This document shows, piece by piece, positions 1-64,000 of a DNA stretch of 64,000 bases. The DNA is from Gracilimonas mengyeensis (GTDB lineage: Bacteria > Bacteroidota > Rhodothermia > Balneolales > Balneolaceae), in NCBI RefSeq assembly GCF_900182705.1, contig NZ_FXTP01000012.1, positions 62,001 to 126,000 of the forward strand, read 5' to 3'. The translations under genes were made by a program, and so were the position numbers. Numbering within the stretch: position 1 is the stretch's first letter; every line of letters begins with the position of its first letter. The notes under the pieces were generated by a model. It searched no databases, was not told where the DNA came from, and worked only from the letters and a program-made list of their open reading frames with translations.

Positions 1-467
1 AAGCCATCTGCATGTCCCCATATGGCAGAGGTGTTGATACCAATCCGTTCCGGATCACGCTCTTCAATAATCTGCGCAAGCCTTGCCCACTGATCGGGCT
101 GCTCTTCAGGATCCCAAGCCCTCTTGAACATCTCTCCTACATCATAGCGGGCTACAGCCAGCGTTTCTATGCCTTTGCCCTCGCCCAGGTCGTGCATCAC
201 CAAAATGGTACGCCTTCGGGCAGCCAGCCAGGTTGCCGGCAACATCGTTTCAATCACCGGGTCCTCGTTGTATTCACGCGATACCACAATCCACAAGTCG
301 ATGTCGGTTTTACGCATCAAATCGGGCAGAACTGTTTGAATTTTGTCTTTCAACAATTCATCAATGACTGCCGCACGTTCTTTCATGGGCAGAATGTGCG
401 GATAATCTTGAGCCTGAGCAGACACAGTGAGAAACAGAACAACCAGGGAAAGCAGAATCTTTTTCAT
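1..467 (-). CDS. M24 family metallopeptidase (Xaa-Pro aminopeptidase-like), 3' part cut by window edge
   Basis: The start codon is at 467 on the minus strand and the frame runs off the left edge, so only about 155 N-terminal residues are visible. Residues 1-20 form a signal peptide (MKKILLSLVVLFLTVSAQAQ). The following segment (PHILPMKERAAVIDELL, then DLWIVVSREYNEDPVIE) matches the N-terminal creatinase-like domain that precedes the pita-bread fold of secreted M24 peptidases in Bacteroidota-like bacteria. The metal-binding C-terminal domain lies outside the window, so activity cannot be judged. The family removes N-terminal residues preceding proline. The export signal implies a periplasmic or surface location. 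Confidence 0.75.
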   Translation of the reverse strand, partial: MKKILLSLVVLFLTVSAQAQDYPHILPMKERAAVIDELLKDKIQTVLPDLMRKTDIDLWIVVSREYNEDPVIETMLPATWLAARRRTILVMHDLGEGKGIETLAVARYDVGEMFKRAWDPEEQPDQWARLAQIIEERDPERIGINTSAIWGHADG

Positions 468-572
468 AGGTAGGTTTGTGTGATTTGAGAACGCCGTGAA
501 TATGGAGAGCTTTGTTGTGAGGTGCAAGGGGGCTAAGGTGTTACGGTGTTAAAGTGTGTTAGTGTTAAGGTA

Positions 573-610
573 CTTTGTGCTTTGTGCTTTGTGCTTTGTG
601 CTTTGTGCTT
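573..610. repeat. Short tandem repeat, 7-bp unit CTTTGTG x5.4
   Basis: Five perfect consecutive CTTTGTG units plus three bases lie between the M24 peptidase start and the DksA-like gene stop. Such a repeat can gain or lose units by slippage. It is upstream of the peptidase on its own strand and downstream of the dksA-like gene, so a length change could affect the peptidase promoter region; that effect is speculative. Confidence 0.85.
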
Positions 611-679
611 AGAATATGTGTTTTACAAAGGTAACCCTCAAAAACCTTTGCGTTCTTTGCGTCTTTGCGGTTTATCTTT

Positions 680-1012
680 TCATCCCACGCATTGAACACA
701 TCGCGTGGTGTGAGGCATGTATTCAAGTCGACCGTATGGAATCTCATTACCGCATTTAGTGCAGATGCCAAAATCTTTCGTATCTGCTCTTTCCTTCGCT
801 TTTTCCAGCCGTTGCAACAGCTTCTTTTTCTCCCGCAATGATGCCTCATTGATGGTTTTGTTGTTGATAGCATCCATCCTTGAAATCCGCCCTATGGAAG
901 CATCCAACGGAATGGGCTTGGTCAATTCCTGCAGTTCCTTGATGTCTTCTTTCAGGACTACTATCTGATCGTCAATAACTTTCTTCAGCTTTTCTTTTTC
1001 GGATGAGGTCAT
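680..1012 (-). CDS. DksA/TraR-type C4 zinc-finger protein
   Basis: A 110-residue protein with a long charged helical N-terminal part (residues about 1-75, coiled-coil-like) and a C-terminal four-cysteine zinc finger: C84-x2-C87 and C105-x2-C108, with the spacing typical of the DksA/TraR family. Family members bind the RNA polymerase secondary channel and modulate transcription initiation, often together with ppGpp. This one lacks an obvious DksA-type acidic DxxDxA loop tip, so it may be a TraR/YbiI-like relative. It is transcribed away from the Crp-like gene's stop on the same strand (24-bp gap), so the two could be co-transcribed. Confidence 0.8.
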   Translation of the reverse strand: MTSSEKEKLKKVIDDQIVVLKEDIKELQELTKPIPLDASIGRISRMDAINNKTINEASLREKKKLLQRLEKAKERADTKDFGICTKCGNEIPYGRLEYMPHTTRCVQCVG

Positions 1013-1036
1013 GGTAGGAAATGATATAAATCTATT

Positions 1037-1618
1037 TTATTTGCCTGCCCTTCTGCGGCGAATCTTGCTTAAAAACTCTGGCGTAATGCCTAAATAGGAG
1101 GCAATGTATTTTTGGGGCACCAATTGTTCTACATCAGGATAAGCTTGTCGGAAAGCCGTGTATTTCTCCTCGGCGGTAAAGGAAATATTGCTGATAATCC
1201 TACGCTGATGACTTATCAATGAATTCTGAAAAATGATTCGGAAATATCGTTCATAACAAGGGGCTTCAGCCAAAAGCTTTTCAAAAGCCTCCGCATTCAA
1301 CACATACACCTCCGTTTCTGTCATTGCTTTGATGCTGTAGCCTGAAGGTTGATGATTCTGGAAAGCAAAAAGATCTGTCGTCCACCACATATCCCGTCCA
1401 AATTGAATCACATGCTGCGTTTCATCAGTGCACGTGTGATAAGTCATCAGGCAACCAGATGCGATCAGACATAAGGGACACTCTTCTTCCCCCTGATCGA
1501 TCAATAATTCATTTTTGGACAGATGCTTTTTTTCAGCAATCTCAAAAAAACGCCCCGCTTGCTCATCGGATAGCTTAACATACTTTCTGAAGTTTTCTAT
1601 GATCTCAGGTTTCTCCAT
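1037..1618 (-). CDS. Crp/Fnr family transcriptional regulator
   Basis: 193 residues. The N-terminal half (about residues 10-120) has the cyclic-nucleotide-binding beta-roll pattern, including LLIDQGEEE, LIASGCLMTYH and FGRDMWWTTDLFAF. The C-terminal part is a short winged-helix HTH: VPQKYIASYLGITPEFLSKIRRR at about 166-188 has the recognition-helix form of this family. No Fnr-type cysteine cluster is evident. Typical of the short Crp-like regulators of Bacteroidota-related genomes, whose effectors are mostly unknown. Targets cannot be inferred. Confidence 0.85.
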   Translation of the reverse strand: MEKPEIIENFRKYVKLSDEQAGRFFEIAEKKHLSKNELLIDQGEEECPLCLIASGCLMTYHTCTDETQHVIQFGRDMWWTTDLFAFQNHQPSGYSIKAMTETEVYVLNAEAFEKLLAEAPCYERYFRIIFQNSLISHQRRIISNISFTAEEKYTAFRQAYPDVEQLVPQKYIASYLGITPEFLSKIRRRRAGK

Positions 1619-1733
1619 AACAAATGATAAGAAATAACCATCAAAGGTGTTTCAGCACTTGATGTGAACTTTTTTAGCTCAAGGATACGCATACACTTTA
1701 TAGCAATCCCCAACTCCATAAAAGCTCATAATC

Positions 1734-2705
1734 ATGCACTCATATCAACGTTCTAAAGCCTTCTTATTTTCTTTGATAATATCTTCACTTCTTCTTAGCA
1801 GCTGCGGCGATCCCACTGCCCGGTTACTAAATAAGGTCCCCATCAATTCTGTGGATGTGGAAGTACTGGATGCAAATGGCAACCCCATTCAAGGCGCACA
1901 AGTTGAAGCCTCGAACGGCAGAAAATCTTCTACGGATGAAAAGGGAATGGCTTCTATTCGATTTGGCTCCATAGGCATTCATAATATCACCGTTCTGGCG
2001 GATAATCATATGCCCAATAATATGATTGTAACCATGCCCGCTGACCGTGGCAAAACGCTAACCGCTCAATTGGCCAATCAGGTTGAAATAGGGACTATCA
2101 CTTTTGGCAGCATGAACATGTATCCAATGATGTTCACTTACCTGTTTAACGGGTATGGCTATCAGCTGGAACTAGAAGACTATCCCGAAGGCGGCTGGAC
2201 TGAATGGCGTACCGGTGGAGATGATGGCACCATAATGAAAAAGGCTTTTTTAAAGGAATTAGACAACGGTCAACAATGGTGGCAAATCATCCTGAAAGGA
2301 AATGAGAAAAACGATGAAGATCGATATGTGGCCGAGGTTCTTTTTGCAGAAGACCGTTCGCAAATTGTGCGGATGCGTGAGAAAATTGGTGATGGAGAAG
2401 CACAGGAAAAGCCGGTATCTGAGGGATGGTACAACGAACCCAGGCAACTTACGGAGGAATCCGTCCAGGGTGCCTTGGCTGAAGAAGGCATAAGTGTCAA
2501 AGTGCCTGCCAATACCTTCACAGCCGACCTTCTCGACTTTGGTATGGCGCCAGGCATGTCCATGAAAATGTGGCGGGTTGATAGTAATGAAGTACCCGGA
2601 GGTATTGTAAAGTATGAGTATTCAGGAGATGAAGACGGGGAAATCGCCTCAATGGAACTAACGGATTATGGCACCGATGCAGAAAGTCTTCTTGAAAGCT
2701 TTTAA
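1734..2705 (+). CDS. Lipoprotein with carboxypeptidase-regulatory-like (peptidase-associated) domain
   Basis: 323 residues. A type II signal peptide with lipobox LLSSC (Cys at about residue 25) predicts a lipid anchor. Residues about 42-100 (VDVEVLDANGNPIQGAQVEA through HNITVLADNHMP) form a beta-sandwich of the carboxypeptidase-regulatory-like type, common in surface proteins of this group. The remainder is acidic and not recognised. It is a single-gene unit followed directly by a strong intrinsic terminator. Function unknown. Confidence 0.7.
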   Translation: MHSYQRSKAFLFSLIISSLLLSSCGDPTARLLNKVPINSVDVEVLDANGNPIQGAQVEASNGRKSSTDEKGMASIRFGSIGIHNITVLADNHMPNNMIVTMPADRGKTLTAQLANQVEIGTITFGSMNMYPMMFTYLFNGYGYQLELEDYPEGGWTEWRTGGDDGTIMKKAFLKELDNGQQWWQIILKGNEKNDEDRYVAEVLFAEDRSQIVRMREKIGDGEAQEKPVSEGWYNEPRQLTEESVQGALAEEGISVKVPANTFTADLLDFGMAPGMSMKMWRVDSNEVPGGIVKYEYSGDEDGEIASMELTDYGTDAESLLESF

Positions 2706-2727
2706 TTAAAGCCCAACCTTCGCTTTT

Positions 2728-2757
2728 AAACCACAGGTATCAGCCTGTGGTTTTTTT
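2728..2757 (+). terminator. Intrinsic terminator after the lipoprotein gene
   Basis: A perfect 10-bp stem, AAACCACAGG/CCTGTGGTTT, with a 6-nt loop and a T-run, 23 bp past the lipoprotein stop codon. Confidence 0.9.
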
Positions 2758-3036
2758 AAAATTATATTGTTTAAACACTAATGTTTAAACTTAAAATATT
2801 CCTAATTAGCTTATTTCGATTTTCACTGTGGTTTATAGCACTTAATCACTTGATATTCATTCATTCAAGAATTGAACAAAAACCAAAGTTTAAACACTAA
2901 TCAATGAACAATAAACACATACCACACCAAATAGTGATGGACACCGAATAATTTATTAGCTGCAATTACCCGCCTATTACAGGCATTACCTTCAGAGCCA
3001 TTTTTTATATATCATGTGGACATCAATTATAAAAAA
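2758..3036. repeat. AT-rich intergenic stretch with repeated GTTTAAACACTAAT
   Basis: No gene is seen here. The 14-mer GTTTAAACACTAAT occurs exactly at 2769-2782 and 2888-2901, and GTTTAAAC occurs again at 2783-2790, making the first copy a near palindrome (GTTTAAAC x2). These lie upstream of the TPR gene and could be operator sites, but the regulator is unknown. Confidence 0.5.
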
Positions 3037-4512
3037 ATGAATCCTATGAAACCTCTCCCCCTACTTCTGATAATACTTTGTATTTTTACCAGCACCGCCC
3101 CTCTTCACGCTCAAAATCAGTTACTGGGAAAAGTGGATTTTCCGAACTCAGGCTCGGCCGCTGCACAAGATGATTTTATGGAAGGCGTCCTGTTTTTGCA
3201 CAATTTCGAGTATGAAGATGCCGCACGGGCTTTCCGCCGGGCTCAACAAAAAGATCCGGACTTTGCCCTGGCTTATTACGGGGAAGCCAAAACGCACAAC
3301 CATCCCATTTGGATGCAGCAGGACCAAGATGCAGCCATGGAAGTCCTCAAACGCCTGGCGCCAACCGTGGCTGGTCGACAGGCTAAAGCACCCACACAAC
3401 GAGAGAAAGATTACCTGATGTCACTGGAAGTGTTATATGGCAACACTGCAGAATCTCGGGGCAAAAGTAAAGAAGAGCGAGATGTATTGTACCGGGACGC
3501 CATGAAGCAACTACATGAGAAATACCCGGAAGACCATGAGATAACCACTTATTACGGTCTCTCCATTTTAGGTACAGCACACGAGGGACGCGATTATGCT
3601 ATCTATATGAAAGCTGCCGCTGAGCTCTTTCAGGTGTGGAATGAGAATCAGCAACACCCCGGAGCCGCGCATTATCTTATTCATTCTTTTGATGATCCGG
3701 TGCACGCTCCATTGGGACTACCAATGGCTAAAGCCTACGCTGAAATTGCCCCGGCAGCAGCTCACGCACAACATATGACTTCTCACATTTTCCTGGCGCT
3801 GGGGATGTGGGATGATGTAATTGAAGCCAATATCGTGGCGCGAGACGTGCAAACATCCCGCCAAGAAGAGCTTGATGAGCAACCTACTGTTTGCGGACAT
3901 TACCCGTGGTGGTTAGAATACGGGTATCTCCAAACCGGAGAAACCCGGGAAGCACGGGAGGTACTCGATACTTGCTCCGAACGTATCACCCCTTCAGCAT
4001 CCAACGGTGAAAAGTGGCATTATGCGGTAATGCGCGGCCATCTTATTACTGACACCAAAGATTGGGACCTAAGCTGGCAAATGGATACCGAGTATCAATA
4101 CGATGCGAACAGCCCCGGAGCGCGCAACTTTTTCTTTGCTTCCGGTTATGCATCCGTCCAAAATGGAAACCTTTCCGAAGCTAAAGAACATTTGGATGAA
4201 TTGAATAACACGGCTGATGAAGTTGAAAAAGACATTCAGGTAAAACAACTGCAAGGGTTGATTGCACTGGAAGAAGGCAACCATCAAGAAGGAATGAAAC
4301 TATTACAGGAAGCTGTAGCCACCGAACTATCACTGCCCATTGATTTCGGACCACCGGTCATTGTAAAACCTTCCCTGGAATTACTGGGAGATGTTCTGCT
4401 CGAACAGAAAAACTATCAGCAAGCTTTGGATGTCTACGAACAGCAACTGGAAAGAACACCTAAGCGAAAGCTATCTATCGCCGGAAGAGAAGAAGCTGAA
4501 AAGATGCTGTAA
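3037..4512 (+). CDS. Secreted tetratricopeptide-repeat protein
   Basis: I use the ATG at 3037, giving 491 residues, rather than the upstream GTG at 3016, because MNPMKPLPLLLIILCIFTS then forms the N-terminus of a normal signal peptide ending near PLHAQ. Repeated helical pairs are visible: residues about 50-80 (EGVLFLHNFEYEDAARAFRRA), a middle histidine-rich region (HYLIHSFDDP, HAQHMTSHIFLALG), and C-terminal TPR units (ALEEGNHQEGMKLLQEA, LLEQKNYQQALDVYEQQL). TPR arrays are protein-binding scaffolds. The conserved AAHYLIHSFD and HMxSHIF histidines recall a group of uncharacterised secreted TPR proteins. Function unknown. Confidence 0.75.
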   Translation: MNPMKPLPLLLIILCIFTSTAPLHAQNQLLGKVDFPNSGSAAAQDDFMEGVLFLHNFEYEDAARAFRRAQQKDPDFALAYYGEAKTHNHPIWMQQDQDAAMEVLKRLAPTVAGRQAKAPTQREKDYLMSLEVLYGNTAESRGKSKEERDVLYRDAMKQLHEKYPEDHEITTYYGLSILGTAHEGRDYAIYMKAAAELFQVWNENQQHPGAAHYLIHSFDDPVHAPLGLPMAKAYAEIAPAAAHAQHMTSHIFLALGMWDDVIEANIVARDVQTSRQEELDEQPTVCGHYPWWLEYGYLQTGETREAREVLDTCSERITPSASNGEKWHYAVMRGHLITDTKDWDLSWQMDTEYQYDANSPGARNFFFASGYASVQNGNLSEAKEHLDELNNTADEVEKDIQVKQLQGLIALEEGNHQEGMKLLQEAVATELSLPIDFGPPVIVKPSLELLGDVLLEQKNYQQALDVYEQQLERTPKRKLSIAGREEAEKML

Positions 4513-4618
4513 GCTTTACTCTCTTCTAAAGCGGGTCGACTATTAATGCCTTTACATTAATAAATGTCTATACATTGATGTTTAAACGTAGAAAATGAAG
4601 CACACATGGACATCCAAT

Positions 4619-4742
4619 GCTTGGACTTAGATGAAATACAAATTTGATATTGATTACATGACGGGCACCTGCCGCAAGCGTCTCGCTTATGGCATCTAAT
4701 TCAGTATGTGGTTGACATAGATAAGTCCAAGCGGGACGCTTG
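4619..4742. repeat. Palindromic MITE/REP-like repeat
   Basis: The 321-bp gap between the TPR gene and cysM holds no gene. It contains a perfect 11-bp inverted repeat, GCTTGGACTTA at 4619-4629 and TAAGTCCAAGC at 4722-4732. The right arm runs into a perfect hairpin CAAGCG-GGA-CGCTTG at 4728-4742, and the middle has related CGCAAGCG/CTCGCTTA sequence. This is the organisation of a small non-coding mobile or REP element. Confidence 0.55.
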
Positions 4743-4833
4743 AACCAGGATTGTATTGAAATAAGTGTAGCCAATAAGAAACAATCAACGTTTTAACATC
4801 AATAACTAAACGTTAAGCTGCTATACAAGCACA

Positions 4834-5715
4834 TCAACTTTCGAAAAGCGGGGAACTGAGATAACGATCGCCCCGGTCGCAGGTGATGCAAACAATCACA
4901 CCTTCCTCCAGATCTTCGGCTACTTTTAATGCAGCAACCAAAGCTCCACCGCTGCTCATTCCTGCAAGAATTCCTTCTTCCTTAGCCATGCGTCGGGCTA
5001 ATTCCGTAGCTTCGGTTTCACTCACATCCACAGTTTGATCTACTCGGTCATCTTCAAAAATTTCAGGCAAAAACTCTGGCGACCAGCGCCGGATGCCTGG
5101 TATAGAAGAACCTTCAGTAGGCTGCGTTCCTACAATTTGGATATCAGGGTTTTGGCTTTTTAAATAACGGGATACGCCCATGATGGTCCCGGTTGTCCCC
5201 ATGGCAGAAACGAAGTGTGTGACTTTACCGTCCGTATCGCGCCAAATTTCCGGACCGGTGGTCTTTTCATGCATTTTGTAATTATCGGGATTGGAGAACT
5301 GATTCAACTGGTAGTAACCATGCTCATCAGCCATCTCCTGCGCCAGTTCACGGGAATACTCAATGGTTTTATCGGCTGGCGTCAAAATGACTTCGGCCCC
5401 ATATGCCTTCATCGACTTGATGCGTTCTTCTGTAGCGCTCTCTGGCATAATCAGTTTAATATTCAATCCTTTCATTGACGCAATCATGGCTAAGGCTATG
5501 CCGGTGTTACCGCTTGTTGCCTCTACTAAGGTATCCCCTTCTTCGATATCACCCCGTTCAATGGCACCATTAATCATTCCAAGTGCCGGACGATCTTTGA
5601 CACTTCCTGCCGGGTTTTGCCCCTCCAGCTTACAATAAATCGTTACGTTTTTATTTGTTGGGATATTCTGCAATTCAATCAGTGGCGTATTGCCTATAAG
5701 TTCTTCAATATTCAT
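4834..5715 (-). CDS. cysM: Cysteine synthase B
   Basis: 293 residues, PLP fold type II. The PLP-binding lysine is in NPAGSVKDRPA (K40). The substrate loop SGNTG lies at 68-72, and the glycine-rich phosphate-binding region is MGTTGTIMGVSRYL. The CysM-like stretch GTQPTEGSSIPGIRRW is present. The enzyme makes L-cysteine from O-acetylserine (or sulfocysteine from thiosulfate) in the cytoplasm. It follows the serine acetyltransferase gene on the same strand after 79 bp, giving a two-gene cysteine biosynthesis operon. Confidence 0.92.
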   Translation of the reverse strand: MNIEELIGNTPLIELQNIPTNKNVTIYCKLEGQNPAGSVKDRPALGMINGAIERGDIEEGDTLVEATSGNTGIALAMIASMKGLNIKLIMPESATEERIKSMKAYGAEVILTPADKTIEYSRELAQEMADEHGYYQLNQFSNPDNYKMHEKTTGPEIWRDTDGKVTHFVSAMGTTGTIMGVSRYLKSQNPDIQIVGTQPTEGSSIPGIRRWSPEFLPEIFEDDRVDQTVDVSETEATELARRMAKEEGILAGMSSGGALVAALKVAEDLEEGVIVCITCDRGDRYLSSPLFES

Positions 5716-5794
5716 AATCTTATTGTCCTATTTACGGTGATAATTCCTATCCGCCTTCTCATAAAATCACTCAATATGGAGTTTAATTTTCTAT

Positions 5795-6658
5795 TTATTT
5801 ATAGGTGATCGTATCTGTCTCACCCTCGGCATTAGTCATTTTGGCTTGATAGTAAATTTTGGAATGAGCCGGCACGCTTTTCGTCAGCCATACATTCCCG
5901 CCAATGATGCTGCCTTCTCCTATCACGGTGTCTCCGCCAAGAATAGTCGCACCGGAGTAGATAACTACGTTATCTTCTATGGTAGGATGACGCTTTATCC
6001 GGGCATCTTCTTTTCTGACGCTCAATCCGCCTAAAGTAACGCCCTGGTAAATTTTCACGTAAGCCCCGATCTTAGAGGTCTCTCCTATTACAACTCCGGT
6101 ACCGTGATCAATACAAAAATGATCCCCGATCACGGCGCCGGGATGTATATCAATCCCGGTCTGACGATGAGCATACTCTGAGATAATCCGCGGAATCAGG
6201 TTAATGCCGAGTTTTAATAATTCGTGCGCTATGCGATGTGCCGCCATCGCGTAAAAGCCGGGGTAGGTACGAATCACTTCTCCTTTGCTTTTTGCTGCAG
6301 GATCTCCCTCAAAAATGGCATCAATATCTTGTAATAAAAGTGTTCTTATGTACGGAAGTTTCTCAAAAAAATCCTTCTCCAATCCGTCAGCTTTGCTTTG
6401 CACACACTCTTCATTGTGATTGAGCACTGTTCGTAACTCGTCTTTGCAAGCCCTCATCCGCTTCCGTATCCCTTCTTCTTCCGGATGACGTTCGTATGCA
6501 AATTCGGGAAACAGCATGCCCAGCATATGTTCAAAAAAAGAAATCACCTTTTCAGGTGGCGGGCATTTTGATACATCGCGGTGGGCTTTAGCCAGCTCTG
6601 TTACAAATTTGTTTTCATCTTCCAACATAGAATGCAGTTTTTTTGAGTATATCGACAC
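5795..6658 (-). CDS. cysE: Serine O-acetyltransferase (EpsC/CysE type)
   Basis: 287 residues. An alpha-helical N-terminal domain (residues about 1-165) precedes a left-handed beta-helix of hexapeptide repeats at about 168-270 ([59 protein letters not shown]). The catalytic His/Asp pair is in FCIDHGTG. It transfers acetyl from acetyl-CoA to L-serine, supplying O-acetylserine to the downstream cysM product. The N-terminal extension is of the length seen in EpsC-like enzymes. Confidence 0.92.
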
Positions 6659-6710
6659 AACAAGTAATATACACAGATGAGTTCAGAAGTTGGAAAAACA
6701 GGCTGTTATA

Positions 6711-7478
6711 CTAAAAATTAAAATCGAGCTTAACCTGCCATTTCCCGGCACCTGTAAGCTCCCATAACACCACATACACACCGCCATCTGCATCGTAATC
6801 TCCCCCCACATAATAGCGGCCGGTTTCTAACACATGGCCTTCTGCTATATTCCATAGCTTTGTTTTGCTGATCCCAATCTCATAATTGGGGTTTTTCATA
6901 AAATAATAGCGATCCGCCACTTCCTGCCGGCCTTCTGATTTAGATCCGTTAGCAAGATATACCGTCTCTTGGGTATACAATTCATCAACGTGTTTCTGAG
7001 GATTATGAGCATTCGCCAATTTTATCCATTCCTGTCTTCTTTCATCCAGCTTCGCTTTTACCATCTCGAAGCTATTACCCGTTTCTTCTTCTGGTGAAAA
7101 ATACATATCCACTTCCTTCTTCCAGCCATTTTCGGTATTCCGCCAGCCCGTAACCAGCAAGATTTCATCCTCTTCATTGTACAAATCACCCACGGTCACA
7201 TACCGATCTTCATCATGCCGGAAGATATCAGTCTGTTGATAAGAGCCCGGCAATTTATTTTCATTCGAGTTGACAACATCCATTATTCTTTGAGCTTCTC
7301 CCACTTTTAACTCAGCAAAAACCTGGTATTCGTTAGTCCAATAAAATTCACTTACATCTTCTCCTTTATTTAAGATGTCAAGCCATTGCTGCTGTAAGTC
7401 TTCGAAATCTGGTTGTGCCCAACCCAACAAAGGAAGAAGCATCCATAGTCCGATACAGAAGTATTTTCTGGTAGTCAT
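6711..7478 (-). CDS. Secreted protein with NTF2/SnoaL-like (DUF4440-type) C-terminal domain
   Basis: 255 residues with a signal peptide (residues 1-21, ending LLGWAQ). The C-terminal half (about 140-255) has the cone-barrel pattern of SnoaL/DUF4440 proteins: VDELYTQETVYLANGSKSEGRQEVADRYYF, then alternating beta strands ending in WQVKLDFNF. The N-terminal half looks like a second, diverged copy of the same fold (FYWTNEYQVFAELKVGEAQRIMD). It lies just downstream of cysE's start on the same strand, but a metabolic link is not implied. Role unknown. Confidence 0.6.
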   Translation of the reverse strand: MTTRKYFCIGLWMLLPLLGWAQPDFEDLQQQWLDILNKGEDVSEFYWTNEYQVFAELKVGEAQRIMDVVNSNENKLPGSYQQTDIFRHDEDRYVTVGDLYNEEDEILLVTGWRNTENGWKKEVDMYFSPEEETGNSFEMVKAKLDERRQEWIKLANAHNPQKHVDELYTQETVYLANGSKSEGRQEVADRYYFMKNPNYEIGISKTKLWNIAEGHVLETGRYYVGGDYDADGGVYVVLWELTGAGKWQVKLDFNF

Positions 7479-7664
7479 AATTTTCTCATCTGTTCACCTT
7501 AAGAGGTATTAAGGTTTGTAAATCCAAGTTAAAACACAAATCTGAAATCTCAGAAAAATGGCTTTCATCCGCCCTTGATTTAAAATAATTCTGAATTATC
7601 AGAAACTTTGATTCGGTGCGATGCGTAGAGCGATTCAAATTCACACACATTTTATTTCAACATC

Positions 7665-8783
7665 ATGGCTAAGAAAAAAAGTAAAAAACTGATTTGGACC
7701 ATCACTCTGATTGTAGTGATTTTTGGAGGCGGCGGCTTTTATTACCTCTACAGCAACAATGAAGAACAAGGCCCGCAAGAAGAACCTTTTGTAACTGCTG
7801 AAGTTGGCACCGTGGTAGAAAAAGCACTGGCCGTTGGTACTATCGAACCTGAAAATGAAATCGAAGTTAAATCAAAGATATCCGGCGTGGTCAGCCGCAT
7901 GTTTGCCGAAGCCGGAGATTATGTTGAGAAAGGCGAGCCGCTGATTGAAGTCAGCCCCGACCCCACTCCCCTGGAACTCGCCGAAGCAAAACGTAGCCTG
8001 GAACGTACCCGGATTGAAGCAGAAAACCTGAGGAAAGAACTGGACCGGATGGAAACACTGCTCGAGAAGAATCTTGTCTCCCAGCAACAATACGATCAGT
8101 CTCTTGAACAATTTGACGACGTACAAGTACGCGTACAAATTGCCAAAGAGCGACTGGAATTATTGGAATCCGGCCGTATTAAAATTGGCGACACTATGAT
8201 CGAATCGGTAATTCGGGCTCCAATTAGTGGATACATTCTTGAAGAATTGGTAGACGAAGGCGAACCCGTGGTTCCGCTTACCTCCTACCAGGCAGGTACC
8301 GCGCTTATGACCATGGCCGAAATGGAAAACCTGTTATTTAAAGGCACCGTGGATGAAATTGACATTGGCAAAGTTCAGTTGGGCATGCCGGTTGAAATCA
8401 AAATCGGTGCTTTACCGGCCGATACCATTCTTGGCGAAGTTTCGCACATCTCCCTGAAAGCTCAGGAAGAAGACAACGCCACCGTATTTCCTATCGAAAT
8501 CACCATCACGGATACCAAAGGAGCGGTTCTGCGTGCAGGTTATTCAGCTAATGCCGATATCATCATCCAAAAAATGGAAAACATGGTCACCATCCCCGAA
8601 CGGGTGATTGACATGCGTGATGGCAAAGCTTTTGTAGATGTACCCGGTGAAACGCCTGGCAGTCGTGAAGAAAAAGAAATCACCATTGGCTTGAGCGATG
8701 CCATTACAGTTGCCGTAACCGGCGGACTTGAAGAAGGACAAAAAGTACTGGAACGACCGGTACGCACTTTAACGGTACGCTGA
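7665..8783 (+). CDS. Periplasmic adaptor (membrane fusion protein, HlyD/MacA type)
   Basis: 372 residues. An N-terminal membrane anchor (residues about 8-28) is preceded by a lysine-rich start (MAKKKSKK). The lipoyl/barrel-sandwich domain is split in two (VEPENEIEVKSKISGVVSRMF-like segment about 55-95 and APISGYILEELVDEGEPV about 185-205) around a coiled-coil hairpin (about 97-165). A beta-barrel segment and a C-terminal membrane-proximal domain follow. Such adaptors link an inner-membrane transporter to an outer-membrane channel. The two downstream MacB-type permeases make this a MacA-like partner. Confidence 0.88.
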   Translation: MAKKKSKKLIWTITLIVVIFGGGGFYYLYSNNEEQGPQEEPFVTAEVGTVVEKALAVGTIEPENEIEVKSKISGVVSRMFAEAGDYVEKGEPLIEVSPDPTPLELAEAKRSLERTRIEAENLRKELDRMETLLEKNLVSQQQYDQSLEQFDDVQVRVQIAKERLELLESGRIKIGDTMIESVIRAPISGYILEELVDEGEPVVPLTSYQAGTALMTMAEMENLLFKGTVDEIDIGKVQLGMPVEIKIGALPADTILGEVSHISLKAQEEDNATVFPIEITITDTKGAVLRAGYSANADIIIQKMENMVTIPERVIDMRDGKAFVDVPGETPGSREEKEITIGLSDAITVAVTGGLEEGQKVLERPVRTLTVR

Positions 8784-8810
8784 TAATTTTCACCACAGGG
8801 CACATAAGCC

Positions 8811-10040
8811 ATGTCATTTTCAAATCTCTTAAAAGAACTTTTTCAAAACCTGAACCAGCAGCGGTTACGCAGTTTCCTCACCATCTTCGGGATCATGTGG
8901 GGTACTGCTACCCTAATCTTGCTGCTGGCTTTTGGAGTGGGATTTCGTGATCAAACCGTACTGAACATGCGTGGCATGGGCGATCAGCTGGCCATCATGT
9001 TTCCCGGGCAAACCACTAAACCCTTTCAGGGCTATGGCATTGGCCGTCCCATCCGTTATCGTGAATCAGATGCCCAGATGTTGAAAAACAATATCCCTGA
9101 TATTGACGTGGCTACCCCCGAGTATATGAGCAGCATGGTGATAGAGTATGGTGAAAAGCGTCGCAACTCATCCGTAGGCGGGGTTTACCCGGTATACCAA
9201 GAGCTTAGAAACACCTTTGAGCAACCCGGCGGACGATGGCTCAATCAAACAGATGTGGATGAGCGCCGCCGTGTTATCTTTATAGGAAACCGACTGGCTC
9301 AAAATATTTTTGGGGAAGAAGATCCCGTAGGCAAGCAAGTAATGGTGAACAATATGCCATTTACCGTAATTGGAGTGATGCAGGATAAAATCCAGAACTC
9401 CTCCTATTCTCAACGCGATCAGGATCGTTCTTTTATACCAGCTCCCACTTTTTCAGCCATCACTGGCACCGACATTGTCAATAATATTTTGTACACCCCC
9501 AAAGACCCGAACCTGGCTGATGGCATTCAAGATCAGGTCTATGAAGTGATGGGACGTAAACACCGTTTTGATCCCGCCGACCGCGATGCCATCGGCATTT
9601 GGGACACCAACGAGTTCTGGTCATTCATTAACATCATGTTTTTAGGCATCAACGGGTTTTTAGGGTTGATAGGATTTTTCACCCTGGCCGTTGGTGGTAT
9701 CGGGGTGGCTAATATCATGTTTGTAGTAGTACAGGAGCGAATGAAAGAAATTGGCATCCGTCGTGCAGCCGGGGCTCGTCGCCATCACATCATGGCGCAG
9801 TTTTTTCTTGAGACCTTTGCAATCATTGCCATTGGTGCTTCGGCCGGTTACGCTATTGGATGGCTATTGGTTCAGGCCACGCAAAACCTGCCCATAAAAG
9901 ATTTTGTGGGTACCCCTTACTTCTCACCACAAGTCGGCATTATAGCTTTTGCGGTGCTTAGCCTGGTTGGTTTTGCAGCAGGCCTGCTACCCGCCTGGCG
10001 AGCTTCACGGCTGGATGTGGTGGAATGCCTCAGAAAATAA
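8811..10040 (+). CDS. MacB-type ABC transporter permease (first of pair)
   Basis: 409 residues. One N-terminal transmembrane helix (residues about 20-42) precedes a large periplasmic domain (MacB-PCD type, about 45-270). Three C-terminal helices follow (about 275-405) with the FtsX-like signature VGGIGVANIMFVVVQERMKEIGIRRAAGAR. No nucleotide-binding domain is fused. The gene starts 27 bp after the adaptor and is followed after 36 bp by a paralogous permease, so the three form one operon. The two permeases probably form a heterodimer. No ATPase gene is nearby. Confidence 0.88.
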   Translation: MSFSNLLKELFQNLNQQRLRSFLTIFGIMWGTATLILLLAFGVGFRDQTVLNMRGMGDQLAIMFPGQTTKPFQGYGIGRPIRYRESDAQMLKNNIPDIDVATPEYMSSMVIEYGEKRRNSSVGGVYPVYQELRNTFEQPGGRWLNQTDVDERRRVIFIGNRLAQNIFGEEDPVGKQVMVNNMPFTVIGVMQDKIQNSSYSQRDQDRSFIPAPTFSAITGTDIVNNILYTPKDPNLADGIQDQVYEVMGRKHRFDPADRDAIGIWDTNEFWSFINIMFLGINGFLGLIGFFTLAVGGIGVANIMFVVVQERMKEIGIRRAAGARRHHIMAQFFLETFAIIAIGASAGYAIGWLLVQATQNLPIKDFVGTPYFSPQVGIIAFAVLSLVGFAAGLLPAWRASRLDVVECLRK

Positions 10041-10076
10041 CTCCTATACAAGAACCACTTATTTAACTCCATTATC

Positions 10077-11321
10077 ATGTGGCGAACCTTATTTACCGAA
10101 TTCTTTTCTGATCTGCGCAAGCAAAAGCTTCGCTCCTTCTTAACGCTTACCGCCATTGCCTGGGGAACACTCTCAGTAGTACTTCTGCTGGCTTTCGGGC
10201 GAGGACTGGGAACCAGTATGATGGAAGGTATGCTTGGTGCCGGCAACCAGGTAATGGTTATTTACGGCGGCCAGACCAGTATGAATTACGAGGGCTTAGG
10301 CATTGGTCGGCGTATCAGTTTTAAAGAAGAAGACGTGCGTTTAATTGAAAAAGCGGTACCTGGTATTTCCCACGCCAGCCCGCAATATGGCCGTTGGGGC
10401 GCCCAACTTCGCACCGATGACATCACCACTAATACGTATATGGAAGGCGTCAATCCAGATTTTGAAATCATGCGCACCATGTATCCCGCTGCCGGCGGAC
10501 GTTTCATCAATGAAAAGGATGTAGACGAAATTCGGCGCGTACTATTTTTAGGGGATGAAATTGCCGTTCGTATTTTTGGGGATCAAAACCCTATCGGTCA
10601 GAGAATACTGCTGGATAATACGCCTTTCACAGTTATTGGCGTGATGAAACCCAAGATGCAGACTTCTATGAATAACGGCCCCGATGCCAACCGCGCCATC
10701 ATTCCTTATACCACCTTCCGCAATATGTACGGATACCGCAATGTCGGTTCGATGTTGATTCGCCCGGAAGATCCTTCTCTACAGGAAGATATTAAAGCTC
10801 GGATTACCTCGATCATGTCCAAAAAATACGGTTTCGATCCTGCCGATGAACAAGCCATGCCCATCTGGGATTTTATTGAACAGGAAGAGATGCAGGGCAA
10901 AATCTTTTTTGGGCTGGAAGTATTTCTATTTACGGTTGGCTTTTTCACCCTGATGATTGCCGGCGTAGGCGTAGCCAATATCATGTTTGTGGTAGTAAAA
11001 GAGCGTACCCGTGAAATTGGTTTAAAAATGGCCGTAGGAGCTCGCAAAGTCCACATCATTGTACAGTTTATTTTCGAATCCCTCTTTATATCATTCCTGG
11101 GCGGCGGACTGGGCATTGCCATATCAGCCATCATCGTATATGGTGTGCAATCTATGAACATACAGGGCGGAGCAGGCGATTTTCTTGGTAATCCGGAGAT
11201 TTCTTCCATAGCCGTACTGGTCACCGTAGGCGTTTTAGGGTTGATAGGATTAATTTCCGGCATCTTCCCGGCTATCAAAGCCTCCCGCGTTGATCCCGTG
11301 GAATCGCTCCGCTACGAGTGA
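10077..11321 (+). CDS. MacB-type ABC transporter permease (second of pair)
   Basis: 414 residues, paralogous to the preceding gene along its whole length (shared starts LFTEFFSDLRKQKLRSFLT / LLKELFQNLNQQRLRSFLT and the shared GVANIMFVVVxERxxEIG signature). Same topology: one N-terminal helix, a periplasmic domain, three C-terminal helices, and the ending PAIKASRVDPVESLRYE typical of the family. Last gene of the adaptor-permease-permease operon. A hairpin follows at 11362. Confidence 0.88.
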   Translation: MWRTLFTEFFSDLRKQKLRSFLTLTAIAWGTLSVVLLLAFGRGLGTSMMEGMLGAGNQVMVIYGGQTSMNYEGLGIGRRISFKEEDVRLIEKAVPGISHASPQYGRWGAQLRTDDITTNTYMEGVNPDFEIMRTMYPAAGGRFINEKDVDEIRRVLFLGDEIAVRIFGDQNPIGQRILLDNTPFTVIGVMKPKMQTSMNNGPDANRAIIPYTTFRNMYGYRNVGSMLIRPEDPSLQEDIKARITSIMSKKYGFDPADEQAMPIWDFIEQEEMQGKIFFGLEVFLFTVGFFTLMIAGVGVANIMFVVVKERTREIGLKMAVGARKVHIIVQFIFESLFISFLGGGLGIAISAIIVYGVQSMNIQGGAGDFLGNPEISSIAVLVTVGVLGLIGLISGIFPAIKASRVDPVESLRYE

Positions 11322-11361
11322 TGAAATTGCAGATTACAAATTACTGATTGAAAATTAGTGT

Positions 11362-11385
11362 AAGGCGGACAGATTTGTCCGCCTT
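11362..11385 (+). terminator. Hairpin downstream of the permease operon
   Basis: A perfect 9-bp stem AAGGCGGAC/GTCCGCCTT with loop AGATTT, 41 bp after the stop codon. There is no long T-run, so termination may be weak, or this may be a REP-type hairpin. The rest of the 366-bp gap to the nitroreductase gene is non-coding. Confidence 0.5.
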
Positions 11386-11530
11386 TCGTGTGAAGACTAG
11401 TTCCCTACGGCCCGTTGGGATCGCAAATATGAAGCTCCTGCTTCATTTTTTTACCCCACGAATTAGCCCTAATAACGGTTATCATCGCACAAACACATCA
11501 AACCCAATTCCCCGGCTGGTGTTAACCACT

Positions 11531-11552
11531 GGTCGGGCAAATCTGCCCGACC
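11531..11552. repeat. REP-like perfect hairpin
   Basis: The 9-bp arms GGTCGGGCA and TGCCCGACC surround the 4-nt loop AATC. Its design (GC-rich arms round an ATCT/AGATT core) resembles the hairpin at 11362, suggesting a dispersed palindrome family rather than a terminator. Confidence 0.5.
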
Positions 11553-11687
11553 TACGTCTTTCCATAGAGAACCGCTATTGGCTTTATATGAATAAGAAAA
11601 TAGCGATCGGGAAGGAAATCTCTTTATCCTTTGTTAGGCTACCGAAACAGACAAAATATTTCCAACCAATTTTATTTTTTACCGTTT

Positions 11688-12332
11688 ATGAATTTTCACG
11701 ATGCTCTCAAATGGCGATATGCCACCAAAAAAATGACCGGAGAGACGGTTCCACAGGAAAAAGTGGATCGAATCCTTGAAGCCATTCGGATGGCTCCAAC
11801 GTCAATGGGCTTCCAACCCTTTACGGTATTTACGATCACAGATCCAGAGATTAAAGAACAAATCCTGCCTATTGCCAATGGCCAAACGCAAGTCAGGGAT
11901 GGTTCGCACCTGCTGATATTTGCGGCATGGACTGAGATCACCGAAGAACGTATTGAGGATTACATGAACCTCACCGCTGAAGAACGGAAACTAAGTCTAC
12001 AAGAGCTGCAGCCTTTACGAAATATGTTGAATGGGGCCGCCTCCCAATCACCGGAAAAAATGTTTGAATGGTCGGCACGACAGGCGTACATCGCCTTTGG
12101 ATTTGGAATGGCCGCTGCCGCTGTGGAAGAAGTGGATGCAACGCCGATGGAAGGCTTCAACCCTGAAGCATTAGACGAGCTGCTTGATTTACCTTCCAAA
12201 GGATTACGAAGTGTACTCATGCTTCCACTTGGTTACCGCGATGAAGAAAATGACTGGCTGGCCCCTATGAAAAAAGTCCGCCGGCCGAAAGACGAGTTTT
12301 TCCAAGAGGCTAAAGTAGCCGAAATGGCTTAA
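11688..12332 (+). CDS. Nitroreductase family protein (FMN-dependent NAD(P)H oxidoreductase)
   Basis: I take the ATG at 11688, giving 214 residues beginning MNFHDALKWRYATKKMTGE, the usual nitroreductase N-terminus. FMN-binding basic residues are in the opening RYATKK and later KVRRPKDEF segments. The LEAIRMAPTSMGFQPFTVFTI segment is the family's flavin/dimer motif, and ARQAYIAFGFGMAAAAVEEVDATPMEGF is the conserved helix. These enzymes reduce nitro or quinone compounds in the cytoplasm, so NfsB/YfkO-type activity is likely. The substrate is unknown. Confidence 0.85.
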   Translation: MNFHDALKWRYATKKMTGETVPQEKVDRILEAIRMAPTSMGFQPFTVFTITDPEIKEQILPIANGQTQVRDGSHLLIFAAWTEITEERIEDYMNLTAEERKLSLQELQPLRNMLNGAASQSPEKMFEWSARQAYIAFGFGMAAAAVEEVDATPMEGFNPEALDELLDLPSKGLRSVLMLPLGYRDEENDWLAPMKKVRRPKDEFFQEAKVAEMA

Positions 12333-12360
12333 TCAATTTTGATACCATATACGACCCATG

Positions 12361-12396
12361 AAGCCCGCAGCTTTGAGCAGTTCTGCGGGCTTTTTT
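12361..12396 (+). terminator. Intrinsic terminator between nitroreductase and original mnmE end
   Basis: The 10-bp stem AAGCCCGCAG/CTGCGGGCTT (12361-12370 and 12383-12392) is followed by a T-rich tract, 28 bp after the nitroreductase stop. Before element 1 arrived, this hairpin also lay directly behind the mnmE stop codon on the other strand. Confidence 0.88.
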
Positions 12397-12401
12397 ATTT
12401 C

Positions 12402-12412
12402 CCAATACAAAA
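12402..12412. repeat. Attachment site, distal end of element 1
   Basis: CCAATACAAAA, identical to 18243-18253. Read on the minus strand, 12412-12395 gives TTT TGT ATT GGG AAA TAA, that is FCIGK plus stop: the original last codons of mnmE, now cut off from the gene. Confidence 0.85.
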
Positions 12413-12484
12413 AGTGAGGTAATTTCCATAAGTACTATAATTACATAATAATAGAAGGTGTATTATTTTGCAGATATGCAAAAT

Positions 12485-12494
12485 TAGCAACAAT
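12485..12494. repeat. Probable integrase arm-type site, inverted copy
   Basis: TAGCAACAAT is the exact reverse complement of ATTGTTGCTA, which sits in the tandem TTGTTGCTAT repeats beside the integrase start at the other end of the element. Confidence 0.45.
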
Positions 12495-12537
12495 ATTCAA
12501 TAAATCTTATCATATATAGACTCTTATTAAGACAGAT

Positions 12538-12993
12538 TTAGTTCCTTTTGTAGTAGACAGATTCATTAGGATATGAGGTAGCCAATTCATTCATGTTGTT
12601 CCAAACATCTTTACCTGCAATAGCTACTCCACCTGCATTATCTACTTTTAATCCATCAACAACACCATCAGATACCATTACACCACTTACATATATCATT
12701 GTAGAATCATTATTACTTCTAATTGATGCATTGATTCTATAATCAATCATTGCATCTGTTATAGTTGATGTTTTTAAAAGTAGTAATTCACTATCTGAGT
12801 TATCTATACTAATTCCCTGATCTGTTAAATGTTGTGCAAAACCTCTATAAGCCTCATTTGCAGTTTGATTAACTTTTAAAATGATAGTATCTGCATTTTT
12901 TACCATCTCTTTGGATGGCTCAGTTGATGGAAGTGATGTTGCACATGAGATGAGAAAGAAAGTTAATAGTGCAAGAAGTATGAGCTTTTTCAT
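12538..12993 (-). CDS. Small lipoprotein, cargo of element 1
   Basis: 151 residues. A signal peptide with lipobox FLISC (Cys at about residue 17) predicts a lipid-anchored envelope protein. The mature part is unrecognised, with a glycine-rich turn near VDNAGGVAIAG. It is the last gene before the distal attachment site, with a 58-bp gap from the previous gene. In temperate phages and satellites this position often holds host-modifying genes, so a role in superinfection exclusion is possible but only inference. Confidence 0.6.
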   Translation of the reverse strand: MKKLILLALLTFFLISCATSLPSTEPSKEMVKNADTIILKVNQTANEAYRGFAQHLTDQGISIDNSDSELLLLKTSTITDAMIDYRINASIRSNNDSTMIYVSGVMVSDGVVDGLKVDNAGGVAIAGKDVWNNMNELATSYPNESVYYKRN

Positions 12994-13051
12994 TGTTTCC
13001 CCGATAATTTCATTAAAGTATTATGTTTAAAACATATTAGAAAATTATAGA

Positions 13052-13645
13052 TTATTCAATCTCACTTAAAAATGCATTAAATGCCTGATCCTGATTTTGC
13101 CTGATATACTCAAGCTCTCTGAGGATCTCCTTATATCTCTTTGTAGGTTTGCCTGCATAGTGAGTCTTAAAGTGCTTACTGTAAAGCTCCTCATACAGTT
13201 TATCAGAGCCATTCATGATCTTACAGACCTTATCTATCATTCTGCCTTTTTTAGAGTAAGTCTGGCATTCATACATGGCATTAGGAAAAGCATCTCGATG
13301 CAAAAAGTATTTACCGGCTCCATACAGTTTTCTGCACCGCTTACCGGTATGAGGACAAACAAAATACCAGATCTTACCTATGCCCAAATTTGAGTTACTT
13401 GATGTTAAACTAACATTATAATTGACTTGCTCCTCTTTGTTGTAAGTATAGAAAAAGGTTGCCTGAGGAGTCTCTCTCATATCCACAGAGATACTTATAC
13501 TGCCGACCTCTTGACCTCTTCTGCTCCATGTTAGCTGACCAGATTTAAAGCTGTCTGGCTCAAAATATCCAAACTCTTTGAGCTTGGTTATGGAGATCTG
13601 TTTAACCTCATCCAGTAATGTTGGATATGTGCTATAAGCTGGCAT
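13052..13645 (-). CDS. Uncharacterised element protein with CPHTGKRCRKLY motif
   Basis: 197 residues. Not recognised at family level with confidence. The central region reads WYFVCPHTGKRCRKLY, followed by AMYECQTYSKKG, with Cys pairs that could hold a metal ion. Similar C-P-x-x-G-x-R-C-R-x-L-Y segments occur in hypothetical proteins beside phage or plasmid replication genes. It follows the gene II/X-like gene by 56 bp on the same strand. A nucleic-acid-binding role is plausible but unproven. Confidence 0.5.
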   Translation of the reverse strand: MPAYSTYPTLLDEVKQISITKLKEFGYFEPDSFKSGQLTWSRRGQEVGSISISVDMRETPQATFFYTYNKEEQVNYNVSLTSSNSNLGIGKIWYFVCPHTGKRCRKLYGAGKYFLHRDAFPNAMYECQTYSKKGRMIDKVCKIMNGSDKLYEELYSKHFKTHYAGKPTKRYKEILRELEYIRQNQDQAFNAFLSEIE

Positions 13646-13701
13646 AATGTTAGGTTTTATAAGGTTCTGAAACCTAAATATTTAGAGAACATGCAGTATA
13701 T

Positions 13702-14649
13702 TTACCTGTAATATCTTTTAAGCGCTGAAACTTTACTTTCCAGCTCCTCGATCAATGGAGACGAGTCTGAGGCTGAAAACTTCTTACTCTTGTCTCTAAT
13801 CTCTTTTTTGAGCCTGCTATAATATTCAGGTCTATCAAGAGCATCTTTAGCTCTTAATTCCTCAACCAGATCCACTGCTCCATGCTGACCAATTCTTTTA
13901 ATGGAGAGGAGAGCCATCTGATCCCAAAAATCTTTTGGAGTACTCATATTGTCTGTATCTAAATTGATCTCTGCAAGTTTATGTATTGATTTAAAATCAC
14001 TTACATATCTATCTATTAATTTAATATAAAACTGCTCCTCATACAATTTATAAGCCTTTACCTCTGGCTCTTTAAATTGTTTATGTAACCGGCGCTTATA
14101 TCTGATCTCATACCTCAGAACATGCTTTGAAGTCCATACCTCAGGAATCTCATAACCTTTATTTTTAGCCTCTGCCGGCTTATCATAAAAAAGTTTAGTC
14201 CGATTACCATTTTTGTAGTAAAGGCTCTCAGGTTGAATATATCGCTTATAGTACTGGCTCTCTCCTAAGTATGGATAATATACCTTAGGCTCAAACTGCA
14301 TTATAAAGTTATGAGCAAAGTCTATTCTTGAGACTTGAGCCTCATCTATAGGCAAGTGTAAATCATCTGAGAGCTTCTGTATAGCCTGCTCAGTATCCTT
14401 TCTCCTGAGAGTCTGCATATTATCAGACAGGTAGTATTTGGCTAAACTGCCTTGTATAGAGACTCCTCTATCAGTTACATAAATTCTTAGGTTTTCTTTA
14501 GTACCTGAGAAGTATATCTGATCTGCTTTTTCATGTGCTGTAATATCCTCTAAATAGACAGGTATCTCAGCCAATAGATCAGTATCTCTGACTGAGTCCT
14601 GTCTTACATAGAGTTTTAGTGTATCAAACATATTGACAGAATTTGTCAA
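13702..14649 (-). CDS. Gene II/X-type phage/plasmid replication initiator
   Basis: 315 residues. The opening MFDTLKLYV, the segment GVSIQGSLAKYYLSDN, the conserved AQVSRIDFAHNFIM, and the later VLRYEIRYKRRLHKQF pattern match replication proteins of the gene II/X family, known from filamentous phages and small Bacteroidota elements. Such proteins nick the origin and start rolling-circle replication. The IDFAHNF and YEIRYKRR segments fit the core of that domain; the catalytic tyrosine cannot be assigned by eye. It starts 3 bp after the preceding gene's stop, in one operon. Confidence 0.7.
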   Translation of the reverse strand: MTNSVNMFDTLKLYVRQDSVRDTDLLAEIPVYLEDITAHEKADQIYFSGTKENLRIYVTDRGVSIQGSLAKYYLSDNMQTLRRKDTEQAIQKLSDDLHLPIDEAQVSRIDFAHNFIMQFEPKVYYPYLGESQYYKRYIQPESLYYKNGNRTKLFYDKPAEAKNKGYEIPEVWTSKHVLRYEIRYKRRLHKQFKEPEVKAYKLYEEQFYIKLIDRYVSDFKSIHKLAEINLDTDNMSTPKDFWDQMALLSIKRIGQHGAVDLVEELRAKDALDRPEYYSRLKKEIRDKSKKFSASDSSPLIEELESKVSALKRYYR

Positions 14650-14652
14650 GAC

Positions 14653-15189
14653 TTACAGCTTACTATAGCCATACTGATAAAATGGTTTAGCATCTGCTCT
14701 TAGTTGTTTAATCTGCTCATCCAGCTCTCCATCAATAAGCATCTGATACCAGCTTGAAATAATATTCCTTTGCTCAGGCAGAATGAGCATCTCAATATCA
14801 TCCAGATCTTTATCTGATAGGAATAGGTAAGCATCATTCCTGAATGGATAGAATGGATTTTCAGATCCATCATTTAGCTTTCTCCTGCTATTGGGATAGC
14901 CATAAAATAGCTCTGGATAGTCTAAGTCCTCATTGTATAGGCTTGTAACATTGAGGCTGGATTTAGTGAGGCTCCACTCAGCTATTCTTTTAGAGTCTGC
15001 TGATACAAAATCTCTGGCTGGAGTCTTGTAAACAAACATCTGCTTTTTGTGATTAACAAGAGGAGAGAGTCCTGAGTATTCTCCTGCATATTGAATGCAG
15101 TCCAGCCTCATTTTAGATCTGATATTATTAGCTTTTTTGATCTCCTGAGGTAGTGCTATAAATCTGTAGTAATGGATAGGCTGATTCAT
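14653..15189 (-). CDS. Uncharacterised element protein (178 aa)
   Basis: No family is recognised. The protein is soluble and rich in Tyr, Leu and charged residues (PIHYYRFIALPQEIKKANNIRSK at the start, FYQYGYSKL at the end). It overlaps the HTH gene by 4 bp (ATGA) upstream and lies 3 bp from the replication gene, so it is translationally coupled and probably acts in replication or its control. Confidence 0.55.
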   Translation of the reverse strand: MNQPIHYYRFIALPQEIKKANNIRSKMRLDCIQYAGEYSGLSPLVNHKKQMFVYKTPARDFVSADSKRIAEWSLTKSSLNVTSLYNEDLDYPELFYGYPNSRRKLNDGSENPFYPFRNDAYLFLSDKDLDDIEMLILPEQRNIISSWYQMLIDGELDEQIKQLRADAKPFYQYGYSKL

Positions 15190-15473
15190 GATAGACCTCT
15201 TTCCAATAAGAAGTTTTCAGCCTTATCATCAATCTCATCCTGAGAGACTTTTTTGTTTCTCAGCATCCACTCATCCAGCTCCTCTTTGTCAAAATAGAGC
15301 TTTTTACCAGTTGGCTTGTAGCAAGGTATGCCACCGGTTGAAGTGAGTTTATACAGATGAGATTTTGACAGTCCAGTATAGACTGCTGTCTCATCAAAAT
15401 TGAGTACTGTTTTCTGTGATAGGAGTAGATCCTCAATCCTGCTGAGTCTCTCATCCAGTTCTGTAGTTTTCAT
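15186..15473 (-). CDS. Helix-turn-helix protein, excisionase-like
   Basis: 95 residues. A short N-terminal coiled segment (ELDERLSRIEDLLLSQKT) leads into a MerR/AlpA-type winged HTH at about 22-75: LNFDETAVYTGLSKSHLYKLTSTGGIPCYKPTGKKLYFDKEELDEW. This domain is usual in excisionases and regulators of small Bacteroidota integrative elements. It is separated from the 455-residue gene by 117 bp containing the short palindrome GCGCGC, which may hold the promoter of the replication operon. Confidence 0.8.
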   Translation of the reverse strand: MKTTELDERLSRIEDLLLSQKTVLNFDETAVYTGLSKSHLYKLTSTGGIPCYKPTGKKLYFDKEELDEWMLRNKKVSQDEIDDKAENFLLERGLS

Positions 15474-15590
15474 GGTTCAATTAATTTGAATTAATATTGA
15501 ACCAGCGCGCCGGTACTGTTAATCAGTTAACCTGAGCAAAAGATGAGAAAGGATTGATAACAAAGTAATTGACCAGACCTTTTAAAAACT

Positions 15591-16958
15591 TTACTGTAAA
15601 GGTTTATCAGACAGGCTCTGAATAATACTATCTATTGTTTTAGAACCTCTTGGATCAGAGGAGTACTTCATGTTTTGTGAGTCCTGTTTTATGCTGTCTC
15701 TCTTAAAAGGTTTTCTATGTCTATCCAAAAAATGATCTGTGATGAGCTTAAATTGTCTATCCATAGTATCAATCAGACCAGCCTCAGATAATTTGTTAAA
15801 CAAGTAAATGAGGAGTCTGTTTGTCTTGCTCCATTGAATAGGTTGAGGAGTTTGATCTGCCTGCCTGAAATGCTCTTGTATCAGATCATTAGTATCTCTG
15901 TTTTCAATCAAGCCAACCTTTTTTATGGACTGTAAAAACATTCTGAGAGACTCATCTCCTTTAAGCCAATGGATAGGCTGGATGTTACTTTCTACACTCT
16001 CTTGCTTTGGAGTTGACCTATCAAGTTTTGACTGAAATTTAGGTTTTAATTCAGCAGTTGTATATTCTGCTTTAAGTTGAACAAGTAAACTTCTTAACCT
16101 ATACAATGAATAAAACTCAATGCCATGTGGATCCATTAATCTACTTATGTCAATTGTGTTTTTGAGCATTTCAGACATTTCTTGAGCAAATTGTTCCACA
16201 TTCTTTTTCTGCTCCTCTGTTTGTTCCTTTTGTCTTTTAATCCTCCTTTGTGGTTTAAAGTAATCTGAAACCCCAAAGCTTCTTTGCCCTCTATCAACAT
16301 CACTCAACATGGGTACTTCTTTACCATCTTTTTCATATTCATTAATTTTATTCTGAATTTCCTCATGTGAAAATTTTCCCTCCCAAAGTTCCCTTTCCCA
16401 CCAGAAATAAAAGTCAAAATCTTTGCAGAGCAGTTTAATTTTTACTGGATCAAAATCACCAGTCAATTCTTGAACTCTTGAATAAATTTCTAAGTCTGAC
16501 ATACCACCTTTATGAACTTCAGCAAAAAAACTGTTTGATAATCCCTCTTTGTAACTATCTCCAATTGAATCAGCCATAGTTACATTATCACTGGTTAAAT
16601 ACTCTGCTTTCTTGATGCTTCTATAAATTATGCCACAAAACCTCATTACTGAGTCTTTTTGCCATTCATTTAGATTAGCATCAGAATAATGTTCTTGGAT
16701 CACATAGAAGTTTCTCCACTTATTATCCTCACCAGTACTGATCTTGTACCCTTCAATCAGTTCAGAGTCTGTCTTTCTTTTTTCTAAAATTAGATCAACA
16801 TACTCTTGCAGATAAAAAGAAAAATCAGACAAGATTTGATTTAAAAATCCCTTGGTAACTCCATTCTTTTTGTTCCCTATTTCTTCAATAGTATTAATAA
16901 TGTCAATTGAAGGAACTTTATTCTCAACAATACCCTGAAATAATTCACCTAATTTCAT
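15591..16958 (-). CDS. Uncharacterised element protein (455 aa), C-terminus with two RteC-like repeats
   Basis: No firm family. The N-terminal 230 residues are helical and unrecognised. A charged linker (RRIKRQKEQTEEQKKN) follows. The C-terminal third has two similar units, QPIHWLKGDESLRMFLQSI about 325 and QPIQWSKTNRLLIYLFNKL about 370, each followed by GLI and an aromatic/His-rich helix. This pattern resembles the C-terminal part of RteC-like proteins of Bacteroides mobile elements. It overlaps the integrase gene by 4 bp (ATGA), so the two are translationally coupled, which suggests a role in integration control. Confidence 0.5.
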   Translation of the reverse strand: MKLGELFQGIVENKVPSIDIINTIEEIGNKKNGVTKGFLNQILSDFSFYLQEYVDLILEKRKTDSELIEGYKISTGEDNKWRNFYVIQEHYSDANLNEWQKDSVMRFCGIIYRSIKKAEYLTSDNVTMADSIGDSYKEGLSNSFFAEVHKGGMSDLEIYSRVQELTGDFDPVKIKLLCKDFDFYFWWERELWEGKFSHEEIQNKINEYEKDGKEVPMLSDVDRGQRSFGVSDYFKPQRRIKRQKEQTEEQKKNVEQFAQEMSEMLKNTIDISRLMDPHGIEFYSLYRLRSLLVQLKAEYTTAELKPKFQSKLDRSTPKQESVESNIQPIHWLKGDESLRMFLQSIKKVGLIENRDTNDLIQEHFRQADQTPQPIQWSKTNRLLIYLFNKLSEAGLIDTMDRQFKLITDHFLDRHRKPFKRDSIKQDSQNMKYSSDPRGSKTIDSIIQSLSDKPLQ

Positions 16959-18085
16959 AAGTCAATACTGTTTAATCGGTTGACAGCTTCTTTTCTTTTC
17001 TGATCCACTATATCAGCATAGATCTGAGTAGTCTTGATATTCTTATGCCCTAATAATTTGCTTACAGTATAAATATCTGCTCCATGCTGTAACTGTAGGA
17101 TAGCATAGGTATGTCTTGCACAATGGAATGTGATGTTCTTAGTGATCCCTGCTTCCATCATCCATCTCTGTAGAGCTACATTCATATAGGATGAGTATTT
17201 GAGACCTTTAAAGACTCTTACCTCAGGAGCCTTAGGATCTGTTAAATATTGTTTGGCATTATCAGGTATCTCAACATATTGCAGACCATCTGTTTTCTTT
17301 TGGTGAAATACTACTCTCCAGCCATCCTCATTCTGTTCAATCTCTGACCATGTAAGTTTCTGTATATCAGACCACCTCAGACCGGTAAGACAGGCAAACA
17401 GAAAAGCATTTTTCAGAACAGGATACCGGCACTCCTCTTTAGCTACTGCCTTAAGCTCATCTACAGTTAAATGCTCTCTCTTAGGTGTCTTAATTGAAGG
17501 AGCCTCAACATCACTGGCTGGATTGTGCGAGAGGTATCTTTTTTTGACCGCTTTTTTAAGTCCAGCTCTAAACTTGCTGAAATATGATCCTACAGAGGCA
17601 GAGGCTAAAGGATTGCCATCTGTTTTCTTAACATTTTTCAGATACTCAAGAAACTCCTCACAAAATTTCTGATCTAATCTTTTGAATGGCAGTGAGTCAG
17701 ATCCAACAAAAGACTCTAAATGCTTATAGGTAGAATCCCAATTGTTGTATGTATTCTCATTGCTTTCTCTGTTATCTCTCTGTTTTCTAAAGAAAGCCAT
17801 AAAATCAGCATTACTACTGCCTGACCTTTTGAAGCCATACTGACCATTTTTGATCTCAAGCTCTCTCTTTGCCTTTATGCTTTTAGCAAGCTCCAGAGTC
17901 TCCTTATTAGTTTGTCTCTCTTGCTTAGTCTGAGGATTATCTTTTAAATACAGATCCAGATATTCATAATCTCTGACTGCCTTAGTTTTGCCATCTTCAG
18001 TTTTGACAGTGCCTTTATAGTACTCCAGATAGAGGCTGATCTTGCCTGATTTAGTCTGCTTTCTCTGTCTTAAATGTACCTTCAT
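16955..18085 (-). CDS. Tyrosine recombinase (integrase of element 1)
   Basis: 376 residues: an N-terminal arm-binding domain (MKVHLRQRKQTKSGKISLYLEYYKG-like start), a core-binding SAM-like domain about 90-190, and a catalytic domain about 205-370. Catalytic residues visible: R in TGLRWSDIQKL, H321-x-x-R324 in HCARHTYA, H347 in LGHKN, and nucleophile Y356 in TTQIYADI. It lies next to the mnmE attachment site, with tandem repeats directly in front of its start, as expected for the enzyme that inserted the element. Confidence 0.93.
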   Translation of the reverse strand: MKVHLRQRKQTKSGKISLYLEYYKGTVKTEDGKTKAVRDYEYLDLYLKDNPQTKQERQTNKETLELAKSIKAKRELEIKNGQYGFKRSGSSNADFMAFFRKQRDNRESNENTYNNWDSTYKHLESFVGSDSLPFKRLDQKFCEEFLEYLKNVKKTDGNPLASASVGSYFSKFRAGLKKAVKKRYLSHNPASDVEAPSIKTPKREHLTVDELKAVAKEECRYPVLKNAFLFACLTGLRWSDIQKLTWSEIEQNEDGWRVVFHQKKTDGLQYVEIPDNAKQYLTDPKAPEVRVFKGLKYSSYMNVALQRWMMEAGITKNITFHCARHTYAILQLQHGADIYTVSKLLGHKNIKTTQIYADIVDQKRKEAVNRLNSIDL

Positions 18086-18087
18086 AA

Positions 18088-18107
18088 TTGTTGCTATTTG
18101 TTGCTAT
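18088..18107. repeat. Tandem arm-type repeat in front of the integrase gene
   Basis: Two exact adjacent copies of TTGTTGCTAT begin 3 bp upstream of the integrase start codon. An inverted copy sits near the other end at 12485-12494. Further AACAACAA-rich sequence follows up to about 18160. Likely integrase arm sites and/or an autoregulatory operator. Confidence 0.5.
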
Positions 18108-18235
18108 CAATATCTATACAACAAATTAACAACAATAAAACCACAAATAACAACAAAAGAAGAGAAAATATACTACCTTGAAAACAGGCTAAATGAAAGC
18201 ATTAGATGAGTTTAGCTAAACAAGAGAAACTCACT

Positions 18236-19609
18236 TCACTTACCAATACAAAATCGCGAAAAGATACTATCCAGCACATCTTCATTGGTAATTTCGCCGG
18301 TAATGGTGCCCAGTTCTTTGAGGGCAGCTCGCAAGTCAATGGAAAGGAAGTCGCCAGTCATACCCTGGCTAAGCGCACGCAATGCACTATCCACGTGCTC
18401 TTTGGTTTTTTGAAGGGCATCGCGGTGACGAGTAGAAGTAACCAAAAGACTGGATGCATCATAATGTTTGTTCTCCAGCGCTCGGTCTTTCAGCAGTTTT
18501 TTCAGGTCTTTGATTTTCTCTCCCTCCAGGGCCGAGATCTTCAAATCAAACTCGGTTCGCCACCCTCCTTCCAGTTCGATATCGGCTTTGGTGCCAATTA
18601 AAATAAATGGGGTTTCTTTGGCGCGCGACTGAAAATCAGCAATTTCTTTACGCTCTTGATCGGTAAATGACTGGGAGAGGTCTTTCAAATAAATCACTAA
18701 GTCTGCCTGCTCAAAAGCTTTTTGGGATCGCTTCACCCCTTCCGCTTCCACCACGTCTTGGGTTTCCCGCAGACCGGCCGTGTCAATCAATTTAAACAGG
18801 AGGCCATCGTAGCTCCAGTCGGCATCAATGGTGTCGCGGGTAGTTCCGGCAATTTCAGTAACAATGGCACGGTCACTTCCCACCAGCGTATTCAGTAGAG
18901 TTGACTTTCCCGCATTCGGACGACCAATAAGCACCGTTTTCACGCCATCTTTCACCAGCCGACCGGTTTCATAGGTTTCCAGGAGTTCGGCAATTTCGGT
19001 ATCTAAATCTTCCAGCAATTTCTGCAGCTGCTCTTTGTTGGCAAACTCGACGTCTTCTTCAATAAAATCCAGCTCCAGTTCTACCATGGCCGTGGCGTCA
19101 ATAATCTGCTGGCGAAATTTCTTGATGTGCTCCCCTAAACGACCTTCCAGCTGTTGGTGGGCCGCATCCACCGCTTTAGAGCTTTTGGCGTGAATAAGAT
19201 CGGCCACTGCCTCGGCCTGATCCAAATCCAGCTTTCCATTTAAAAAAGCCCGTTGAGTAAACTCTCCTGGTTCTGCGGATCGTACGCCCAGTGCCAAAAT
19301 CGTCTCCAGCACCGATTGTGTCACCAGCACCCCTCCGTGACACGAAATCTCTACGGTTTCTTCTCCGGTGTATGATTTTGGAGAATGAAAGAGCGTCACC
19401 AGCACTTCATCCACAGGAAGATTCTGCTTGTTCATAATCTTACCAAAGTGGACGGTATGGGAATCTTGCTTGGTGAGATCTTTGCCTTTAAAAGCTTCGT
19501 TTACCGTGGCAATGGCTTCCAGGCCGGATACCCGAATTACGGCGATACCGCCTTCGCCCACGGGAGTAGCAATAGCAGCAATCGGTTTTTTTTGTGTGAT
19601 GTCTGTCAT
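18236..19609 (-). CDS. mnmE: tRNA uridine-5-carboxymethylaminomethyl(34) GTPase
   Basis: 457 residues. N-terminal tetrahydrofolate-binding domain (start TPVGEGGIAVIRVSG), helical domain, and an inserted G domain with GRPNAGKST (P-loop), GTTRDT (G2), DTAGL (G3) and GTKAD in the G4 position. The C-terminus is the invariant FCIGK. With MnmG it installs the cmnm5 modification at wobble uridine. The last two codons and stop come from element 1, which nevertheless preserves the FCIGK end, so the enzyme should be unaffected. The original terminator is now 5.8 kb away. Confidence 0.96.
   Translation of the reverse strand: MTDITQKKPIAAIATPVGEGGIAVIRVSGLEAIATVNEAFKGKDLTKQDSHTVHFGKIMNKQNLPVDEVLVTLFHSPKSYTGEETVEISCHGGVLVTQSVLETILALGVRSAEPGEFTQRAFLNGKLDLDQAEAVADLIHAKSSKAVDAAHQQLEGRLGEHIKKFRQQIIDATAMVELELDFIEEDVEFANKEQLQKLLEDLDTEIAELLETYETGRLVKDGVKTVLIGRPNAGKSTLLNTLVGSDRAIVTEIAGTTRDTIDADWSYDGLLFKLIDTAGLRETQDVVEAEGVKRSQKAFEQADLVIYLKDLSQSFTDQERKEIADFQSRAKETPFILIGTKADIELEGGWRTEFDLKISALEGEKIKDLKKLLKDRALENKHYDASSLLVTSTRHRDALQKTKEHVDSALRALSQGMTGDFLSIDLRAALKELGTITGEITNEDVLDSIFSRFCIGK
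18243..18253. repeat. Attachment site, integrase-proximal end of element 1 (inside mnmE)
   Basis: CCAATACAAAA, identical to the distal copy. It lies in the last codons of mnmE (minus strand TTTTGTATTGG). Beyond it the element supplies T AAG TGA, restoring Gly-Lys-stop. Confidence 0.85.
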
Positions 19610-19771
19610 GCTTCAAAGATAGGCAGACTACCGGAAAACACGAAAGGGATTGAAAATTGTGCTATATCATCCCTAAAAAAATTTACCCATTAATTTTTCT
19701 GCAATATTTATAAACATGAAACCACTATTTTGATTAGCTTTACATACAACTTTAAACATAAAAGCAAGTCA

Positions 19772-20524
19772 ATGAGAACATTACTCACAGGTACATTTCT
19801 TTTACTTTTCGGGATGGGTATAGTACATGCCCAAACATATTCACCAGACCGGCCGGGGATTGGAAACGGCTCTTCCATCACACCGGAAAGAATGCTGGGG
19901 GTAGAAGCAGGAATCGAATTTACAGATAGTGAAATATCTAATCGATTGGATATTGGTCAAGTATTGTTACGCTACGGGATTATAGATAAGCTTGAATTAC
20001 GCGCCGCCCTCAATTCATATACTCGCGTGAATGTAGAGACGTCTTTTTTTTCTGATTCCTACAGTGGTTTTAATGACATGGATATCGGTGCTAAATACAA
20101 TTTTATCTCAAAAACCGAGAATCACCCCAGTGTATCCGGTATGGCAGAGTTAACCCTTCCAGTTGGCTCTGATAGATTTAGTTCTGGTGACATTTCTTCA
20201 ACCCTAACTGTTCTTTCTGATTATGACCTAAATGATATGTGGAGTGTTTCTTCCAACCTTGGATATTGGTTTAATCCTGAAGTTGCTAATGCGGACTACT
20301 GGACCTTCACCTTTACTCCAAGCTTCACCATCCCAAACAACGAGGATATAGCAGGCTATTTTGGTTATGCCGGTTTGTATTACGAAGGTGGTAGCACCAA
20401 TTGGTTAGAAACGGGAGTCACTTATACTCTTGCAGGCAATACTCAGCTGGATGTTAATTTCGGATATGAATCAGATGCGGAAGTGTTCTTTATTGGTGCG
20501 GGCTATGCCCAAGGGTTTAATTAA
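19772..20524 (+). CDS. Outer-membrane beta-barrel protein, transporter-like
   Basis: Start chosen at 19772 (250 residues) because MRTLLTGTFLLLFGMGIVHA is then a clean signal peptide. The mature part opens YSPDRPGIGNGSSITPERMLGVEAGIEF and continues as alternating amphipathic strands, with a final aromatic-ended strand (FIGAGYAQGFN). This is the pattern of the putative MetA-pathway phenol-degradation/transporter family of outer-membrane barrels. Substrate unknown. Followed by an intrinsic terminator. Confidence 0.65.
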   Translation: MRTLLTGTFLLLFGMGIVHAQTYSPDRPGIGNGSSITPERMLGVEAGIEFTDSEISNRLDIGQVLLRYGIIDKLELRAALNSYTRVNVETSFFSDSYSGFNDMDIGAKYNFISKTENHPSVSGMAELTLPVGSDRFSSGDISSTLTVLSDYDLNDMWSVSSNLGYWFNPEVANADYWTFTFTPSFTIPNNEDIAGYFGYAGLYYEGGSTNWLETGVTYTLAGNTQLDVNFGYESDAEVFFIGAGYAQGFN

Positions 20525-20551
20525 AAACTAATTTCTAGATGTTTAGTCATA

Positions 20552-20581
20552 AAGGGATGTTCAAAAACACATCCCTTTTTT
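20552..20581 (+). terminator. Bidirectional intrinsic terminator
   Basis: A perfect 9-bp stem AAGGGATGT/ACATCCCTT with an 8-nt loop and T-run, between the convergent barrel gene and the glpR-like gene. The A-tract on the left makes it usable from both sides. Confidence 0.88.
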
Positions 20582-20594
20582 GTTTGGGATTCAT

Positions 20595-21359
20595 TTACCG
20601 GGCAATGGTAACCTGTACGCCGGATTCTTCTAATTTTGCTACGGTCTCGGCAGATACTCCTTCATCCGTTATGATATGTTGCACCTTATCCAGACTGCAG
20701 ATACGGCTAAAGCCTCGTTTTCCGAATTTGGTGTGATCGGCGAGCACTACGGTGTATTGAGCGACTTCGATAAAGCGCTGGTTCAGGCTGGCTTCCATCA
20801 GGTTTGAGGTTGTTAAGCCATGATCCAGATCAATGCCATCCACGCCTAAAAACAGAATTCCGCAGGTGATGCCATCCAAAAACTGCTCGGCATACGGGCC
20901 CACCACCGACGTGGAGCTTTGGCGAAGCTGTCCGCCCAGTTGAAGAATTTCCACATTTTTATGCTGCGCCAGCTCCAACGAAATATTTAAGGCAGAGGTA
21001 ATCACGTTGAGCCTCCTGTTCGGATGAATCTTTCGGGCCAGGGCTAAAATGGTTGTCCCCGACGCCAATACGATGGAATCATTATCTCCTATTAGCTTAA
21101 GCGCTTCTTGGGCAATGAGGCTTTTCTCTTCAGCCTGCACCTTCTCTTTTTCCGAAACCGGTCGGTCGCTGGTATAAGGATTGGATTGCGTGGCTCCGCC
21201 ATGGGTTCTAAAGAGCAGGCCTTTTTCTTCAAGCACTCTTAAGTCCTTTCGGATAGTCACTTCCGATACATCCAGGTCTTCGCTTAACTCCTGCACATAG
21301 ACCTTTCCGCTTTCTTTCAGTTTTTTTAGAATAGTTTCGTGTCGTTCCGCTACTGTCAT
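20595..21359 (-). CDS. glpR: DeoR/GlpR-family transcriptional repressor
   Basis: 254 residues. The N-terminal DeoR HTH (ERHETILKKLKESGKVYVQEL, then DVSEVTIRKDLRVLEEKGLLFRTHGGA) is typical. The C-terminal sugar-phosphate sensor domain (about 75-250) contains the SIVLASGTTILALARKI and FLGVDGIDLDHGLTTSNLMEA motifs. It is divergent from glpD, with candidate operators between them, so it most likely represses the glycerol genes until glycerol-3-phosphate binds. The symbol is assigned from context plus family; a different sugar phosphate is possible. Confidence 0.85.
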   Translation of the reverse strand: MTVAERHETILKKLKESGKVYVQELSEDLDVSEVTIRKDLRVLEEKGLLFRTHGGATQSNPYTSDRPVSEKEKVQAEEKSLIAQEALKLIGDNDSIVLASGTTILALARKIHPNRRLNVITSALNISLELAQHKNVEILQLGGQLRQSSTSVVGPYAEQFLDGITCGILFLGVDGIDLDHGLTTSNLMEASLNQRFIEVAQYTVVLADHTKFGKRGFSRICSLDKVQHIITDEGVSAETVAKLEESGVQVTIAR

Positions 21360-21425
21360 GTATTTCCCATTTATTGAGTTTCAATATAGCACACCTCTTC
21401 ATTTTCTTCAATTTTCTATAATTCG

Positions 21426-21600
21426 GAACAAAACGAAACATTATTTCTAAAAATAATCTTGACTCAAAAATCCCCTAATCAGTATAAACTATAATTTTTC
21501 AGTGTTTTAGGGTTTTAGGCGTGTTCGAAATATTTCGTTTTAAATTGTTTTGAATTTCGTTTTGCTTTATTTAGATTCATTACAGAACAAAATGAAACAT
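21426..21600. promoter_or_regulatory. Candidate GlpR operators in the glpR-glpD divergent region
   Basis: The region contains GAACAAAACGAAACAT at 21426-21441 and GAACAAAATGAAACAT at 21585-21600 (15 of 16 identical). It also has two direct copies of ATTTCGTTTT at 21532 and 21554, spaced 22 bp (two helical turns), which are the reverse complement of the AAAACGAAA core. Repeats of this kind around both promoters fit a DeoR-family repressor that controls glpD and its own gene. Confidence 0.6.
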
Positions 21601-21621
21601 CTCCTGTAAACGGAGTTTATT

Positions 21622-23226
21622 ATGAAAAGAGCAGAATTACTTAAGAGCGCAACAAATAACAAAAGAGAACCCTGGGATGTTATTATTATCGGCGGTGGGG
21701 CTACCGGCCTCGGCGCCGCCCTTGATGCTGTAAGCCGCGGATACAAAGCCCTGGTACTGGAAAAATCCGATTTTGCCAAAGGCACTTCCAGCCGCAGTAC
21801 CAAACTGGTTCATGGTGGTGTTCGCTATTTAGCACAAGGAGATATTGCTTTAGTGCGGGAAGCCCTGAGAGAGCGTGGCTTGTTACAACAAAATGCCCCT
21901 CACCTGGTGCAAAATGAAGTGTTTGTGATTCCCGGCTATAAATGGTGGACCAAATACTATTACACCCTGGGGCTCACCATGTACGATTTGCTATCTGGGA
22001 AATTAAGCCTGGGCCGGTCCAAACCTATTTCAAGAGAAGAAACAATACGCCGACTTCCCACTATCAAGAAAGAAGGCCTGCGTGGCGGTGTTATTTACCA
22101 TGACGGCCAGTTTGATGACTCCCGACTTTCCATCAACCTGGTGCAAACCATTGTGGAGCACGGAGGCGTAGCCTTAAACTATGTGGAGGTAAAAGGCTTG
22201 ATAAAGGATGGCAACAAGATATCCGGAGTGAAAGCCCTTGATCGGGAAACCGGGCAAACCTTCGAATTGAAGGCAAAATCAGTCATTAATGCCACCGGTG
22301 TTTTTGTGGATGAAATCATGAAAATGGATAAAGACGAGCATAAAGAGATGGTCCGCCCCAGCCAGGGAGTGCATTTGGTGCTGGATAAATCATTCCTGCC
22401 GGGCGAAGATGCCATTATGATTCCAAAAACCGATGACGGCCGTGTGCTTTTCGCTGTTCCATGGCATGATAAAATAGTAGTTGGAACCACCGATACTCCA
22501 CTGGACGAACACAGCCTAGAGCCGGTAGCCCTGGAAGAAGAAATTGAATTCATCCTACAAACAGCACAAAGATATCTTGCAAAAAAACCAACCCGTGATG
22601 ATGTAAAAAGTGTATTTGCGGGATTACGTCCGCTGGCAGCCCCGCAGGAAGGAGACACCAAAACCAAGGAAATTTCCCGCAGCCACAAATTAATTGTATC
22701 AGAATCTGGTCTTATTACAATCACCGGAGGAAAATGGACCACTTTCCGTAAAATGGGTGAAGATACCATCGACAAGGCCGAAAAAGTGAATGGCATTGGC
22801 GAAAGAAAATCAACCAGTGAGTCCATGAAAATTCATGGATATGAAGAAGAAACCGATTACAGCAATCCCTTTTATTTTTATGGATCCGATCAGAATGACG
22901 TACTACAACTGGCTGAAGAAAAAGTTGCCTGGAGTGAAAACCTTCATCCCAAATACGCTCATATTAAAGCCGAAGTGATCTGGGCGGCCCGGCATGAAAT
23001 GGCGCGTACGGTGGAAGACTTTTTAGCCCGCCGCATTCGCATGCTGTTTCTGGATGCCAAAGCAGCCATCGACATGGCACCGGCCGTGGCTGAATTGATG
23101 GCAAAGGAATTAGAATATGATGAGGAATGGATATCATCCCAAATTGAAGAATTTACCACGCTTGCCAACCGGTATTTACTGAAGTCTTACAAGCCCGAGA
23201 TTTTAGAAACAAATAACAGTCACTAA
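21622..23226 (+). CDS. glpD: Aerobic glycerol-3-phosphate dehydrogenase
   Basis: 534 residues. N-terminal FAD-binding Rossmann motif [19 protein letters not shown] (about 18-36), then [17 protein letters not shown], the second family signature. HGGVRYL and [21 protein letters not shown] are conserved. The C-terminal domain is present, so length and architecture are complete. It oxidises glycerol-3-phosphate to dihydroxyacetone phosphate at the membrane, passing electrons to quinone. The ribosome site CGGAG is in a leader 11-mer (TGTAAACGGAG) shared with glpF. glpK follows after 13 bp. Confidence 0.95.
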
Positions 23227-23239
23227 TAAACCCGCAGTT

Positions 23240-24739
23240 ATGGAACAATTCATTTTAGCTTTAGACCAGGGAACCACCAGTTCCCGCGCCATGCTCTTTA
23301 ACAAAAAAGGAGAGATTGTATCAGTAGCCCAGAAGGAATTCAGGCAAATTTATCCCCAGCCCGGCTGGGTAGAACATGACGCCCAGGAAATATGGTCATC
23401 ACAGGCTGGTGTTGCAGCCGAGGCCGTAGCTTCCGCTGGCATTAACGGAAAAGCGCTTTCGGGCATTGGCATCACCAATCAGCGTGAAACCACCGTGGTT
23501 TGGGACCGAAAATCAGGCAAACCCATTTACAACGCCATTGTTTGGCAAGACCGCCGTACTTCTGATTATTGTGATCAGCTGAAAGAAGAAGGTCATGCTG
23601 AAAGCATACAAAAGAAAACCGGCCTGATGATCGACTCCTACTTCTCTGGCACCAAAGTGAAGTGGATTCTGGATAATGTAGAAGGTGCACGCGAAAAAGC
23701 AGAAAAAGGTGAACTGGCTTTTGGCACTATTGACACCTGGCTGATTTGGAATTTCACCCAGGGTGAGTTGCATATCACCGACGTGACTAACGCCTCACGC
23801 ACCATGTTGTTCAACATCAATACCATGGAGTGGGATGAAGAATTACTGGAGCTGATGGATATCCCCAAAAGCATGCTGCCCGAAGTAAAACAATCCAGTG
23901 AAGAATACGGCCGCACTAAAACCACGCTTTTTGCCAGCAAAGTACCTATCGCCGGCATCGCCGGTGACCAGCAGGCCGCCTTGTTTGGCCAAATGTGTAC
24001 AGAGCCCGGCATGGTTAAAAATACGTACGGCACCGGTTGCTTTATGCTGATGAATGTAGGCGAAAAACCCGTTAAATCAGAAAACAACCTGCTTACCACC
24101 GTAGCCTGGAAAATAAATGGCAAAACCGAGTATGCGTTGGAAGGCTCCGTATTTATCGGTGGTGCTGTGGTACAGTGGCTGCGCGATGAGATGAGCATCA
24201 TCCAGGAATCCAAAGACATTGAATACTTTGCCAACAAAGTAGAAGATTCCGATGGCGTATATCTCGTACCTGCTTTTGCAGGGCTGGGAGCACCCCACTG
24301 GAATCAGCATGCCCGCGGTATCATGGTGGGCATAACCCGGGGCACCAACCGGGCACATCTGGCACGTGCCGCCCAGGATTCCATCGCCTACCAGGTCATG
24401 GATTTACTGAACGCCATGAAAGCCGATGCCGGTATTGACGTTAAAGAGCTGCGGGTTGATGGCGGTGCCACCGTCAATAATACCCTCATGCAATTTCAAA
24501 GTGATTTGCTTGCAGAAGTGCCGGTTATTCGTCCGGTCATTACAGAAACCACTGCTTTAGGCGCTGCTTATCTTGCCGGCCTGGCAGTTGGTTATTGGGA
24601 TGACATTGAAGAAATCCGAAAGCTCTGGAAAGCTGACAAGGAATTTAAGCAGCAGATGGAACCGGCCAAAGTGAAAGAACTGACCAAGGGTTGGCAGCGT
24701 GCCGTAAATGCAGCCATCACCTGGGCCGACGACCGCTAA
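23240..24739 (+). CDS. glpK: Glycerol kinase
   Basis: 499 residues, full length for the FGGY family. Visible motifs: [14 protein letters not shown] phosphate-binding start, [44 protein letters not shown] (FGGY signature region), [13 protein letters not shown] and DGGATVNN. It phosphorylates glycerol to glycerol-3-phosphate, the substrate of the adjacent glpD product. In the same operon, 13 bp downstream of glpD. A strong stem-loop separates it from glpF. Confidence 0.96.
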
Positions 24740-24752
24740 CCCACTAGAAATT

Positions 24753-24783
24753 TCACCTGTGAGCACTTTTTACTCACAGGTGA
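24753..24783 (+). terminator. Stem-loop between glpK and glpF
   Basis: A perfect 11-bp stem TCACCTGTGAG/CTCACAGGTGA with a 9-nt loop, starting 13 bp after glpK. No T-run follows, so it may be an attenuating or mRNA-stabilising hairpin rather than a complete terminator. Confidence 0.6.
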
Positions 24784-24869
24784 TCAAACCCAAAAACAAC
24801 GTGCATGTAGGAAAACTATATCTGACATGCACCACATCATGAAAATAATATTGTAAACGGAGATCCATT

Positions 24870-25634
24870 ATGAGCCCGATTTTAGCAGAATTTATCGGAA
24901 CCGCCGTACTCCTCCTTTTTGGTTGCGGTGTAGTAGCAAACGTCATTTTAAACAAAACCAAGGGCAACAGCAGCGGCTGGATTGTCATCACCTGGGGATG
25001 GGGCATGGGTGTATTTATCGCCGTGTTCATCACTGGCCAATTTAGCGGAGCACACATCAACCCGGCCGTAACCCTGGGCTTGGCAACTGCGGGCTTATTC
25101 GACTGGGGCATGGTAGTGCCTTACATCCTGGCACAAGTAGCCGGAGGATTTACCGGGGGCTTCCTAACCTGGCTTACGTATAAAGACCATTTTGCCGCTA
25201 CCGAAGACCCCACAACAAAATTGGGTGTATTTTCTACCATTCCTGAAATTCGCAATTACGGATCTAATTTTCTCACGGAGGTCATCGGCACCTTTATCCT
25301 TGTTTTTGGTGTATTGTATCTGAGCAGCCCTGGTTTTATCAGTGCCAATGGCGACTTCTTATCTACTATTACTATTGATGGCCAACAAGTTGGTTTTGGA
25401 CTGGGATCACTGTCTGCCTTACCTGTGGGTTTACTGGTATTTGGTATTGGTCTGGCGCTTGGCGGACCTACCGGCTATGCCATCAACCCTGCCCGTGACC
25501 TGGGCCCGAGAATTGCTCATGCCGTGCTTCCACTCTCCAATAAAGGCAGCAGTGACTGGGCGTATTCATGGGTGCCAATTTTTGGCCCTTTACTTGGCGC
25601 AGTGCTGGCCGGTCTTACATTCATCTTGCTATAA
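24870..25634 (+). CDS. glpF: Aquaglyceroporin (glycerol facilitator, MIP family)
   Basis: 254 residues with six predicted membrane segments and both NPA boxes: GAHINPAVTLG (about 64-74) and AINPARDLGPR (about 205-215). The D after the second NPAR is the glycerol-facilitator type rather than the water-only type. It lets glycerol enter the cytoplasm, where GlpK traps it by phosphorylation. Its leader carries the same TGTAAACGGAG sequence as glpD. Confidence 0.94.
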   Translation: MSPILAEFIGTAVLLLFGCGVVANVILNKTKGNSSGWIVITWGWGMGVFIAVFITGQFSGAHINPAVTLGLATAGLFDWGMVVPYILAQVAGGFTGGFLTWLTYKDHFAATEDPTTKLGVFSTIPEIRNYGSNFLTEVIGTFILVFGVLYLSSPGFISANGDFLSTITIDGQQVGFGLGSLSALPVGLLVFGIGLALGGPTGYAINPARDLGPRIAHAVLPLSNKGSSDWAYSWVPIFGPLLGAVLAGLTFILL

Positions 25635-25672
25635 AGCTGCCAAAACATTCCTAACCATTAAAAGAGATTATC

Positions 25673-26410
25673 ATGCGTTACCTAACCAAAACTTTTATTG
25701 CGTTAACGGCCCTGTTTCTTAGCTTTTCTGCTTCCGCTCAAGCTCAAAGTTTTGCTGATGGCGTAAGTATTGATGCCGGCCTTAAAAACATGCACCTCTG
25801 GAAGGGATACAAAGTATCCGAAAATGCCGTAGCTACATTGAATACGAGTTATACCACTGAAAGCGGCTTCTTTACCGCCGGTCTTTGGTACGGAAGCAGC
25901 TTTGACGCCAGCTTCACGGAATTCGACTACTATGTAGCTTTTAATCTTACGGACGACTTGAACCTTTCCATCTGGGATATCAACAACTTCTCGGATTTCC
26001 CCAATGCCAACATCTTCGATTATGACAAGGAAACCACCTCTCATTTTGTGGATGCTACTCTTGCATACCAGGCTACCGATCGTCTTGGCTTGAAATGGAG
26101 CACCATCATTTTGGGGCGTGATACCTATGTTGATGACGGCGAAGTAAAGAACGCCTTCTCCAACTATGCCGAAGTAAATGTAGGTGTAGTTCAGGAAGAA
26201 GCATTTAGCTTAAATGCTTTTGTGGGAGGAGGATTTTCTTTCCTGAATGAAGAACACTTTTATGGCAGTTCTCCCAACATCGTGAACGTTGGAATTTCTG
26301 CTATTCGGCCCGTTGAGTTGTTTGGCTCAGCCGTACCAGTAAGTGCCACGGCCATGTGGAATCCAGAGCAAAAATACGGAGCCATGCAGCTGAGTGTGGG
26401 TTTGTTCTAA
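25673..26410 (+). CDS. Outer-membrane beta-barrel protein linked to glycerol genes
   Basis: 245 residues with a signal peptide (to about residue 24, SASAQAQ). The mature protein is made of short amphipathic strands with a final strand ending VGLF, as in outer-membrane barrels. The opening ADGVSIDAGLKNMHLWKGYKVSENAV resembles barrels of the TorF/TIGR02001-type families. It starts 38 bp after glpF and ends at a terminator, so it is probably the last gene of the glycerol locus and might be its outer-membrane pore. That role is inference. Confidence 0.6.
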   Translation: MRYLTKTFIALTALFLSFSASAQAQSFADGVSIDAGLKNMHLWKGYKVSENAVATLNTSYTTESGFFTAGLWYGSSFDASFTEFDYYVAFNLTDDLNLSIWDINNFSDFPNANIFDYDKETTSHFVDATLAYQATDRLGLKWSTIILGRDTYVDDGEVKNAFSNYAEVNVGVVQEEAFSLNAFVGGGFSFLNEEHFYGSSPNIVNVGISAIRPVELFGSAVPVSATAMWNPEQKYGAMQLSVGLF

Positions 26411-26449
26411 GAACTAACCATTCGAACAATACAGTTTAACGAACTACAG

Positions 26450-26484
26450 AAGTCATCTTTGCGAAAGCAGGGATGACTTTTTTT
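26450..26484 (+). terminator. Intrinsic terminator at the end of the glp locus
   Basis: The 8-bp stem AAGTCATC/GATGACTT is followed by a T-run. Immediately after it (26487-26520) is CATCCTGAG...CGAAGGATCT sequence, a REP-type motif common in many bacteria. Confidence 0.75.
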
Positions 26485-26559
26485 ACAAGTCATCCTGAGG
26501 GTACTCCCGAAGGATCTTGCATTTTGCAGAGCACTATATCTCTTACTTCCTGAAAAACA

Positions 26560-26679
26560 TTACCGACTGAATAAAACTCCATAACCAGTGGCATGCCGGT
26601 AAGCATGTTCTGGCTCAGGTTCTTCGGCGGTAGCCTCTGAATGACCGTGTGGTTTAGATTTTATTGGAATAAATGACAT
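26560..26679 (-). CDS. Possible small protein (39 aa)
   Basis: A short open frame beginning MSFIPIKSKPHGHSEATAEE and ending TGYGVLFSR, with a protein-like Pro/Glu/His-rich composition. No clear ribosome site is present, and it lies in the 363-bp gap between the glp locus and the peptide transporter, just beyond that transporter's terminator. It could be a chance frame. Confidence 0.25.
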   Translation of the reverse strand: MSFIPIKSKPHGHSEATAEEPEPEHAYRHATGYGVLFSR

Positions 26680-26710
26680 GAAAAGTTTTTAAACACTAAA
26701 CTGAAACCAA

Positions 26711-26742
26711 CAAAAAAAGGCCAGACAAATCTGCCTGGCCTC
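26711..26742 (-). terminator. Intrinsic terminator of the peptide transporter gene
   Basis: Stem AGGCCAG/CTGGCCT (26718-26724 and 26735-26741). On the minus strand it is followed by seven T, 32 bp after the transporter stop codon. Confidence 0.85.
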
Positions 26743-26773
26743 TTTAATAAACAAAATGCTAGTTCAACATTTC

Positions 26774-28291
26774 CTAGTGAACTTTACCCATCAGTTTGCG
26801 AATGGGCTTGCTAAACAATAGTAGCACAATACCGCCGCCCACTGTGGTCAGAACAATCAACCAGAATAAATCAGGCAACAGGCTTGGGTCGGCTTGAATA
26901 GATTCCTGATCAAATTGACCAGCTACACGTCCGGCAATAAGGTTTCCAAAAGCTATGGACATAAACCAGATTCCCATCATCTGTCCTACCAGCTTCTTTG
27001 GAGCCAGTTTTGTTACGGCACTTAGTCCTACGGGGCTTAAACACAGCTCACCAATAGTGTGGAACAGGTAGGTCATTACCAACCATGTAGGCAACACCTG
27101 GCTGCCTTCCACTACGATGTAGGAAGCAAACATCATCACTAAAAAGCCTACTCCTAAAAAGATCAAGCCAAAAGCGAATTTAACAGGAGTTGCGGGCTCC
27201 AGATTCCGTTTGGCGAGCCATACCCAAAGCCATCCAAAAACCGGTGCAAGGGTAATAATGAAAAAGGCATTCACCGATTGCAGCCAACTGGCAGGCATCT
27301 CCCAGCCAAACATTAGACGATCGGTGTAACGCTCCGCAAACAAGTTCAGGGAAGAACCGGCTTGCTCAAAGCCCGACCAGAAAATGGCCGAAAAAATAAA
27401 GAGAGCTGCAATTACCCCGATTTTTTTCTTTTGATCGGTGGTGAGCTCTTCAGCCACAAACACATACACAAAATAGGCGATAACCAACGCAAAGATGGTA
27501 ATTCCAGAAGCATCAGCGATAGCCACTGGGTTGATCGTTATCACACCGGCCATCACCAAGCCAATAAAAACCGTGAGGGCGCTTCCAATAATCCATAACC
27601 CGGTTTTAATGCGGGATTCCCGTTTAGCTTGCTTGGCAGGATCGTCCAGTTTTTCGGGCTCTACACCTACATCGCCGAGGTATTTTTCGGTAAGCTTGTA
27701 CTGCACCAGTCCAAGCACCATACCTACACCGGCAAGACCGAATCCATAGTGCCAGTTGATGCCCTCACCCAGCCATCCGGTAACGATAGGGGCAATAAAA
27801 GCACCGATATTAATCCCCATATAAAAAATAGAGAAGCCGGCATCACGGCGGGCCGGTTCATCATCGGCATACAAGCCGCCTACAATACTACTAATGTTTG
27901 GCTTCAGGAAGCCGGTACCGACTACAATAAGTACCAAGCCTAAATAAAATGTTTGATCGGTCGGGATCGCCATGGCAAAGTGTCCGGCTGCAATGATGAT
28001 ACCGCCGTACCAAATGGCATTTCGAAGTCCCATAAATTTGTCTGCCAGCCAGCCGCCGGGCAGCGCCAACAGGTACACAAACATGGTATATAAACCATAG
28101 ATGGCAGTTGCCGTGGTATCATCCAGTCCCAAGCCGCCGGTGTTGATGGCGTCTACCATAAAAAGTACAAGGATGGCCCGCATGCCGTAGTAACTAAAGC
28201 GTTCCCACATCTCGGTGAAGAAAAGAGTTGCCAAGCCACGGGGATGTCCAAAGAAGGAAGTGTCATGGCTGTGTTGTGGATCGTTTGCCAT
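26774..28291 (-). CDS. Proton-dependent peptide transporter (POT/PTR2 family)
   Basis: 505 residues with about 13-14 membrane segments. The POT signature EMWERFSYYGMRAILVLFM is at about 25-43. FYLGLVLIVVGTGFLKPNISSIVGGLY contains the second family motif, with DAGFSIFYMGINIGAFIAP after it. It imports di- and tripeptides with protons across the inner membrane. The gene is a single unit with its own terminator. The fit is closest to the DtpA/YdgR-like group. Substrate range cannot be read from sequence. Confidence 0.92.
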   Translation of the reverse strand: MANDPQHSHDTSFFGHPRGLATLFFTEMWERFSYYGMRAILVLFMVDAINTGGLGLDDTTATAIYGLYTMFVYLLALPGGWLADKFMGLRNAIWYGGIIIAAGHFAMAIPTDQTFYLGLVLIVVGTGFLKPNISSIVGGLYADDEPARRDAGFSIFYMGINIGAFIAPIVTGWLGEGINWHYGFGLAGVGMVLGLVQYKLTEKYLGDVGVEPEKLDDPAKQAKRESRIKTGLWIIGSALTVFIGLVMAGVITINPVAIADASGITIFALVIAYFVYVFVAEELTTDQKKKIGVIAALFIFSAIFWSGFEQAGSSLNLFAERYTDRLMFGWEMPASWLQSVNAFFIITLAPVFGWLWVWLAKRNLEPATPVKFAFGLIFLGVGFLVMMFASYIVVEGSQVLPTWLVMTYLFHTIGELCLSPVGLSAVTKLAPKKLVGQMMGIWFMSIAFGNLIAGRVAGQFDQESIQADPSLLPDLFWLIVLTTVGGGIVLLLFSKPIRKLMGKVH

Positions 28292-28474
28292 AAAAAATCA
28301 GGTTAATTGAAGTGTCTGTTTTTTAACTGTGTGATGATAGGTATTGCAGTACTCGGTTGCAAGAGTGGATTGGGTTTAGGAAATTAGTTAACAAGGAAAT
28401 AGGTACAATTAGATAACAGCCAGTGATTCCTGTGAAGTTGGGAATCTAAATAACATGAGTTTGATATAAAACCG

Positions 28475-28614
28475 GTCATTGCGAGGTATTCAGGGACCGT
28501 ATGGGAGCAAATACCGTGGCAATCTCCCGGATAATACCTCTGAGCGTTGATAGGGAGATCGCTTCGTCGGTACGCATAATATCTTATAAACATAAATGGG
28601 CTCCTCGCGATGAC
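28475..28614. repeat. REP/MITE-like palindromic repeat (GTCATTGCGAGG family)
   Basis: The ends GTCATTGCGAGG (28475-28486) and CCTCGCGATGAC (28603-28614) are inverted, matching 11 of 12. Nested inside are GCAATCTCCC and GGGAGATCGC (9 of 10 inverted). This resembles the GTCATTGCGAGG...GCAATCTC repeats seen in many bacterial genomes. It occupies the middle of the 586-bp gap between the transporter and the TonB receptor. The rest of the gap has no gene. Confidence 0.7.
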
Positions 28615-28793
28615 GGGCTGTTTTTTTGTGTCATTCTTATGTCGAACTCACGTTAAATATCATTCCGATTTAAATTGCCTGATCCTTGACTTCTTTCATA
28701 TCCCTGCCTCACCGACAACTTTGTCTGAACAGTTGCGCTGGGATGACTTTTTTATAGAAGCCACTTTATGCCATGCCATATTCTTTAAATAAA

Positions 28794-28824
28794 AAAAGCA
28801 GCCCGCTTAACACGGGCTGCTTTT
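28794..28824 (-). terminator. Intrinsic terminator of the 907-aa TonB receptor
   Basis: A perfect 12-bp stem AAAAGCAGCCCG/CGGGCTGCTTTT with a 7-nt loop and a T-run on the minus strand, about 54 bp after the stop codon. Confidence 0.92.
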
Positions 28825-28877
28825 GAAAAGGCTAACAGTAAATACGCTGTTAGTACATTAACATATGCTACTATGCT

Positions 28878-31601
28878 TTAGAAGTTATACTTCAGGGTAG
28901 CATTCCAGGTTGTTCCGAAACCAAACCATACATAGTTGCGGGTGTCAATACCGTTCCAGGTTTGTGAGCTACTGGTGGCATGGATGTTGGAATTGGATTC
29001 CGCGATGTACGTAGTATTCAGCGCGTTGTTTACGTTTACGCGGAAGGAAGCATCCCGGCCAAACAGATCGAAACGAACGGTGGTACCCAGGTCAAGCAGT
29101 CCATAAGAAGGCAGCTTTAGAGCACCGTCATTATCAGGATTGGTGAAATCGGAATCCGTAATAGAATAGTCTGCATAAAGATTATCTACGTAACGGTAGT
29201 TCGCATCTACGCTTACCTGACGGATGATTTGATAATCGGCACCCAGGTTCAGTACAAACTGTCCTGCATCTCCTACTTTAGCATCTTTTAGATATAAAGT
29301 TCCCTGCCCAATTTCGTTTTGATCTTCATCAAATATAGTTGAAGTAAAATCCTTGGTATAGCGCCAGTCACCTACTGAAAGCATACCTGTTACTTTCAAG
29401 CCTTCAACCGGAGTGCGATACTCGGTTTCGATCTCAATACCATTGTGTCGTGAATCAATATCGTCAAACTGTGCGGTACCTTCGGTTCCGTCACCAATAT
29501 CAAATGACACTGACTCGAAACGGTTACTCCAGGTGGTAGAGTATGCATTTACGTTCAAACGGAAGTCGTTACCGATATATCCATAACCCAGTTCAAAAGA
29601 GAAAATCTCTTCGTTTTGCAGATTCGGATTCTTTGCATTTGCAAAGCCAGGAAATACCGCATCAAAATTTGGCTGACGTGAAATGAATCCGGTGTTGAAA
29701 AACACGTTTTGCTTGTCAGTCAGGTTGTAGTTGGCACCACCTTTTACATACCCCCCCAACACATCCACTTCCTCAGAAAGCGGGAAGGTAGGTTGATCGA
29801 AGAAGTCTTCACGCTGGTAGCTCTTGTTTGAAAGTCCACCCTGAATTACAGCGGTAAGCTTGTCATCATGGCTGTATTCCAGCATACCATTCAGACCTTG
29901 CCAGCCTACGTAACCGATATTATAATAATCGATTTTGGGTCCGGCGATTCCGGTATCATTAAATGGTGTCGGATCAATGGTGCTTTCAATAATTTGTCCG
30001 GCTGAATTCTCATTTCCGGTGGAGAAGTACCCGTCTAGTCCCATCAGGTCAGTTACTACACGATAGTGATACCCAGTGTAATCACGTAAATCCACGCCAA
30101 TAGAAGCACGGAAGTCACCGAATTCTGCTTCCAAGTTAGAAATCGCACCAAACCAGTTGTGGGAGTTCATAGATGCACGACGAATCAATACCACATTGTT
30201 CACACCATTCTCACTGTAGCCGTTAGAACCAATCAAGCGGCCTTCAAAATCGCTAAGCTCTCCGGTATAACCAGAAGTGTATTCGCGGTTCAGTTCAACA
30301 ATGCGGTCAAAATCAATGCGTCCGCCGGGACCACGAACTCCATTACCATTTTCTAAATAATGCTCGGTCAGGTCTCTCTGGTAAGGAAGGATATCCAGCT
30401 GGCTGTCAAAGAAGTTTTGACCTCTGGGGCCGGTACCTCCACCACGTCCGGCTGAAGCATACAGGGAAGTATTCAGCGTGAAGATCTCGTTGATATCCCA
30501 GTCCCAGTTAAAAGTAGCCAGTGGCTTGTTATAGAAGTTTCGGCGCATGTTAAACTCTTCGCCGTTCAGTGAACCACCGTTGGTATTCCAGCGGGTATCG
30601 ATACCGCTTTCGCCAAAATTCTGGTAGTCACGGATGGAAACTTCTACATCCCGCTGATGGTGCCATTGGGCGGCTCCCATTATCGACAAGTTAAACTGGT
30701 GATTAGATCCTTCGGGCTCATAGCCAACCGCTGCAAAATAGGTCCATCCTTCACCGGCTGTATTGTACACATAGCCATTACCAGCCCAGTAGCTTAATAA
30801 GAGCGAAGTAGCCCAGCCTTTTTCATTTTTACCAGAATTCCAGCTAACAGCGGTTTTAGTGTATCCGTCGTTACCCAGTGTTTGTGCTACAGATGCACCT
30901 GGATCAACCTGAGCGGTTTTGGTAAAAATCGAAACCGTACCACCAACCGAAGGAACTGCCAGTCGGGAAGCTCCCAGTCCGCGCTGGATCTGGATTCCGG
31001 AAGCCACATCAGTCAAACCTTGCCAGTTAGACCAGTATACCCAGCCGTTTTCCATATCGTTAACCGGCTGACCGTTAATCAGGAAAGACGTATTGCGCTG
31101 ATCAAAACCACGAATTGTAATTCGGGAATCGCCATATCCCCCACCTTGCTTGGTAGCATACACACCGGGGGTGGTATTCATAATTTCAGGAAATTCCTGG
31201 TTACCAACTTTCAGTGAAATCTCTGCGGGAGAAATCAAGGTAGACGCAACCGGTGTTTCGCGAACTTTGGCAATGTCAACAATACCGGAAGATACAACTA
31301 CCTCTCCCAGCACGTTGGATTGTGGTACCAGCTCAACAATTATACCATCAGTGGCTGGCACGGTTAGCGGTTCATAACCAACAAAGGATACTTGCAGAGA
31401 ATCTCCTTGTTCTACACGAATCCTAAAGGAGCCGTCAAAACCGGTACTTACTCCCCTTTGGGTTCCTTTTACAACAACCGTTGCTGCGGCAAGCGGTTCA
31501 TCCGTATCTGCATCTTTTACTGTACCTGAAATGGTAGACTGGGCATAAACGCCTGCACTCATTCCAAGCATTAACATTAAACTTAGTAGATATCTTATCA
31601 T
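28878..31601 (-). CDS. TonB-dependent receptor with N-terminal carboxypeptidase-like domain
   Basis: 907 residues. Signal peptide (1-20), then a carboxypeptidase-regulatory-like beta-sandwich (STISGTVKDADTDEPLAAATV, about 22-110). The plug domain follows (about 115-235) with TTPGVYATKQGGGYGDSRITIRGF and NGQPVNDME. A long 22-strand barrel ends in the terminal strand WNATLKYNF. This architecture takes up large substrates such as siderophores or oligosaccharides using TonB energy. It is transcribed alone between two terminators. No SusD partner is adjacent, so a Sus-type system is unlikely. Confidence 0.9.
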   Translation of the reverse strand: MIRYLLSLMLMLGMSAGVYAQSTISGTVKDADTDEPLAAATVVVKGTQRGVSTGFDGSFRIRVEQGDSLQVSFVGYEPLTVPATDGIIVELVPQSNVLGEVVVSSGIVDIAKVRETPVASTLISPAEISLKVGNQEFPEIMNTTPGVYATKQGGGYGDSRITIRGFDQRNTSFLINGQPVNDMENGWVYWSNWQGLTDVASGIQIQRGLGASRLAVPSVGGTVSIFTKTAQVDPGASVAQTLGNDGYTKTAVSWNSGKNEKGWATSLLLSYWAGNGYVYNTAGEGWTYFAAVGYEPEGSNHQFNLSIMGAAQWHHQRDVEVSIRDYQNFGESGIDTRWNTNGGSLNGEEFNMRRNFYNKPLATFNWDWDINEIFTLNTSLYASAGRGGGTGPRGQNFFDSQLDILPYQRDLTEHYLENGNGVRGPGGRIDFDRIVELNREYTSGYTGELSDFEGRLIGSNGYSENGVNNVVLIRRASMNSHNWFGAISNLEAEFGDFRASIGVDLRDYTGYHYRVVTDLMGLDGYFSTGNENSAGQIIESTIDPTPFNDTGIAGPKIDYYNIGYVGWQGLNGMLEYSHDDKLTAVIQGGLSNKSYQREDFFDQPTFPLSEEVDVLGGYVKGGANYNLTDKQNVFFNTGFISRQPNFDAVFPGFANAKNPNLQNEEIFSFELGYGYIGNDFRLNVNAYSTTWSNRFESVSFDIGDGTEGTAQFDDIDSRHNGIEIETEYRTPVEGLKVTGMLSVGDWRYTKDFTSTIFDEDQNEIGQGTLYLKDAKVGDAGQFVLNLGADYQIIRQVSVDANYRYVDNLYADYSITDSDFTNPDNDGALKLPSYGLLDLGTTVRFDLFGRDASFRVNVNNALNTTYIAESNSNIHATSSSQTWNGIDTRNYVWFGFGTTWNATLKYNF

Positions 31602-31770
31602 GGATATTTTGGTGTTTTGTGAGTGTGATTGGTGATTTAAGAAGAGTAGAAAACTAAGGACTATAACGTTAAGGGAACATTAATTATCCATTATTACAGC
31701 ACTTCAATAACTAAAGAAAATGAACCGCGCAGGCAATCCCCCATTTGTGCTTTTTTGCCCGACTAAAATA

Positions 31771-31806
31771 AAAAAAAGCCCGATTCAGTTTAATGAAACG
31801 GGCTTC
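31771..31806 (-). terminator. Intrinsic terminator of the six-gene surface operon
   Basis: Stem AAGCCCG/CGGGCTT (31776-31782 and 31799-31805) with a T-run on the minus strand, about 42 bp past the NHL lipoprotein stop. Confidence 0.85.
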
Positions 31807-31847
31807 AAATAGAATAGATAATTCTAAAAAATCAGTTCTTCAACCAT

Positions 31848-33143
31848 TTACTCAAAGTCGGTAGTGAGCCTGTAACGAGCGATACGGTTGTTGCCCGTGT
31901 CAGCTACATATACGATTTCATCAAAATAGGCTACGCCGCTGGGATTGTTGAATTGGCGGGGGCCGTTGCCTTGCTCTCCAAAAGAGACAATTAGATTTTT
32001 GCTCCTGTCTACTGCTCCGGGTGGGGGGGTTACCCCTTCATAACCATTAGGTTGAAATTGGTATAATTTATTTTGCTCTTGATCAACAACAAAAATGTAA
32101 CCGGTTTGATCACCAGCAACAGCCAGTCCAACAGGCTTAATAAATTTATTTTCTTCATATAAAAAACCTGAAGAGCGTGATGTATCCCGTTCCAAAAAAT
32201 CAGGTTGAGATCGATATACCAATCCATCCGGTGTCTCTACGGCATTTACTTGCAACACTCTAAACGTAATATCAGCTGACTGGTCGGCTTGGGTAATCAA
32301 GAAACTTCGATTATCGGGAAAAACATCGCGCTGCGGAGGAGATACAAAACTTGCAATATCAGAGGGTCCTACAGAGCTTAATAATGACGGGGTCACAGGG
32401 CTTAAAGTTCGTATTTGCCGTACATTTCGCATTTTTGCTGTAGACTGTCCATTTTCAATAATAGGAGCAAATTCTAACACAATATTATCCGGAGCGGCTA
32501 TTTCTGTGGTACTGTTTAAAGGGCCACGACGCGTCACATAAATACTGTTGTCTTCTAAAACCGTAACTCCGGTAAACTCTACATGCTCATCACTTTCGAC
32601 ATCATCTTTAACCAAGCGAGCTCTGCGAGCCGTTTCCGAAGCCCTACTGGCATCATCAAAAGGATGAATTAGAGTGTCAAGAAATACTGGATTTGGGCCA
32701 TCTGTGCCATTTAAATTCCTCAACTTATACACTGCCGGTAAGTTCCAGGTTACATTTGGGTCCAGGTCTTGAATTACGGTATCGTAGCGAGCTACTACAT
32801 ACACGTTCAAAAGCCGATCTTGCGTTACAGAAACAGCTCCGTCAAATTCTATGGTCTTACGAGGTGAAAGGTCGGCACGGTCTAACAAATGAACTCCTTC
32901 AGCATCAGTCACATAAACAAACTCATCAAATCCTACATGTACATCTGTTGGGTTATCAAAGCCTTCCCAAAATGGCGTTAAAGCAACATAGCCATCTGTT
33001 TGCTCTAAGGTGGGATCTATGCGACCTACCTCAAATATTTCGTCTGTTGTATCATTTTGTTTTGAACCGAATATAGTATCACACCCGCTAAAAAATATAG
33101 CGACTATACCAAGTAATAAAATACCTTTAACTGCTTTCATCAT
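31848..33143 (-). CDS. NHL-repeat/beta-propeller lipoprotein
   Basis: 431 residues with lipobox FFSGC (Cys about 21). Propeller-type repeats are visible: FVYVTDAEGVHLLDRADL near the start, GYIFVVDQEQNKLYQF and EIVYVADTGNNRIARY near the end. These fit the NHL consensus (VxDxxNxRIxxF). Probably a surface-located binding propeller. It is the last gene of the operon running from 43593, only 8 bp after the PorV-like gene. Confidence 0.75.
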   Translation of the reverse strand: MMKAVKGILLLGIVAIFFSGCDTIFGSKQNDTTDEIFEVGRIDPTLEQTDGYVALTPFWEGFDNPTDVHVGFDEFVYVTDAEGVHLLDRADLSPRKTIEFDGAVSVTQDRLLNVYVVARYDTVIQDLDPNVTWNLPAVYKLRNLNGTDGPNPVFLDTLIHPFDDASRASETARRARLVKDDVESDEHVEFTGVTVLEDNSIYVTRRGPLNSTTEIAAPDNIVLEFAPIIENGQSTAKMRNVRQIRTLSPVTPSLLSSVGPSDIASFVSPPQRDVFPDNRSFLITQADQSADITFRVLQVNAVETPDGLVYRSQPDFLERDTSRSSGFLYEENKFIKPVGLAVAGDQTGYIFVVDQEQNKLYQFQPNGYEGVTPPPGAVDRSKNLIVSFGEQGNGPRQFNNPSGVAYFDEIVYVADTGNNRIARYRLTTDFE

Positions 33144-33151
33144 ATATACTT

Positions 33152-34171
33152 TTATAAACTAAATCTTAAACCTATTCTATGAAGGGTTCCTAAACGATCG
33201 TATGTGCTAAATGAGTAATCCGCATGCAGATCTTTATTCCCAATAGGTACTTTTACACCTGCACCCAAACTGGGTAATTGAACTTCTTTGTAGGCAAATT
33301 GGTATCCTGTTCTCACAAAAAACTGATCCAAAAAAGTTAGCTCTCCGCCGACACTAAATTGTTCAGCATTATCGCTTGGGTTGGTTATTTGTGCAGTTAA
33401 AACTGCTTTCAATGATTCGTTTTTGTACACATCATACGCTGTGGCAATGATAAACCGTGTTGGCAAAGGGGTATCTTCAAATTCGGTTTCGGTAGTTTCA
33501 CCCTCTAATGCTGGCCTTGTGGTTTCGCCGCTTGGGGTAGCATCCAATCCAAAATTGTTTAAACCTACCGAAAATCGTAATCCTGTCTCTCCTACCATAT
33601 AGAAAAAACCGAAATCGATAGCTGCCGTATTTATTTCAACTTCTTCCAGTCTTTCTGAAAGGTACTTAACCGTTAATCCATAGCTAAATAAATCGGTAAT
33701 TTTATGGGAAGCGGTAACCCCTGCCGATATATGAATAGTTCGAAACATACGGCCGGTTCCTCTTTGAGCAAATTCCGTTGTTTCTTCCATTTCACCGGAG
33801 TTTAGATATTGTATTGACCCGCCAAAAGTGAATGATTTATACCGTTGTATGTACCCAAGATATTCCATAGAAATATCTGCAAAGTATTGGGTATGGCTAA
33901 TCATAAATTCTGAATTTTGAGCTTGTGAAGCCAATGCAGGATTCCAATACAAGCTGGAAGCATCCTTTATATCTGCCACATTAGACATTCCCATTCCTGT
34001 ACTTCTTGGGTCTACTGCAATTTTAACAAACTGAAACCCTGAAGTACCCGAACGGGCATCTCCAAAACTTGGAATCAACCCTTGTGATTGTGCTTTTTGA
34101 GGCGCAAATACAAATAGCATTTGCAACCCTACGGCTATAACTAAAAATTTGTATATAGAATTTGTCATCAA
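33152..34171 (-). CDS. PorV/PorQ-family outer-membrane protein
   Basis: 339 residues. A signal peptide (to about residue 29, QKAQSQ) is followed by GFQFVKIAVDPRSTGMGMSNVADIKDASSLYWNPALAS, the recognisable N-terminus of the PorV/PorQ group of type IX secretion-associated barrels. C-terminal beta strands end in HRIGLRFSL. PorV shuttles T9SS substrates from the translocon to the attachment complex. Two proteins with C-terminal sorting-like domains are encoded upstream in the same operon, so this copy could serve them specifically. Confidence 0.8.
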   Translation of the reverse strand: MMTNSIYKFLVIAVGLQMLFVFAPQKAQSQGLIPSFGDARSGTSGFQFVKIAVDPRSTGMGMSNVADIKDASSLYWNPALASQAQNSEFMISHTQYFADISMEYLGYIQRYKSFTFGGSIQYLNSGEMEETTEFAQRGTGRMFRTIHISAGVTASHKITDLFSYGLTVKYLSERLEEVEINTAAIDFGFFYMVGETGLRFSVGLNNFGLDATPSGETTRPALEGETTETEFEDTPLPTRFIIATAYDVYKNESLKAVLTAQITNPSDNAEQFSVGGELTFLDQFFVRTGYQFAYKEVQLPSLGAGVKVPIGNKDLHADYSFSTYDRLGTLHRIGLRFSL

Positions 34172-34178
34172 TAATGAT

Positions 34179-37142
34179 TTAGAAATTCACTGACAAGCCA
34201 AACATTATTTGGCGCTGCTGTAAAAAGTTTGCAGGGTTTAAATACGAGGGAATACCTCCTCCTCCAGGGCCCAAATATCTTGGGTCTCTGGAACTGTTGG
34301 GCATGTCGTATGAGCGGTCATCTCTTAATGCGATCAACGATTCCGTGTCTGATGGATATTGATCTTTGTAGGCTTTACCGGTTACAGGATTTACAATGGC
34401 TGCATTCTCATTGTTTAGGAGGTTAGAGATCTCAAGAAATGCCGATATTTCAGTATCTGCCACAGTAAACCATTTTCGGAAATTTAAATCCATATAGAAC
34501 CACCAAGGTCCAGTTTCGCTAAATTCAAGTGCTGGATCTTGTACTCGCTCATAAATTGGGCGCCAATTTTGTTCCCCAGAAACCGGATTCCGCGAAAATC
34601 CCTGAAACTCTTGTGGGGTATACCGGATTCCACTTCTTGCTACAGCTGAAAGAAACAGTCGCATTTGATTTAAAGGAGCCAAACCAAACAGAGGTTCCGG
34701 ACGATCATAAGTTAGTGTAATATTACCTTTAATATCCCAAGGGCGATCCCAAGCCAGCGGTGTTTCAACATTGCTGCCAATTAGCTGTTCCCCGGTAATA
34801 TCTTGCAAATTGTCGTTGTTGGTTGAACTCAATCCTTCTGCTCTTGAGTAGGTTATCCCAATTTGTCCTTGGGCCCAATCTTGATAACGTTTAATATAGG
34901 TAAGTTCCACTCCCCGAGAACGTGCATAATCTCCATTGATGCGAAATGCCCTGTTCACAGGACGACCGGTAGGATCATCAACGACAATAGTTTGGGTGGT
35001 CACAAAATCATATTTGTCTCGCCAAAAAGCCGTTACATTCAGTGCATCATTGGCTGTTATTTGGTTACGCAGCCCAATTTCATAAGAAATATCTACCTCT
35101 GGGTTGAGGTTTGGGTTTCCTAAATCAGGCAGAGCAGATTGATTCTGATAAAAGGGGTCTAAACTGGAATATACATAGGTTGGATGGGGTACCCTTGTTG
35201 AATGCCCGTAATTAAAAAACAACACCTGATTTTCGCGAACAGGGAAGCTTACCCTGATTTTGGGCAAAATGCGTGTTTTAAAACGCATACCAAACAATTT
35301 TTGGGTATCCTCTTTGTACTCATCCCTCACAAAATCAGGAATAGGAGCCTGTGGATTATTCACCAAGTCATCTACATACTTGCCCGGTGCCCAATATTCA
35401 AAACGTAAGCCTACGTCTGCAATTAATCCCTGGTATCGTATTTTATCGGTTATGTATAAAGCACCTCTTTTGGGTTTTACCCGCCATGCATCAAACCTTT
35501 CACCTACTCTTAGTGTTTCTGAAAATTCACCGGGGGCAATCTCTATGGGAGCACCTACCCAAGGGCGCGTTATATCTATCCATTGATAGTCATTAAATTT
35601 CATTTCAAACCCAACAGTCAACTGGTTGTTTCGGTCTCCGAAAAACTGATTAAATGATCCTCTGGCTACCACTTCTTCCGCAAAATGATCATGCCATAGT
35701 GTGGCTATACCTCCATTATTGATGAAACCCGAGCCCGGTAGTATATAAGCATATCCGTAAGGCTGGGTTCCTTGAAATTCGCTGGCCGGATAGGTTTGTA
35801 TACTCTGTGGATCAAATTCACCATCAACAATGGAGGGACGCCAGTCCCTTCCATTAGCATCTGCCCGTAATCGAGTAAATAAGCGACTTATTTGTACATC
35901 ATAAAAAGAACGATCGGAAAGAGTTTGTGTCCATTTCAGGTAGCTTAGGTTACTGTCATGTGTATAGGTGTTGGCATTATCCAGATCTTGTTGAAATGGG
36001 AATTGATAACCAGGACGAATTTGCACATCATTTCCTGTGATCTGCAGCATTCGTGTATTTTGATTGACGGTAAGCGAACGTTGATAAGCCGCTTCAAGCC
36101 GCATTCCCGACTTAATTTTGTAAGTCAACTTCATCATTCCATTCCATCGATTATCTTGGCGGGGCGAAAAGAAATTATCTCCTACTATAGATGACTGAAC
36201 TTGGTCGGCCGAGGTTTTAGTAAATTCGTTGCTTAGTGATGCCTGCCCACTGAAATAGAAATACATATCCCCAGGAATATTTATTTCCAAAGCCGGTAAT
36301 ATTGCCGATGTAATTGGCTCAGGGCCACCTAAATTTAATTCATAAATATCCTGGTAAAAATTACTTTGGCGATCATTGTCTTGTCCAAAATTATCTCTTT
36401 TGTGGGTAAATGAACCTTCCAATTCATCAGAACCATCTCTGGTTTGAACTGAAACCACACCTGAGGTGACATCTCCATGTTCTGCACCTACTCCTCCGGT
36501 TGTAACTTCTACGTTAGAATAAGCATTGGCTCCTAAATCAAGGCCAAAGCCGGTGCCAGCTAAAGGGTCTTGAGCGGAAACACCATCTACTACATAGCCC
36601 GTCTCGTAAGCACGCCCGCCCTTAATATATATACCTGTAGGATCCTGAATTACACCGGCTTGCATACCTACTACATCATCAATCTTTCGTACAGGAGCGG
36701 CTTCAATTTGCTCCCTGCTTACTGTAGTAGCTGAAGAAGATTTCTCTACGTCAAATATTGGTGCTTCACCTACAATGGTAAGTTCCTCATCAGAAGAGTA
36801 TACCTGAGGGTTCAATTCTGCATTTAGTTCAGTAGTTTCTCCAGAGTTTACCTGTATACCTGTAAACAGTTTACCTTCAAAACCTACATATCTTATTTCA
36901 ATAGAATATTCGCCAGGCCTGATATTGGTTATTTTATACTTTCCATCCAAGTTGGTAGAGGCTCCAAGTGCAGATCCTCGAACAATTACATTAACCCCTA
37001 TCAGTGGCTCACCGGTTTCTGCTTCTATTACTTGTCCTTCAATGACACCGCGATCTTGTGCCGTGGTATACGGCACCAACCCAACAACAAAAATAGCTGT
37101 TAATAGTGCTTTAAGTATGTACTGTATCATATTTTGCATCAA
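34179..37142 (-). CDS. TonB-dependent receptor of the surface operon
   Basis: 987 residues. Signal peptide ending PYTTAQ (about 29), carboxypeptidase-like domain (VIEGQVIEAETGEPLIGVNV, about 33-115). The plug (about 135-245) has GVIQDPTGIYIKGGRAYETGYVVDGVSAQDP and ends VVSVQTRDGSDE. A barrel follows, ending MFGLSVNF. The plug opening SATTVSREQIEAAPVRKIDDV is typical of the OMP receptors that occur with PorV-like and NHL proteins in this group. It lies 7 bp from the PorV-like gene. Substrate unknown. Confidence 0.88.
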   Translation of the reverse strand: MMQNMIQYILKALLTAIFVVGLVPYTTAQDRGVIEGQVIEAETGEPLIGVNVIVRGSALGASTNLDGKYKITNIRPGEYSIEIRYVGFEGKLFTGIQVNSGETTELNAELNPQVYSSDEELTIVGEAPIFDVEKSSSATTVSREQIEAAPVRKIDDVVGMQAGVIQDPTGIYIKGGRAYETGYVVDGVSAQDPLAGTGFGLDLGANAYSNVEVTTGGVGAEHGDVTSGVVSVQTRDGSDELEGSFTHKRDNFGQDNDRQSNFYQDIYELNLGGPEPITSAILPALEINIPGDMYFYFSGQASLSNEFTKTSADQVQSSIVGDNFFSPRQDNRWNGMMKLTYKIKSGMRLEAAYQRSLTVNQNTRMLQITGNDVQIRPGYQFPFQQDLDNANTYTHDSNLSYLKWTQTLSDRSFYDVQISRLFTRLRADANGRDWRPSIVDGEFDPQSIQTYPASEFQGTQPYGYAYILPGSGFINNGGIATLWHDHFAEEVVARGSFNQFFGDRNNQLTVGFEMKFNDYQWIDITRPWVGAPIEIAPGEFSETLRVGERFDAWRVKPKRGALYITDKIRYQGLIADVGLRFEYWAPGKYVDDLVNNPQAPIPDFVRDEYKEDTQKLFGMRFKTRILPKIRVSFPVRENQVLFFNYGHSTRVPHPTYVYSSLDPFYQNQSALPDLGNPNLNPEVDISYEIGLRNQITANDALNVTAFWRDKYDFVTTQTIVVDDPTGRPVNRAFRINGDYARSRGVELTYIKRYQDWAQGQIGITYSRAEGLSSTNNDNLQDITGEQLIGSNVETPLAWDRPWDIKGNITLTYDRPEPLFGLAPLNQMRLFLSAVARSGIRYTPQEFQGFSRNPVSGEQNWRPIYERVQDPALEFSETGPWWFYMDLNFRKWFTVADTEISAFLEISNLLNNENAAIVNPVTGKAYKDQYPSDTESLIALRDDRSYDMPNSSRDPRYLGPGGGGIPSYLNPANFLQQRQIMFGLSVNF

Positions 37143-37155
37143 TCTGTTCAGTTAT

Positions 37156-38655
37156 TTATTGGCACGCACCATTAAAACACAATTCTTGGTTGATAAACTG
37201 ATTTAAAAGTTCGGTTACGTTATCATATCCATCTACGTTCGATAATGGTATCCCAAAATAAATCATGTTTTCCTCCGGATTTTTCAAAGCTATAGTATTA
37301 GGTGCGTCATAGTCCTCAAACCCACTAATAGTCCGCATTTTAATATCTGCTTGATAAAGCGCATCAGCGGCTGAAATTACTTGAAACCCATAAATATTGA
37401 TCTCGCTTTGCGTAATCTGTAAAGTTGGAAAGCTACCAGCTGCCACTGGCGTTATTTCACTGTTTCGGATTATATATGGACCATCACCACGCCCATCATC
37501 ACCGGTATAACTGGTAAATGAATCGATGGGTAAAAAGTTGAGCAATGGATCTGTTTCAGAAATACGGCTTGATGGAGCATTGATGAATAGCGTCCCCTCC
37601 GCATTAAAGAATTGTTGAAGCATTTCCTGGGCATAAGTCAAATTTCGATTTAGACTATTTGAGATCCAATAAATATGGTCCCATTGCACCATAGTATTTT
37701 GCAGTACCGGATCGATAACATTTGGCAAGTTTTCTGAAAGGCGTACTTTACCATCTGTTCCAAATTCTCCACCGCTAATATCCCAGGTATCAAAATTAGT
37801 AAGCCCTATTTCAGCAAGCTTTTGCTTATGATATCTAATAGTTTCCTTGTTGATAGCACCAGCGAAATCATATATTATCAATATATTGGATTGTTGTTTT
37901 TTCACGAACCACCTTAAGGTATCAACTGAACTAACTGCGCCCGCTTCATCCACGGTTCGTACATAAAACATGTTTTCAGCATTTTGATTAATGCCTTCAA
38001 TGCTAATTCCTGTTTGGCGGTAACTTCTTCCCTGATAAACTTGACTACTCTGCTCACCTATCTCTAATGAAATAAAGACCTCATCATTTTCCTCCAGAGG
38101 AATCTCCGTCCATGTACCATTAGTGTCGTTAAAGGCAATTTCGGTGCGGTCTATATTTATAAAGCCATCGGGATCACTTACTACCCAGCCAAAACTGGCT
38201 ATACTATAAGTAGTATCCGGCACAGATTCAGTAGATACAATCTGTACAGTAGGCGGAGTATTTTTAATTGGGAAAACCACTCGTGCTCCCTTAGGATCCT
38301 TAAGCCCTTGGTTATCTACAGCACGTACTTTAAATAGCACATCATCAAAAGCCTGCCCCGGCGTAATAGGAAGTATAAAAGTACTGTCGGTACGTTCTGT
38401 ATACCCCCAATTATCTTCTGTAGTATCACCAATGGCATATTCGAACCCTTGGATATAACCATCCGGATCATCCCCCCACCAGCTAATGGTTATTTGACTC
38501 GACAGCCTGTTATCATCAGGGCGGTTTATCTCCTGAACTGTCAAATAGGTTTTTGGGGGCTGATTTTCATTTTTCTCACCAGTGATTCCAGAATCGCAAC
38601 CGGCAAAAATAACACCAGCTAAAATAAAAAATATTATATACTTGGAGCTGTACAT
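37156..38655 (-). CDS. Lipoprotein with fibronectin III-like domains
   Basis: 499 residues. The signal sequence IIFFILAGVIFAGC places the lipid-anchored Cys at about 19. Residues about 35-125 (PPKTYLTVQEINRPD, then ITISWWGDDPDGYIQGFEYAI) and about 130-250 (PPTVQIVSTESVPD, SFGWVVSDPDGFINIDRTEIAF) form two FnIII-like beta-sandwich units. The C-terminal half (QSNILIIYDFAGAINKETI..., IYWISNSLNRNLTYAQEML) looks like an alpha/beta domain of the ThuA/GATase-like type, which I cannot name with certainty. Located 13 bp upstream of the TonB receptor in the operon. Confidence 0.6.
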   Translation of the reverse strand: MYSSKYIIFFILAGVIFAGCDSGITGEKNENQPPKTYLTVQEINRPDDNRLSSQITISWWGDDPDGYIQGFEYAIGDTTEDNWGYTERTDSTFILPITPGQAFDDVLFKVRAVDNQGLKDPKGARVVFPIKNTPPTVQIVSTESVPDTTYSIASFGWVVSDPDGFINIDRTEIAFNDTNGTWTEIPLEENDEVFISLEIGEQSSQVYQGRSYRQTGISIEGINQNAENMFYVRTVDEAGAVSSVDTLRWFVKKQQSNILIIYDFAGAINKETIRYHKQKLAEIGLTNFDTWDISGGEFGTDGKVRLSENLPNVIDPVLQNTMVQWDHIYWISNSLNRNLTYAQEMLQQFFNAEGTLFINAPSSRISETDPLLNFLPIDSFTSYTGDDGRGDGPYIIRNSEITPVAAGSFPTLQITQSEINIYGFQVISAADALYQADIKMRTISGFEDYDAPNTIALKNPEENMIYFGIPLSNVDGYDNVTELLNQFINQELCFNGACQ

Positions 38656-38734
38656 TTGATCTTTTTAATTCACAAAATAAATAGAATAGGAATGAGGAGT
38701 ATTCCATCCCCATTCCAGTTTTTTAAATACTTTT

Positions 38735-41425
38735 TTATTTAATCAACATCATTTTTCGAGTGCTGGCAAATGAACCTGCTTTTATTTGATACACGTACAT
38801 GCCACTTGCCAATCGAGTGGCATCAAAATTAAGTGAATGTGTGCCGGCAGTCATTCTATCGTTCATAATGGTAGCAACTCGTCTACCCAGCATGTCATAA
38901 ACATGTAACTCAACTTGTGTGGCTTCGGGTAAATCGAAGGTAATTTTTGTAGTTGGGTTAAAGGGATTAGGATAATTTTGCTTCAGATCATAGGTCTGAG
39001 GTATGCCACCTTCCATTTCGTTAGATACAGGGCCGCCTTTTTCTAACGTAAGAGTGTAATAAAGTGGAGTAAATGAGTTGGTTTCAATCTCATAACCTTG
39101 AGAAACAGCAAGAGTATCAGCGCCATCACTGATACGTACGTTCCACAAGAAGTCTTCACTTTCTCCCTCATTAAGACCAAGGTTTTCCAGCAGACCGTCC
39201 ACGGTTTCATATGGAAGAGTAGCTTGAGCCGCTGCACCTTCGTCATCAGAAGTTACCGCAATAATTTCGGTTGTATCAGCAGCTGAATAGAGCACCCATT
39301 CATAGGTAACATTATTGCCATCAAAATCTTGTGAGGCTTGCCAAGTTGCTTCAACGTCTGAAGTTACCGTTACTTCAGCATTATCGCTGGGCGATTCCAG
39401 ACTAAAATCAGTACGCGGATATGTCCAGTTATCTCCTGTGATATCTTCCAGGCTGCGCAATACTAATTTGGGATCACCAAATGAATACTGTAAGAAACCT
39501 TTCACCTCATCAATCTGGGCACCTACTTTCACGTACTCGTTTAAAGTAGAACTAATGTCTGGTGAGCCGAAGTCAAAGTCATCGTTTATTCTCAAACCTT
39601 CACCGGCCTCAAGTGTATCTACCGAGGCATCGCCACCTTGGCGGGAACCAATTTCCCATTCACCATAGTCGCTACCGCCATCTGCTTGGTTCGTAGTTAC
39701 TTTAACATCAGAGAAGCTTAAAAACACACCTTCATATTCTTCTATTCCCGGAATACTTGTTACATCTTGTGTTAATACCGAAACTGCAAGAGTATCTACT
39801 TGGGTATTCGCTTGGTCAAGTACAGAAAAATCGTTTAATGTAGCTACGGTAAGTCCATAGTTTTCAAAAACAGTTAATTCATTTATTTGAATTCGGTCGC
39901 CCCTTTCAAGAATTCCGGTATTATCATCAATCTCCACAAAAATACCAGACCATTTGGCCGCACGGTCTTGTATGGCTATAAAACCATCATCAGCAGCACC
40001 AGCGGCAACAGTAGCGGTTATATCGGTTGGCACAACACCTTTATCTGCCAGAGAACTAGCTCCAATACCACCATCTGTTGTTCTTTGTACTAATTCAATG
40101 CTGTTAACTGCATCATCCAGAACAAAAAATCCTTCATTACCAGAAGTAGGATACCGCCCGGTTAATCCATCATCTGAATAAATCTCAAAATAGTACGACA
40201 CAGCTGTAAATTCTGGGAAGGCAGGAAGCGATCCAGTAAATTCTTCATTATTACTTGTGTCTAAAACATAACTGCTATCTTGTGTTCCGGCTTGGTAAAA
40301 TACTTTTACGGAGTCAATTCCAACATCCCCTACAGGACCTTCAGCCGTAAGCGAAAATGAAACTTCAACTCCACTTCCTACAATGGAAGTATCTGGCGTG
40401 GCAGTAAAACTGGTAGCTACCGGAGGAAGACCGGTGATCTCAAAATCATTGGGCCACTCAAAACCATTTTCACCATCTACTAACCTGATATCTTCTCCTG
40501 CTGAGTTTTGGCGCCACAAAACTCCATCTTCAAACGGATTAATGCTCCAAAGTTCTTCTGCACTTGGTGCAAGAACCCCGTCCGGATCATCGCCACTAAG
40601 GGTAAGAAAACCACTTACATTAGCCAGTGCCCCAACCGGTGGCTCAAAATCACCATCTTCAGCTCTTCGCCAGTTGTAATCATGGGTTCCTTCAACGGTA
40701 CGATATGTCGGTCTGTCGTTTCGATATCGCAGAGAAGTATCATAACCGTATATGCGGGTACCATCAGCATTTACAGAATAATCTACTCGGCTTCCCAACG
40801 ACACATTAGAGATAACACCATTACTTACTTTAATATATGAATGAGCGTAGGTTTCATAATTATCCAAGTTCATCTGGAAAGTGCCGTCATCATTGGCAAT
40901 GTTGATTTCTGTCAGGTCAACCTCCCATGGTTCCAGCAAGCCGGCGTATTCCGGGTAATCCAAGTTTACGTTCCCTACATAACTGATACCATCTGGAGCA
41001 ATTCCAAATTGAGCCCCATTGAAAAAGAAAGAAAGAGAACCGGTCAGGTTTACTATATCACCACGATTTAGGGTTTCCAGTTCTTCCATCTCATCGCTAA
41101 AGGATTCATTAATCATCATAGACATCCCTGCACGGCCTTGACTTGCCGCTGCTGTATCTATCACAAAAACTTGGATAGAGCCGATGGAATTATCAGAAGA
41201 ATTGTAACTTCTGTTTCCGGAACTACGAGGATAGCTTTGGATGACTGCAGTAATAGTTACTACCGAGTCGGCCAAAGGGTGATTAGTAACATCCGTTGCC
41301 GATTCTAATGGCTCAGGATAGGTATTGAGTTCTTTAATAGATATATGTTCCTGTGCTAATACAGGCATTGCTAATCCCGCCAGTAATAAGACGGTACTAA
41401 TACTTAATAGTAGATTTTTCTTCAT
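38735..41425 (-). CDS. Secreted protein with C-terminal type IX-style sorting domain
   Basis: 896 residues, signal peptide to about residue 24 (MPVLAQ). The C-terminal ~85 residues carry the type A sorting signature: LKQNYPNPFNPTTKITFDLP, VYDMLGRRVATI, and GMYVYQIKAG with RKMMLIK at the end. The rest contains beta-sandwich repeats (SFTATPDTSIVGSGVEVSFSL) and two segments (ITAVIQSYPRSSGN... and VPTDITATVAAGAADDGFIAIQD) of the OB-fold type seen in secreted nuclease or adhesin-like proteins. No catalytic motif is evident. Probably surface-attached via the T9SS with help from the PorV-like product. Confidence 0.75.
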   Translation of the reverse strand: MKKNLLLSISTVLLLAGLAMPVLAQEHISIKELNTYPEPLESATDVTNHPLADSVVTITAVIQSYPRSSGNRSYNSSDNSIGSIQVFVIDTAAASQGRAGMSMMINESFSDEMEELETLNRGDIVNLTGSLSFFFNGAQFGIAPDGISYVGNVNLDYPEYAGLLEPWEVDLTEINIANDDGTFQMNLDNYETYAHSYIKVSNGVISNVSLGSRVDYSVNADGTRIYGYDTSLRYRNDRPTYRTVEGTHDYNWRRAEDGDFEPPVGALANVSGFLTLSGDDPDGVLAPSAEELWSINPFEDGVLWRQNSAGEDIRLVDGENGFEWPNDFEITGLPPVATSFTATPDTSIVGSGVEVSFSLTAEGPVGDVGIDSVKVFYQAGTQDSSYVLDTSNNEEFTGSLPAFPEFTAVSYYFEIYSDDGLTGRYPTSGNEGFFVLDDAVNSIELVQRTTDGGIGASSLADKGVVPTDITATVAAGAADDGFIAIQDRAAKWSGIFVEIDDNTGILERGDRIQINELTVFENYGLTVATLNDFSVLDQANTQVDTLAVSVLTQDVTSIPGIEEYEGVFLSFSDVKVTTNQADGGSDYGEWEIGSRQGGDASVDTLEAGEGLRINDDFDFGSPDISSTLNEYVKVGAQIDEVKGFLQYSFGDPKLVLRSLEDITGDNWTYPRTDFSLESPSDNAEVTVTSDVEATWQASQDFDGNNVTYEWVLYSAADTTEIIAVTSDDEGAAAQATLPYETVDGLLENLGLNEGESEDFLWNVRISDGADTLAVSQGYEIETNSFTPLYYTLTLEKGGPVSNEMEGGIPQTYDLKQNYPNPFNPTTKITFDLPEATQVELHVYDMLGRRVATIMNDRMTAGTHSLNFDATRLASGMYVYQIKAGSFASTRKMMLIK

Positions 41426-41466
41426 TTAGTTACTGCTTTGTTGGAGTTTATGTTAGTGCGCAATAT

Positions 41467-43593
41467 TTATTTAATGATGACAAACTTGCCGGTTTGCACG
41501 GAACCACCATTCATATCTTTTACCGTATATAAATACAAACCTGAACGTAGGGTTTGATTACTCTCAGACAAAATATCCCATGCATGCTCTCCACCGGAAA
41601 AGACTCTACGCTCACCACTTCTATTTTCAAACCAGTCAATATCTCCGCGATAGGTGTCGCTGTTGTGTTCTAATTCAGCCACAATATCTCCCGCAAGGGT
41701 ATAAATACGAATCTCTGCCTTAGAGGGAAGATTGTAAAACATCATCTTTCTGTTTAACTCTCCTGCCCCGTCCCAAGCTGCATTTACACGATAAGGGTTG
41801 GGGTACACTCCAACTTTATGCTCCTTGTCATTACTGTCAAAATCCTGATTGGGTGATGTTCCTGGAAACACACGCACAGCATTTACATTAGGGCTTGTCT
41901 CAAGTGGTTCCAATTCAAATACCTCACTGCCATAATCAAAAGAGGTAACTGAAAACTGGTATTGCCATCCACTTAAAAGTCCAGTAACCTCATATTTATA
42001 CCAGTATTCTGTAGAATCACCCTCAAAGGTAACAGGCTCTTCCAGCCGCACTTCATCAAAACCGGTATTAAACCCAATATCATTACCTGGAGTATCAAAT
42101 TCTCGAATTACTCTTGGATTGGGATTTAAATCATCTCCCAGGTCGCTCCGGTATATCTTATATCCCTCAAAGTCTTGCTCACTGGTTACCGGGTCAATTG
42201 AATTTTCAGCTTTACGATCCCAATATAGCGTTACTTCGCCAGCGTTAAGCTCAAGTCGTACCGTTGGATTATCGGGAGGAGTTGGAAATATGAAACGGTC
42301 CAACGTACCTGTTTCATTGGTATCTTCCCCAGGATCAAGTTGGTTGTTATTGTTGCGGTCGTTCCCTTGTATCACTCTTAATGCAGAATTAATGGAAGAC
42401 ACCAAGTTCGTTCTCGACTCAGGGGTATCTACTTCTTTACCGGCAAGCCCCTGAAACTGATCTGGTTTTAAGGCTGCTGTAAACACAAAATAAACATCAA
42501 ACGACTCACCGGGTGCCACTTCAGGATATGGGCCAATAGAAATCATGGAAATATAATTGCCATTTGCGTCCTGCCCATCAGTTCGTAACGCCTCACGGGC
42601 CGTGCTTCCACCTTGGTTAGCATCAAAATCAAATTGTGAAGCCATTCTTTCGTAGCGATCCAAGTCGTTTTCTGGACCTCTGAAAATTCCCGTGCCCTGA
42701 CTAAACTTCCAATAGCTTGGACCTACCAATGGCGGGGTATATCCTCGCTCTTCAAGTTCTTCATTCAGTGGATGAAAAAACTCATCTCGATAAATGGAAC
42801 CTAATAATGAAATAGCTCCATAGGAATTCAAACTTGGATTGTCATTGGATCCCGCATCAAATGCATAAGTAGTGTAGAGTGAATCGAGATAACCAATCCC
42901 CCCTTTATTGAAAAAGGCCGTCCCCTGGTCTTGTGTGTTGTTAACATCACGTACAATTAAATCAGCATACATGCCTACATATACGCTGTCCCAGGTACCA
43001 CCTTGTACATTGTCATATAAATGACTGTTATTAGTAATAGTATATTTGATGACAGAAAAGTTCTCAGTAAAAGGGAAACCCCAGTTATAACTTTCCATCC
43101 GTACATCAGCACCAATAGGTTGTGTATGATTTTGAATAGGGATGGTAGTTCCAGGCACTATGATATTCCTATCGGTGTACTCTGCAATAATATCGTGGTC
43201 ACTAATCCCGGTTCCGGTTTCATTACCTCGTTCTAATAATGGAGCAGAAGCAGTAAACTCAAAACCAGAAGCCCCGGTTTGATACCCCCCTCCATCTGTT
43301 ATAGCTGCAGAAGACAAATTCATTTGACCATTTAAGTAAGCCCCAACCCAAATTCCCGCTTCAAACAAATGTTCGGTACCTGTGTTTGCCGGATACCTCA
43401 TACTGGCTCCACTTTGAGGATTATTCCGGACATCGGCTTTACCGATTATACCATAATTTGAAATTGAGAGTCTCAAATCTCCCCCTTCTGTTTCTAATCT
43501 CTCATAAGGGAATTGAGCTAAAACATCCGTACTTGAAATCGATACAAAAAACAGAATGGATATTACGGTTAAACCGTATCGGGTAATTTTCAT
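41467..43593 (-). CDS. Large secreted protein with PNPYR/FlgD-like C-terminal domain
   Basis: 708 residues with a signal peptide (to about 27, TDVLAQ). It has the family hallmarks of long secreted proteins in Balneolota, Rhodothermia and Ignavibacteria: FEAGIWVGAYLNGQ near the N-terminus, then a fibronectin-like segment. The ending VGVYPNPYRVNAAWDG, MMFYNLPSKAEIRIYTLAGDIVAEL and LYLYTVKDMNGG is a FlgD-like/T9SS type A-like domain. First gene of the operon, 41 bp before the 896-residue gene. Function unknown; probably surface-exposed. Confidence 0.65.
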   Translation of the reverse strand: MKITRYGLTVISILFFVSISSTDVLAQFPYERLETEGGDLRLSISNYGIIGKADVRNNPQSGASMRYPANTGTEHLFEAGIWVGAYLNGQMNLSSAAITDGGGYQTGASGFEFTASAPLLERGNETGTGISDHDIIAEYTDRNIIVPGTTIPIQNHTQPIGADVRMESYNWGFPFTENFSVIKYTITNNSHLYDNVQGGTWDSVYVGMYADLIVRDVNNTQDQGTAFFNKGGIGYLDSLYTTYAFDAGSNDNPSLNSYGAISLLGSIYRDEFFHPLNEELEERGYTPPLVGPSYWKFSQGTGIFRGPENDLDRYERMASQFDFDANQGGSTAREALRTDGQDANGNYISMISIGPYPEVAPGESFDVYFVFTAALKPDQFQGLAGKEVDTPESRTNLVSSINSALRVIQGNDRNNNNQLDPGEDTNETGTLDRFIFPTPPDNPTVRLELNAGEVTLYWDRKAENSIDPVTSEQDFEGYKIYRSDLGDDLNPNPRVIREFDTPGNDIGFNTGFDEVRLEEPVTFEGDSTEYWYKYEVTGLLSGWQYQFSVTSFDYGSEVFELEPLETSPNVNAVRVFPGTSPNQDFDSNDKEHKVGVYPNPYRVNAAWDGAGELNRKMMFYNLPSKAEIRIYTLAGDIVAELEHNSDTYRGDIDWFENRSGERRVFSGGEHAWDILSESNQTLRSGLYLYTVKDMNGGSVQTGKFVIIK

Positions 43594-43681
43594 ACTAAAA
43601 TCGCTAACAGGGTTTTTTGGGCCTCAAAAGATAGCAATAAAGCTGGCCAAGCGTATAGCGAATACAGCTTTTAACACTAAC

Positions 43682-44377
43682 TTAATATGGGGCTCCACTC
43701 AAAAAATTTTCGTAGAAGTGCTTGATCACTTCCTGGCTGATCCTTAGATAATAAAGGAATACAATAATACTGAAAATGCACTGTAATTGGAAAACCCCAA
43801 ATTGACGATACTTGCGCGTGGAGGTAACCACTGCTTCTTCGGCAATCGAAAATTGAGCATATTTCTTGAGCCTTGTCACTATTTCCTGATCTTCCATCAC
43901 CAGTAAATCCTCCCGAAATCCCCCTGCTCTCTCAAACAGCTCTTTTTCCGCAAATAGACTTTGGTCCCCAAACCGGAAAACATCCAGGTCAAAGCGCGTA
44001 AACCAGCTATAAAATTTCAGGGCAGGATGATCCCAGTCAAACTTTAACCGAAAACAGCCTGCCGCAGCCCCCTCGTTCAGCATTCGCTTAATAACCGCCC
44101 CAAAATTCTCTGGAGGATACGTATCCGCATGCAAAAAATAGAGCACCTCTCCGCTGGCCATTTTGGCTCCATAATTCATTTGCGGGGCCCGGCCTTTTTG
44201 GGGGGATGTATAGACGAAAGCCCCGGCTTTTTCAGCCACCTGGCGGGTTTCATCCGTGCTGCCCCCGTCAATCACCAGAATTTCGGTTTTATAATCGCCC
44301 CTGTTTTGCTGTAAACACCGCACCAGTTTTCCGATGGAATCCGCTTCGTTGTATGCAGGAATGATGATGCTTAACAC
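43682..44377 (-). CDS. Glycosyltransferase, family 2 (TIGR04283-like)
   Basis: 231 residues, a compact GT-A fold. SIIIPAYNEADSIGKLV at the start, ILVIDGGSTDETRQVA, and YFLHADTYPP (DxD-type metal site) are clear. FRFGDQSLFAEKELFERAGGF and LVMEDQEIVTRLKK complete the pattern. The closest subgroup I recognise is the TIGR04283 group, sometimes tied to arsenosugar biosynthesis. No arsenic gene is nearby, so the acceptor is unknown. A C-terminal hydrophobic stretch (about 199-213) may attach it to the membrane. Confidence 0.82.
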   Translation of the reverse strand: MLSIIIPAYNEADSIGKLVRCLQQNRGDYKTEILVIDGGSTDETRQVAEKAGAFVYTSPQKGRAPQMNYGAKMASGEVLYFLHADTYPPENFGAVIKRMLNEGAAAGCFRLKFDWDHPALKFYSWFTRFDLDVFRFGDQSLFAEKELFERAGGFREDLLVMEDQEIVTRLKKYAQFSIAEEAVVTSTRKYRQFGVFQLQCIFSIIVFLYYLRISQEVIKHFYENFLSGAPY

Positions 44378-44384
44378 TGAGTGA

Positions 44385-44442
44385 TTAGGTTTTAGGTGTT
44401 AGGTTTTAGGTTTTAGGGCAAGTGGCAAGTGGCAAGTGGCAA
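44385..44442. repeat. Simple tandem repeats TTAGGTTTTAGG and GGCAAGT
   Basis: An array built on TTAGGTTTTAGG runs from 44385 to 44417, then GGCAAGT is repeated three and a half times to 44442. They directly follow the start codon of the glycosyltransferase gene on its 5' side. Slippage-prone sequence in a non-coding 341-bp gap. Confidence 0.75.
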
Positions 44443-44481
44443 ATGAGTCAGATTCTACGATATTTATTATAGCAGATATTC

Positions 44482-44610
44482 GACCTCATCTGTCTTCTCC
44501 TTGTCAAGGAGAAGGACTCCTGAATGAAAGTATTTACAGTTTTAAAGATCATATCAGTGAAAGGGAATGATACTTCCTCCCCTTGTGAAGGAGAGGGTTG
44601 AGGTGAGGTC
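44482..44610 (-). repeat. 129-bp palindromic element, copy A
   Basis: Terminal inverted repeats GACCTCA/TGAGGTC with two internal hairpins, TTCTCCTTG-TCAAGGAGAAG and CCTCCCCTTGTGAAGGAGAGG. It has exactly the length of copies B and C, which lie in opposite orientation. Non-coding. It is upstream of the glycosyltransferase and downstream of the ABC-F gene. Confidence 0.75.
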
Positions 44611-44718
44611 GGAGTATATGGTTGGAAACGATAAGAAATCTGATAAGTCATTTTAGGTCATATATACATCATTCCGTAATCTTACTTCTTTAATTTTAAA
44701 TCTTGAATCTTCAATCCC

Positions 44719-46701
44719 TCAAGAATCCAGTTCTTCTATGACTTCTTGCTCTACCGCTTCCAGGCGCTGCTGGTATTCTTCCCATTTGGAGTAGCGATCG
44801 GTAAGGTCCGTTTTCAACTGTTCGTATTCTATGGAGATTCCCTTCACCTGCTCGCTGTCATCATAAAAATCCGGCTGAGCCATCAGGTCTTCGATTTCCA
44901 TCTTGCGGGTTTCTTTTTCTTCAATCTCCGCTTCGACGGCTTCAATTTTCTGACGAATGGGTTTTGTGCGCCGGTTCTTGGCATTTCTGCGCTCCGCTTC
45001 AATACGGCGCTGCTCTTTTCGCGACAGCTGTTGATTTTTCTCCGATTCCTTTTCCTGCTTCGCTGCTTCTTTCGCGACTTTGGCTTCTTCCTCTTCTTTT
45101 TTCCGGGTCAGATAATAGGACACATTCCCCAGGTACGTTTTGATGTATCCAGGCTGAACTTCCAGCACTTTATTTACAATAGGATCGAGAAATGCCCGGT
45201 CGTGCGATACAATCACGCAGGTGCCTTCATATTGCTGGATAGCCTGCTGCAGAATATTCTTACTGCTCATATCCAGGTGGTTCGTGGGCTCATCAAAAAT
45301 GAGAAAATTAGCCGGTGAAAGCAGCATCTTGGCCAGCGCCAAACGGCTCTTCTCCCCACCAGAGAGCACCTTCACTTTCTTAAATACATCATCTCCCTGA
45401 AATAAAAAGCAACCAAGGATCGTCCGAAGCCTACTTTCCTTTTGGCCAGAACCAGCGTCCATCATTGTTTCCAGGGCATCTCTTTTTGGATTGAGTTCAT
45501 CGGCCTGATGCTGGGCAAAATAATTTACCGTCACGTTATGCCCCACGTCCCTCTTACCATCCTGAAAGGGTTCGTTCCCTGCCAGTATCCGAATCAGGGT
45601 GGATTTACCGGCTCCATTAGGACCTACAACAGCCACCTTATCACCCCGTTCAATTTCATAATCCAAACCGGAAAACACCTGGTGGTCGTCGTAGCTTTTA
45701 TCCAGGTCTTCCAGTCGCATCACGACCTGACCACTGCGTTGTGGCTCGGGGAACCTGAAGGAAACTTCGCTCTGTTCTTCTTCAAGCTCAATCTTCTCCA
45801 TCTTCTCCAGCTGCTTAACACGGCTCTGTACCTGACTCGCTTTTGATGCCTTGTACCGGAATCGATCAATAAACTCCTGCGTTTCCTTGATCTGCTTTTC
45901 TTGGTTTTTCTTGGCGTTCAGCAACAGTTCCTTCTCTTCTTCCCATTTCTTTTCATAGAAAGAGTAATTGCCCGCATAATCTGAAATATCCCCGCTTCTG
46001 AGAGCCAGAGTACGGTTTGTGATAGTATCCAAAAATGCTTTATCGTGCGATACCACCACCACAGCTCCCTCGTAGCTATTCAAGAAATTTTCCATCCACT
46101 GCAACGATTCTATATCCAAGTGGTTTGTGGGCTCATCCAATAACAGGTAAGTGGGACGTTTCAACAACAACTTGGCCAGGGCGATACGCATCAGCCAGCC
46201 TCCACTGAATTCCGAAGTATTTCGGTGAAAATCTTCTTTACTAAAGCCCAGCCCATCCAACACTTTTTCCACTTCCGAGCGCAGACCGTACAATCCCGAC
46301 GACTCCAGCTCGGTCTGAAGCTTTCCATAGCGGTCCATCAGCTGCTCGTATTTTTTGCTGGTATGATCTTCAATTCCAGCCAGTTCATCCTGTATGGCCT
46401 TCACTTTCATTTCCAACTCAAACAGCTCTGCAAAAGCCGACTCTACTTCCTCAATCACCGTCAGGCTAAAATCCGGATCAACCCCATCCTGCGGTAAGTA
46501 GCCAAGGGTTTCCTCACTGGATAAGGAAACGGTGCCCTCATCACACTCCTGCACACCCACCATAATTTTAAGCAGGGTTGATTTACCGGCTCCGTTTGGA
46601 CCTACCAAACCAATCCGTTCTCCCGGGTTGATATAGGTACTGACGCCGTCCAGCAATTCGCGGTCGCCCAGGTGTAATGTGATGTTATCTAAAGCAAGCA
46701 A
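44719..46701 (-). CDS. ABC-F family ATPase (Uup/YheS-like)
   Basis: 660 residues with two ABC cassettes and no membrane segment. Walker A GPNGAGKST occurs twice (about 35-43 and 354-362). Signature motifs: FSGGWLMRIALAKLLL and LSGGEKSRLALAKMLL. Walker B: YLLLDEPTNHLD and FLIFDEPTNHLD. A linker rich in Lys/Glu (about 245-300) and a C-terminal coiled coil (about 540-650) are present. ABC-F proteins act on the ribosome, relieving stalls or protecting it from antibiotics. A housekeeping Uup-like or translation-factor role is more likely than resistance, but the interdomain linker alone does not settle it. Confidence 0.92.
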   Translation of the reverse strand: MLALDNITLHLGDRELLDGVSTYINPGERIGLVGPNGAGKSTLLKIMVGVQECDEGTVSLSSEETLGYLPQDGVDPDFSLTVIEEVESAFAELFELEMKVKAIQDELAGIEDHTSKKYEQLMDRYGKLQTELESSGLYGLRSEVEKVLDGLGFSKEDFHRNTSEFSGGWLMRIALAKLLLKRPTYLLLDEPTNHLDIESLQWMENFLNSYEGAVVVVSHDKAFLDTITNRTLALRSGDISDYAGNYSFYEKKWEEEKELLLNAKKNQEKQIKETQEFIDRFRYKASKASQVQSRVKQLEKMEKIELEEEQSEVSFRFPEPQRSGQVVMRLEDLDKSYDDHQVFSGLDYEIERGDKVAVVGPNGAGKSTLIRILAGNEPFQDGKRDVGHNVTVNYFAQHQADELNPKRDALETMMDAGSGQKESRLRTILGCFLFQGDDVFKKVKVLSGGEKSRLALAKMLLSPANFLIFDEPTNHLDMSSKNILQQAIQQYEGTCVIVSHDRAFLDPIVNKVLEVQPGYIKTYLGNVSYYLTRKKEEEEAKVAKEAAKQEKESEKNQQLSRKEQRRIEAERRNAKNRRTKPIRQKIEAVEAEIEEKETRKMEIEDLMAQPDFYDDSEQVKGISIEYEQLKTDLTDRYSKWEEYQQRLEAVEQEVIEELDS

Positions 46702-47021
46702 AGTATATGGGAATGATTATTAGAGGAAAATTGAGGGCTGAAAATATGGATTAATCTGCTTCAGAATGAAATGGTTTGTTGGATTAAAGATTCAAGATTA
46801 AAAATTTAAGGTTTAAGATTTGGATGGTGCGTTACTTCCAGACCTATACTTCGATACCATATCAGTTCTTTTCAGGTTGTACCTGGAAAGAAAAAGTGCA
46901 TGAAGGCTGTGCCTTCAACTGCAAAATGATTTCCACGGCAGATATTTAAGATTGGTATAACAGGTCAGGGATATCTTTGAACGATGATTTGCATGGAGCA
47001 AAATTACAGCTCTGATACATT

Positions 47022-47150
47022 GACCACACCTCAATCCTCTCCTTCGCAAGAAGAGGAGGTATTCTTTACCACTATCAATTTCTAGGTTATGCAAAGCTCA
47101 AATCAATTTGGAGAGTCCTTCTCCTTATTTAGGAGAAGACAGATGAGGTC
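47022..47150 (+). repeat. 129-bp palindromic element, copy B
   Basis: It begins GACCACACCTCAATCCTCTC and ends AGGAGAAGACAGATGAGGTC. Same length as copies A and C, with the same hairpin order. The right terminal repeat is intact and the left has changed from GACCTCA to GACCACA. It sits in the 850-bp gap between the ABC-F gene and the CNNM/CBS gene. Besides copies B and C I see no gene there. Flanking AAAAAGTAGCCA is shared with copy C. Confidence 0.75.
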
Positions 47151-47313
47151 AAAAAGTAGCCAAGGCATTATTGCACGCACAGCTTGTCAAATCACTCCAA
47201 ACCAATGAACATATTTGGTGCATATGGTTTAGTTGTTATTAGTTTCTGTTTACGATTTCACTAAGTGTTTATTAGCTCAGCACAATAATCCATCGTTTCA
47301 AGCCTTGTCTTTC

Positions 47314-47442
47314 GACCTCACCTCAATCCTCTCCTTCGCAAGGAGAGGAGGTTTCCGGGGTACTGGTAAACTTCGAAATTTGAAGCTGTTAAAATCTAGT
47401 GTATGAGTTCTTCTCCTTGTTAAGTAGAAAATAGATGACGTC
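47314..47442 (+). repeat. 129-bp palindromic element, copy C
   Basis: It begins GACCTCACCTCAATCCTCTC and ends AAATAGATGACGTC, so the left terminal repeat is intact and the right altered. Same 129-bp length and orientation as copy B, 163 bp further on. Confidence 0.75.
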
Positions 47443-47551
47443 AAAAAGTAGCCAGTGCTTTTTGACCTACAAATCCTACTAACATGAAACTTATCCCCGC
47501 CAAAACAGTTTATCTCAAGAAGTACCAAATTTTCTGCTATCTTTACGTGCT

Positions 47552-48628
47552 ATGGGATTACTTATATTTTATTTGATACTGGCAATTGGGGTTTCATTCC
47601 TTTGTTCCGTCCTGGAAGCCGTGCTGCTTTCCATGAATTCCTCTTACATTGCGGTGCTGGAAAAAAGTGGCGCTAAAAGTGGAGCTATCCTGCGGGAATT
47701 AAAGGAAGATATTGACCGCCCTCTGTCCGCCATTCTTACATTAAACACTATTGCACACACCGTTGGAGCCGCCGGAGTTGGTGCTCAGGCACAAGCTGTA
47801 TTCGGCAATGCGTACGTCGGCCTGACTTCAGCCCTGCTTACCCTTGCCATCCTGGTGCTTTCTGAAATTATCCCCAAAACTCTGGGAGCTACCTACTGGA
47901 AGAAGTTTTCTGGCTTTGCGGCAATGACTACACGGTCGCTCATTTACCTGACATATCCCTTTGTGTTGCTGTCTAAAGGCATCACTAAATGGCTTTCCAG
48001 TGATGATAAAGAACCAACCGTTAGTCGCGAGGAATTTAGCGCTATGGCCGAGCTTGGCTTTGAGGAAGGTATTTTTGAAGAAGGTGAGTCCAATATTTTC
48101 AAAAACCTGATCCGGTTTCGCTCGCTGCGCGTGAAGGACATTATGACGCCCCGCATTGTAGTGGTGAAGTTCCAGGAAGATTTAACCATCATAGAAACGC
48201 TGCAACAGAAGGAAGAACTTCGGGTTTCGCGCATGCCGGTGTTCGGCGAGAATGAAGAAGATGTAACCGGCTACATCCTCAAGAACGATTTATATTATAA
48301 TCTTTCGGAAGATAACGGCGACAAAAAGCTCAAAGAGATTAAGCGGGAGGTTCTGATTTTACCAGAAACTATTTCCCTAAAAACCCTCTTCGAGCGACTG
48401 CTGGAAGAACAGGAACACATTGCCGTAGTGGTTGATGAATACGGCGGCTTTTCCGGAGTGGTAACCATGGAAGACGTGGTAGAAACCCTGCTGGGCATGG
48501 AGATTGTTGATGAAATTGATGCCATCGAAGACATGCAAAAACTGGCCCGCCAAAAATGGCGCGAACGGGCGAAACGGTTGGGTATCGTAATTCCCGAAAA
48601 GTTAAAAGAGAAGCATGAAGGGGATTAA
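47552..48628 (+). CDS. CNNM/CBS-domain membrane protein (hemolysin C/CorC-like)
   Basis: 358 residues. The N-terminal DUF21/CNNM domain has about four membrane segments (residues 1-150) including LSAILTLNTIAHTVGAAGVG and LSEIIPKTLGATYW. A tandem CBS pair follows (about 190-330: VKDIMTPRIVVV, SRMPVFGENEEDVTGYILKNDL, HIAVVVDEYGGFSGVVTMEDVVETLLG). The large C-terminal CorC domain of longer relatives is missing, replaced by a short charged tail. The family is linked to Mg2+/divalent cation efflux; 'hemolysin' is a historical name. A TATCTTTA box lies just before the start codon. Confidence 0.88.
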   Translation: MGLLIFYLILAIGVSFLCSVLEAVLLSMNSSYIAVLEKSGAKSGAILRELKEDIDRPLSAILTLNTIAHTVGAAGVGAQAQAVFGNAYVGLTSALLTLAILVLSEIIPKTLGATYWKKFSGFAAMTTRSLIYLTYPFVLLSKGITKWLSSDDKEPTVSREEFSAMAELGFEEGIFEEGESNIFKNLIRFRSLRVKDIMTPRIVVVKFQEDLTIIETLQQKEELRVSRMPVFGENEEDVTGYILKNDLYYNLSEDNGDKKLKEIKREVLILPETISLKTLFERLLEEQEHIAVVVDEYGGFSGVVTMEDVVETLLGMEIVDEIDAIEDMQKLARQKWRERAKRLGIVIPEKLKEKHEGD

Positions 48629-48684
48629 TTAATTGTTATTCGCGGATAGCAACCAAACCTAATGTTCAGGCATCCCCTAGAGAT

Positions 48685-48734
48685 CTTTTGAAGTTAAACT
48701 TCAAAAGTAAAAGCCCGGCAAGGCTGAGCCTTGC
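48685..48734. repeat. Two adjacent hairpins between the CNNM gene and tRNA-Leu
   Basis: CTTTTGAAGT-TAA-ACTTCAAAAG (48685-48707) and GCAAGGC-TGA-GCCTTGC (48718-48734), both perfect. They lack a T-run, so they look more like REP-type palindromes than terminators, although they may protect the CNNM transcript end. Confidence 0.5.
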
Positions 48735-48817
48735 GCTATTCAATTCTCCAAAACCACCCAGAGTTTAAAGCCACAGGAACCTTTAAAAGCAAAATCCAGA
48801 CTTTTTTCATAAAGGGA

Positions 48818-48849
48818 TTGAAATTTGAGCCTTAAAAACGCTATCTTTG
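48818..48849 (+). promoter_or_regulatory. Bacteroidota-type promoter of tRNA-Leu
   Basis: TATCTTTG at 48842-48849 matches the -7 consensus TAnnTTTG exactly, and TTG at 48818-48820 is 21 bp upstream as the -33 element. The tRNA starts 26 bp downstream. Confidence 0.6.
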
Positions 48850-48875
48850 TCGCCCTTCGATTTACTACTACCAAT

Positions 48876-48959
48876 GCTCACGTGGCGGAACTGGTAGACG
48901 CGTGCGCTTGAGGGGCGTATGGCCTAACGGCCGTGGAGGTTCGATTCCTCTCGTGAGCA
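48876..48959 (+). tRNA. tRNA-Leu (anticodon GAG)
   Basis: A complete cloverleaf with class II variable arm. Acceptor stem GCTCACG/CGTGAGC, anticodon stem TGCGC/GCGTA around loop TTGAGGG, giving anticodon GAG (reads CUC/CUU). A long variable arm TGGCC...GGCCG and the T-loop TTCGATT are present. CCA is not encoded. Its 3' end (48946-48960) is the integration site of element 2. The same 15 bases recur at 55896-55910, so the tRNA remained intact after insertion. Confidence 0.95.
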
Positions 48960-48960
48960 C
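48946..48960. repeat. Attachment site at tRNA-Leu (left end of element 2)
   Basis: TCCTCTCGTGAGCAC covers the tRNA T-stem 3' strand, acceptor 3' strand, discriminator A and one further base. Identical to 55896-55910. The flanking bases differ on both sides. Confidence 0.9.
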
Positions 48961-49004
48961 TAAATTTATTGTAAGTGTAGTAAAAACAAAGGCTGAAAAA
49001 ACCT

Positions 49005-49023
49005 GTTACCAACTGTGTTACCA
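49005..49023. repeat. Probable arm-type repeat GTTACCAACTGTGTTACCA, left end
   Basis: Matches 18 of 19 bases with 55760-55778 at the other end, in the same orientation, and itself contains two GTTACCA units. It lies 45 bp inside the left attachment core. Confidence 0.55.
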
Positions 49024-49062
49024 CAAATCAGGTACTTTTTAGCTTTTTGAAGGGTGAAGGTG

Positions 49063-49114
49063 AAAAAATATCTTTTTTTTTGAAGTGCCACTTTCACCAC
49101 TTTTACCACTTTTT
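49063..49114 (-). repeat. Iteron block plus A/T tract, left end of element 2
   Basis: An AAAAAATATCTTTTTTTTT tract (49063-49081) is followed by three 9-bp GTGGTnAAA-type iterons on the minus strand (49088-49114). The tract and iterons recur in inverted orientation at 54390-54436, flanking the replication genes. Confidence 0.65.
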
Positions 49115-49155
49115 GATATGAAATTGATATGGTGGTTTATATCACCTGTCAATAT

Positions 49156-49195
49156 TACCTATCTTTTAGCGTGGTGCTACTGATAGGTAGTTTTT
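49156..49195 (+). terminator. Terminator-like hairpin 1 downstream of tRNA-Leu
   Basis: The 8-bp stem TACCTATC/GATAGGTA (49156-49163 and 49182-49189) is followed by GTTTTTG. Reads on the tRNA's strand, against the element's genes. Confidence 0.6.
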
Positions 49196-49203
49196 GTTAT
49201 CAT

Positions 49204-49247
49204 TGAGCCAGTTTCCTTTGTGGTGAAGGTGCTGGCTCACTTTTTTG
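49204..49247 (+). terminator. Terminator-like hairpin 2 downstream of tRNA-Leu
   Basis: The 8-bp stem TGAGCCAG/CTGGCTCA (49204-49211 and 49232-49239) is followed by six T. Together with the preceding hairpin it should stop transcription from the tRNA promoter entering the element. The remaining sequence of the 448-bp stretch 48961-49408 shows no gene. Confidence 0.65.
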
Positions 49248-49351
49248 GCTGATATTCCTCTTTTCTCAAAAATAGCCTTCAGGCCTCAGAAACGGCTTTC
49301 ATATTTCGATTGTCAGGCCTTATCTCTTCCACGCTAATGGTATAGCATTCA

Positions 49352-49384
49352 TAAAAAAACCCCTCAGCTACTAACTGAGAGGCC
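49352..49384 (-). terminator. Intrinsic terminator of the element 2 operon
   Basis: Stem CCTCAG/CTGAG(A)GG with loop CTACTAA, followed on the minus strand by seven T, 25 bp past the last gene's stop. Confidence 0.8.
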
Positions 49385-49408
49385 AGACGAAATAACTAAT
49401 TCAGGATT

Positions 49409-49618
49409 TTATATCGGTGCGTTCACAATTTCTACAAATAGAACGGATCTGCTTTCATTGAATCCCTGCTTTTCAGCATACTTTTCATATTCAGCTTTAT
49501 TTTTGAACTCCAGGCCTTCACCTGTGATAGTTCCATCAACTGCCTGAGTGAATACTTTTAGTTTTGGCTGTGGCAACTCTTGGCGCTCAATCTCTTTTAA
49601 TCTCTTATTCAGATTCAT
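49409..49618 (-). CDS. Small element protein (69 aa)
   Basis: Unrecognised. It begins MNLNKRLKEIERQELPQP, sharing the N-terminal pattern NKRL-x-x-(I/L)E with the next two small genes. The middle (EGLEFKNKAEYEKYAEKQGF) looks like a small alpha/beta fold. The start overlaps the preceding gene by 14 bp. Last gene of the operon. Confidence 0.6.
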   Translation of the reverse strand: MNLNKRLKEIERQELPQPKLKVFTQAVDGTITGEGLEFKNKAEYEKYAEKQGFNESRSVLFVEIVNAPI

Positions 49619-49979
49619 TGATATGGTATCCTTTATTGATTAAAAATTTATTGAAGGCCGGGAAAGATCCTGTTATTGAATGGCCTAATTGATCAACCCT
49701 TCCTTTTTTGTGCTGATATTCTTTAAAAGCATTAAATACCGATCTCACATTTAACGGTTCTGCAATATCGTATTGCTTTAAAAACTCAACCCGTGCATCT
49801 CTTTTGGCTTTATTATCCAGCTCAATCAAGTCTTTAAACTCTTCTTTTGAGTTTTCTTTACTGATCAAATAAACAAGTCGCTCCAGTTCCTTATTTGTAA
49901 GACAATTAAAAAAATAATCTGAAGGCGCTTCAGCTTCCAACTTTGCGAGCCTGTTATTGATCTTCATATTTATTTTCAT
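49605..49979 (-). CDS. Small element protein (124 aa)
   Basis: Unrecognised, mostly helical. The start MKINMKINNRLAKLEAEAP offers two ATG codons. The second (49967) aligns better with the shared small-protein N-terminus NxRLxKLExxxP. The C-terminal half (RSVFNAFKEYQHKKGRVDQ) is basic. It overlaps both neighbours and is probably translationally coupled. Confidence 0.6.
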   Translation of the reverse strand: MKINMKINNRLAKLEAEAPSDYFFNCLTNKELERLVYLISKENSKEEFKDLIELDNKAKRDARVEFLKQYDIAEPLNVRSVFNAFKEYQHKKGRVDQLGHSITGSFPAFNKFLINKGYHINESE

Positions 49980-50118
49980 TGTATAGGTTCATAAATTCTT
50001 CATTCTCTTCAGTGCCTGGAGTGCTTTCTCTCTTCAATAATTCACCATAGGAAGGATATTCTTTCTCAGGTGTTAAGGCTTCCAGCTTGTTCAATCGTTT
50101 ATCTACTGATTTTATCAT
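49954..50118 (-). CDS. Small element protein (54 aa)
   Basis: Read directly from the sequence: it begins MIKSVDKRLNKLEALTPEKE and ends NENKYEDQ. Its ATG overlaps the stop of the preceding 83-residue gene as ATGA, strong evidence for coupling. It carries the same DKRLNKLExxTP start pattern as its neighbours. Very acidic C-terminal half. Function unknown. Confidence 0.55.
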   Translation of the reverse strand: MIKSVDKRLNKLEALTPEKEYPSYGELLKRESTPGTEENEEFMNLYNENKYEDQ

Positions 50119-50366
50119 CCTACTTTCCTCATTCTGTTATTTTCCAGAGCCTCAATCCGTTCAATGATCTCATGTGTTTCAATCAATCCTTTATACTTTC
50201 CAACTAAGCCAGAGAGTGCATTCACTGCCTGGATCTTTTGATTCTCTGTATAGCTATCACTTAAGATGATTTTTTCCATTGTTTTCACTGCATCGGTCAT
50301 CTTCAGCATAAGATCATCAACTGTGAGCCTCTTCCTGGATCGCTTTTGTTTGTAAGATTTTGACAT
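50115..50366 (-). CDS. Small basic element protein (83 aa)
   Basis: Unrecognised. Basic N-terminus (MSKSYKQKRSRKRLTVDDLM), then a helical segment with a regular hydrophobic pattern (LMLKMTDAVKTMEKIIL, AVNALSGLVGKYKGLIETHEIIERIEALE) suggesting a coiled coil. Nucleic acid binding, or a small-terminase-like role, is possible but not shown. Its end is coupled to the 54-residue gene. Confidence 0.55.
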   Translation of the reverse strand: MSKSYKQKRSRKRLTVDDLMLKMTDAVKTMEKIILSDSYTENQKIQAVNALSGLVGKYKGLIETHEIIERIEALENNRMRKVG

Positions 50367-50556
50367 TTATTTCAGGCTTAAAAAATAGGTTAACATTAAA
50401 GTAAATAGGCTTTTAGTGAAGATACCCCCCCTCCCCTCAGTGGTTAAGGGATGAAGGGATCATCTAACCTTATTTTCACTTTTTAAAGAGCTTCTGGAAC
50501 TCTTCTCTTCCATGCTCAGATATAAAATCCAGCTTCTCTTTTATCAGTGTATTTCA

Positions 50557-50748
50557 TTAGTCAGTTACCTTATCAGTTAAAATTTCATCTAAAGGGAACT
50601 CAGGATCTGCCATCATATCTTCCACTAAGAAGAGTATATCCTGGTAAGCGTGCCTCAGTCCTTTATTGAAGTCGGTTTCACGTTCAATTGCTTCTTTTCT
50701 CATTTGTATAAATTTGGCAATATCTGCCAGCTTATCTTCTGTTTTCAT
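50557..50748 (-). CDS. Small acidic element protein (63 aa)
   Basis: I choose the ATG at 50748 (MKTEDKLADIAKFI) over the one 9 bp upstream because it overlaps the stop of the DUF6371-like gene as ATGA. Helical, with an acidic end (DMMADPEFPLDEILTD). No family recognised. The 190 bp after it up to the next gene contain no convincing gene. Confidence 0.6.
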   Translation of the reverse strand: MKTEDKLADIAKFIQMRKEAIERETDFNKGLRHAYQDILFLVEDMMADPEFPLDEILTDKVTD

Positions 50749-51740
50749 GTGGTGCATTGTTTGGTGTTTATGTTATCCCATTCTTTTGGGTAGCCTCTTT
50801 CATCAAATATCTCTCCAGTGAATGGATTCCAGCCATGTGGTGAAAAATCTCTCAGATCGTAATTGATTAAATAATCAGCGATATCAAATCCTGAATGCTT
50901 CTCAGGTGCATTCTCTTCCAATAGCGTGGAAACTTTGATCTCAGCAATATCTTTGAGCTCTTCAGCCTTTGCCTTCCATTGATCATAAACCCCGATATCA
51001 GGGAATAATGTGATTGATCTTCCAGCAAGTGGCTTCATCTTATATTCATTAATTCCATGAAGCTGGCCAGAGGCAATCCAATGAAACTGTTTAAGGTATT
51101 GGCTGGCAATGAGTGCGGTTTTTTCACTTTCTACAATAGCCACTGGCTTGCTGTCATCAACTATGTGAAGGCCGTAAAAACATTGAACAAGCTCAAAGGC
51201 TTCCAGGTGTCCTGTCCTCTGCAATTTCGAGTGTATCCAGTCCTGGCTGTATCCCTCTTTGATCCTGTGGCCATCGGTATCATACGCCATCATTTTGCCT
51301 GATCGTATCTTTCCTTGCTGGTCTATCTGCCAAAAAATTGCCCAACCATCTTTGGAAGTTCCTACTTTGTAAAGCTGTGCGGTTTCAGTGGCACGTTCCC
51401 AGCTCCAGCCCTTTAATGTGGCCATCCAGGTGATCAGTGTATTCCTTTCATAATTGCCCAGAGAACGCTTTAAATATCCTTTTGGCAATGTACTGGCTTT
51501 AGGCTCTTTTCGAGGCTCAGAACTCTTATAAAGTATGTTAGCAAGCTCAATACCATCGGCTTGGCGTGGTGGTTTGTGATAGCCACAACTTTGCTCTCTG
51601 TCGCATCTTCCAACATCTTCAGGTAGATAGTTTCCATTATCCTGGGCAACGTATCTCACAAATCTTTTACGCTCACATGAAGGACAAAGAAACTTCTTTG
51701 ATCCTGGATCTAATTGATATTTATACTCAGTGAGTGCCAT
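50745..51740 (-). CDS. DUF6371-like primase-type protein with zinc finger and Toprim domain
   Basis: 331 residues. The N-terminal zinc-binding region has C19-P-x-C22, then C46-DREQS-C52-x-x-H55, matching the KFLCPSCERKRFVRY and RCDREQSCGYHKPP pattern of DUF6371 proteins of Bacteroidota mobile elements. A Toprim-like part follows about 185-290 (KPVAIVESEKTALIAS, ITLFPDIGVYDQW), as in bacterial primases. The primer-synthesising core typical of DnaG is not obvious, so it may be a primase relative or accessory protein working with the adjacent helicase. It overlaps the helicase gene by 14 bp. Confidence 0.75.
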   Translation of the reverse strand: MALTEYKYQLDPGSKKFLCPSCERKRFVRYVAQDNGNYLPEDVGRCDREQSCGYHKPPRQADGIELANILYKSSEPRKEPKASTLPKGYLKRSLGNYERNTLITWMATLKGWSWERATETAQLYKVGTSKDGWAIFWQIDQQGKIRSGKMMAYDTDGHRIKEGYSQDWIHSKLQRTGHLEAFELVQCFYGLHIVDDSKPVAIVESEKTALIASQYLKQFHWIASGQLHGINEYKMKPLAGRSITLFPDIGVYDQWKAKAEELKDIAEIKVSTLLEENAPEKHSGFDIADYLINYDLRDFSPHGWNPFTGEIFDERGYPKEWDNINTKQCTT

Positions 51741-53238
51741 TCACATGATGTTTTTTCAGGTGAATAACTTTTCCCACGTTTTTGGTGGAACTGAAATATC
51801 CGAGAGCTTCCAATCTCTTCTGAAAGTTCTTTCTCGATACTGGCCTGAGGCCTTCACTGATTGCCCATTCCCGATAATTAAGGTATATCGGTTTAGCCTT
51901 TACCCAATGTTCTGGATCAGGCTGATAGTTCATTTCATCCACAAAGGAAGCCACTGAATCAGCTTCTTTTCGGAACTCTCTGAGAGCCTTATCTGAGGCC
52001 TCACAATGTGAAAATCCCTGCTGTTCAATAAGTCTTTCGAGTCCTTCCAGTACCCAATTGAATACTCCAGGCAATTCATTGGAAATGATCTTCTCAGCCA
52101 GTTTTGGATCTCTTCTCTCTGGCTCGATATACTCTTCAAAGGGAATGATCAGGAACCGCTCAAAAAAGGCATCTGTATGCTCAACATCGGCTGGCAGTGT
52201 ATTGGTATTGAAAGCGAATTTACAGACGTTAGTAAGCTGAAAAGGCTCTTTATAAGGAAGCCTGGCTTCAATAGGTTCACCTGAAGCAAGCTGTTTAAAG
52301 GTATTGCTCTGGAGTCGATCCCCAACATCTGAAGCCCAATTAATCAACTTATTCACCAACTTTGCCCGATAATAACCTGAATCATCGGTGAGGCTTTGAA
52401 GGCCGTAATAACTCATATTATTTTCTCCCAGCATGGCCTTAATGATATCAAACATCACGCTTTTGCCATTTCTTCCAGATCCGTATAAAAATAAAACCTT
52501 TTCGAGCTTCAAGTTTCGCAAAAATATGTACCCCATGAACTCAGAGAGAACTTGCTGGCTCTCCAGGTCTGGCAACACTTCATTTAGATACCTCTTAAAA
52601 ATTGGTGCTGAAGCCTCTGGAGTGTATTCAAAGGGCAATTGATAAGTGAGGAAGTCATCTGTATTGAAGGCTCTCAATTTTTGCCCTTCAGGCGTTATCT
52701 CAAAGGTTCCGTTTCTCAGGTTGATCAATACGGTATCTTCATCAATCTCTGGCTCTGGAAGGTGTGCGCTTGCTTCAAATTGCTTGAATAGTTTGTCCTT
52801 AAACTCATAGTGGCGTGAGTCGAATTTAGGAACCCCCTGCTTTTCAGCCACTTTCCCCAGAAAGGAAGCCAGTTCTTTTTCAGCCAGGACATGCCAAAAT
52901 TCTCCATTAAAAACGTAATAATAAGCCAGGCGCTGGCATAAATCCCACTGGTTCGCTCTGGCAACTTCGAGAAGTTTTTCAATGGAAATGATTAAATAAT
53001 GCTTCTGGAAGAGCTTATATGAATCAATCTTCTTTTGTATATCGGAAAGCTGATCAGGATCATCAATTTCCTTTTGTTTGGCTCTAAGCTTCTCAATTCC
53101 AGGAAAGGCTTCAGCATAAAAATCCACTTCCTCAATTTGAGCCAGTAGGTGTTTTAGCACAAAGGTTGCATCTCTTAGAACTGGCTTAGAGCTGGCCAGC
53201 TTTTCAGCTTCATTAATTATTTCGTCTGGTGATATCAT
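51727..53238 (-). CDS. Phage/plasmid-type SF3 primase-helicase (D5/P4 family)
   Basis: 503 residues. A D5-N-like helical domain lies at about 90-230 (FNGEFWHVLAEKELASFLGKV). The superfamily 3 helicase has Walker A GSGRNGKS at 253-260, a B-type segment NKLINWASDVGD, and sensor motif C CKFAFNTNTLP. A C-terminal winged-helix (AKPIYLNYREWAISEGLRPVSRKNFQKRLEALGYFSS) completes the P4-type arrangement. It unwinds the element's origin. The first ~90 residues lack a recognisable primase active site, so primase activity may come from the neighbouring Toprim protein. Confidence 0.88.
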   Translation of the reverse strand: MISPDEIINEAEKLASSKPVLRDATFVLKHLLAQIEEVDFYAEAFPGIEKLRAKQKEIDDPDQLSDIQKKIDSYKLFQKHYLIISIEKLLEVARANQWDLCQRLAYYYVFNGEFWHVLAEKELASFLGKVAEKQGVPKFDSRHYEFKDKLFKQFEASAHLPEPEIDEDTVLINLRNGTFEITPEGQKLRAFNTDDFLTYQLPFEYTPEASAPIFKRYLNEVLPDLESQQVLSEFMGYIFLRNLKLEKVLFLYGSGRNGKSVMFDIIKAMLGENNMSYYGLQSLTDDSGYYRAKLVNKLINWASDVGDRLQSNTFKQLASGEPIEARLPYKEPFQLTNVCKFAFNTNTLPADVEHTDAFFERFLIIPFEEYIEPERRDPKLAEKIISNELPGVFNWVLEGLERLIEQQGFSHCEASDKALREFRKEADSVASFVDEMNYQPDPEHWVKAKPIYLNYREWAISEGLRPVSRKNFQKRLEALGYFSSTKNVGKVIHLKKHHVNGTH

Positions 53239-53264
53239 TATTAATGTAGTTTTTGTTATCGGTT

Positions 53265-53555
53265 TTATTTTTCAGGCTGAATGTGGTGCGCCTGCAAAAA
53301 TTCCAGTATCCCTTTTCGTGGATAAAGGATCTTTCTGCCATGTTTGGAGTAGGGAATTTGGTCAGTATCCCTCAGATTCTGTATTGATCTGGAACTCCAG
53401 CCAGTCAGATCCATCAACTCTTCTTTGGTTAGATAAGGCTTTGCTGTGGCCTCAGCAATTAGATCTGGAAGAGTTTCACTTATTTTCTTTTCAAAGAGCT
53501 TGCTGAAGATTTTCTCCAGCTGTATTTCTGTTGTTACAATTACGGATTCATTCAT
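53265..53555 (-). CDS. Helix-turn-helix protein, excisionase/regulator
   Basis: 96 residues. The C-terminal half is an AlpA/MerR-type winged HTH: PYLTKEELMDLTGWSSRSIQNLRDTDQIPYSKHGRKILYPRKGILEF. The N-terminal ~45 residues form a short helical dimer-like segment (IQLEKIFSKLFEKKISETLPDLIAEA). A tandem 11-bp repeat lies in the short gap upstream, a likely binding site. It precedes the helicase gene by 26 bp, so it may regulate replication as well as excision. Confidence 0.8.
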   Translation of the reverse strand: MNESVIVTTEIQLEKIFSKLFEKKISETLPDLIAEATAKPYLTKEELMDLTGWSSRSIQNLRDTDQIPYSKHGRKILYPRKGILEFLQAHHIQPEK

Positions 53556-53625
53556 ATTGCTCCAGGTGGTGTTTCAATTATCTGGAGCTTAAACTAAAGG
53601 CAATATTAACCTATCACATCAACTC

Positions 53626-53647
53626 AAGTCTTGAATAAGTCTTGAAT
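53626..53647. repeat. Tandem 11-bp repeat AAGTCTTGAAT x2
   Basis: Two exact adjacent copies between the 236-residue gene and the HTH gene. A related CACTTGAATT follows. Suited to a repressor operator controlling the HTH-helicase operon. Confidence 0.55.
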
Positions 53648-53655
53648 CACTTGAA

Positions 53656-54366
53656 TTATTTAACATCTGAAAGCATTTGCTCAGCTTCATTAAACTTTTC
53701 GATCCAATTTCTGTATGTATTATTTGAGAGTTTAGTCATTCCAACTTCTTTGATATACACTTCAATATTTAACCCTGGCGACTCTTTTTTAATTAGAGCA
53801 TACTTAGCCATAAAATTCCGTGCGTGCTCTTTATGCTTTTTTTGAACCTTCCCGCCAGAAGTAGCAACATCAATGATCTTTTTGGTATCTGTATCAATAA
53901 ACTCACTTTCTATCTCTTCCAGGGACTTCAAATATGCCTTTTGAACGTGCATCCACCATAAATCACTTCTTTCAAAACTCCCATCTTCAGACTTAGCCTC
54001 AATAATTACGGCCGTATCTACTCCAGATTTAAACTTTGAATATTCATGTTTTATATGAGTATATCTTTGGCCATCAATGTGAGATAGCGCTATCCTGTTA
54101 TCAATAAAATTTTGCCTTTCTTTTGGATGATTCGTAATCCATTCTTTCACATTTTGGATCTCAATTTCAATCCACTCATGTTTATTTGTAATTTTATTTT
54201 TCAACCTTTCCAGCATCATCTCAACTGCCATATTCCAGGCCTCTTTTTTTAATTCCTGAATCTTCATCCATTCAAGTTCTGAGCCTTTATCGGTGGCAAT
54301 GGCCTTCCCTATCACTAAAGGATCGTAACCTTCTGTTAGCCATATTTTGTAATCAATCTTCGTCAT
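53656..54366 (-). CDS. Uncharacterised element protein (236 aa)
   Basis: No family recognised. Soluble, helical and Lys/Glu-rich, with a tryptophan-containing middle (SFERSDLWWMHVQKAYLKSLEEIESEF). A C-terminal HTH-like end, SNNTYRNWIEKFNEAEQM, is possible. It sits between the integrase-proximal iterons and the HTH gene, so it could be an iteron-binding initiator or a regulator. This is positional inference only. Confidence 0.5.
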   Translation of the reverse strand: MTKIDYKIWLTEGYDPLVIGKAIATDKGSELEWMKIQELKKEAWNMAVEMMLERLKNKITNKHEWIEIEIQNVKEWITNHPKERQNFIDNRIALSHIDGQRYTHIKHEYSKFKSGVDTAVIIEAKSEDGSFERSDLWWMHVQKAYLKSLEEIESEFIDTDTKKIIDVATSGGKVQKKHKEHARNFMAKYALIKKESPGLNIEVYIKEVGMTKLSNNTYRNWIEKFNEAEQMLSDVK

Positions 54367-54389
54367 TTTGGTAGTTTTTTAGTGAAAAA

Positions 54390-54470
54390 GTGGTGAAAGT
54401 GGTAAAAGTGGTGGTCTAAAAAAAAAGATATTTTTTTGCTTTGCCTTAAAAGTGGTAAAAGTGGTGGTCT
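54390..54470 (+). repeat. Iteron array GTGGTnAAA plus A/T tract, integrase side
   Basis: Two blocks of 9-bp iterons (54390-54416 and 54452-54469) contain an exact 22-base direct repeat (54396-54417 and 54449-54470). An A9-GATA-T6 tract at 54418-54436 is the exact reverse complement of 49063-49081. Non-coding. Iterons of this length are the usual initiator-binding signature of replication origins. Confidence 0.65.
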
Positions 54471-54481
54471 GAAAAAACATA

Positions 54482-55732
54482 TTATTTTTGCCCTCTGGAG
54501 TTAACAAGTCGTTCAAGTTCTGAATCTGCATCATATTCGCTCAGATCTTCCAGGTATTGCTCAGTGGTGGCTCTCTTACTGTGAGCAAGTGCTTTGCCTA
54601 TGAAGTCCAGGCTCAATCCTTTAGCCTTTGCCCAACGTGCGAAAGAGTGCCTTGAAATATGAAAGCTGATATTAGTATCAATCCCAGCCATCTTCTGAAG
54701 ATCCTTCAACTTTTCATTTACAATGGCATTCTGTGAAGAGGCCTTTTTCTTATATCCTGTAACGGTCATTTTCTTATCAGGAAGTATTGGAAAGATGAAG
54801 TCCTGGTCTGTATCGGTTTCATCCTTATAATAGCTCAGGATCTCTTTAGCTGGCTCTGTGAGAAGTATATCCTTTTGTTTATCTGTCTTTCCCATTGAAT
54901 AGGTCAATCTTCCATCTTTGATATGCTTCCACTTTAGAAAGGTCAGATCAGTGAACCTGATCCCTGCATTCCAAAAAGAAAACATGAAGTAGTTTCTCAC
55001 ATGCCAGATCTGTGATCCCTCTTCCAGCTTCAGATCTTCAATACTCTGGATCTGTTCAATGGATAGAGCCTTTTTCTTTGTATCCACTTTTTTGGTTTGT
55101 TCATAAACAGAGCTATCAAAAGGATTTTCTTTCATTAGTCCTTCTTTCATGGCCTTTTTAAATACTGCTTTCAGCTTCACCATGTTTGAAACAATAGTAT
55201 TGGGATGATTGCCCTCTTTGATAGATCCCTCTTCCAGCTTCTTATCCTTTGCCAGGTATTCTTGGAAGTCATTCAGCATGTGAGGCGTAACTTCATCAAA
55301 AGTGATATTCCCAGCATATTCTTTAAACTTCTCAGCCACTACCTTTGTCTGTTTATGTGGATGAAACTTTCCTTCATCATTGAGTTTCTCAGCGTGCTGG
55401 AGTGCATAATCATATATCTTCACTGAGTCAGTATCATCATTGAGCTTTTCAACGATCTCTTTTCTGCCAATACCTTCATTTTCATCAATGATTCTGTTTA
55501 TCTCATTCCAGATCCTAAATATTTTATTGTTCCAGGCATCAGCTGAAGGATGATCTTTGATCCAGTTCCTGTTTATGAAGTTCCCTTTCTTATTCCACAT
55601 TGATTTTTCAATATAGATCTCAGTCGAATACAGAGAGTAAGATCTGTTTTGTGTGATTCTCAGATAAACTGGATAAAGGCCATCCGCTGTTTTTCTTCTC
55701 TTCAGTAGATAAGGTGTGATAGTAGTTTTCAT
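54482..55732 (-). CDS. Tyrosine recombinase (integrase of element 2)
   Basis: 416 residues. N-terminal arm-binding domain (MKTTITPYLLKRRKTADGL start), SAM-like core-binding domain about 105-200, catalytic domain about 215-405. Catalytic residues: R in NAGIRFTDLTFL, H358-x-x-R361 in HISRHSFAR, H384 in ALAHSKR, nucleophile Y393 in TTEQYLED. Bacteroidota-type integrase of the phage/transposon group. It lies at the right end of the element, 163 bp from the attachment core, with a GTTACCA repeat in front of its start. Confidence 0.93.
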   Translation of the reverse strand: MKTTITPYLLKRRKTADGLYPVYLRITQNRSYSLYSTEIYIEKSMWNKKGNFINRNWIKDHPSADAWNNKIFRIWNEINRIIDENEGIGRKEIVEKLNDDTDSVKIYDYALQHAEKLNDEGKFHPHKQTKVVAEKFKEYAGNITFDEVTPHMLNDFQEYLAKDKKLEEGSIKEGNHPNTIVSNMVKLKAVFKKAMKEGLMKENPFDSSVYEQTKKVDTKKKALSIEQIQSIEDLKLEEGSQIWHVRNYFMFSFWNAGIRFTDLTFLKWKHIKDGRLTYSMGKTDKQKDILLTEPAKEILSYYKDETDTDQDFIFPILPDKKMTVTGYKKKASSQNAIVNEKLKDLQKMAGIDTNISFHISRHSFARWAKAKGLSLDFIGKALAHSKRATTEQYLEDLSEYDADSELERLVNSRGQK

Positions 55733-55759
55733 ATCGGTGGTGTGTGGTGAATATCAGTA

Positions 55760-55778
55760 GTTACCAACTTTGTTACCA
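55760..55778. repeat. Probable arm-type repeat GTTACCAACTTTGTTACCA, right end
   Basis: Differs by one base from 49005-49023 and has the same orientation. It lies 28 bp upstream of the integrase start and 118 bp from the right attachment core. Confidence 0.55.
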
Positions 55779-55895
55779 ACAATATAGTGTATTTATTGCC
55801 CTTTATGAAAACATTTAAGAACAGAAAAGCTGTTTATTAATATTAATAGGCTATAAATGAAAGGAAAGCTAATCATCTATACTCAGTACTTTGAG

Positions 55896-55910
55896 TCCTC
55901 TCGTGAGCAC
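55896..55910. repeat. Attachment site, right end of element 2
   Basis: TCCTCTCGTGAGCAC, identical to the tRNA-Leu 3' end. The bases upstream do not continue the tRNA, so this is a 3'-end fragment left by integration. Confidence 0.9.
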
Positions 55911-55919
55911 ATAAAAATT

Positions 55920-55957
55920 AAGCCAAGTAACTGTTAATTAGTTGCTTGGCTTTTTTT
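55920..55957 (+). terminator. Original terminator of tRNA-Leu, separated by element 2
   Basis: A 13-bp stem, AAGCCAAGTAACT with AGTTGCTTGGCTT (one T-G pair), followed by T7. It reads in the tRNA's direction and begins 9 bp past the right attachment core. Without the element it would lie just behind tRNA-Leu. Confidence 0.85.
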
Positions 55958-55976
55958 GTTAGAGCATGTAACCTGG

Positions 55977-56297
55977 TTACTTGTTGAAGTGAAATCTGAT
56001 TTCCTTAATAATTTGATCTGGATCCTGTCGATTGTCAGTTATAGTGATTACCTCAATTTCATTTTCTTCCTCCAGAATCTGGTAGTAGAATGAGCTTTGC
56101 GGAGTGATCACACACCAAAAAATGTCTTCAAAATCCTCCGTACTGGGATTGCTTTCAGGATGTCTGGAAATTTGGGCGAATTTTAGCTTTAGTTTTTTTA
56201 AAAACCTCTCTTTGGACTTTCTTCCCCATTCTTGCTCAATATAAATAAGAAGTTTAGAAAGCTTATATTCTGAAAGTGGCGATAAAAATACCTTCAC
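55977..56297 (-). CDS. ParE/RelE-family toxin
   Basis: 106 residues with the ParE-like start FLSPLSEYKLSKLLIYIEQEWGRKSKERFLKKLKLKFAQISRHP and the beta strands WCVITPQSSFYYQI and IEVITITDNRQDP, with the conserved ending RQDP as in HigB/ParE-type toxins. It follows the antitoxin gene by 4 bp. The family inhibits DNA gyrase or ribosome-bound mRNA; which of these is not clear from sequence. It lies just outside the right end of element 2, so it is host-borne now. Confidence 0.8.
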   Translation of the reverse strand: MKVFLSPLSEYKLSKLLIYIEQEWGRKSKERFLKKLKLKFAQISRHPESNPSTEDFEDIFWCVITPQSSFYYQILEEENEIEVITITDNRQDPDQIIKEIRFHFNK

Positions 56298-56301
56298 ATT
56301 C

Positions 56302-56520
56302 TTACGATACTTTTTTCAGAAAGTCTTCAAAAGAAATTCGCTCTCCCCGATTCAGTTGTTCAATACCAATTTTTATCTCTTCTTTTTCATGCTGGGTCAA
56401 GCTTTTTCTGAACTTACTACTTTCATCCAGTATCATTTCATGAATTCTGTTGATGAGTTTTGGATCTTCCAATTCTAATATCAATTTGGCGATCTCAATT
56501 TTTGAAGTTTGTGAATCCAT
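56302..56520 (-). CDS. Antitoxin partner of the ParE-like toxin
   Basis: I use the ATG at 56520 (72 residues, MDSQTSKIEIAKLILELEDPKL) because the upstream in-frame sequence is hydrophobic and lacks a ribosome site. The helical protein ends EQLNRGERISFEDFLKKVS, a common antitoxin C-terminus that wraps the toxin. It precedes the toxin gene, the normal order for type II modules. Confidence 0.72.
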   Translation of the reverse strand: MDSQTSKIEIAKLILELEDPKLINRIHEMILDESSKFRKSLTQHEKEEIKIGIEQLNRGERISFEDFLKKVS

Positions 56521-56789
56521 GGTCTTAATATTTGTGAACGTATATAATATAAAAAACGAAAATTGTGGTTGTGATGCTATGTAAACTTTCATTAATGATG
56601 TGTTATTAACAAAGCTACTGTCTTATTCTAATTCCACCTACTTCATTAGAATAAGGAAATCCATAGTCTAACAGACTGGAATAAGGCCCATAAACACTTT
56701 TCTACATTAACGGAAATCAGCTTTTGCATTTCTAAAAATTTTTAGTACTATTGTTTTAGTATTTTAATAAACTTAGTTAAGACAACATC

Positions 56790-57866
56790 ATGGGTACATT
56801 AAAACGGGGCACCTTAAAGACCATACTATTCTTATCTCTTACTATCATTTTAATAGGATGTAATGATGCAAGGCAGAACACAAGGGATACATCCTGGGAA
56901 ATTCAACGGTTTGAAATTGATACCCTTACTGCTTTCACGGATTTTGAAACACATAATATTGCCCAGCCTTCCATCGTACAGGTTTTACAAAATGGAGAGG
57001 TGGCTGTTGGAGATTTCGCGCAGAAATCCATCACCATTCTTGATAAAGCTGGCAACATCCTCACTACTTTTGGAGCTGAGGGACGTGGTCCCGGTGAATT
57101 CATTATGCCAACAGCCATCAAAGACACTCCCGGAACATTAAATGTTGTTGATCGTGGCCAATTTAAAGTCTCCCAATTCTCAGATAGCGGTGAGTTTCTA
57201 AACAGCTATAGCTATAAATCAGCAGGAAATGGCGCGACAGCTGAGGTGATAGATGACAGCGTATTTGCAGTGGGTACCGGGGGACGTGGCGGAAAATTGG
57301 TAGAGGTAGTGGATTTAAAAAAGGACTCTACCCTCGCTTTTGGAGAAACCATGGGTGAAGCGGTGGATGGTATTCAAGTACAGAAATCGCTTAGCCAGTT
57401 GCAAAAAGGTGAGATGCCCGCCTTTTTTAAAAATATGGTCACTTTGCACTATAAAGAACCTTTCCTTTATGTATTCCTGAATTCTTATAGTATTCTTCAA
57501 AAATACACCCTCGATGGCGACTTGGTATGGGAAAAAGACATCAAACTACCTTACAATCAGAGGTTAATCGATCAAACTATTGAACGCAGCAAGCAAATGC
57601 AGGGGCGCGGTATCCCAACTTTTGCATTTATCACTGGCTTTCGGGTGTACGACGATGGTATTTATATGTTTACCCCGGGCATTGAAGATGACCCACAACT
57701 TTTGGTAAAACTGGATCTCTCTGCAAACATTCATTCCATTCATTCTCTGCCTGGTGGACCTATGAGTTATTTAGAGTTTTCTATAAATGAACAAAGCCGC
57801 GACCTTTATCTGGGTTCCTTTCAGGATGGAAAGGTGTACAGAACCAAACTTCCACAAGCGCGATAG
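56790..57866 (+). CDS. 6-bladed beta-propeller lipoprotein
   Basis: 358 residues with lipobox LIGC (Cys about 24). The repeated strand patterns VAVGDFAQKSITILDKAGNIL, LNVVDRGQFKVSQFSDSGEFL and FLYVFLNSYSILQKYTLDGDL fit the 6-bladed propeller proteins frequent in Bacteroidota. GRGPGEFIMPTAIKD is the recognisable GxGPGE(F/Y) turn. Probably a cell-surface or periplasmic binding protein. Ligand unknown. A single gene. Confidence 0.75.
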   Translation: MGTLKRGTLKTILFLSLTIILIGCNDARQNTRDTSWEIQRFEIDTLTAFTDFETHNIAQPSIVQVLQNGEVAVGDFAQKSITILDKAGNILTTFGAEGRGPGEFIMPTAIKDTPGTLNVVDRGQFKVSQFSDSGEFLNSYSYKSAGNGATAEVIDDSVFAVGTGGRGGKLVEVVDLKKDSTLAFGETMGEAVDGIQVQKSLSQLQKGEMPAFFKNMVTLHYKEPFLYVFLNSYSILQKYTLDGDLVWEKDIKLPYNQRLIDQTIERSKQMQGRGIPTFAFITGFRVYDDGIYMFTPGIEDDPQLLVKLDLSANIHSIHSLPGGPMSYLEFSINEQSRDLYLGSFQDGKVYRTKLPQAR

Positions 57867-57906
57867 CAGCCCATTTTATTCAACCTAAAAGAATGTTCCT
57901 GGAATT

Positions 57907-58128
57907 TTATTTGCCCGTTTTCTTCCACGGGTACCACTCCTTTGCTTTTTGATTGCTGGCATGTAACAGGTAGGCAAAAAGTATCAGCAAGGGGATAGTG
58001 ATAATCATGTTCATTAATTCGCCGGAGGAATATAGCTCAATCATATACAGACCTGTACCCACCGTCAATACGGTGAATACAATAATCAACAACAAATATA
58101 AGTAGTAGTTTTGCTTGCTTTTATCCAA
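57907..58128 (-). CDS. Small membrane protein (73 aa)
   Basis: Two predicted membrane helices (YLYLLLIIVFTVLTVGTGLYM, about 9-29, and MIITIPLLILFAYLLHA, about 41-57) with a basic, tryptophan-containing cytoplasmic tail (KEWYPWKKTGK). No family recognised. Convergent with the propeller gene. Confidence 0.6.
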   Translation of the reverse strand: MDKSKQNYYLYLLLIIVFTVLTVGTGLYMIELYSSGELMNMIITIPLLILFAYLLHASNQKAKEWYPWKKTGK

Positions 58129-58232
58129 CTATACCTCCTCTTTATTTGTCTGGTTTTCTCGATAAGTAAAATCACTTTAATATAAATTATAACTGAAATC
58201 AGAGGCTTGAGCAACTTTAGCTTTAAAAGAAC

Positions 58233-59342
58233 TTATATAGCCTTTAAGATTTCGGGATATAAATCCTCAATATTCTCACCGGGAGATTTGTTGGTATAGA
58301 TCTGGATAAGGGAATCTTCAAAAGATCTGAAACGAATAAATCCGCGATCTCCTTCCATTTTGGAAATTGTGATCTCTCTGATCTGGCTGGCAATATGTTC
58401 AGGATACCTTTCAGAAATATAAATATCATACACCGCCCAGGTCATGTATTCGTTGAATACCATATAATGGCTTGAATATACCGTATTGCTTGGCTTTTCA
58501 TCTTTCCAGTTATTTAAATCTCCCATCGCCTTCTTTAACTCATCCCGGAATTCCTCGGTAACCGGGTTCACATAGTTATGGTCAATCTCTGTGAAAACAT
58601 GCCGAATGTTATAAGCAATATTTAAGGTGTCCATGGAATGAATTTCCGGATTTAGGGCAGGAACAAACATCAGGGTTTCTTTATATGTATCTGTTTTAAA
58701 CCGGCGGGTACTGTGGCTCCCTCCCGTAAGCGGAGAAATGATGATTTTGTAGCAATCGTACCGGGCAGAAAACTGGTTTTCCAACCAATCCCACATATCC
58801 TGCACCGGGATGATAGCATCGTATAAGGCAATCTGGTTTTCATAAAAACCGGCATGGGCTGTATAAAAATCGTTGAAATTGGATTCATATGAGAAAGCCT
58901 GGACATCATCTAAGAAATCCTTAAAAATATCGTATTGCGAAATGCTTGTGTAGGTTTCTTTAAGGCTTATCTCCTCATTTACCATCTTGTAGGCATAGCT
59001 GTTATCCCTGAACGCATAATTCTCGATATAGTCTGATTCGGAATAGCTATAGTTTGAGAATATTCTCGAGGAGTTATAGTCGTTGAAATAGTCAAGGACT
59101 TCCTGGAAATACGAGGTCCTCTTCTCAATAAAATAATCGGATCTCTGCCGTTGAAATTTTACCGCCATCACCACATGCGCCAGCTCGTATACTTTTGGCA
59201 CTTCAATCACATATCTACCCTTATGCTCCGAAATATAATCTTCTGAGAAATATGCCTTTACAAGCGGAGTATCATCATTCCTGACACAGGACCCCATAAA
59301 ACCGCTTATAATCAGCAGAAAAAATACAGTTCTTACACGCAT
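58233..59342 (-). CDS. Lipoprotein, probable DUF4932 family
   Basis: 369 residues, lipobox FMGSC (Cys about 19). The helical middle and segments VFTEIDHNYVNPVTEEFRDEL and NEYMTWAVYDIYISERYP recall the DUF4932 group of secreted Bacteroidota proteins, whose H/E residues suggest a gluzincin-like metallopeptidase fold. A strict HExxH motif is not seen, so enzymatic activity is doubtful. The family call is moderate. Confidence 0.55.
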   Translation of the reverse strand: MRVRTVFFLLIISGFMGSCVRNDDTPLVKAYFSEDYISEHKGRYVIEVPKVYELAHVVMAVKFQRQRSDYFIEKRTSYFQEVLDYFNDYNSSRIFSNYSYSESDYIENYAFRDNSYAYKMVNEEISLKETYTSISQYDIFKDFLDDVQAFSYESNFNDFYTAHAGFYENQIALYDAIIPVQDMWDWLENQFSARYDCYKIIISPLTGGSHSTRRFKTDTYKETLMFVPALNPEIHSMDTLNIAYNIRHVFTEIDHNYVNPVTEEFRDELKKAMGDLNNWKDEKPSNTVYSSHYMVFNEYMTWAVYDIYISERYPEHIASQIREITISKMEGDRGFIRFRSFEDSLIQIYTNKSPGENIEDLYPEILKAI

Positions 59343-59462
59343 AGCCCCCGCGGTTAAATAGTACAGAACTTAGCAAGCTGATTATTTGCTAAAAATATGA
59401 AGTCAGGATGAAGTTTGATGCATTTTGGCTCAAACTATAGAACATCTACTACCCAATTTGTT

Positions 59463-59851
59463 CTAACCCCACGGATTAATCAACTCAACACCGGTAGCTT
59501 CCATATCCCGCTTATTTCGGGTAACCACCGCTAAATCGTGAACAAGCGCGGTAGCTGCAATTAAAGCATCAATGGCAGGAACAGGCGTCCCCGTTTGTTG
59601 ACTACTTTCATTCCTATAGCCAAAACACGGTTTTTAAAACCGAATGATAAATCTTCTTGTACCCAGTTATTCAATTTTTGCTTCTTTTTGGAATCAGGCA
59701 ACTTTTCGATTCCTTTTCTTAGCTCTACAAATGTAATTACACTCAGGTACATGGATAGCTCTTCGTGTTCTTCAAACCATTTTAGGACCTGAGCACTGGG
59801 CTTCTTTTTTACCAGCTCAGAAATACAGCAGGTATCGATCAGATAACCCAT
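59463..59851 (-). pseudogene. VapC-like PIN toxin, frameshifted
   Basis: The N-terminal frame (MGYLIDTCCISELVKKKPSA... about 59851 to 59590) has the PIN aspartate (LIDT) and glutamate (FVELRKGIEKL). The frame then runs on into FKNRVLAIGMKVVNKRGRLFLPLML and stops. The expected C-terminal part (TPVPAIDALIAATALVHDL, then AVVTRNKRDMEATGVELINPWG, ending at 59463) is present in another frame. The central motif with the third acidic residue is disrupted by the shift and some residues appear lost, so the ribonuclease is probably dead. Its antitoxin is intact. Confidence 0.8.
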
Positions 59852-60108
59852 AACTCAATATCTCGAGCCAGTGATTTGTCCCGCCTGACATCTAATTGAA
59901 TCACAAAAAGAAGAGATTCTTGGAAAAAATCTACTAATGAATTTTTCGGCCTCTCCAGCTTTTGATAATCTTTTGCTGAAAGAACCACGACACTGTCTTT
60001 CCCATGTTTGGTAACGGTTTGGGGGCCTTCCTGATTAGCCTTTCTGACTACTTCACTAAATTTATTTTTGGCCTCTTGCAGTTGCCACTTTTTTCTTTTT
60101 GTAGTCAT
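59839..60108 (-). CDS. Phd/YefM-type antitoxin of the VapC-like pair
   Basis: The start at 60108 gives 89 residues beginning MTTKRKKWQLQEAKNKFSEVV, the Phd DNA-binding fold. TVTKHGKDSVVVLSAKDYQKL is the family signature. The C-terminal toxin-binding region ends ...RDKSLARDIEL. It overlaps the toxin start by 13 bp. With a broken toxin it could be an orphan neutraliser of similar toxins. Confidence 0.82.
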   Translation of the reverse strand: MTTKRKKWQLQEAKNKFSEVVRKANQEGPQTVTKHGKDSVVVLSAKDYQKLERPKNSLVDFFQESLLFVIQLDVRRDKSLARDIELWVI

Positions 60109-60226
60109 GAAAACCTCCAATTCGTCTAGTCTGTCTAGAATCTACACCATTCCAACAATTTTTGGAAAAGGAAATTTTGGAGTACTAATACGTTAAATTA
60201 GAAATTAGATCTGAAACAAAAAGCCC

Positions 60227-62257
60227 TTACTCCTCTTCCGCAAACCGAACAGCTACACCGCCGCCTTTGGCCAGGTTGAGTTTCAGCACAGAATCAGCGG
60301 TTACATCTTGCAGGGATTTTTTAAGGGGATAAGGATTGGTATCCCAGTCGGCATCTTCCCCATCGGCCCAGATTTCGGCCTGGTAGGTTTTACCTTCTTC
60401 CAGGAAATCGAGATTGATCGTGAAATCACGGGCTTCTTCATCAGTGATTCCGCCTAAGTACCAATCGCCAGAGTTACGGTCTTTACGGACTACCACCACA
60501 TATTCCCCGATTTCAGCTTCGGGTACCAGCGTTTTTTCCCAATCCACCGGCACCACTTTCACCCAGTCGAGGGCATCGGGATGGGCTTCCAGATTTTTGG
60601 GGAGATCAGCCACCATTTGCAAGGGACTGTAAATCACCACATACAAGGCCAGCTCTTTAGCAAGCGTATGTATCAAGCGGTTGTTATTCGGGTTTTCGGG
60701 CTTATCAGTGAGCAACAGGTTGAACACGCCCGGTGTGTAATCAAAGGGACTAACCAACCCACGTGTAAACGGTACGATAGTAGTGTACGAAGGAGGATTT
60801 CCGCCGTCCTCCGACCACGCATTGTATTCCTGTCCGCGAGCCCCTTCACGGGTCATCATATTGGGCCAGGTGCGCCGGATACCGGTATCTTTAATAGGTT
60901 CATGTACATCCAGCATAATCTTCGACTCAGCCGCTTTCTTCACAATATCGCGATAGTGGCGCACCATAAATTGCCCGTGATGCCATTCGCCACCATCCAC
61001 AAAATCGCCTACATAGCCGGTTTTAACGGTGTGAACACCCAGCCGGTTGTACAAGGCAAAAGCGGCATCCACCTGGGCTTCATAATTGGCAATACCCGCT
61101 GAAGTTTCATGATGACCTATCAGCTGTACACCCAAAGAATCGGCATATGCGGCCACTTCTTCCAAATCAAAATCAGGATAGGCTTCAGTAAAACTGAATA
61201 CATCGCCATTCTCGAACCAGCTTCCATCCCAGCCTTTATTCCATCCTTCCACCAGTGTACCCTGAAATCCATGCTTGGCGGTAAAATCCAGCATCTCTTT
61301 GGCATATTCGGTGGTAGCTCCGTGCTTCGGACCCGACTCCCAGGTCTTGGTGCCAAGGTGCATATCCCACCAAATGCCGGTGTACTTACCCGGCTTAATC
61401 CAATCGGCACCATCCAGTTTGGAGGGCTCGTTCAGGTTCAGCATCAAATAATTAGTCATTAAGTCACCCGCCGTTTCACCAAGAGCGATAGTCCGCCAGG
61501 GTGATTGGTGAGGAGCCGAGCCTCGAACTTTATCTCCATTTAGCCATGGAACCAAATCCACTTCCAGCGAATCATTGCCTTTGTTAGCGATCGTCATACT
61601 TGCGAAATCGGTGAGGGCGGCTTCATGGATGCTCAGGTGCAGGCCCTCATCGGTTTTCATGGTGAAAGGCGTATGCACCGTATCAATTTCAGAAACACGG
61701 GTTTCGTTAAACAAATGCTCGTAGCGATTTAACTGATAGGCCCCAATCCACCAACTGGTATGATCGGCGGGTAAATTGAATTCCGTGATTTCATCGGTGA
61801 TCACAAAACCCTGCAATCCCTCTTGTTCCGGCCATTCGTAGCGAAAACCAATGCCGTCATCATACAGCCTAAACACCAAATTCATCCGTTGGCGGGAAAA
61901 ATCTCTGGACAGGTAAAATTTTACTTCTGTGTAGTGATTTCGAATTTCCTTTTCCTCCCCCCAGGGCTGTGTCCAATCCTCATCCACATCCGAATTTTCC
62001 ACATACTCTAAAGTCAACCCTTCACTCAAGTCGGCTTCTTCAAAAACCACCCCAAGACGAGAAGGCAAAACCAACGGCTTACCTTTGTACGCAAGGCTAT
62101 AGGTAGGCGTACCTCCTGTCAATGAAAAAATCATCTCTAAATCTCCATTCGGCGATGCTATTTCGTCGTAGTAATCCATACTTCCAATTTGATTTTTAGA
62201 TGAACACATCGATAAGAAAGGGACGAGCAATAACAGTAGTAGTTGTTTAATCTTCAT
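60227..62257 (-). CDS. GH97-family glycoside hydrolase (lipoprotein)
   Basis: 676 residues from the ATG at 62257 (earlier in-frame ATG at 62305 lacks a normal signal peptide). The signal peptide and LSMC lipobox suggest lipidation. The N-terminal beta-sandwich (SPNGDLEMIFSLTGGTPTYSLAYKGKPLV) and catalytic barrel with VEGWNKGWDG, DVHEPIKDTGIRRTWPNMMTREGARGQEYNAW and FDYTPGVFN are the hallmarks of GH97. Glu residues in the VHEPIK and TREGARG segments are in family active-site positions. It hydrolyses alpha-glucosidic or alpha-galactosidic bonds in the periplasm; inverting or retaining subgroup not decided. No sugar-uptake genes are adjacent. Confidence 0.9.
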   Translation of the reverse strand: MKIKQLLLLLLVPFLSMCSSKNQIGSMDYYDEIASPNGDLEMIFSLTGGTPTYSLAYKGKPLVLPSRLGVVFEEADLSEGLTLEYVENSDVDEDWTQPWGEEKEIRNHYTEVKFYLSRDFSRQRMNLVFRLYDDGIGFRYEWPEQEGLQGFVITDEITEFNLPADHTSWWIGAYQLNRYEHLFNETRVSEIDTVHTPFTMKTDEGLHLSIHEAALTDFASMTIANKGNDSLEVDLVPWLNGDKVRGSAPHQSPWRTIALGETAGDLMTNYLMLNLNEPSKLDGADWIKPGKYTGIWWDMHLGTKTWESGPKHGATTEYAKEMLDFTAKHGFQGTLVEGWNKGWDGSWFENGDVFSFTEAYPDFDLEEVAAYADSLGVQLIGHHETSAGIANYEAQVDAAFALYNRLGVHTVKTGYVGDFVDGGEWHHGQFMVRHYRDIVKKAAESKIMLDVHEPIKDTGIRRTWPNMMTREGARGQEYNAWSEDGGNPPSYTTIVPFTRGLVSPFDYTPGVFNLLLTDKPENPNNNRLIHTLAKELALYVVIYSPLQMVADLPKNLEAHPDALDWVKVVPVDWEKTLVPEAEIGEYVVVVRKDRNSGDWYLGGITDEEARDFTINLDFLEEGKTYQAEIWADGEDADWDTNPYPLKKSLQDVTADSVLKLNLAKGGGVAVRFAEEE

Positions 62258-62392
62258 GGACGTTGCCTGAGTTAGCGGATACAATAAACAGCCTGAAGTT
62301 ACCAAACTACAGGCTCTAAATCTTACCGAATAAGCTGCATGATTGCATAAAAAAAGAGCCCTTGACTGACCACAATCTCTTCTGGTTTGTAC

Positions 62393-63112
62393 TTAATACT
62401 CTTGAACGTAACGCTCTTGTAAAGGACTGTTTTGCACGATTTCGCGACTGATTTTCTCAAAAATCTGGATGTAGGTAATACGGCCGGGGCGACCTGATAA
62501 AACCTCACTTTCGCGTACAAGCCCATAGCCGGCAACCCGCTCTCTTTGGTTGTCCCAAATCACATATTTAAACTTAATCACCAGCTCAATAAACAAGTCG
62601 TTATTGCCTCCAATAGGTTTTGACTGCTCCTCAACCTGGCCTATCTGCCAATTGATGCTTTGAATGAGCAAACTAAAATCCGTTTCCATTTCATCGGTTA
62701 CAAGTTTACCCGCTTCAGGGACCAACAACTTTAATTCTTCTTTATCGTTGATCGGCAGGCTTTGGTTTGAAAAGTCAACTTCCTCAGAAAGTTCTACCGA
62801 TTCGTCGGCCATCACGTTGTTTACCTCACCCGTAGTGGTTTCGGAAAACGACAAAGCAAAATACTTTATAAAGGTTTGTTTATTGGCAAAATTGATGAGG
62901 CTGTAATTCTCGGGGGCATAGTTAAGGTGCTGCTGCCATACCGAATCTTCAACAAGGTCTTCGGTGAGTGGAAAAATAGTTACGGAAGTGTCAAAAGCTT
63001 TAGCCCGGTTTTGATATTCGGGATTCAGAACATATTGGCTGCCAGTGGAAGCACACCCTGCCGTGATAAACAGAAGGAACAGAGCAAATACTGCAATTTT
63101 AGATGTATTCAT
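62393..63112 (-). CDS. Lipoprotein (239 aa), unrecognised
   Basis: Lipobox FITAGC (Cys about 20). The mature part has several acidic helices, then an alternating-strand half (DFSLLIQSINWQIGQVEEQ, LFIELVIKFKYVIWDNQRERVAGYGLV). No family recognised. The gene is in the same direction as the GH97 gene, 135 bp upstream of its start, but a functional link is not evident. Confidence 0.6.
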   Translation of the reverse strand: MNTSKIAVFALFLLFITAGCASTGSQYVLNPEYQNRAKAFDTSVTIFPLTEDLVEDSVWQQHLNYAPENYSLINFANKQTFIKYFALSFSETTTGEVNNVMADESVELSEEVDFSNQSLPINDKEELKLLVPEAGKLVTDEMETDFSLLIQSINWQIGQVEEQSKPIGGNNDLFIELVIKFKYVIWDNQRERVAGYGLVRESEVLSGRPGRITYIQIFEKISREIVQNSPLQERYVQEY

Positions 63113-63317
63113 GTTAAACAGAGAAAGAATAATTTTTAGTCAGCCCGAAAGGTAAGAAAACATCCTACTTAAGGTTGGAAAAAAATGTTTCTTTTATACC
63201 TTTCACAACTACTTACTCAGCCAAAAAGAACTAAATCAGACTCGCGTTCGTTGAAGGATAGCCTATGAGAAAGGAACGGTATTTACTGAAAATCACTTTT
63301 ATCAATCACACAAAGTC

Positions 63318-63932
63318 ATGCTAAAATATTTAATTATACCGGGACTGATATTAAGTTTAGGTTCCATATCATTATCAGCTCAACAAAAGGAGAAGAACTT
63401 GGAAAAAGCGACATTTGGCGCCGGCTGTTTTTGGTGCGTTGAAGCTATTTACGAACTGGTTGAAGGTGTAGACCATGTGGAAGCCGGTTACTCTGGCGGA
63501 CACGTAGAAGATCCTACGTATCGAGAAGTAACTTCAGGGCGCACCGGTCATGCCGAGGTAGCACGCATCCACTACGATCCCGACGTTATTTCTTATGAAG
63601 AATTGCTGGAAGTACTGTGGCATACGCACAACCCTACCACGCTTAACCGTCAGGGAAATGATGTTGGGCCTCAGTACCGATCCGTGATTTTTTATCACAA
63701 CAAAGAGCAAAAAGAGATTGCCGAAAAATCCCTCAAAAAAACCGACGAATCGGATTTATGGGATGACCCAATTGTTACCAAAATTCAGCCTCTCGAAAAT
63801 TACTACACGGCCGAAAACTATCACCAGAATTATTTTGAGAATAACCCGAATGCGGGCTACTGCTCTATTGTAATTGCCCCGAAAGTTAAGAAATTCAAAA
63901 AAGAATTTTCTCATCTCCTGAAAGACTCGTAA
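63318..63932 (+). CDS. msrA: Peptide-methionine (S)-S-oxide reductase
   Basis: 204 residues. An N-terminal signal peptide (MLKYLIIPGLILSLGSISLSA) is followed by FGAGCFWCVEAIYE, with the catalytic Cys37 in the GCFWC motif. GYSGGHVEDPTYREVTSGRTGHAE and NPTTLNRQGNDVGPQYRS are the other MsrA signatures. The C-terminus ends AENYHQNYFENNPNAGYCSIVI with the recycling Cys. It reduces oxidised methionine in exported proteins, so it is probably periplasmic. No msrB is fused. The remaining 68 bp of the window hold nothing recognisable. Confidence 0.95.
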   Translation: MLKYLIIPGLILSLGSISLSAQQKEKNLEKATFGAGCFWCVEAIYELVEGVDHVEAGYSGGHVEDPTYREVTSGRTGHAEVARIHYDPDVISYEELLEVLWHTHNPTTLNRQGNDVGPQYRSVIFYHNKEQKEIAEKSLKKTDESDLWDDPIVTKIQPLENYYTAENYHQNYFENNPNAGYCSIVIAPKVKKFKKEFSHLLKDS

Positions 63933-64000
63933 TTGGCTGAAGTATTTTTAATTGATGTACTGTGATTATTGATGAACTCACATCACGGTACATCAACTAC

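Follow-up and report, generated by a model that had tools for sequence, protein, structure and literature searches.

The phage-inducible chromosomal minimalist islands (PICMI) of Vibrionaceae are laid out in the order int, X, HTH_17 and DUF5906 primase, and their description admits PF12728 in the AlpA model and names virulent phages as the helpers in published work (PMC10803314). The phage-inducible chromosomal islands (PICI) carry, according to PMC6092414, an integrase, a replication module, a regulator, sometimes terS, and two sets of iterons at the origin. No report of phage satellites in Balneolota was found in our literature search; the preliminary description of the present locus had called such elements little described in this group.

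The locus lies in the window, by which we mean the whole stretch of 64,000 nucleotides of Gracilimonas mengyeensis DNA that was analysed, and it is bounded by the following features:

48876..48960, plus strand: tRNA-Leu(GAG), the integration target (ARAGORN)
48946..48960: left 15-bp repeat, attL core (exact repeat)
55896..55910: right 15-bp repeat, attR core (exact repeat)

The repeat of the tRNA-Leu(GAG) 3′ end, TCCTCTCGTGAGCAC, is exact at 48946-48960 and 55896-55910, and a circle excised from the two copies would measure 6,950 bp. When the bases of the downstream 15 kb were shuffled 2000 times, this 15-mer never appeared. Nine other genomes of the genus were searched, and the tRNA-Leu(GAG) locus was empty in all five of the loci read. 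In these empty loci an apparent stem-loop and a T-run, recognised by eye and not folded, follow within ~10 nt after the tRNA, and a similar terminator-like hairpin stands in the window at ~55920-55957, directly past the right repeat. The GC content is 0.384 in the element versus 0.430 in the remaining window. Given the 15-bp repeats and the empty sites in the genus, insertion of the element at the 3′ end of tRNA-Leu(GAG) can, at the level of sequence, be regarded as proven, and the element is a site-specifically integrated mobile element. The perfect repeat and the length of about 6.95 kb in the preliminary description were thus borne out by the exact repeat, the ARAGORN tRNA and the empty genus sites.

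All genes of the element run in one direction (leftward), in the order integrase, a gene without assigned family, HTH_17, D5/SF3 helicase, DUF6371 primase-like protein and five small genes:

54482..55732, minus strand: tyrosine integrase, 416 aa (PF00589, PF13102, PF17293)
53656..54366, minus strand: protein without assigned family, 236 aa (ORF)
53265..53555, minus strand: HTH_17 protein, 96 aa, probable excision factor or regulator (PF12728; phrog_66)
51727..53238, minus strand: D5/SF3 helicase (phage/plasmid primase, P4 family), 503 aa (PF19263, PF08706; TIGR01613)
50745..51740, minus strand: DUF6371 protein with zinc ribbon, primase-like, 331 aa (PF19898; PF21957, Zn_ribbon_16)
50557..50757, minus strand: small protein, 66 aa (relatives in L033 and L034)
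50476..50553, minus strand: 25-residue frame, by eye like the end of a ~78-aa sister-element gene (BLAST silent)
50115..50366, minus strand: small83, 83-aa helical-hairpin protein, candidate packaging-redirection protein (relatives; AlphaFold2 model)
49954..50118, minus strand: KRLxKLE-type small protein, 54 aa (motif scan; relative in L034)
49605..49979, minus strand: KRLxKLE-type small protein, 124 aa (motif scan)
49409..49618, minus strand: KRLxKLE-type small protein, 69 aa (motif scan; weak relative in L034)

The Pfam matches of the integrase (PF00589, 64 bits, cut-off 27.1), the HTH_17 protein (PF12728, 37.8 bits, cut-off 27), DUF5906/D5_N and DUF6371 with Zn_ribbon_16 all exceeded their cut-offs. 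The HTH_17 protein also matched phrog_66 (excisionase and transcriptional regulator) at 5.7e-6 and had no match to PF05930; the helicase scored 179.9 bits with TIGR01613 and 67.6 bits with DUF5906 (PF19263), and the DUF6371 protein bears a C-terminal tag common to other elements. For the 236-aa protein no family was found at E<=0.001 in Pfam, PHROGs and NCBIfam. The 124-aa small protein gave a weak match (3.4e-4) to a PHROG family of unknown function. Among the ten proteins of the element, searches of Pfam, PHROGs and NCBIfam revealed no terminase large subunit, portal, capsid or tail protein, and at E<=0.001 no virion, structural or lytic family and no relaxase. The gene list given earlier (integrase, HTH, SF3 helicase, DUF6371 and small genes) therefore held in the Pfam and NCBIfam matches, and so did the claimed absence of virion and conjugation genes, as far as virion families and relaxases are recognised by these three collections. 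The element lacks genes that are present in sister elements and may be decayed.

Repeats at the two ends of the element suggest sites for recombination and replication:

49004..49028: probable integrase arm site, GTTACCAACTGTGTTACCA (direct repeat with 55760-55783)
55759..55783: probable integrase arm site, GTTACCAACTTTGTTACCA (direct repeat)
49063..49114: probable replication origin, an AT-rich block with three 9-nt iterons (inverted repeat)
54385..54489: putative second iteron site, inverted, two copies, crr-like (inverted repeat)

Pairs of repeats resembling the arm sites are similar in L032 and L035. The segments 49063-49114 and 54385-54436 form a 52-nt inverted repeat that is 87% complementary, and comparable paired iterons occur in four of four tested elements of the same helicase clade. 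This inverted iteron repeat probably marks the replication origin. P4 likewise has an origin and a second cis site.

The preliminary description had read the element as a satellite from its gene set. We rejected the gene set alone as proof, because its parts are common to complete temperate phages and mobilizable elements. The pair of D5 helicase and DUF6371 is found in two complete temperate phages from IMG/VR (L111 and L112), whose early module is int, X, HTH, helicase (47-48% identical) and DUF6371; unlike the element, both carry a portal gene after this module, and L111 also has TerS, TerL and tail genes. Relatives of the integrase and the DUF6371 protein are found in mobilizable elements of Bacteroides, namely CP103138, which we take to be Tn4555-like, and an insert in NZ_CP045613. 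These differ from the element by carrying MobV or a mobilization protein and by their different helicase genes, and the D5 helicase had no match in either, so that derivation of the whole backbone from Bacteroides mobilizable elements was rejected as well.

A better argument for a satellite comes from what the relatives carry in the slot after the replication genes. In the window and in seven other genomes of its order, this slot holds small83 followed by small KRLxKLE proteins; relatives of small83 were found in 12 of 296 genomes, and cultured carriers include Rhodohalobacter halophilus and R. sulfatireducens. The same slot holds in L041 a true terminase small subunit (Terminase_4, 2.2e-18; phrog_83, 1.8e-25), in the closest sister, L032, an HGG protein with a match to terminase small subunits in PHROGs (4.8e-8), and in L043 DUF5681. 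No large terminase was recognised in the ORFs read of these three elements. L032 and L043 have partner proteins of 180 aa and 240 aa, respectively, whose similarity was not significant. Since L032 is placed within the small83 group of the helicase tree, the modules look exchanged. In tRNA-bounded elements the small83/KRL module is also found beside different replication genes. Sisters inserted in other tRNA genes combine this small-gene module with perfect att repeats, so the small form spreads as such. Five further elements with the same replication pair (L036-L040) carry defence-type cargo rather than TerS.

We favour the reading that the element of ~6.95 kb is a helper-dependent phage satellite and belongs to a family found in Balneolaceae and their order; the satellite claimed earlier thus stands as the best reading, on the strength of the relatives' slot and not of a gene set that is not diagnostic by itself. 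In such a satellite the HTH_17 protein would switch the integrase to excision, turn on the single leftward gene set, or both. The circle would replicate from the iteron array beside attL, aided by the second, inverted array near int, with the helicase binding both arrays. Small83, the hairpin protein, and the KRLxKLE proteins, in the place of TerS in the relatives, would divert the packaging machinery of a helper phage, and the element would exit in helper virions. We put forward more tentatively, as a proposal somewhat short of even chances, that small83 and the KRLxKLE proteins constitute an undescribed transferable phage-hijacking module, a TerS substitute that redirects helper packaging and defines a new satellite family of Balneolota; on one backbone this module trades places with ordinary TerS-type genes, and it rides on at least three replication modules and travels with a shared C-terminal tag on two kinds of primase. 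A reading of small83 as a homologous TerS was not supported: the PHROG scan and hhalign (probabilities <1%) gave no homology to terminases, and Foldseek returned nothing at E<=0.001. Small83 had no relative in phage records (best E 5 and 2) or IMG/VR, and IMG/VR held no relatives of the L041 terminase.

A helper prophage in the same genome, for which a search had been suggested earlier, was not recognised with phrog_2, Terminase_6N, Phage_portal and TerL_ATPase. The last three had no match in profile searches; the two frames that phrog_2 matched over a short length (607 and 347 residues; 3.4e-7 and 4.5e-6) were taken for other ATPases. The second D5-type gene of the genome (L051) was discarded as a helper, its surroundings resembling, by eye, restriction and defence genes and no prophage. 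As the host genome showed no recognisable helper, the helper would probably be an infecting phage.

It is rather improbable that the element is instead of the iOriT type, integrative and mobilizable but with no relaxase of its own. Such an element would excise and replicate, and would rely on a conjugative element both for the relaxase that nicks its oriT and for the channel. This class exists, as set out in PMC11389934; the Bacteroides relatives with a mobilization gene or MobV fit it, as do PF03432 relaxases elsewhere in two small83-carrying genomes (G211 and G282). PF03432 is, however, absent from the element's own genome and was found in no more than 4 of the 22 carrier genomes searched, the element itself matches no relaxase, and P-loop_TraG is absent in nine of nine genomes, although its controls fail in Bacteroides and the profile may miss that type. 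The missing helicase match in the two Bacteroides elements also argues against it, and TerS-type genes in the slot would be unexpected. An equally doubtful alternative is an island of defence genes or other cargo on a mobile backbone, with small genes directed against phages or other elements and with transfer that is rare or takes other routes. Relatives do carry type I restriction-modification genes, JetD- and AbiEi-type genes appear within a tally of 75 proteins, and no function is known for small83 or the KRL proteins; PADLOC, however, gave only marginal matches, for two of the ten window proteins (helicase and HTH, E 0.0028 and 0.0066), and the slot is occupied by TerS-type genes in other relatives. 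Least probable is that a temperate phage shed its morphogenesis genes and persists as an immobile remnant, as might be suggested by an early module identical in kind to that of complete phages and by the 25-residue remnant and a missing coiled-coil gene pointing to deletion, since the integrase, helicase and DUF6371 genes are uninterrupted and nearly full length compared with the sisters, and the sisters keep their small-gene module within perfect att repeats.

The helper-dependent satellite, if true, would extend small phage satellites to a phylum where the literature search found none. It would imply that a single integration and replication core is common to temperate phages, satellite-like elements and islands of defence type, and that their lifestyle is set by whichever module follows the replication genes. 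It would also offer a concrete candidate for a new packaging-redirection protein.

Of the P4/PICI-like label, the PICI-type gene order stood, while the P4 genes looked for gave no match and the size is below that of PICI. As in P4-like satellites (PMC8628076), there are a P4-family helicase (TIGR01613) and a tRNA target; a P4-like identity was rejected, with no Pfam match to Psu, Ogr/delta or epsilon in the element at E<=1. With PICI, as portrayed in PMC6092414, it shares integrase, replication module and regulator, in order, the two sets of iterons, and the lack of phage structural and lytic genes. It differs in its 6.95 kb versus 12-15 kb and in having no terS homologue by sequence, and by size it is not a PICI. 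Of the PICMI profiles, PF00589 is present, the AlpA model (PF05930 or PF12728) is represented by PF12728, and of the primase pair (PF19263 with DUF3987, PF13148) PF19263 matched and PF13148 did not. Compared with PICMI as presented in PMC10803314, the element has the same integrase, one gene, HTH and DUF5906 primase, is small and is without capsid-remodelling genes; unlike PICMI, it sits in tRNA-Leu(GAG) and not beside fis, belongs to another phylum and has DUF6371 and the small83/KRL module. Judged by profile set and gene order, PICMI is the closest known type.

We favour the reading of the element, a 6,950-bp insertion bounded by short direct repeats (attL on the left, attR on the right), as a phage satellite. 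The features that define its boundaries are:

48876-48960, tRNA-Leu(GAG) gene, located by the tRNA search
55896-55910, exact second copy of the last 15 bases of this tRNA gene

As the 15-mer of the tRNA 3′ end is repeated, an excised circle would be 6,950 bp. Chance recurrence of the 15-mer was seen in none of 2000 base shuffles of the 15 kb downstream. When the genus was searched with the upstream flank and the tRNA as query, all ten genomes, the host genome included, gave matches, and in the nine others the matches to the tRNA and to the upstream gene lay apart. At the five tRNA-Leu(GAG) loci that were read in the genus (L106-L110) the tRNA was unoccupied and was followed within ~10 nt by what appeared by eye to be a stem-loop and T-run. 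A comparable hairpin lies past the right repeat in the window, as expected if the element inserted between the tRNA and its terminator. The preliminary description, which had placed the element between 15-bp direct repeats of the tRNA 3′ end, is confirmed. GTTACCA pairs are found close to both element ends, likewise in the related elements L032 and L035, and are probably integrase arm sites. GC content is 0.384 in the element vs 0.430 in the rest of the window. Just past attR (55977-56592) are two adjacent small genes (106 and 96 aa), by eye RelE/ParE-type toxin-antitoxin-like. A second low-GC segment (12538-18085) is probably another small integrative element; it encodes an HTH protein, a tyrosine integrase and a 315-aa product that by eye is replication-initiator-like.

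The element comprises ten genes with several stop/start overlaps.

Genes of the element, all on the minus strand, in order from attR to attL
1, integrase, 416 aa
2, unknown protein, 236 aa
3, HTH_17 protein, 96 aa
4, D5/SF3 helicase, 503 aa
5, DUF6371 protein with zinc ribbon, 331 aa
6, small protein, 66 aa
7, small83, a helical-hairpin protein, 83 aa
8-10, three KRL-type proteins with a KRLxKLE-like motif at the start (motif scan), 54, 124 and 69 aa

The element had been described as free of virion and conjugation genes, and indeed no virion or relaxase family was among the family matches of its proteins at E ≤ 0.001. PADLOC gave marginal matches only, for the helicase and the HTH protein (E 0.0028 and 0.0066). 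Sisters such as L035, L063 and L066 have, ahead of small83, a coiled-coil gene of ~180-190 aa and a ~78-aa gene, both absent here; a 25-residue frame at 50476-50553, unreported by BLAST, resembles by eye the end of the ~78-aa gene. The element may be streamlined or in part decayed.

Helicase matches at E ≤ 1e-10 were present in 31 of the 296 genomes of the phylum, the host genome included, and 20 loci (L032-L051) were looked at, mostly by eye. Three are bounded by perfect repeats of 15-21 bp, in tRNA-Leu(GAG) (L035), tRNA-Val (L034) and tRNA-Leu(CAG) (L032). Content after the replication genes, a position that we call the slot, varies among these relatives. Small83 occupies it in the window, L034, L035 and also genome G171, whose element seems divided between two contigs (L033 and L065, unjoined). 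In L032, the closest sister, the slot holds an HGG protein similar to PHROG terminase small subunits (4.8e-8) and with no match in Pfam; a further protein of this locus has a carbohydrate-binding match that stays under the cut-off. L041 has Terminase_4 (2.2e-18; phrog_83, 1.8e-25) in the slot and L043 has DUF5681; among the loci left unassigned to a type, KRL-like proteins number two in L047, and one similar protein is in L045. A helicase tree of 28 rows united the small83 elements and L032 in one group (support 100/99) with L032 sister to the window (100/98), and paired L041 with L043 (100/100), whose slot genes differ. The simplest reading of the tree would be that L032 gave up the small83/KRL module and acquired the HGG module in exchange. 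At L036-L040 a tRNA was found for four of the five loci, tRNA-Arg each time, and by eye they carry defence-type genes; in or near tRNA-Arg(TCG), these relatives exchange defence-type cargo while the preceding helicase and DUF6371 genes stay the same. A Pfam tally of 75 proteins from 18 loci (25 of 74 families listed; totals unassigned to single loci) included type I restriction-modification (3 members), JetD_C, AbiEi and EcoO109I. The host genome has a second cluster, L051 (G000:C5:89000-108999), of integrase, 304-aa protein, HTH and D5-type primase (identity to the element 31% for integrase, 42% for HTH and 28% for helicase), adjoining genes that appear to serve type I restriction-modification and other kinds of defence.

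Small83 itself matched in 12 of 296 genomes at E ≤ 0.01, the host genome included, eight of them from the window's family (seven) or order (one). At least one KRL-type protein follows small83 in 8/8 cases (seven by motif scan, L066 by eye); L067 and L068 hold weaker members. A scan of named genomes gave at least five carriers, all Balneolota (Rhodohalobacter sulfatireducens, R. halophilus, Fodinibius salsisoli and two Balneolaceae MAGs), and the five matches listed (G203, G235, G282, G092, G171) are already in the 12. L062, L063, L064 and L066 are likewise tRNA-bounded, their repeats ranging from 18 bp to 60 bp or more. The integrases of L062, L063 and L066 did not match that of the window; in L064 both the integrase (29%) and the HTH protein (36%) are related to those of the window. 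All four differ from the window element in their replication genes: L064 has a BT4734/PriCT_2 primase, that of L063 is by eye BT4734/PriCT_2-like, and L062 and L066 have other small proteins. The DUF6371 proteins in the window (50745-50830) and in L032-L035, like the L063 (~11474) and L064 (~10188) primases, end in a C-terminal tag of the type NPFTGEIFDERGYP, and a scan of the retained loci returned those seven matches and none further. Common to DUF6371 proteins and primases of a different kind, the tag may serve for docking or mark a joint where modules recombined. L032 (12908-14514) and L066 (10582-11884) each contain a gene pair, by eye fibre-type/carbohydrate-binding-like and Ntn-hydrolase-like, with weak or no family matches.

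An AlphaFold2 model of small83 from six aligned sequences has two helices, 16-35 and 41-82 (mean pLDDT 77, pTM 0.47). By Foldseek no PDB or BFVD entry reached E ≤ 0.001; among the best 24 viral matches, three are labelled terminase small subunit (E 0.37-0.72). With single sequences as templates, hhalign gave probabilities below 1% for the L032 partner and for each of three proteins of TerS type, and searches of phage records (best E-values 5 and 2) and of IMG/VR turned up no relatives. From two indications, its slot position and the module exchange, we infer that small83 may act in packaging.

The segments 49063-49114 and 54385-54436 form a 52-nt inverted repeat (87% complementary), with an additional copy at 54449-54489; each copy consists of an AT-rich block and 9-nt iterons. 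With one arm required within 700 bp adjoining the tRNA, such a pair was present in all four elements of the same helicase clade (scores: window 69, L032 54, L034 77, L035 61, against maxima of 25-31 over eight shuffles) and absent in all four with other replication genes (L062, L063, L064, L066; 23-28, shuffles 26-29). A self-search of ten further segments (score ≥ 36) found a pair in L041, one arm at either end of its helicase gene, and none in the other nine, including the defence-type L036-L040 and two Bacteroides elements. The pair therefore marks this clade, not all D5-helicase elements. The iteron repeats may represent the origin and a second cis site, which we take to be comparable to crr of P4.

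Searching IMG/VR with the helicase profile gave 16 loci, nine of which were read by eye. In L111 the series integrase, X, HTH, helicase and DUF6371 is followed by genes for SPP1 portal, Terminase_2, Terminase_6N and a minor tail protein. This SPP1 portal recurs in L112, L119 has Phage_portal, and L115 is phage-like, its two presumed terminase genes lacking a Pfam match. Helicase identity to the window is 47-48% in L111, L112 and L115. In the mobilizable Bacteroides elements CP103138 and NZ_CP045613 the integrase and DUF6371 are accompanied by a mobilization gene or by MobV, with no match to the D5 helicase. The window element therefore shares its replication pair (helicase and DUF6371) with temperate phages, and DUF6371 with both these phages and the mobilizable elements.

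A helper prophage, sought as the preliminary description had proposed, was not recognised in the host genome: Terminase_6N, Phage_portal and TerL_ATPase, the three families searched, had no match, though the portal and TerL_ATPase searches could miss this group's types. PF03432 relaxase and P-loop_TraG were also without match there. The portal, TerL_ATPase and TraG controls were silent in a Bacteroides control genome, so that these searches could overlook the types of this group. Terminase_6N was present in G171 only among nine carriers, and two small83 carriers (G211, G282) have relaxases elsewhere in the genome. The published description of phage-inducible chromosomal minimalist islands (PICMIs) of Vibrionaceae names infecting phages as their helpers (PMC10803314); by analogy, an infecting phage would be the likeliest helper here.

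The element had been called a P4/PICI-like satellite. The satellite part of that name stands as the favoured reading, but the element falls outside the P4-like and PICI families as defined, and it is no member of the PICMIs as defined either. In its working it is closest to the PICMIs, from which it differs by an added module.
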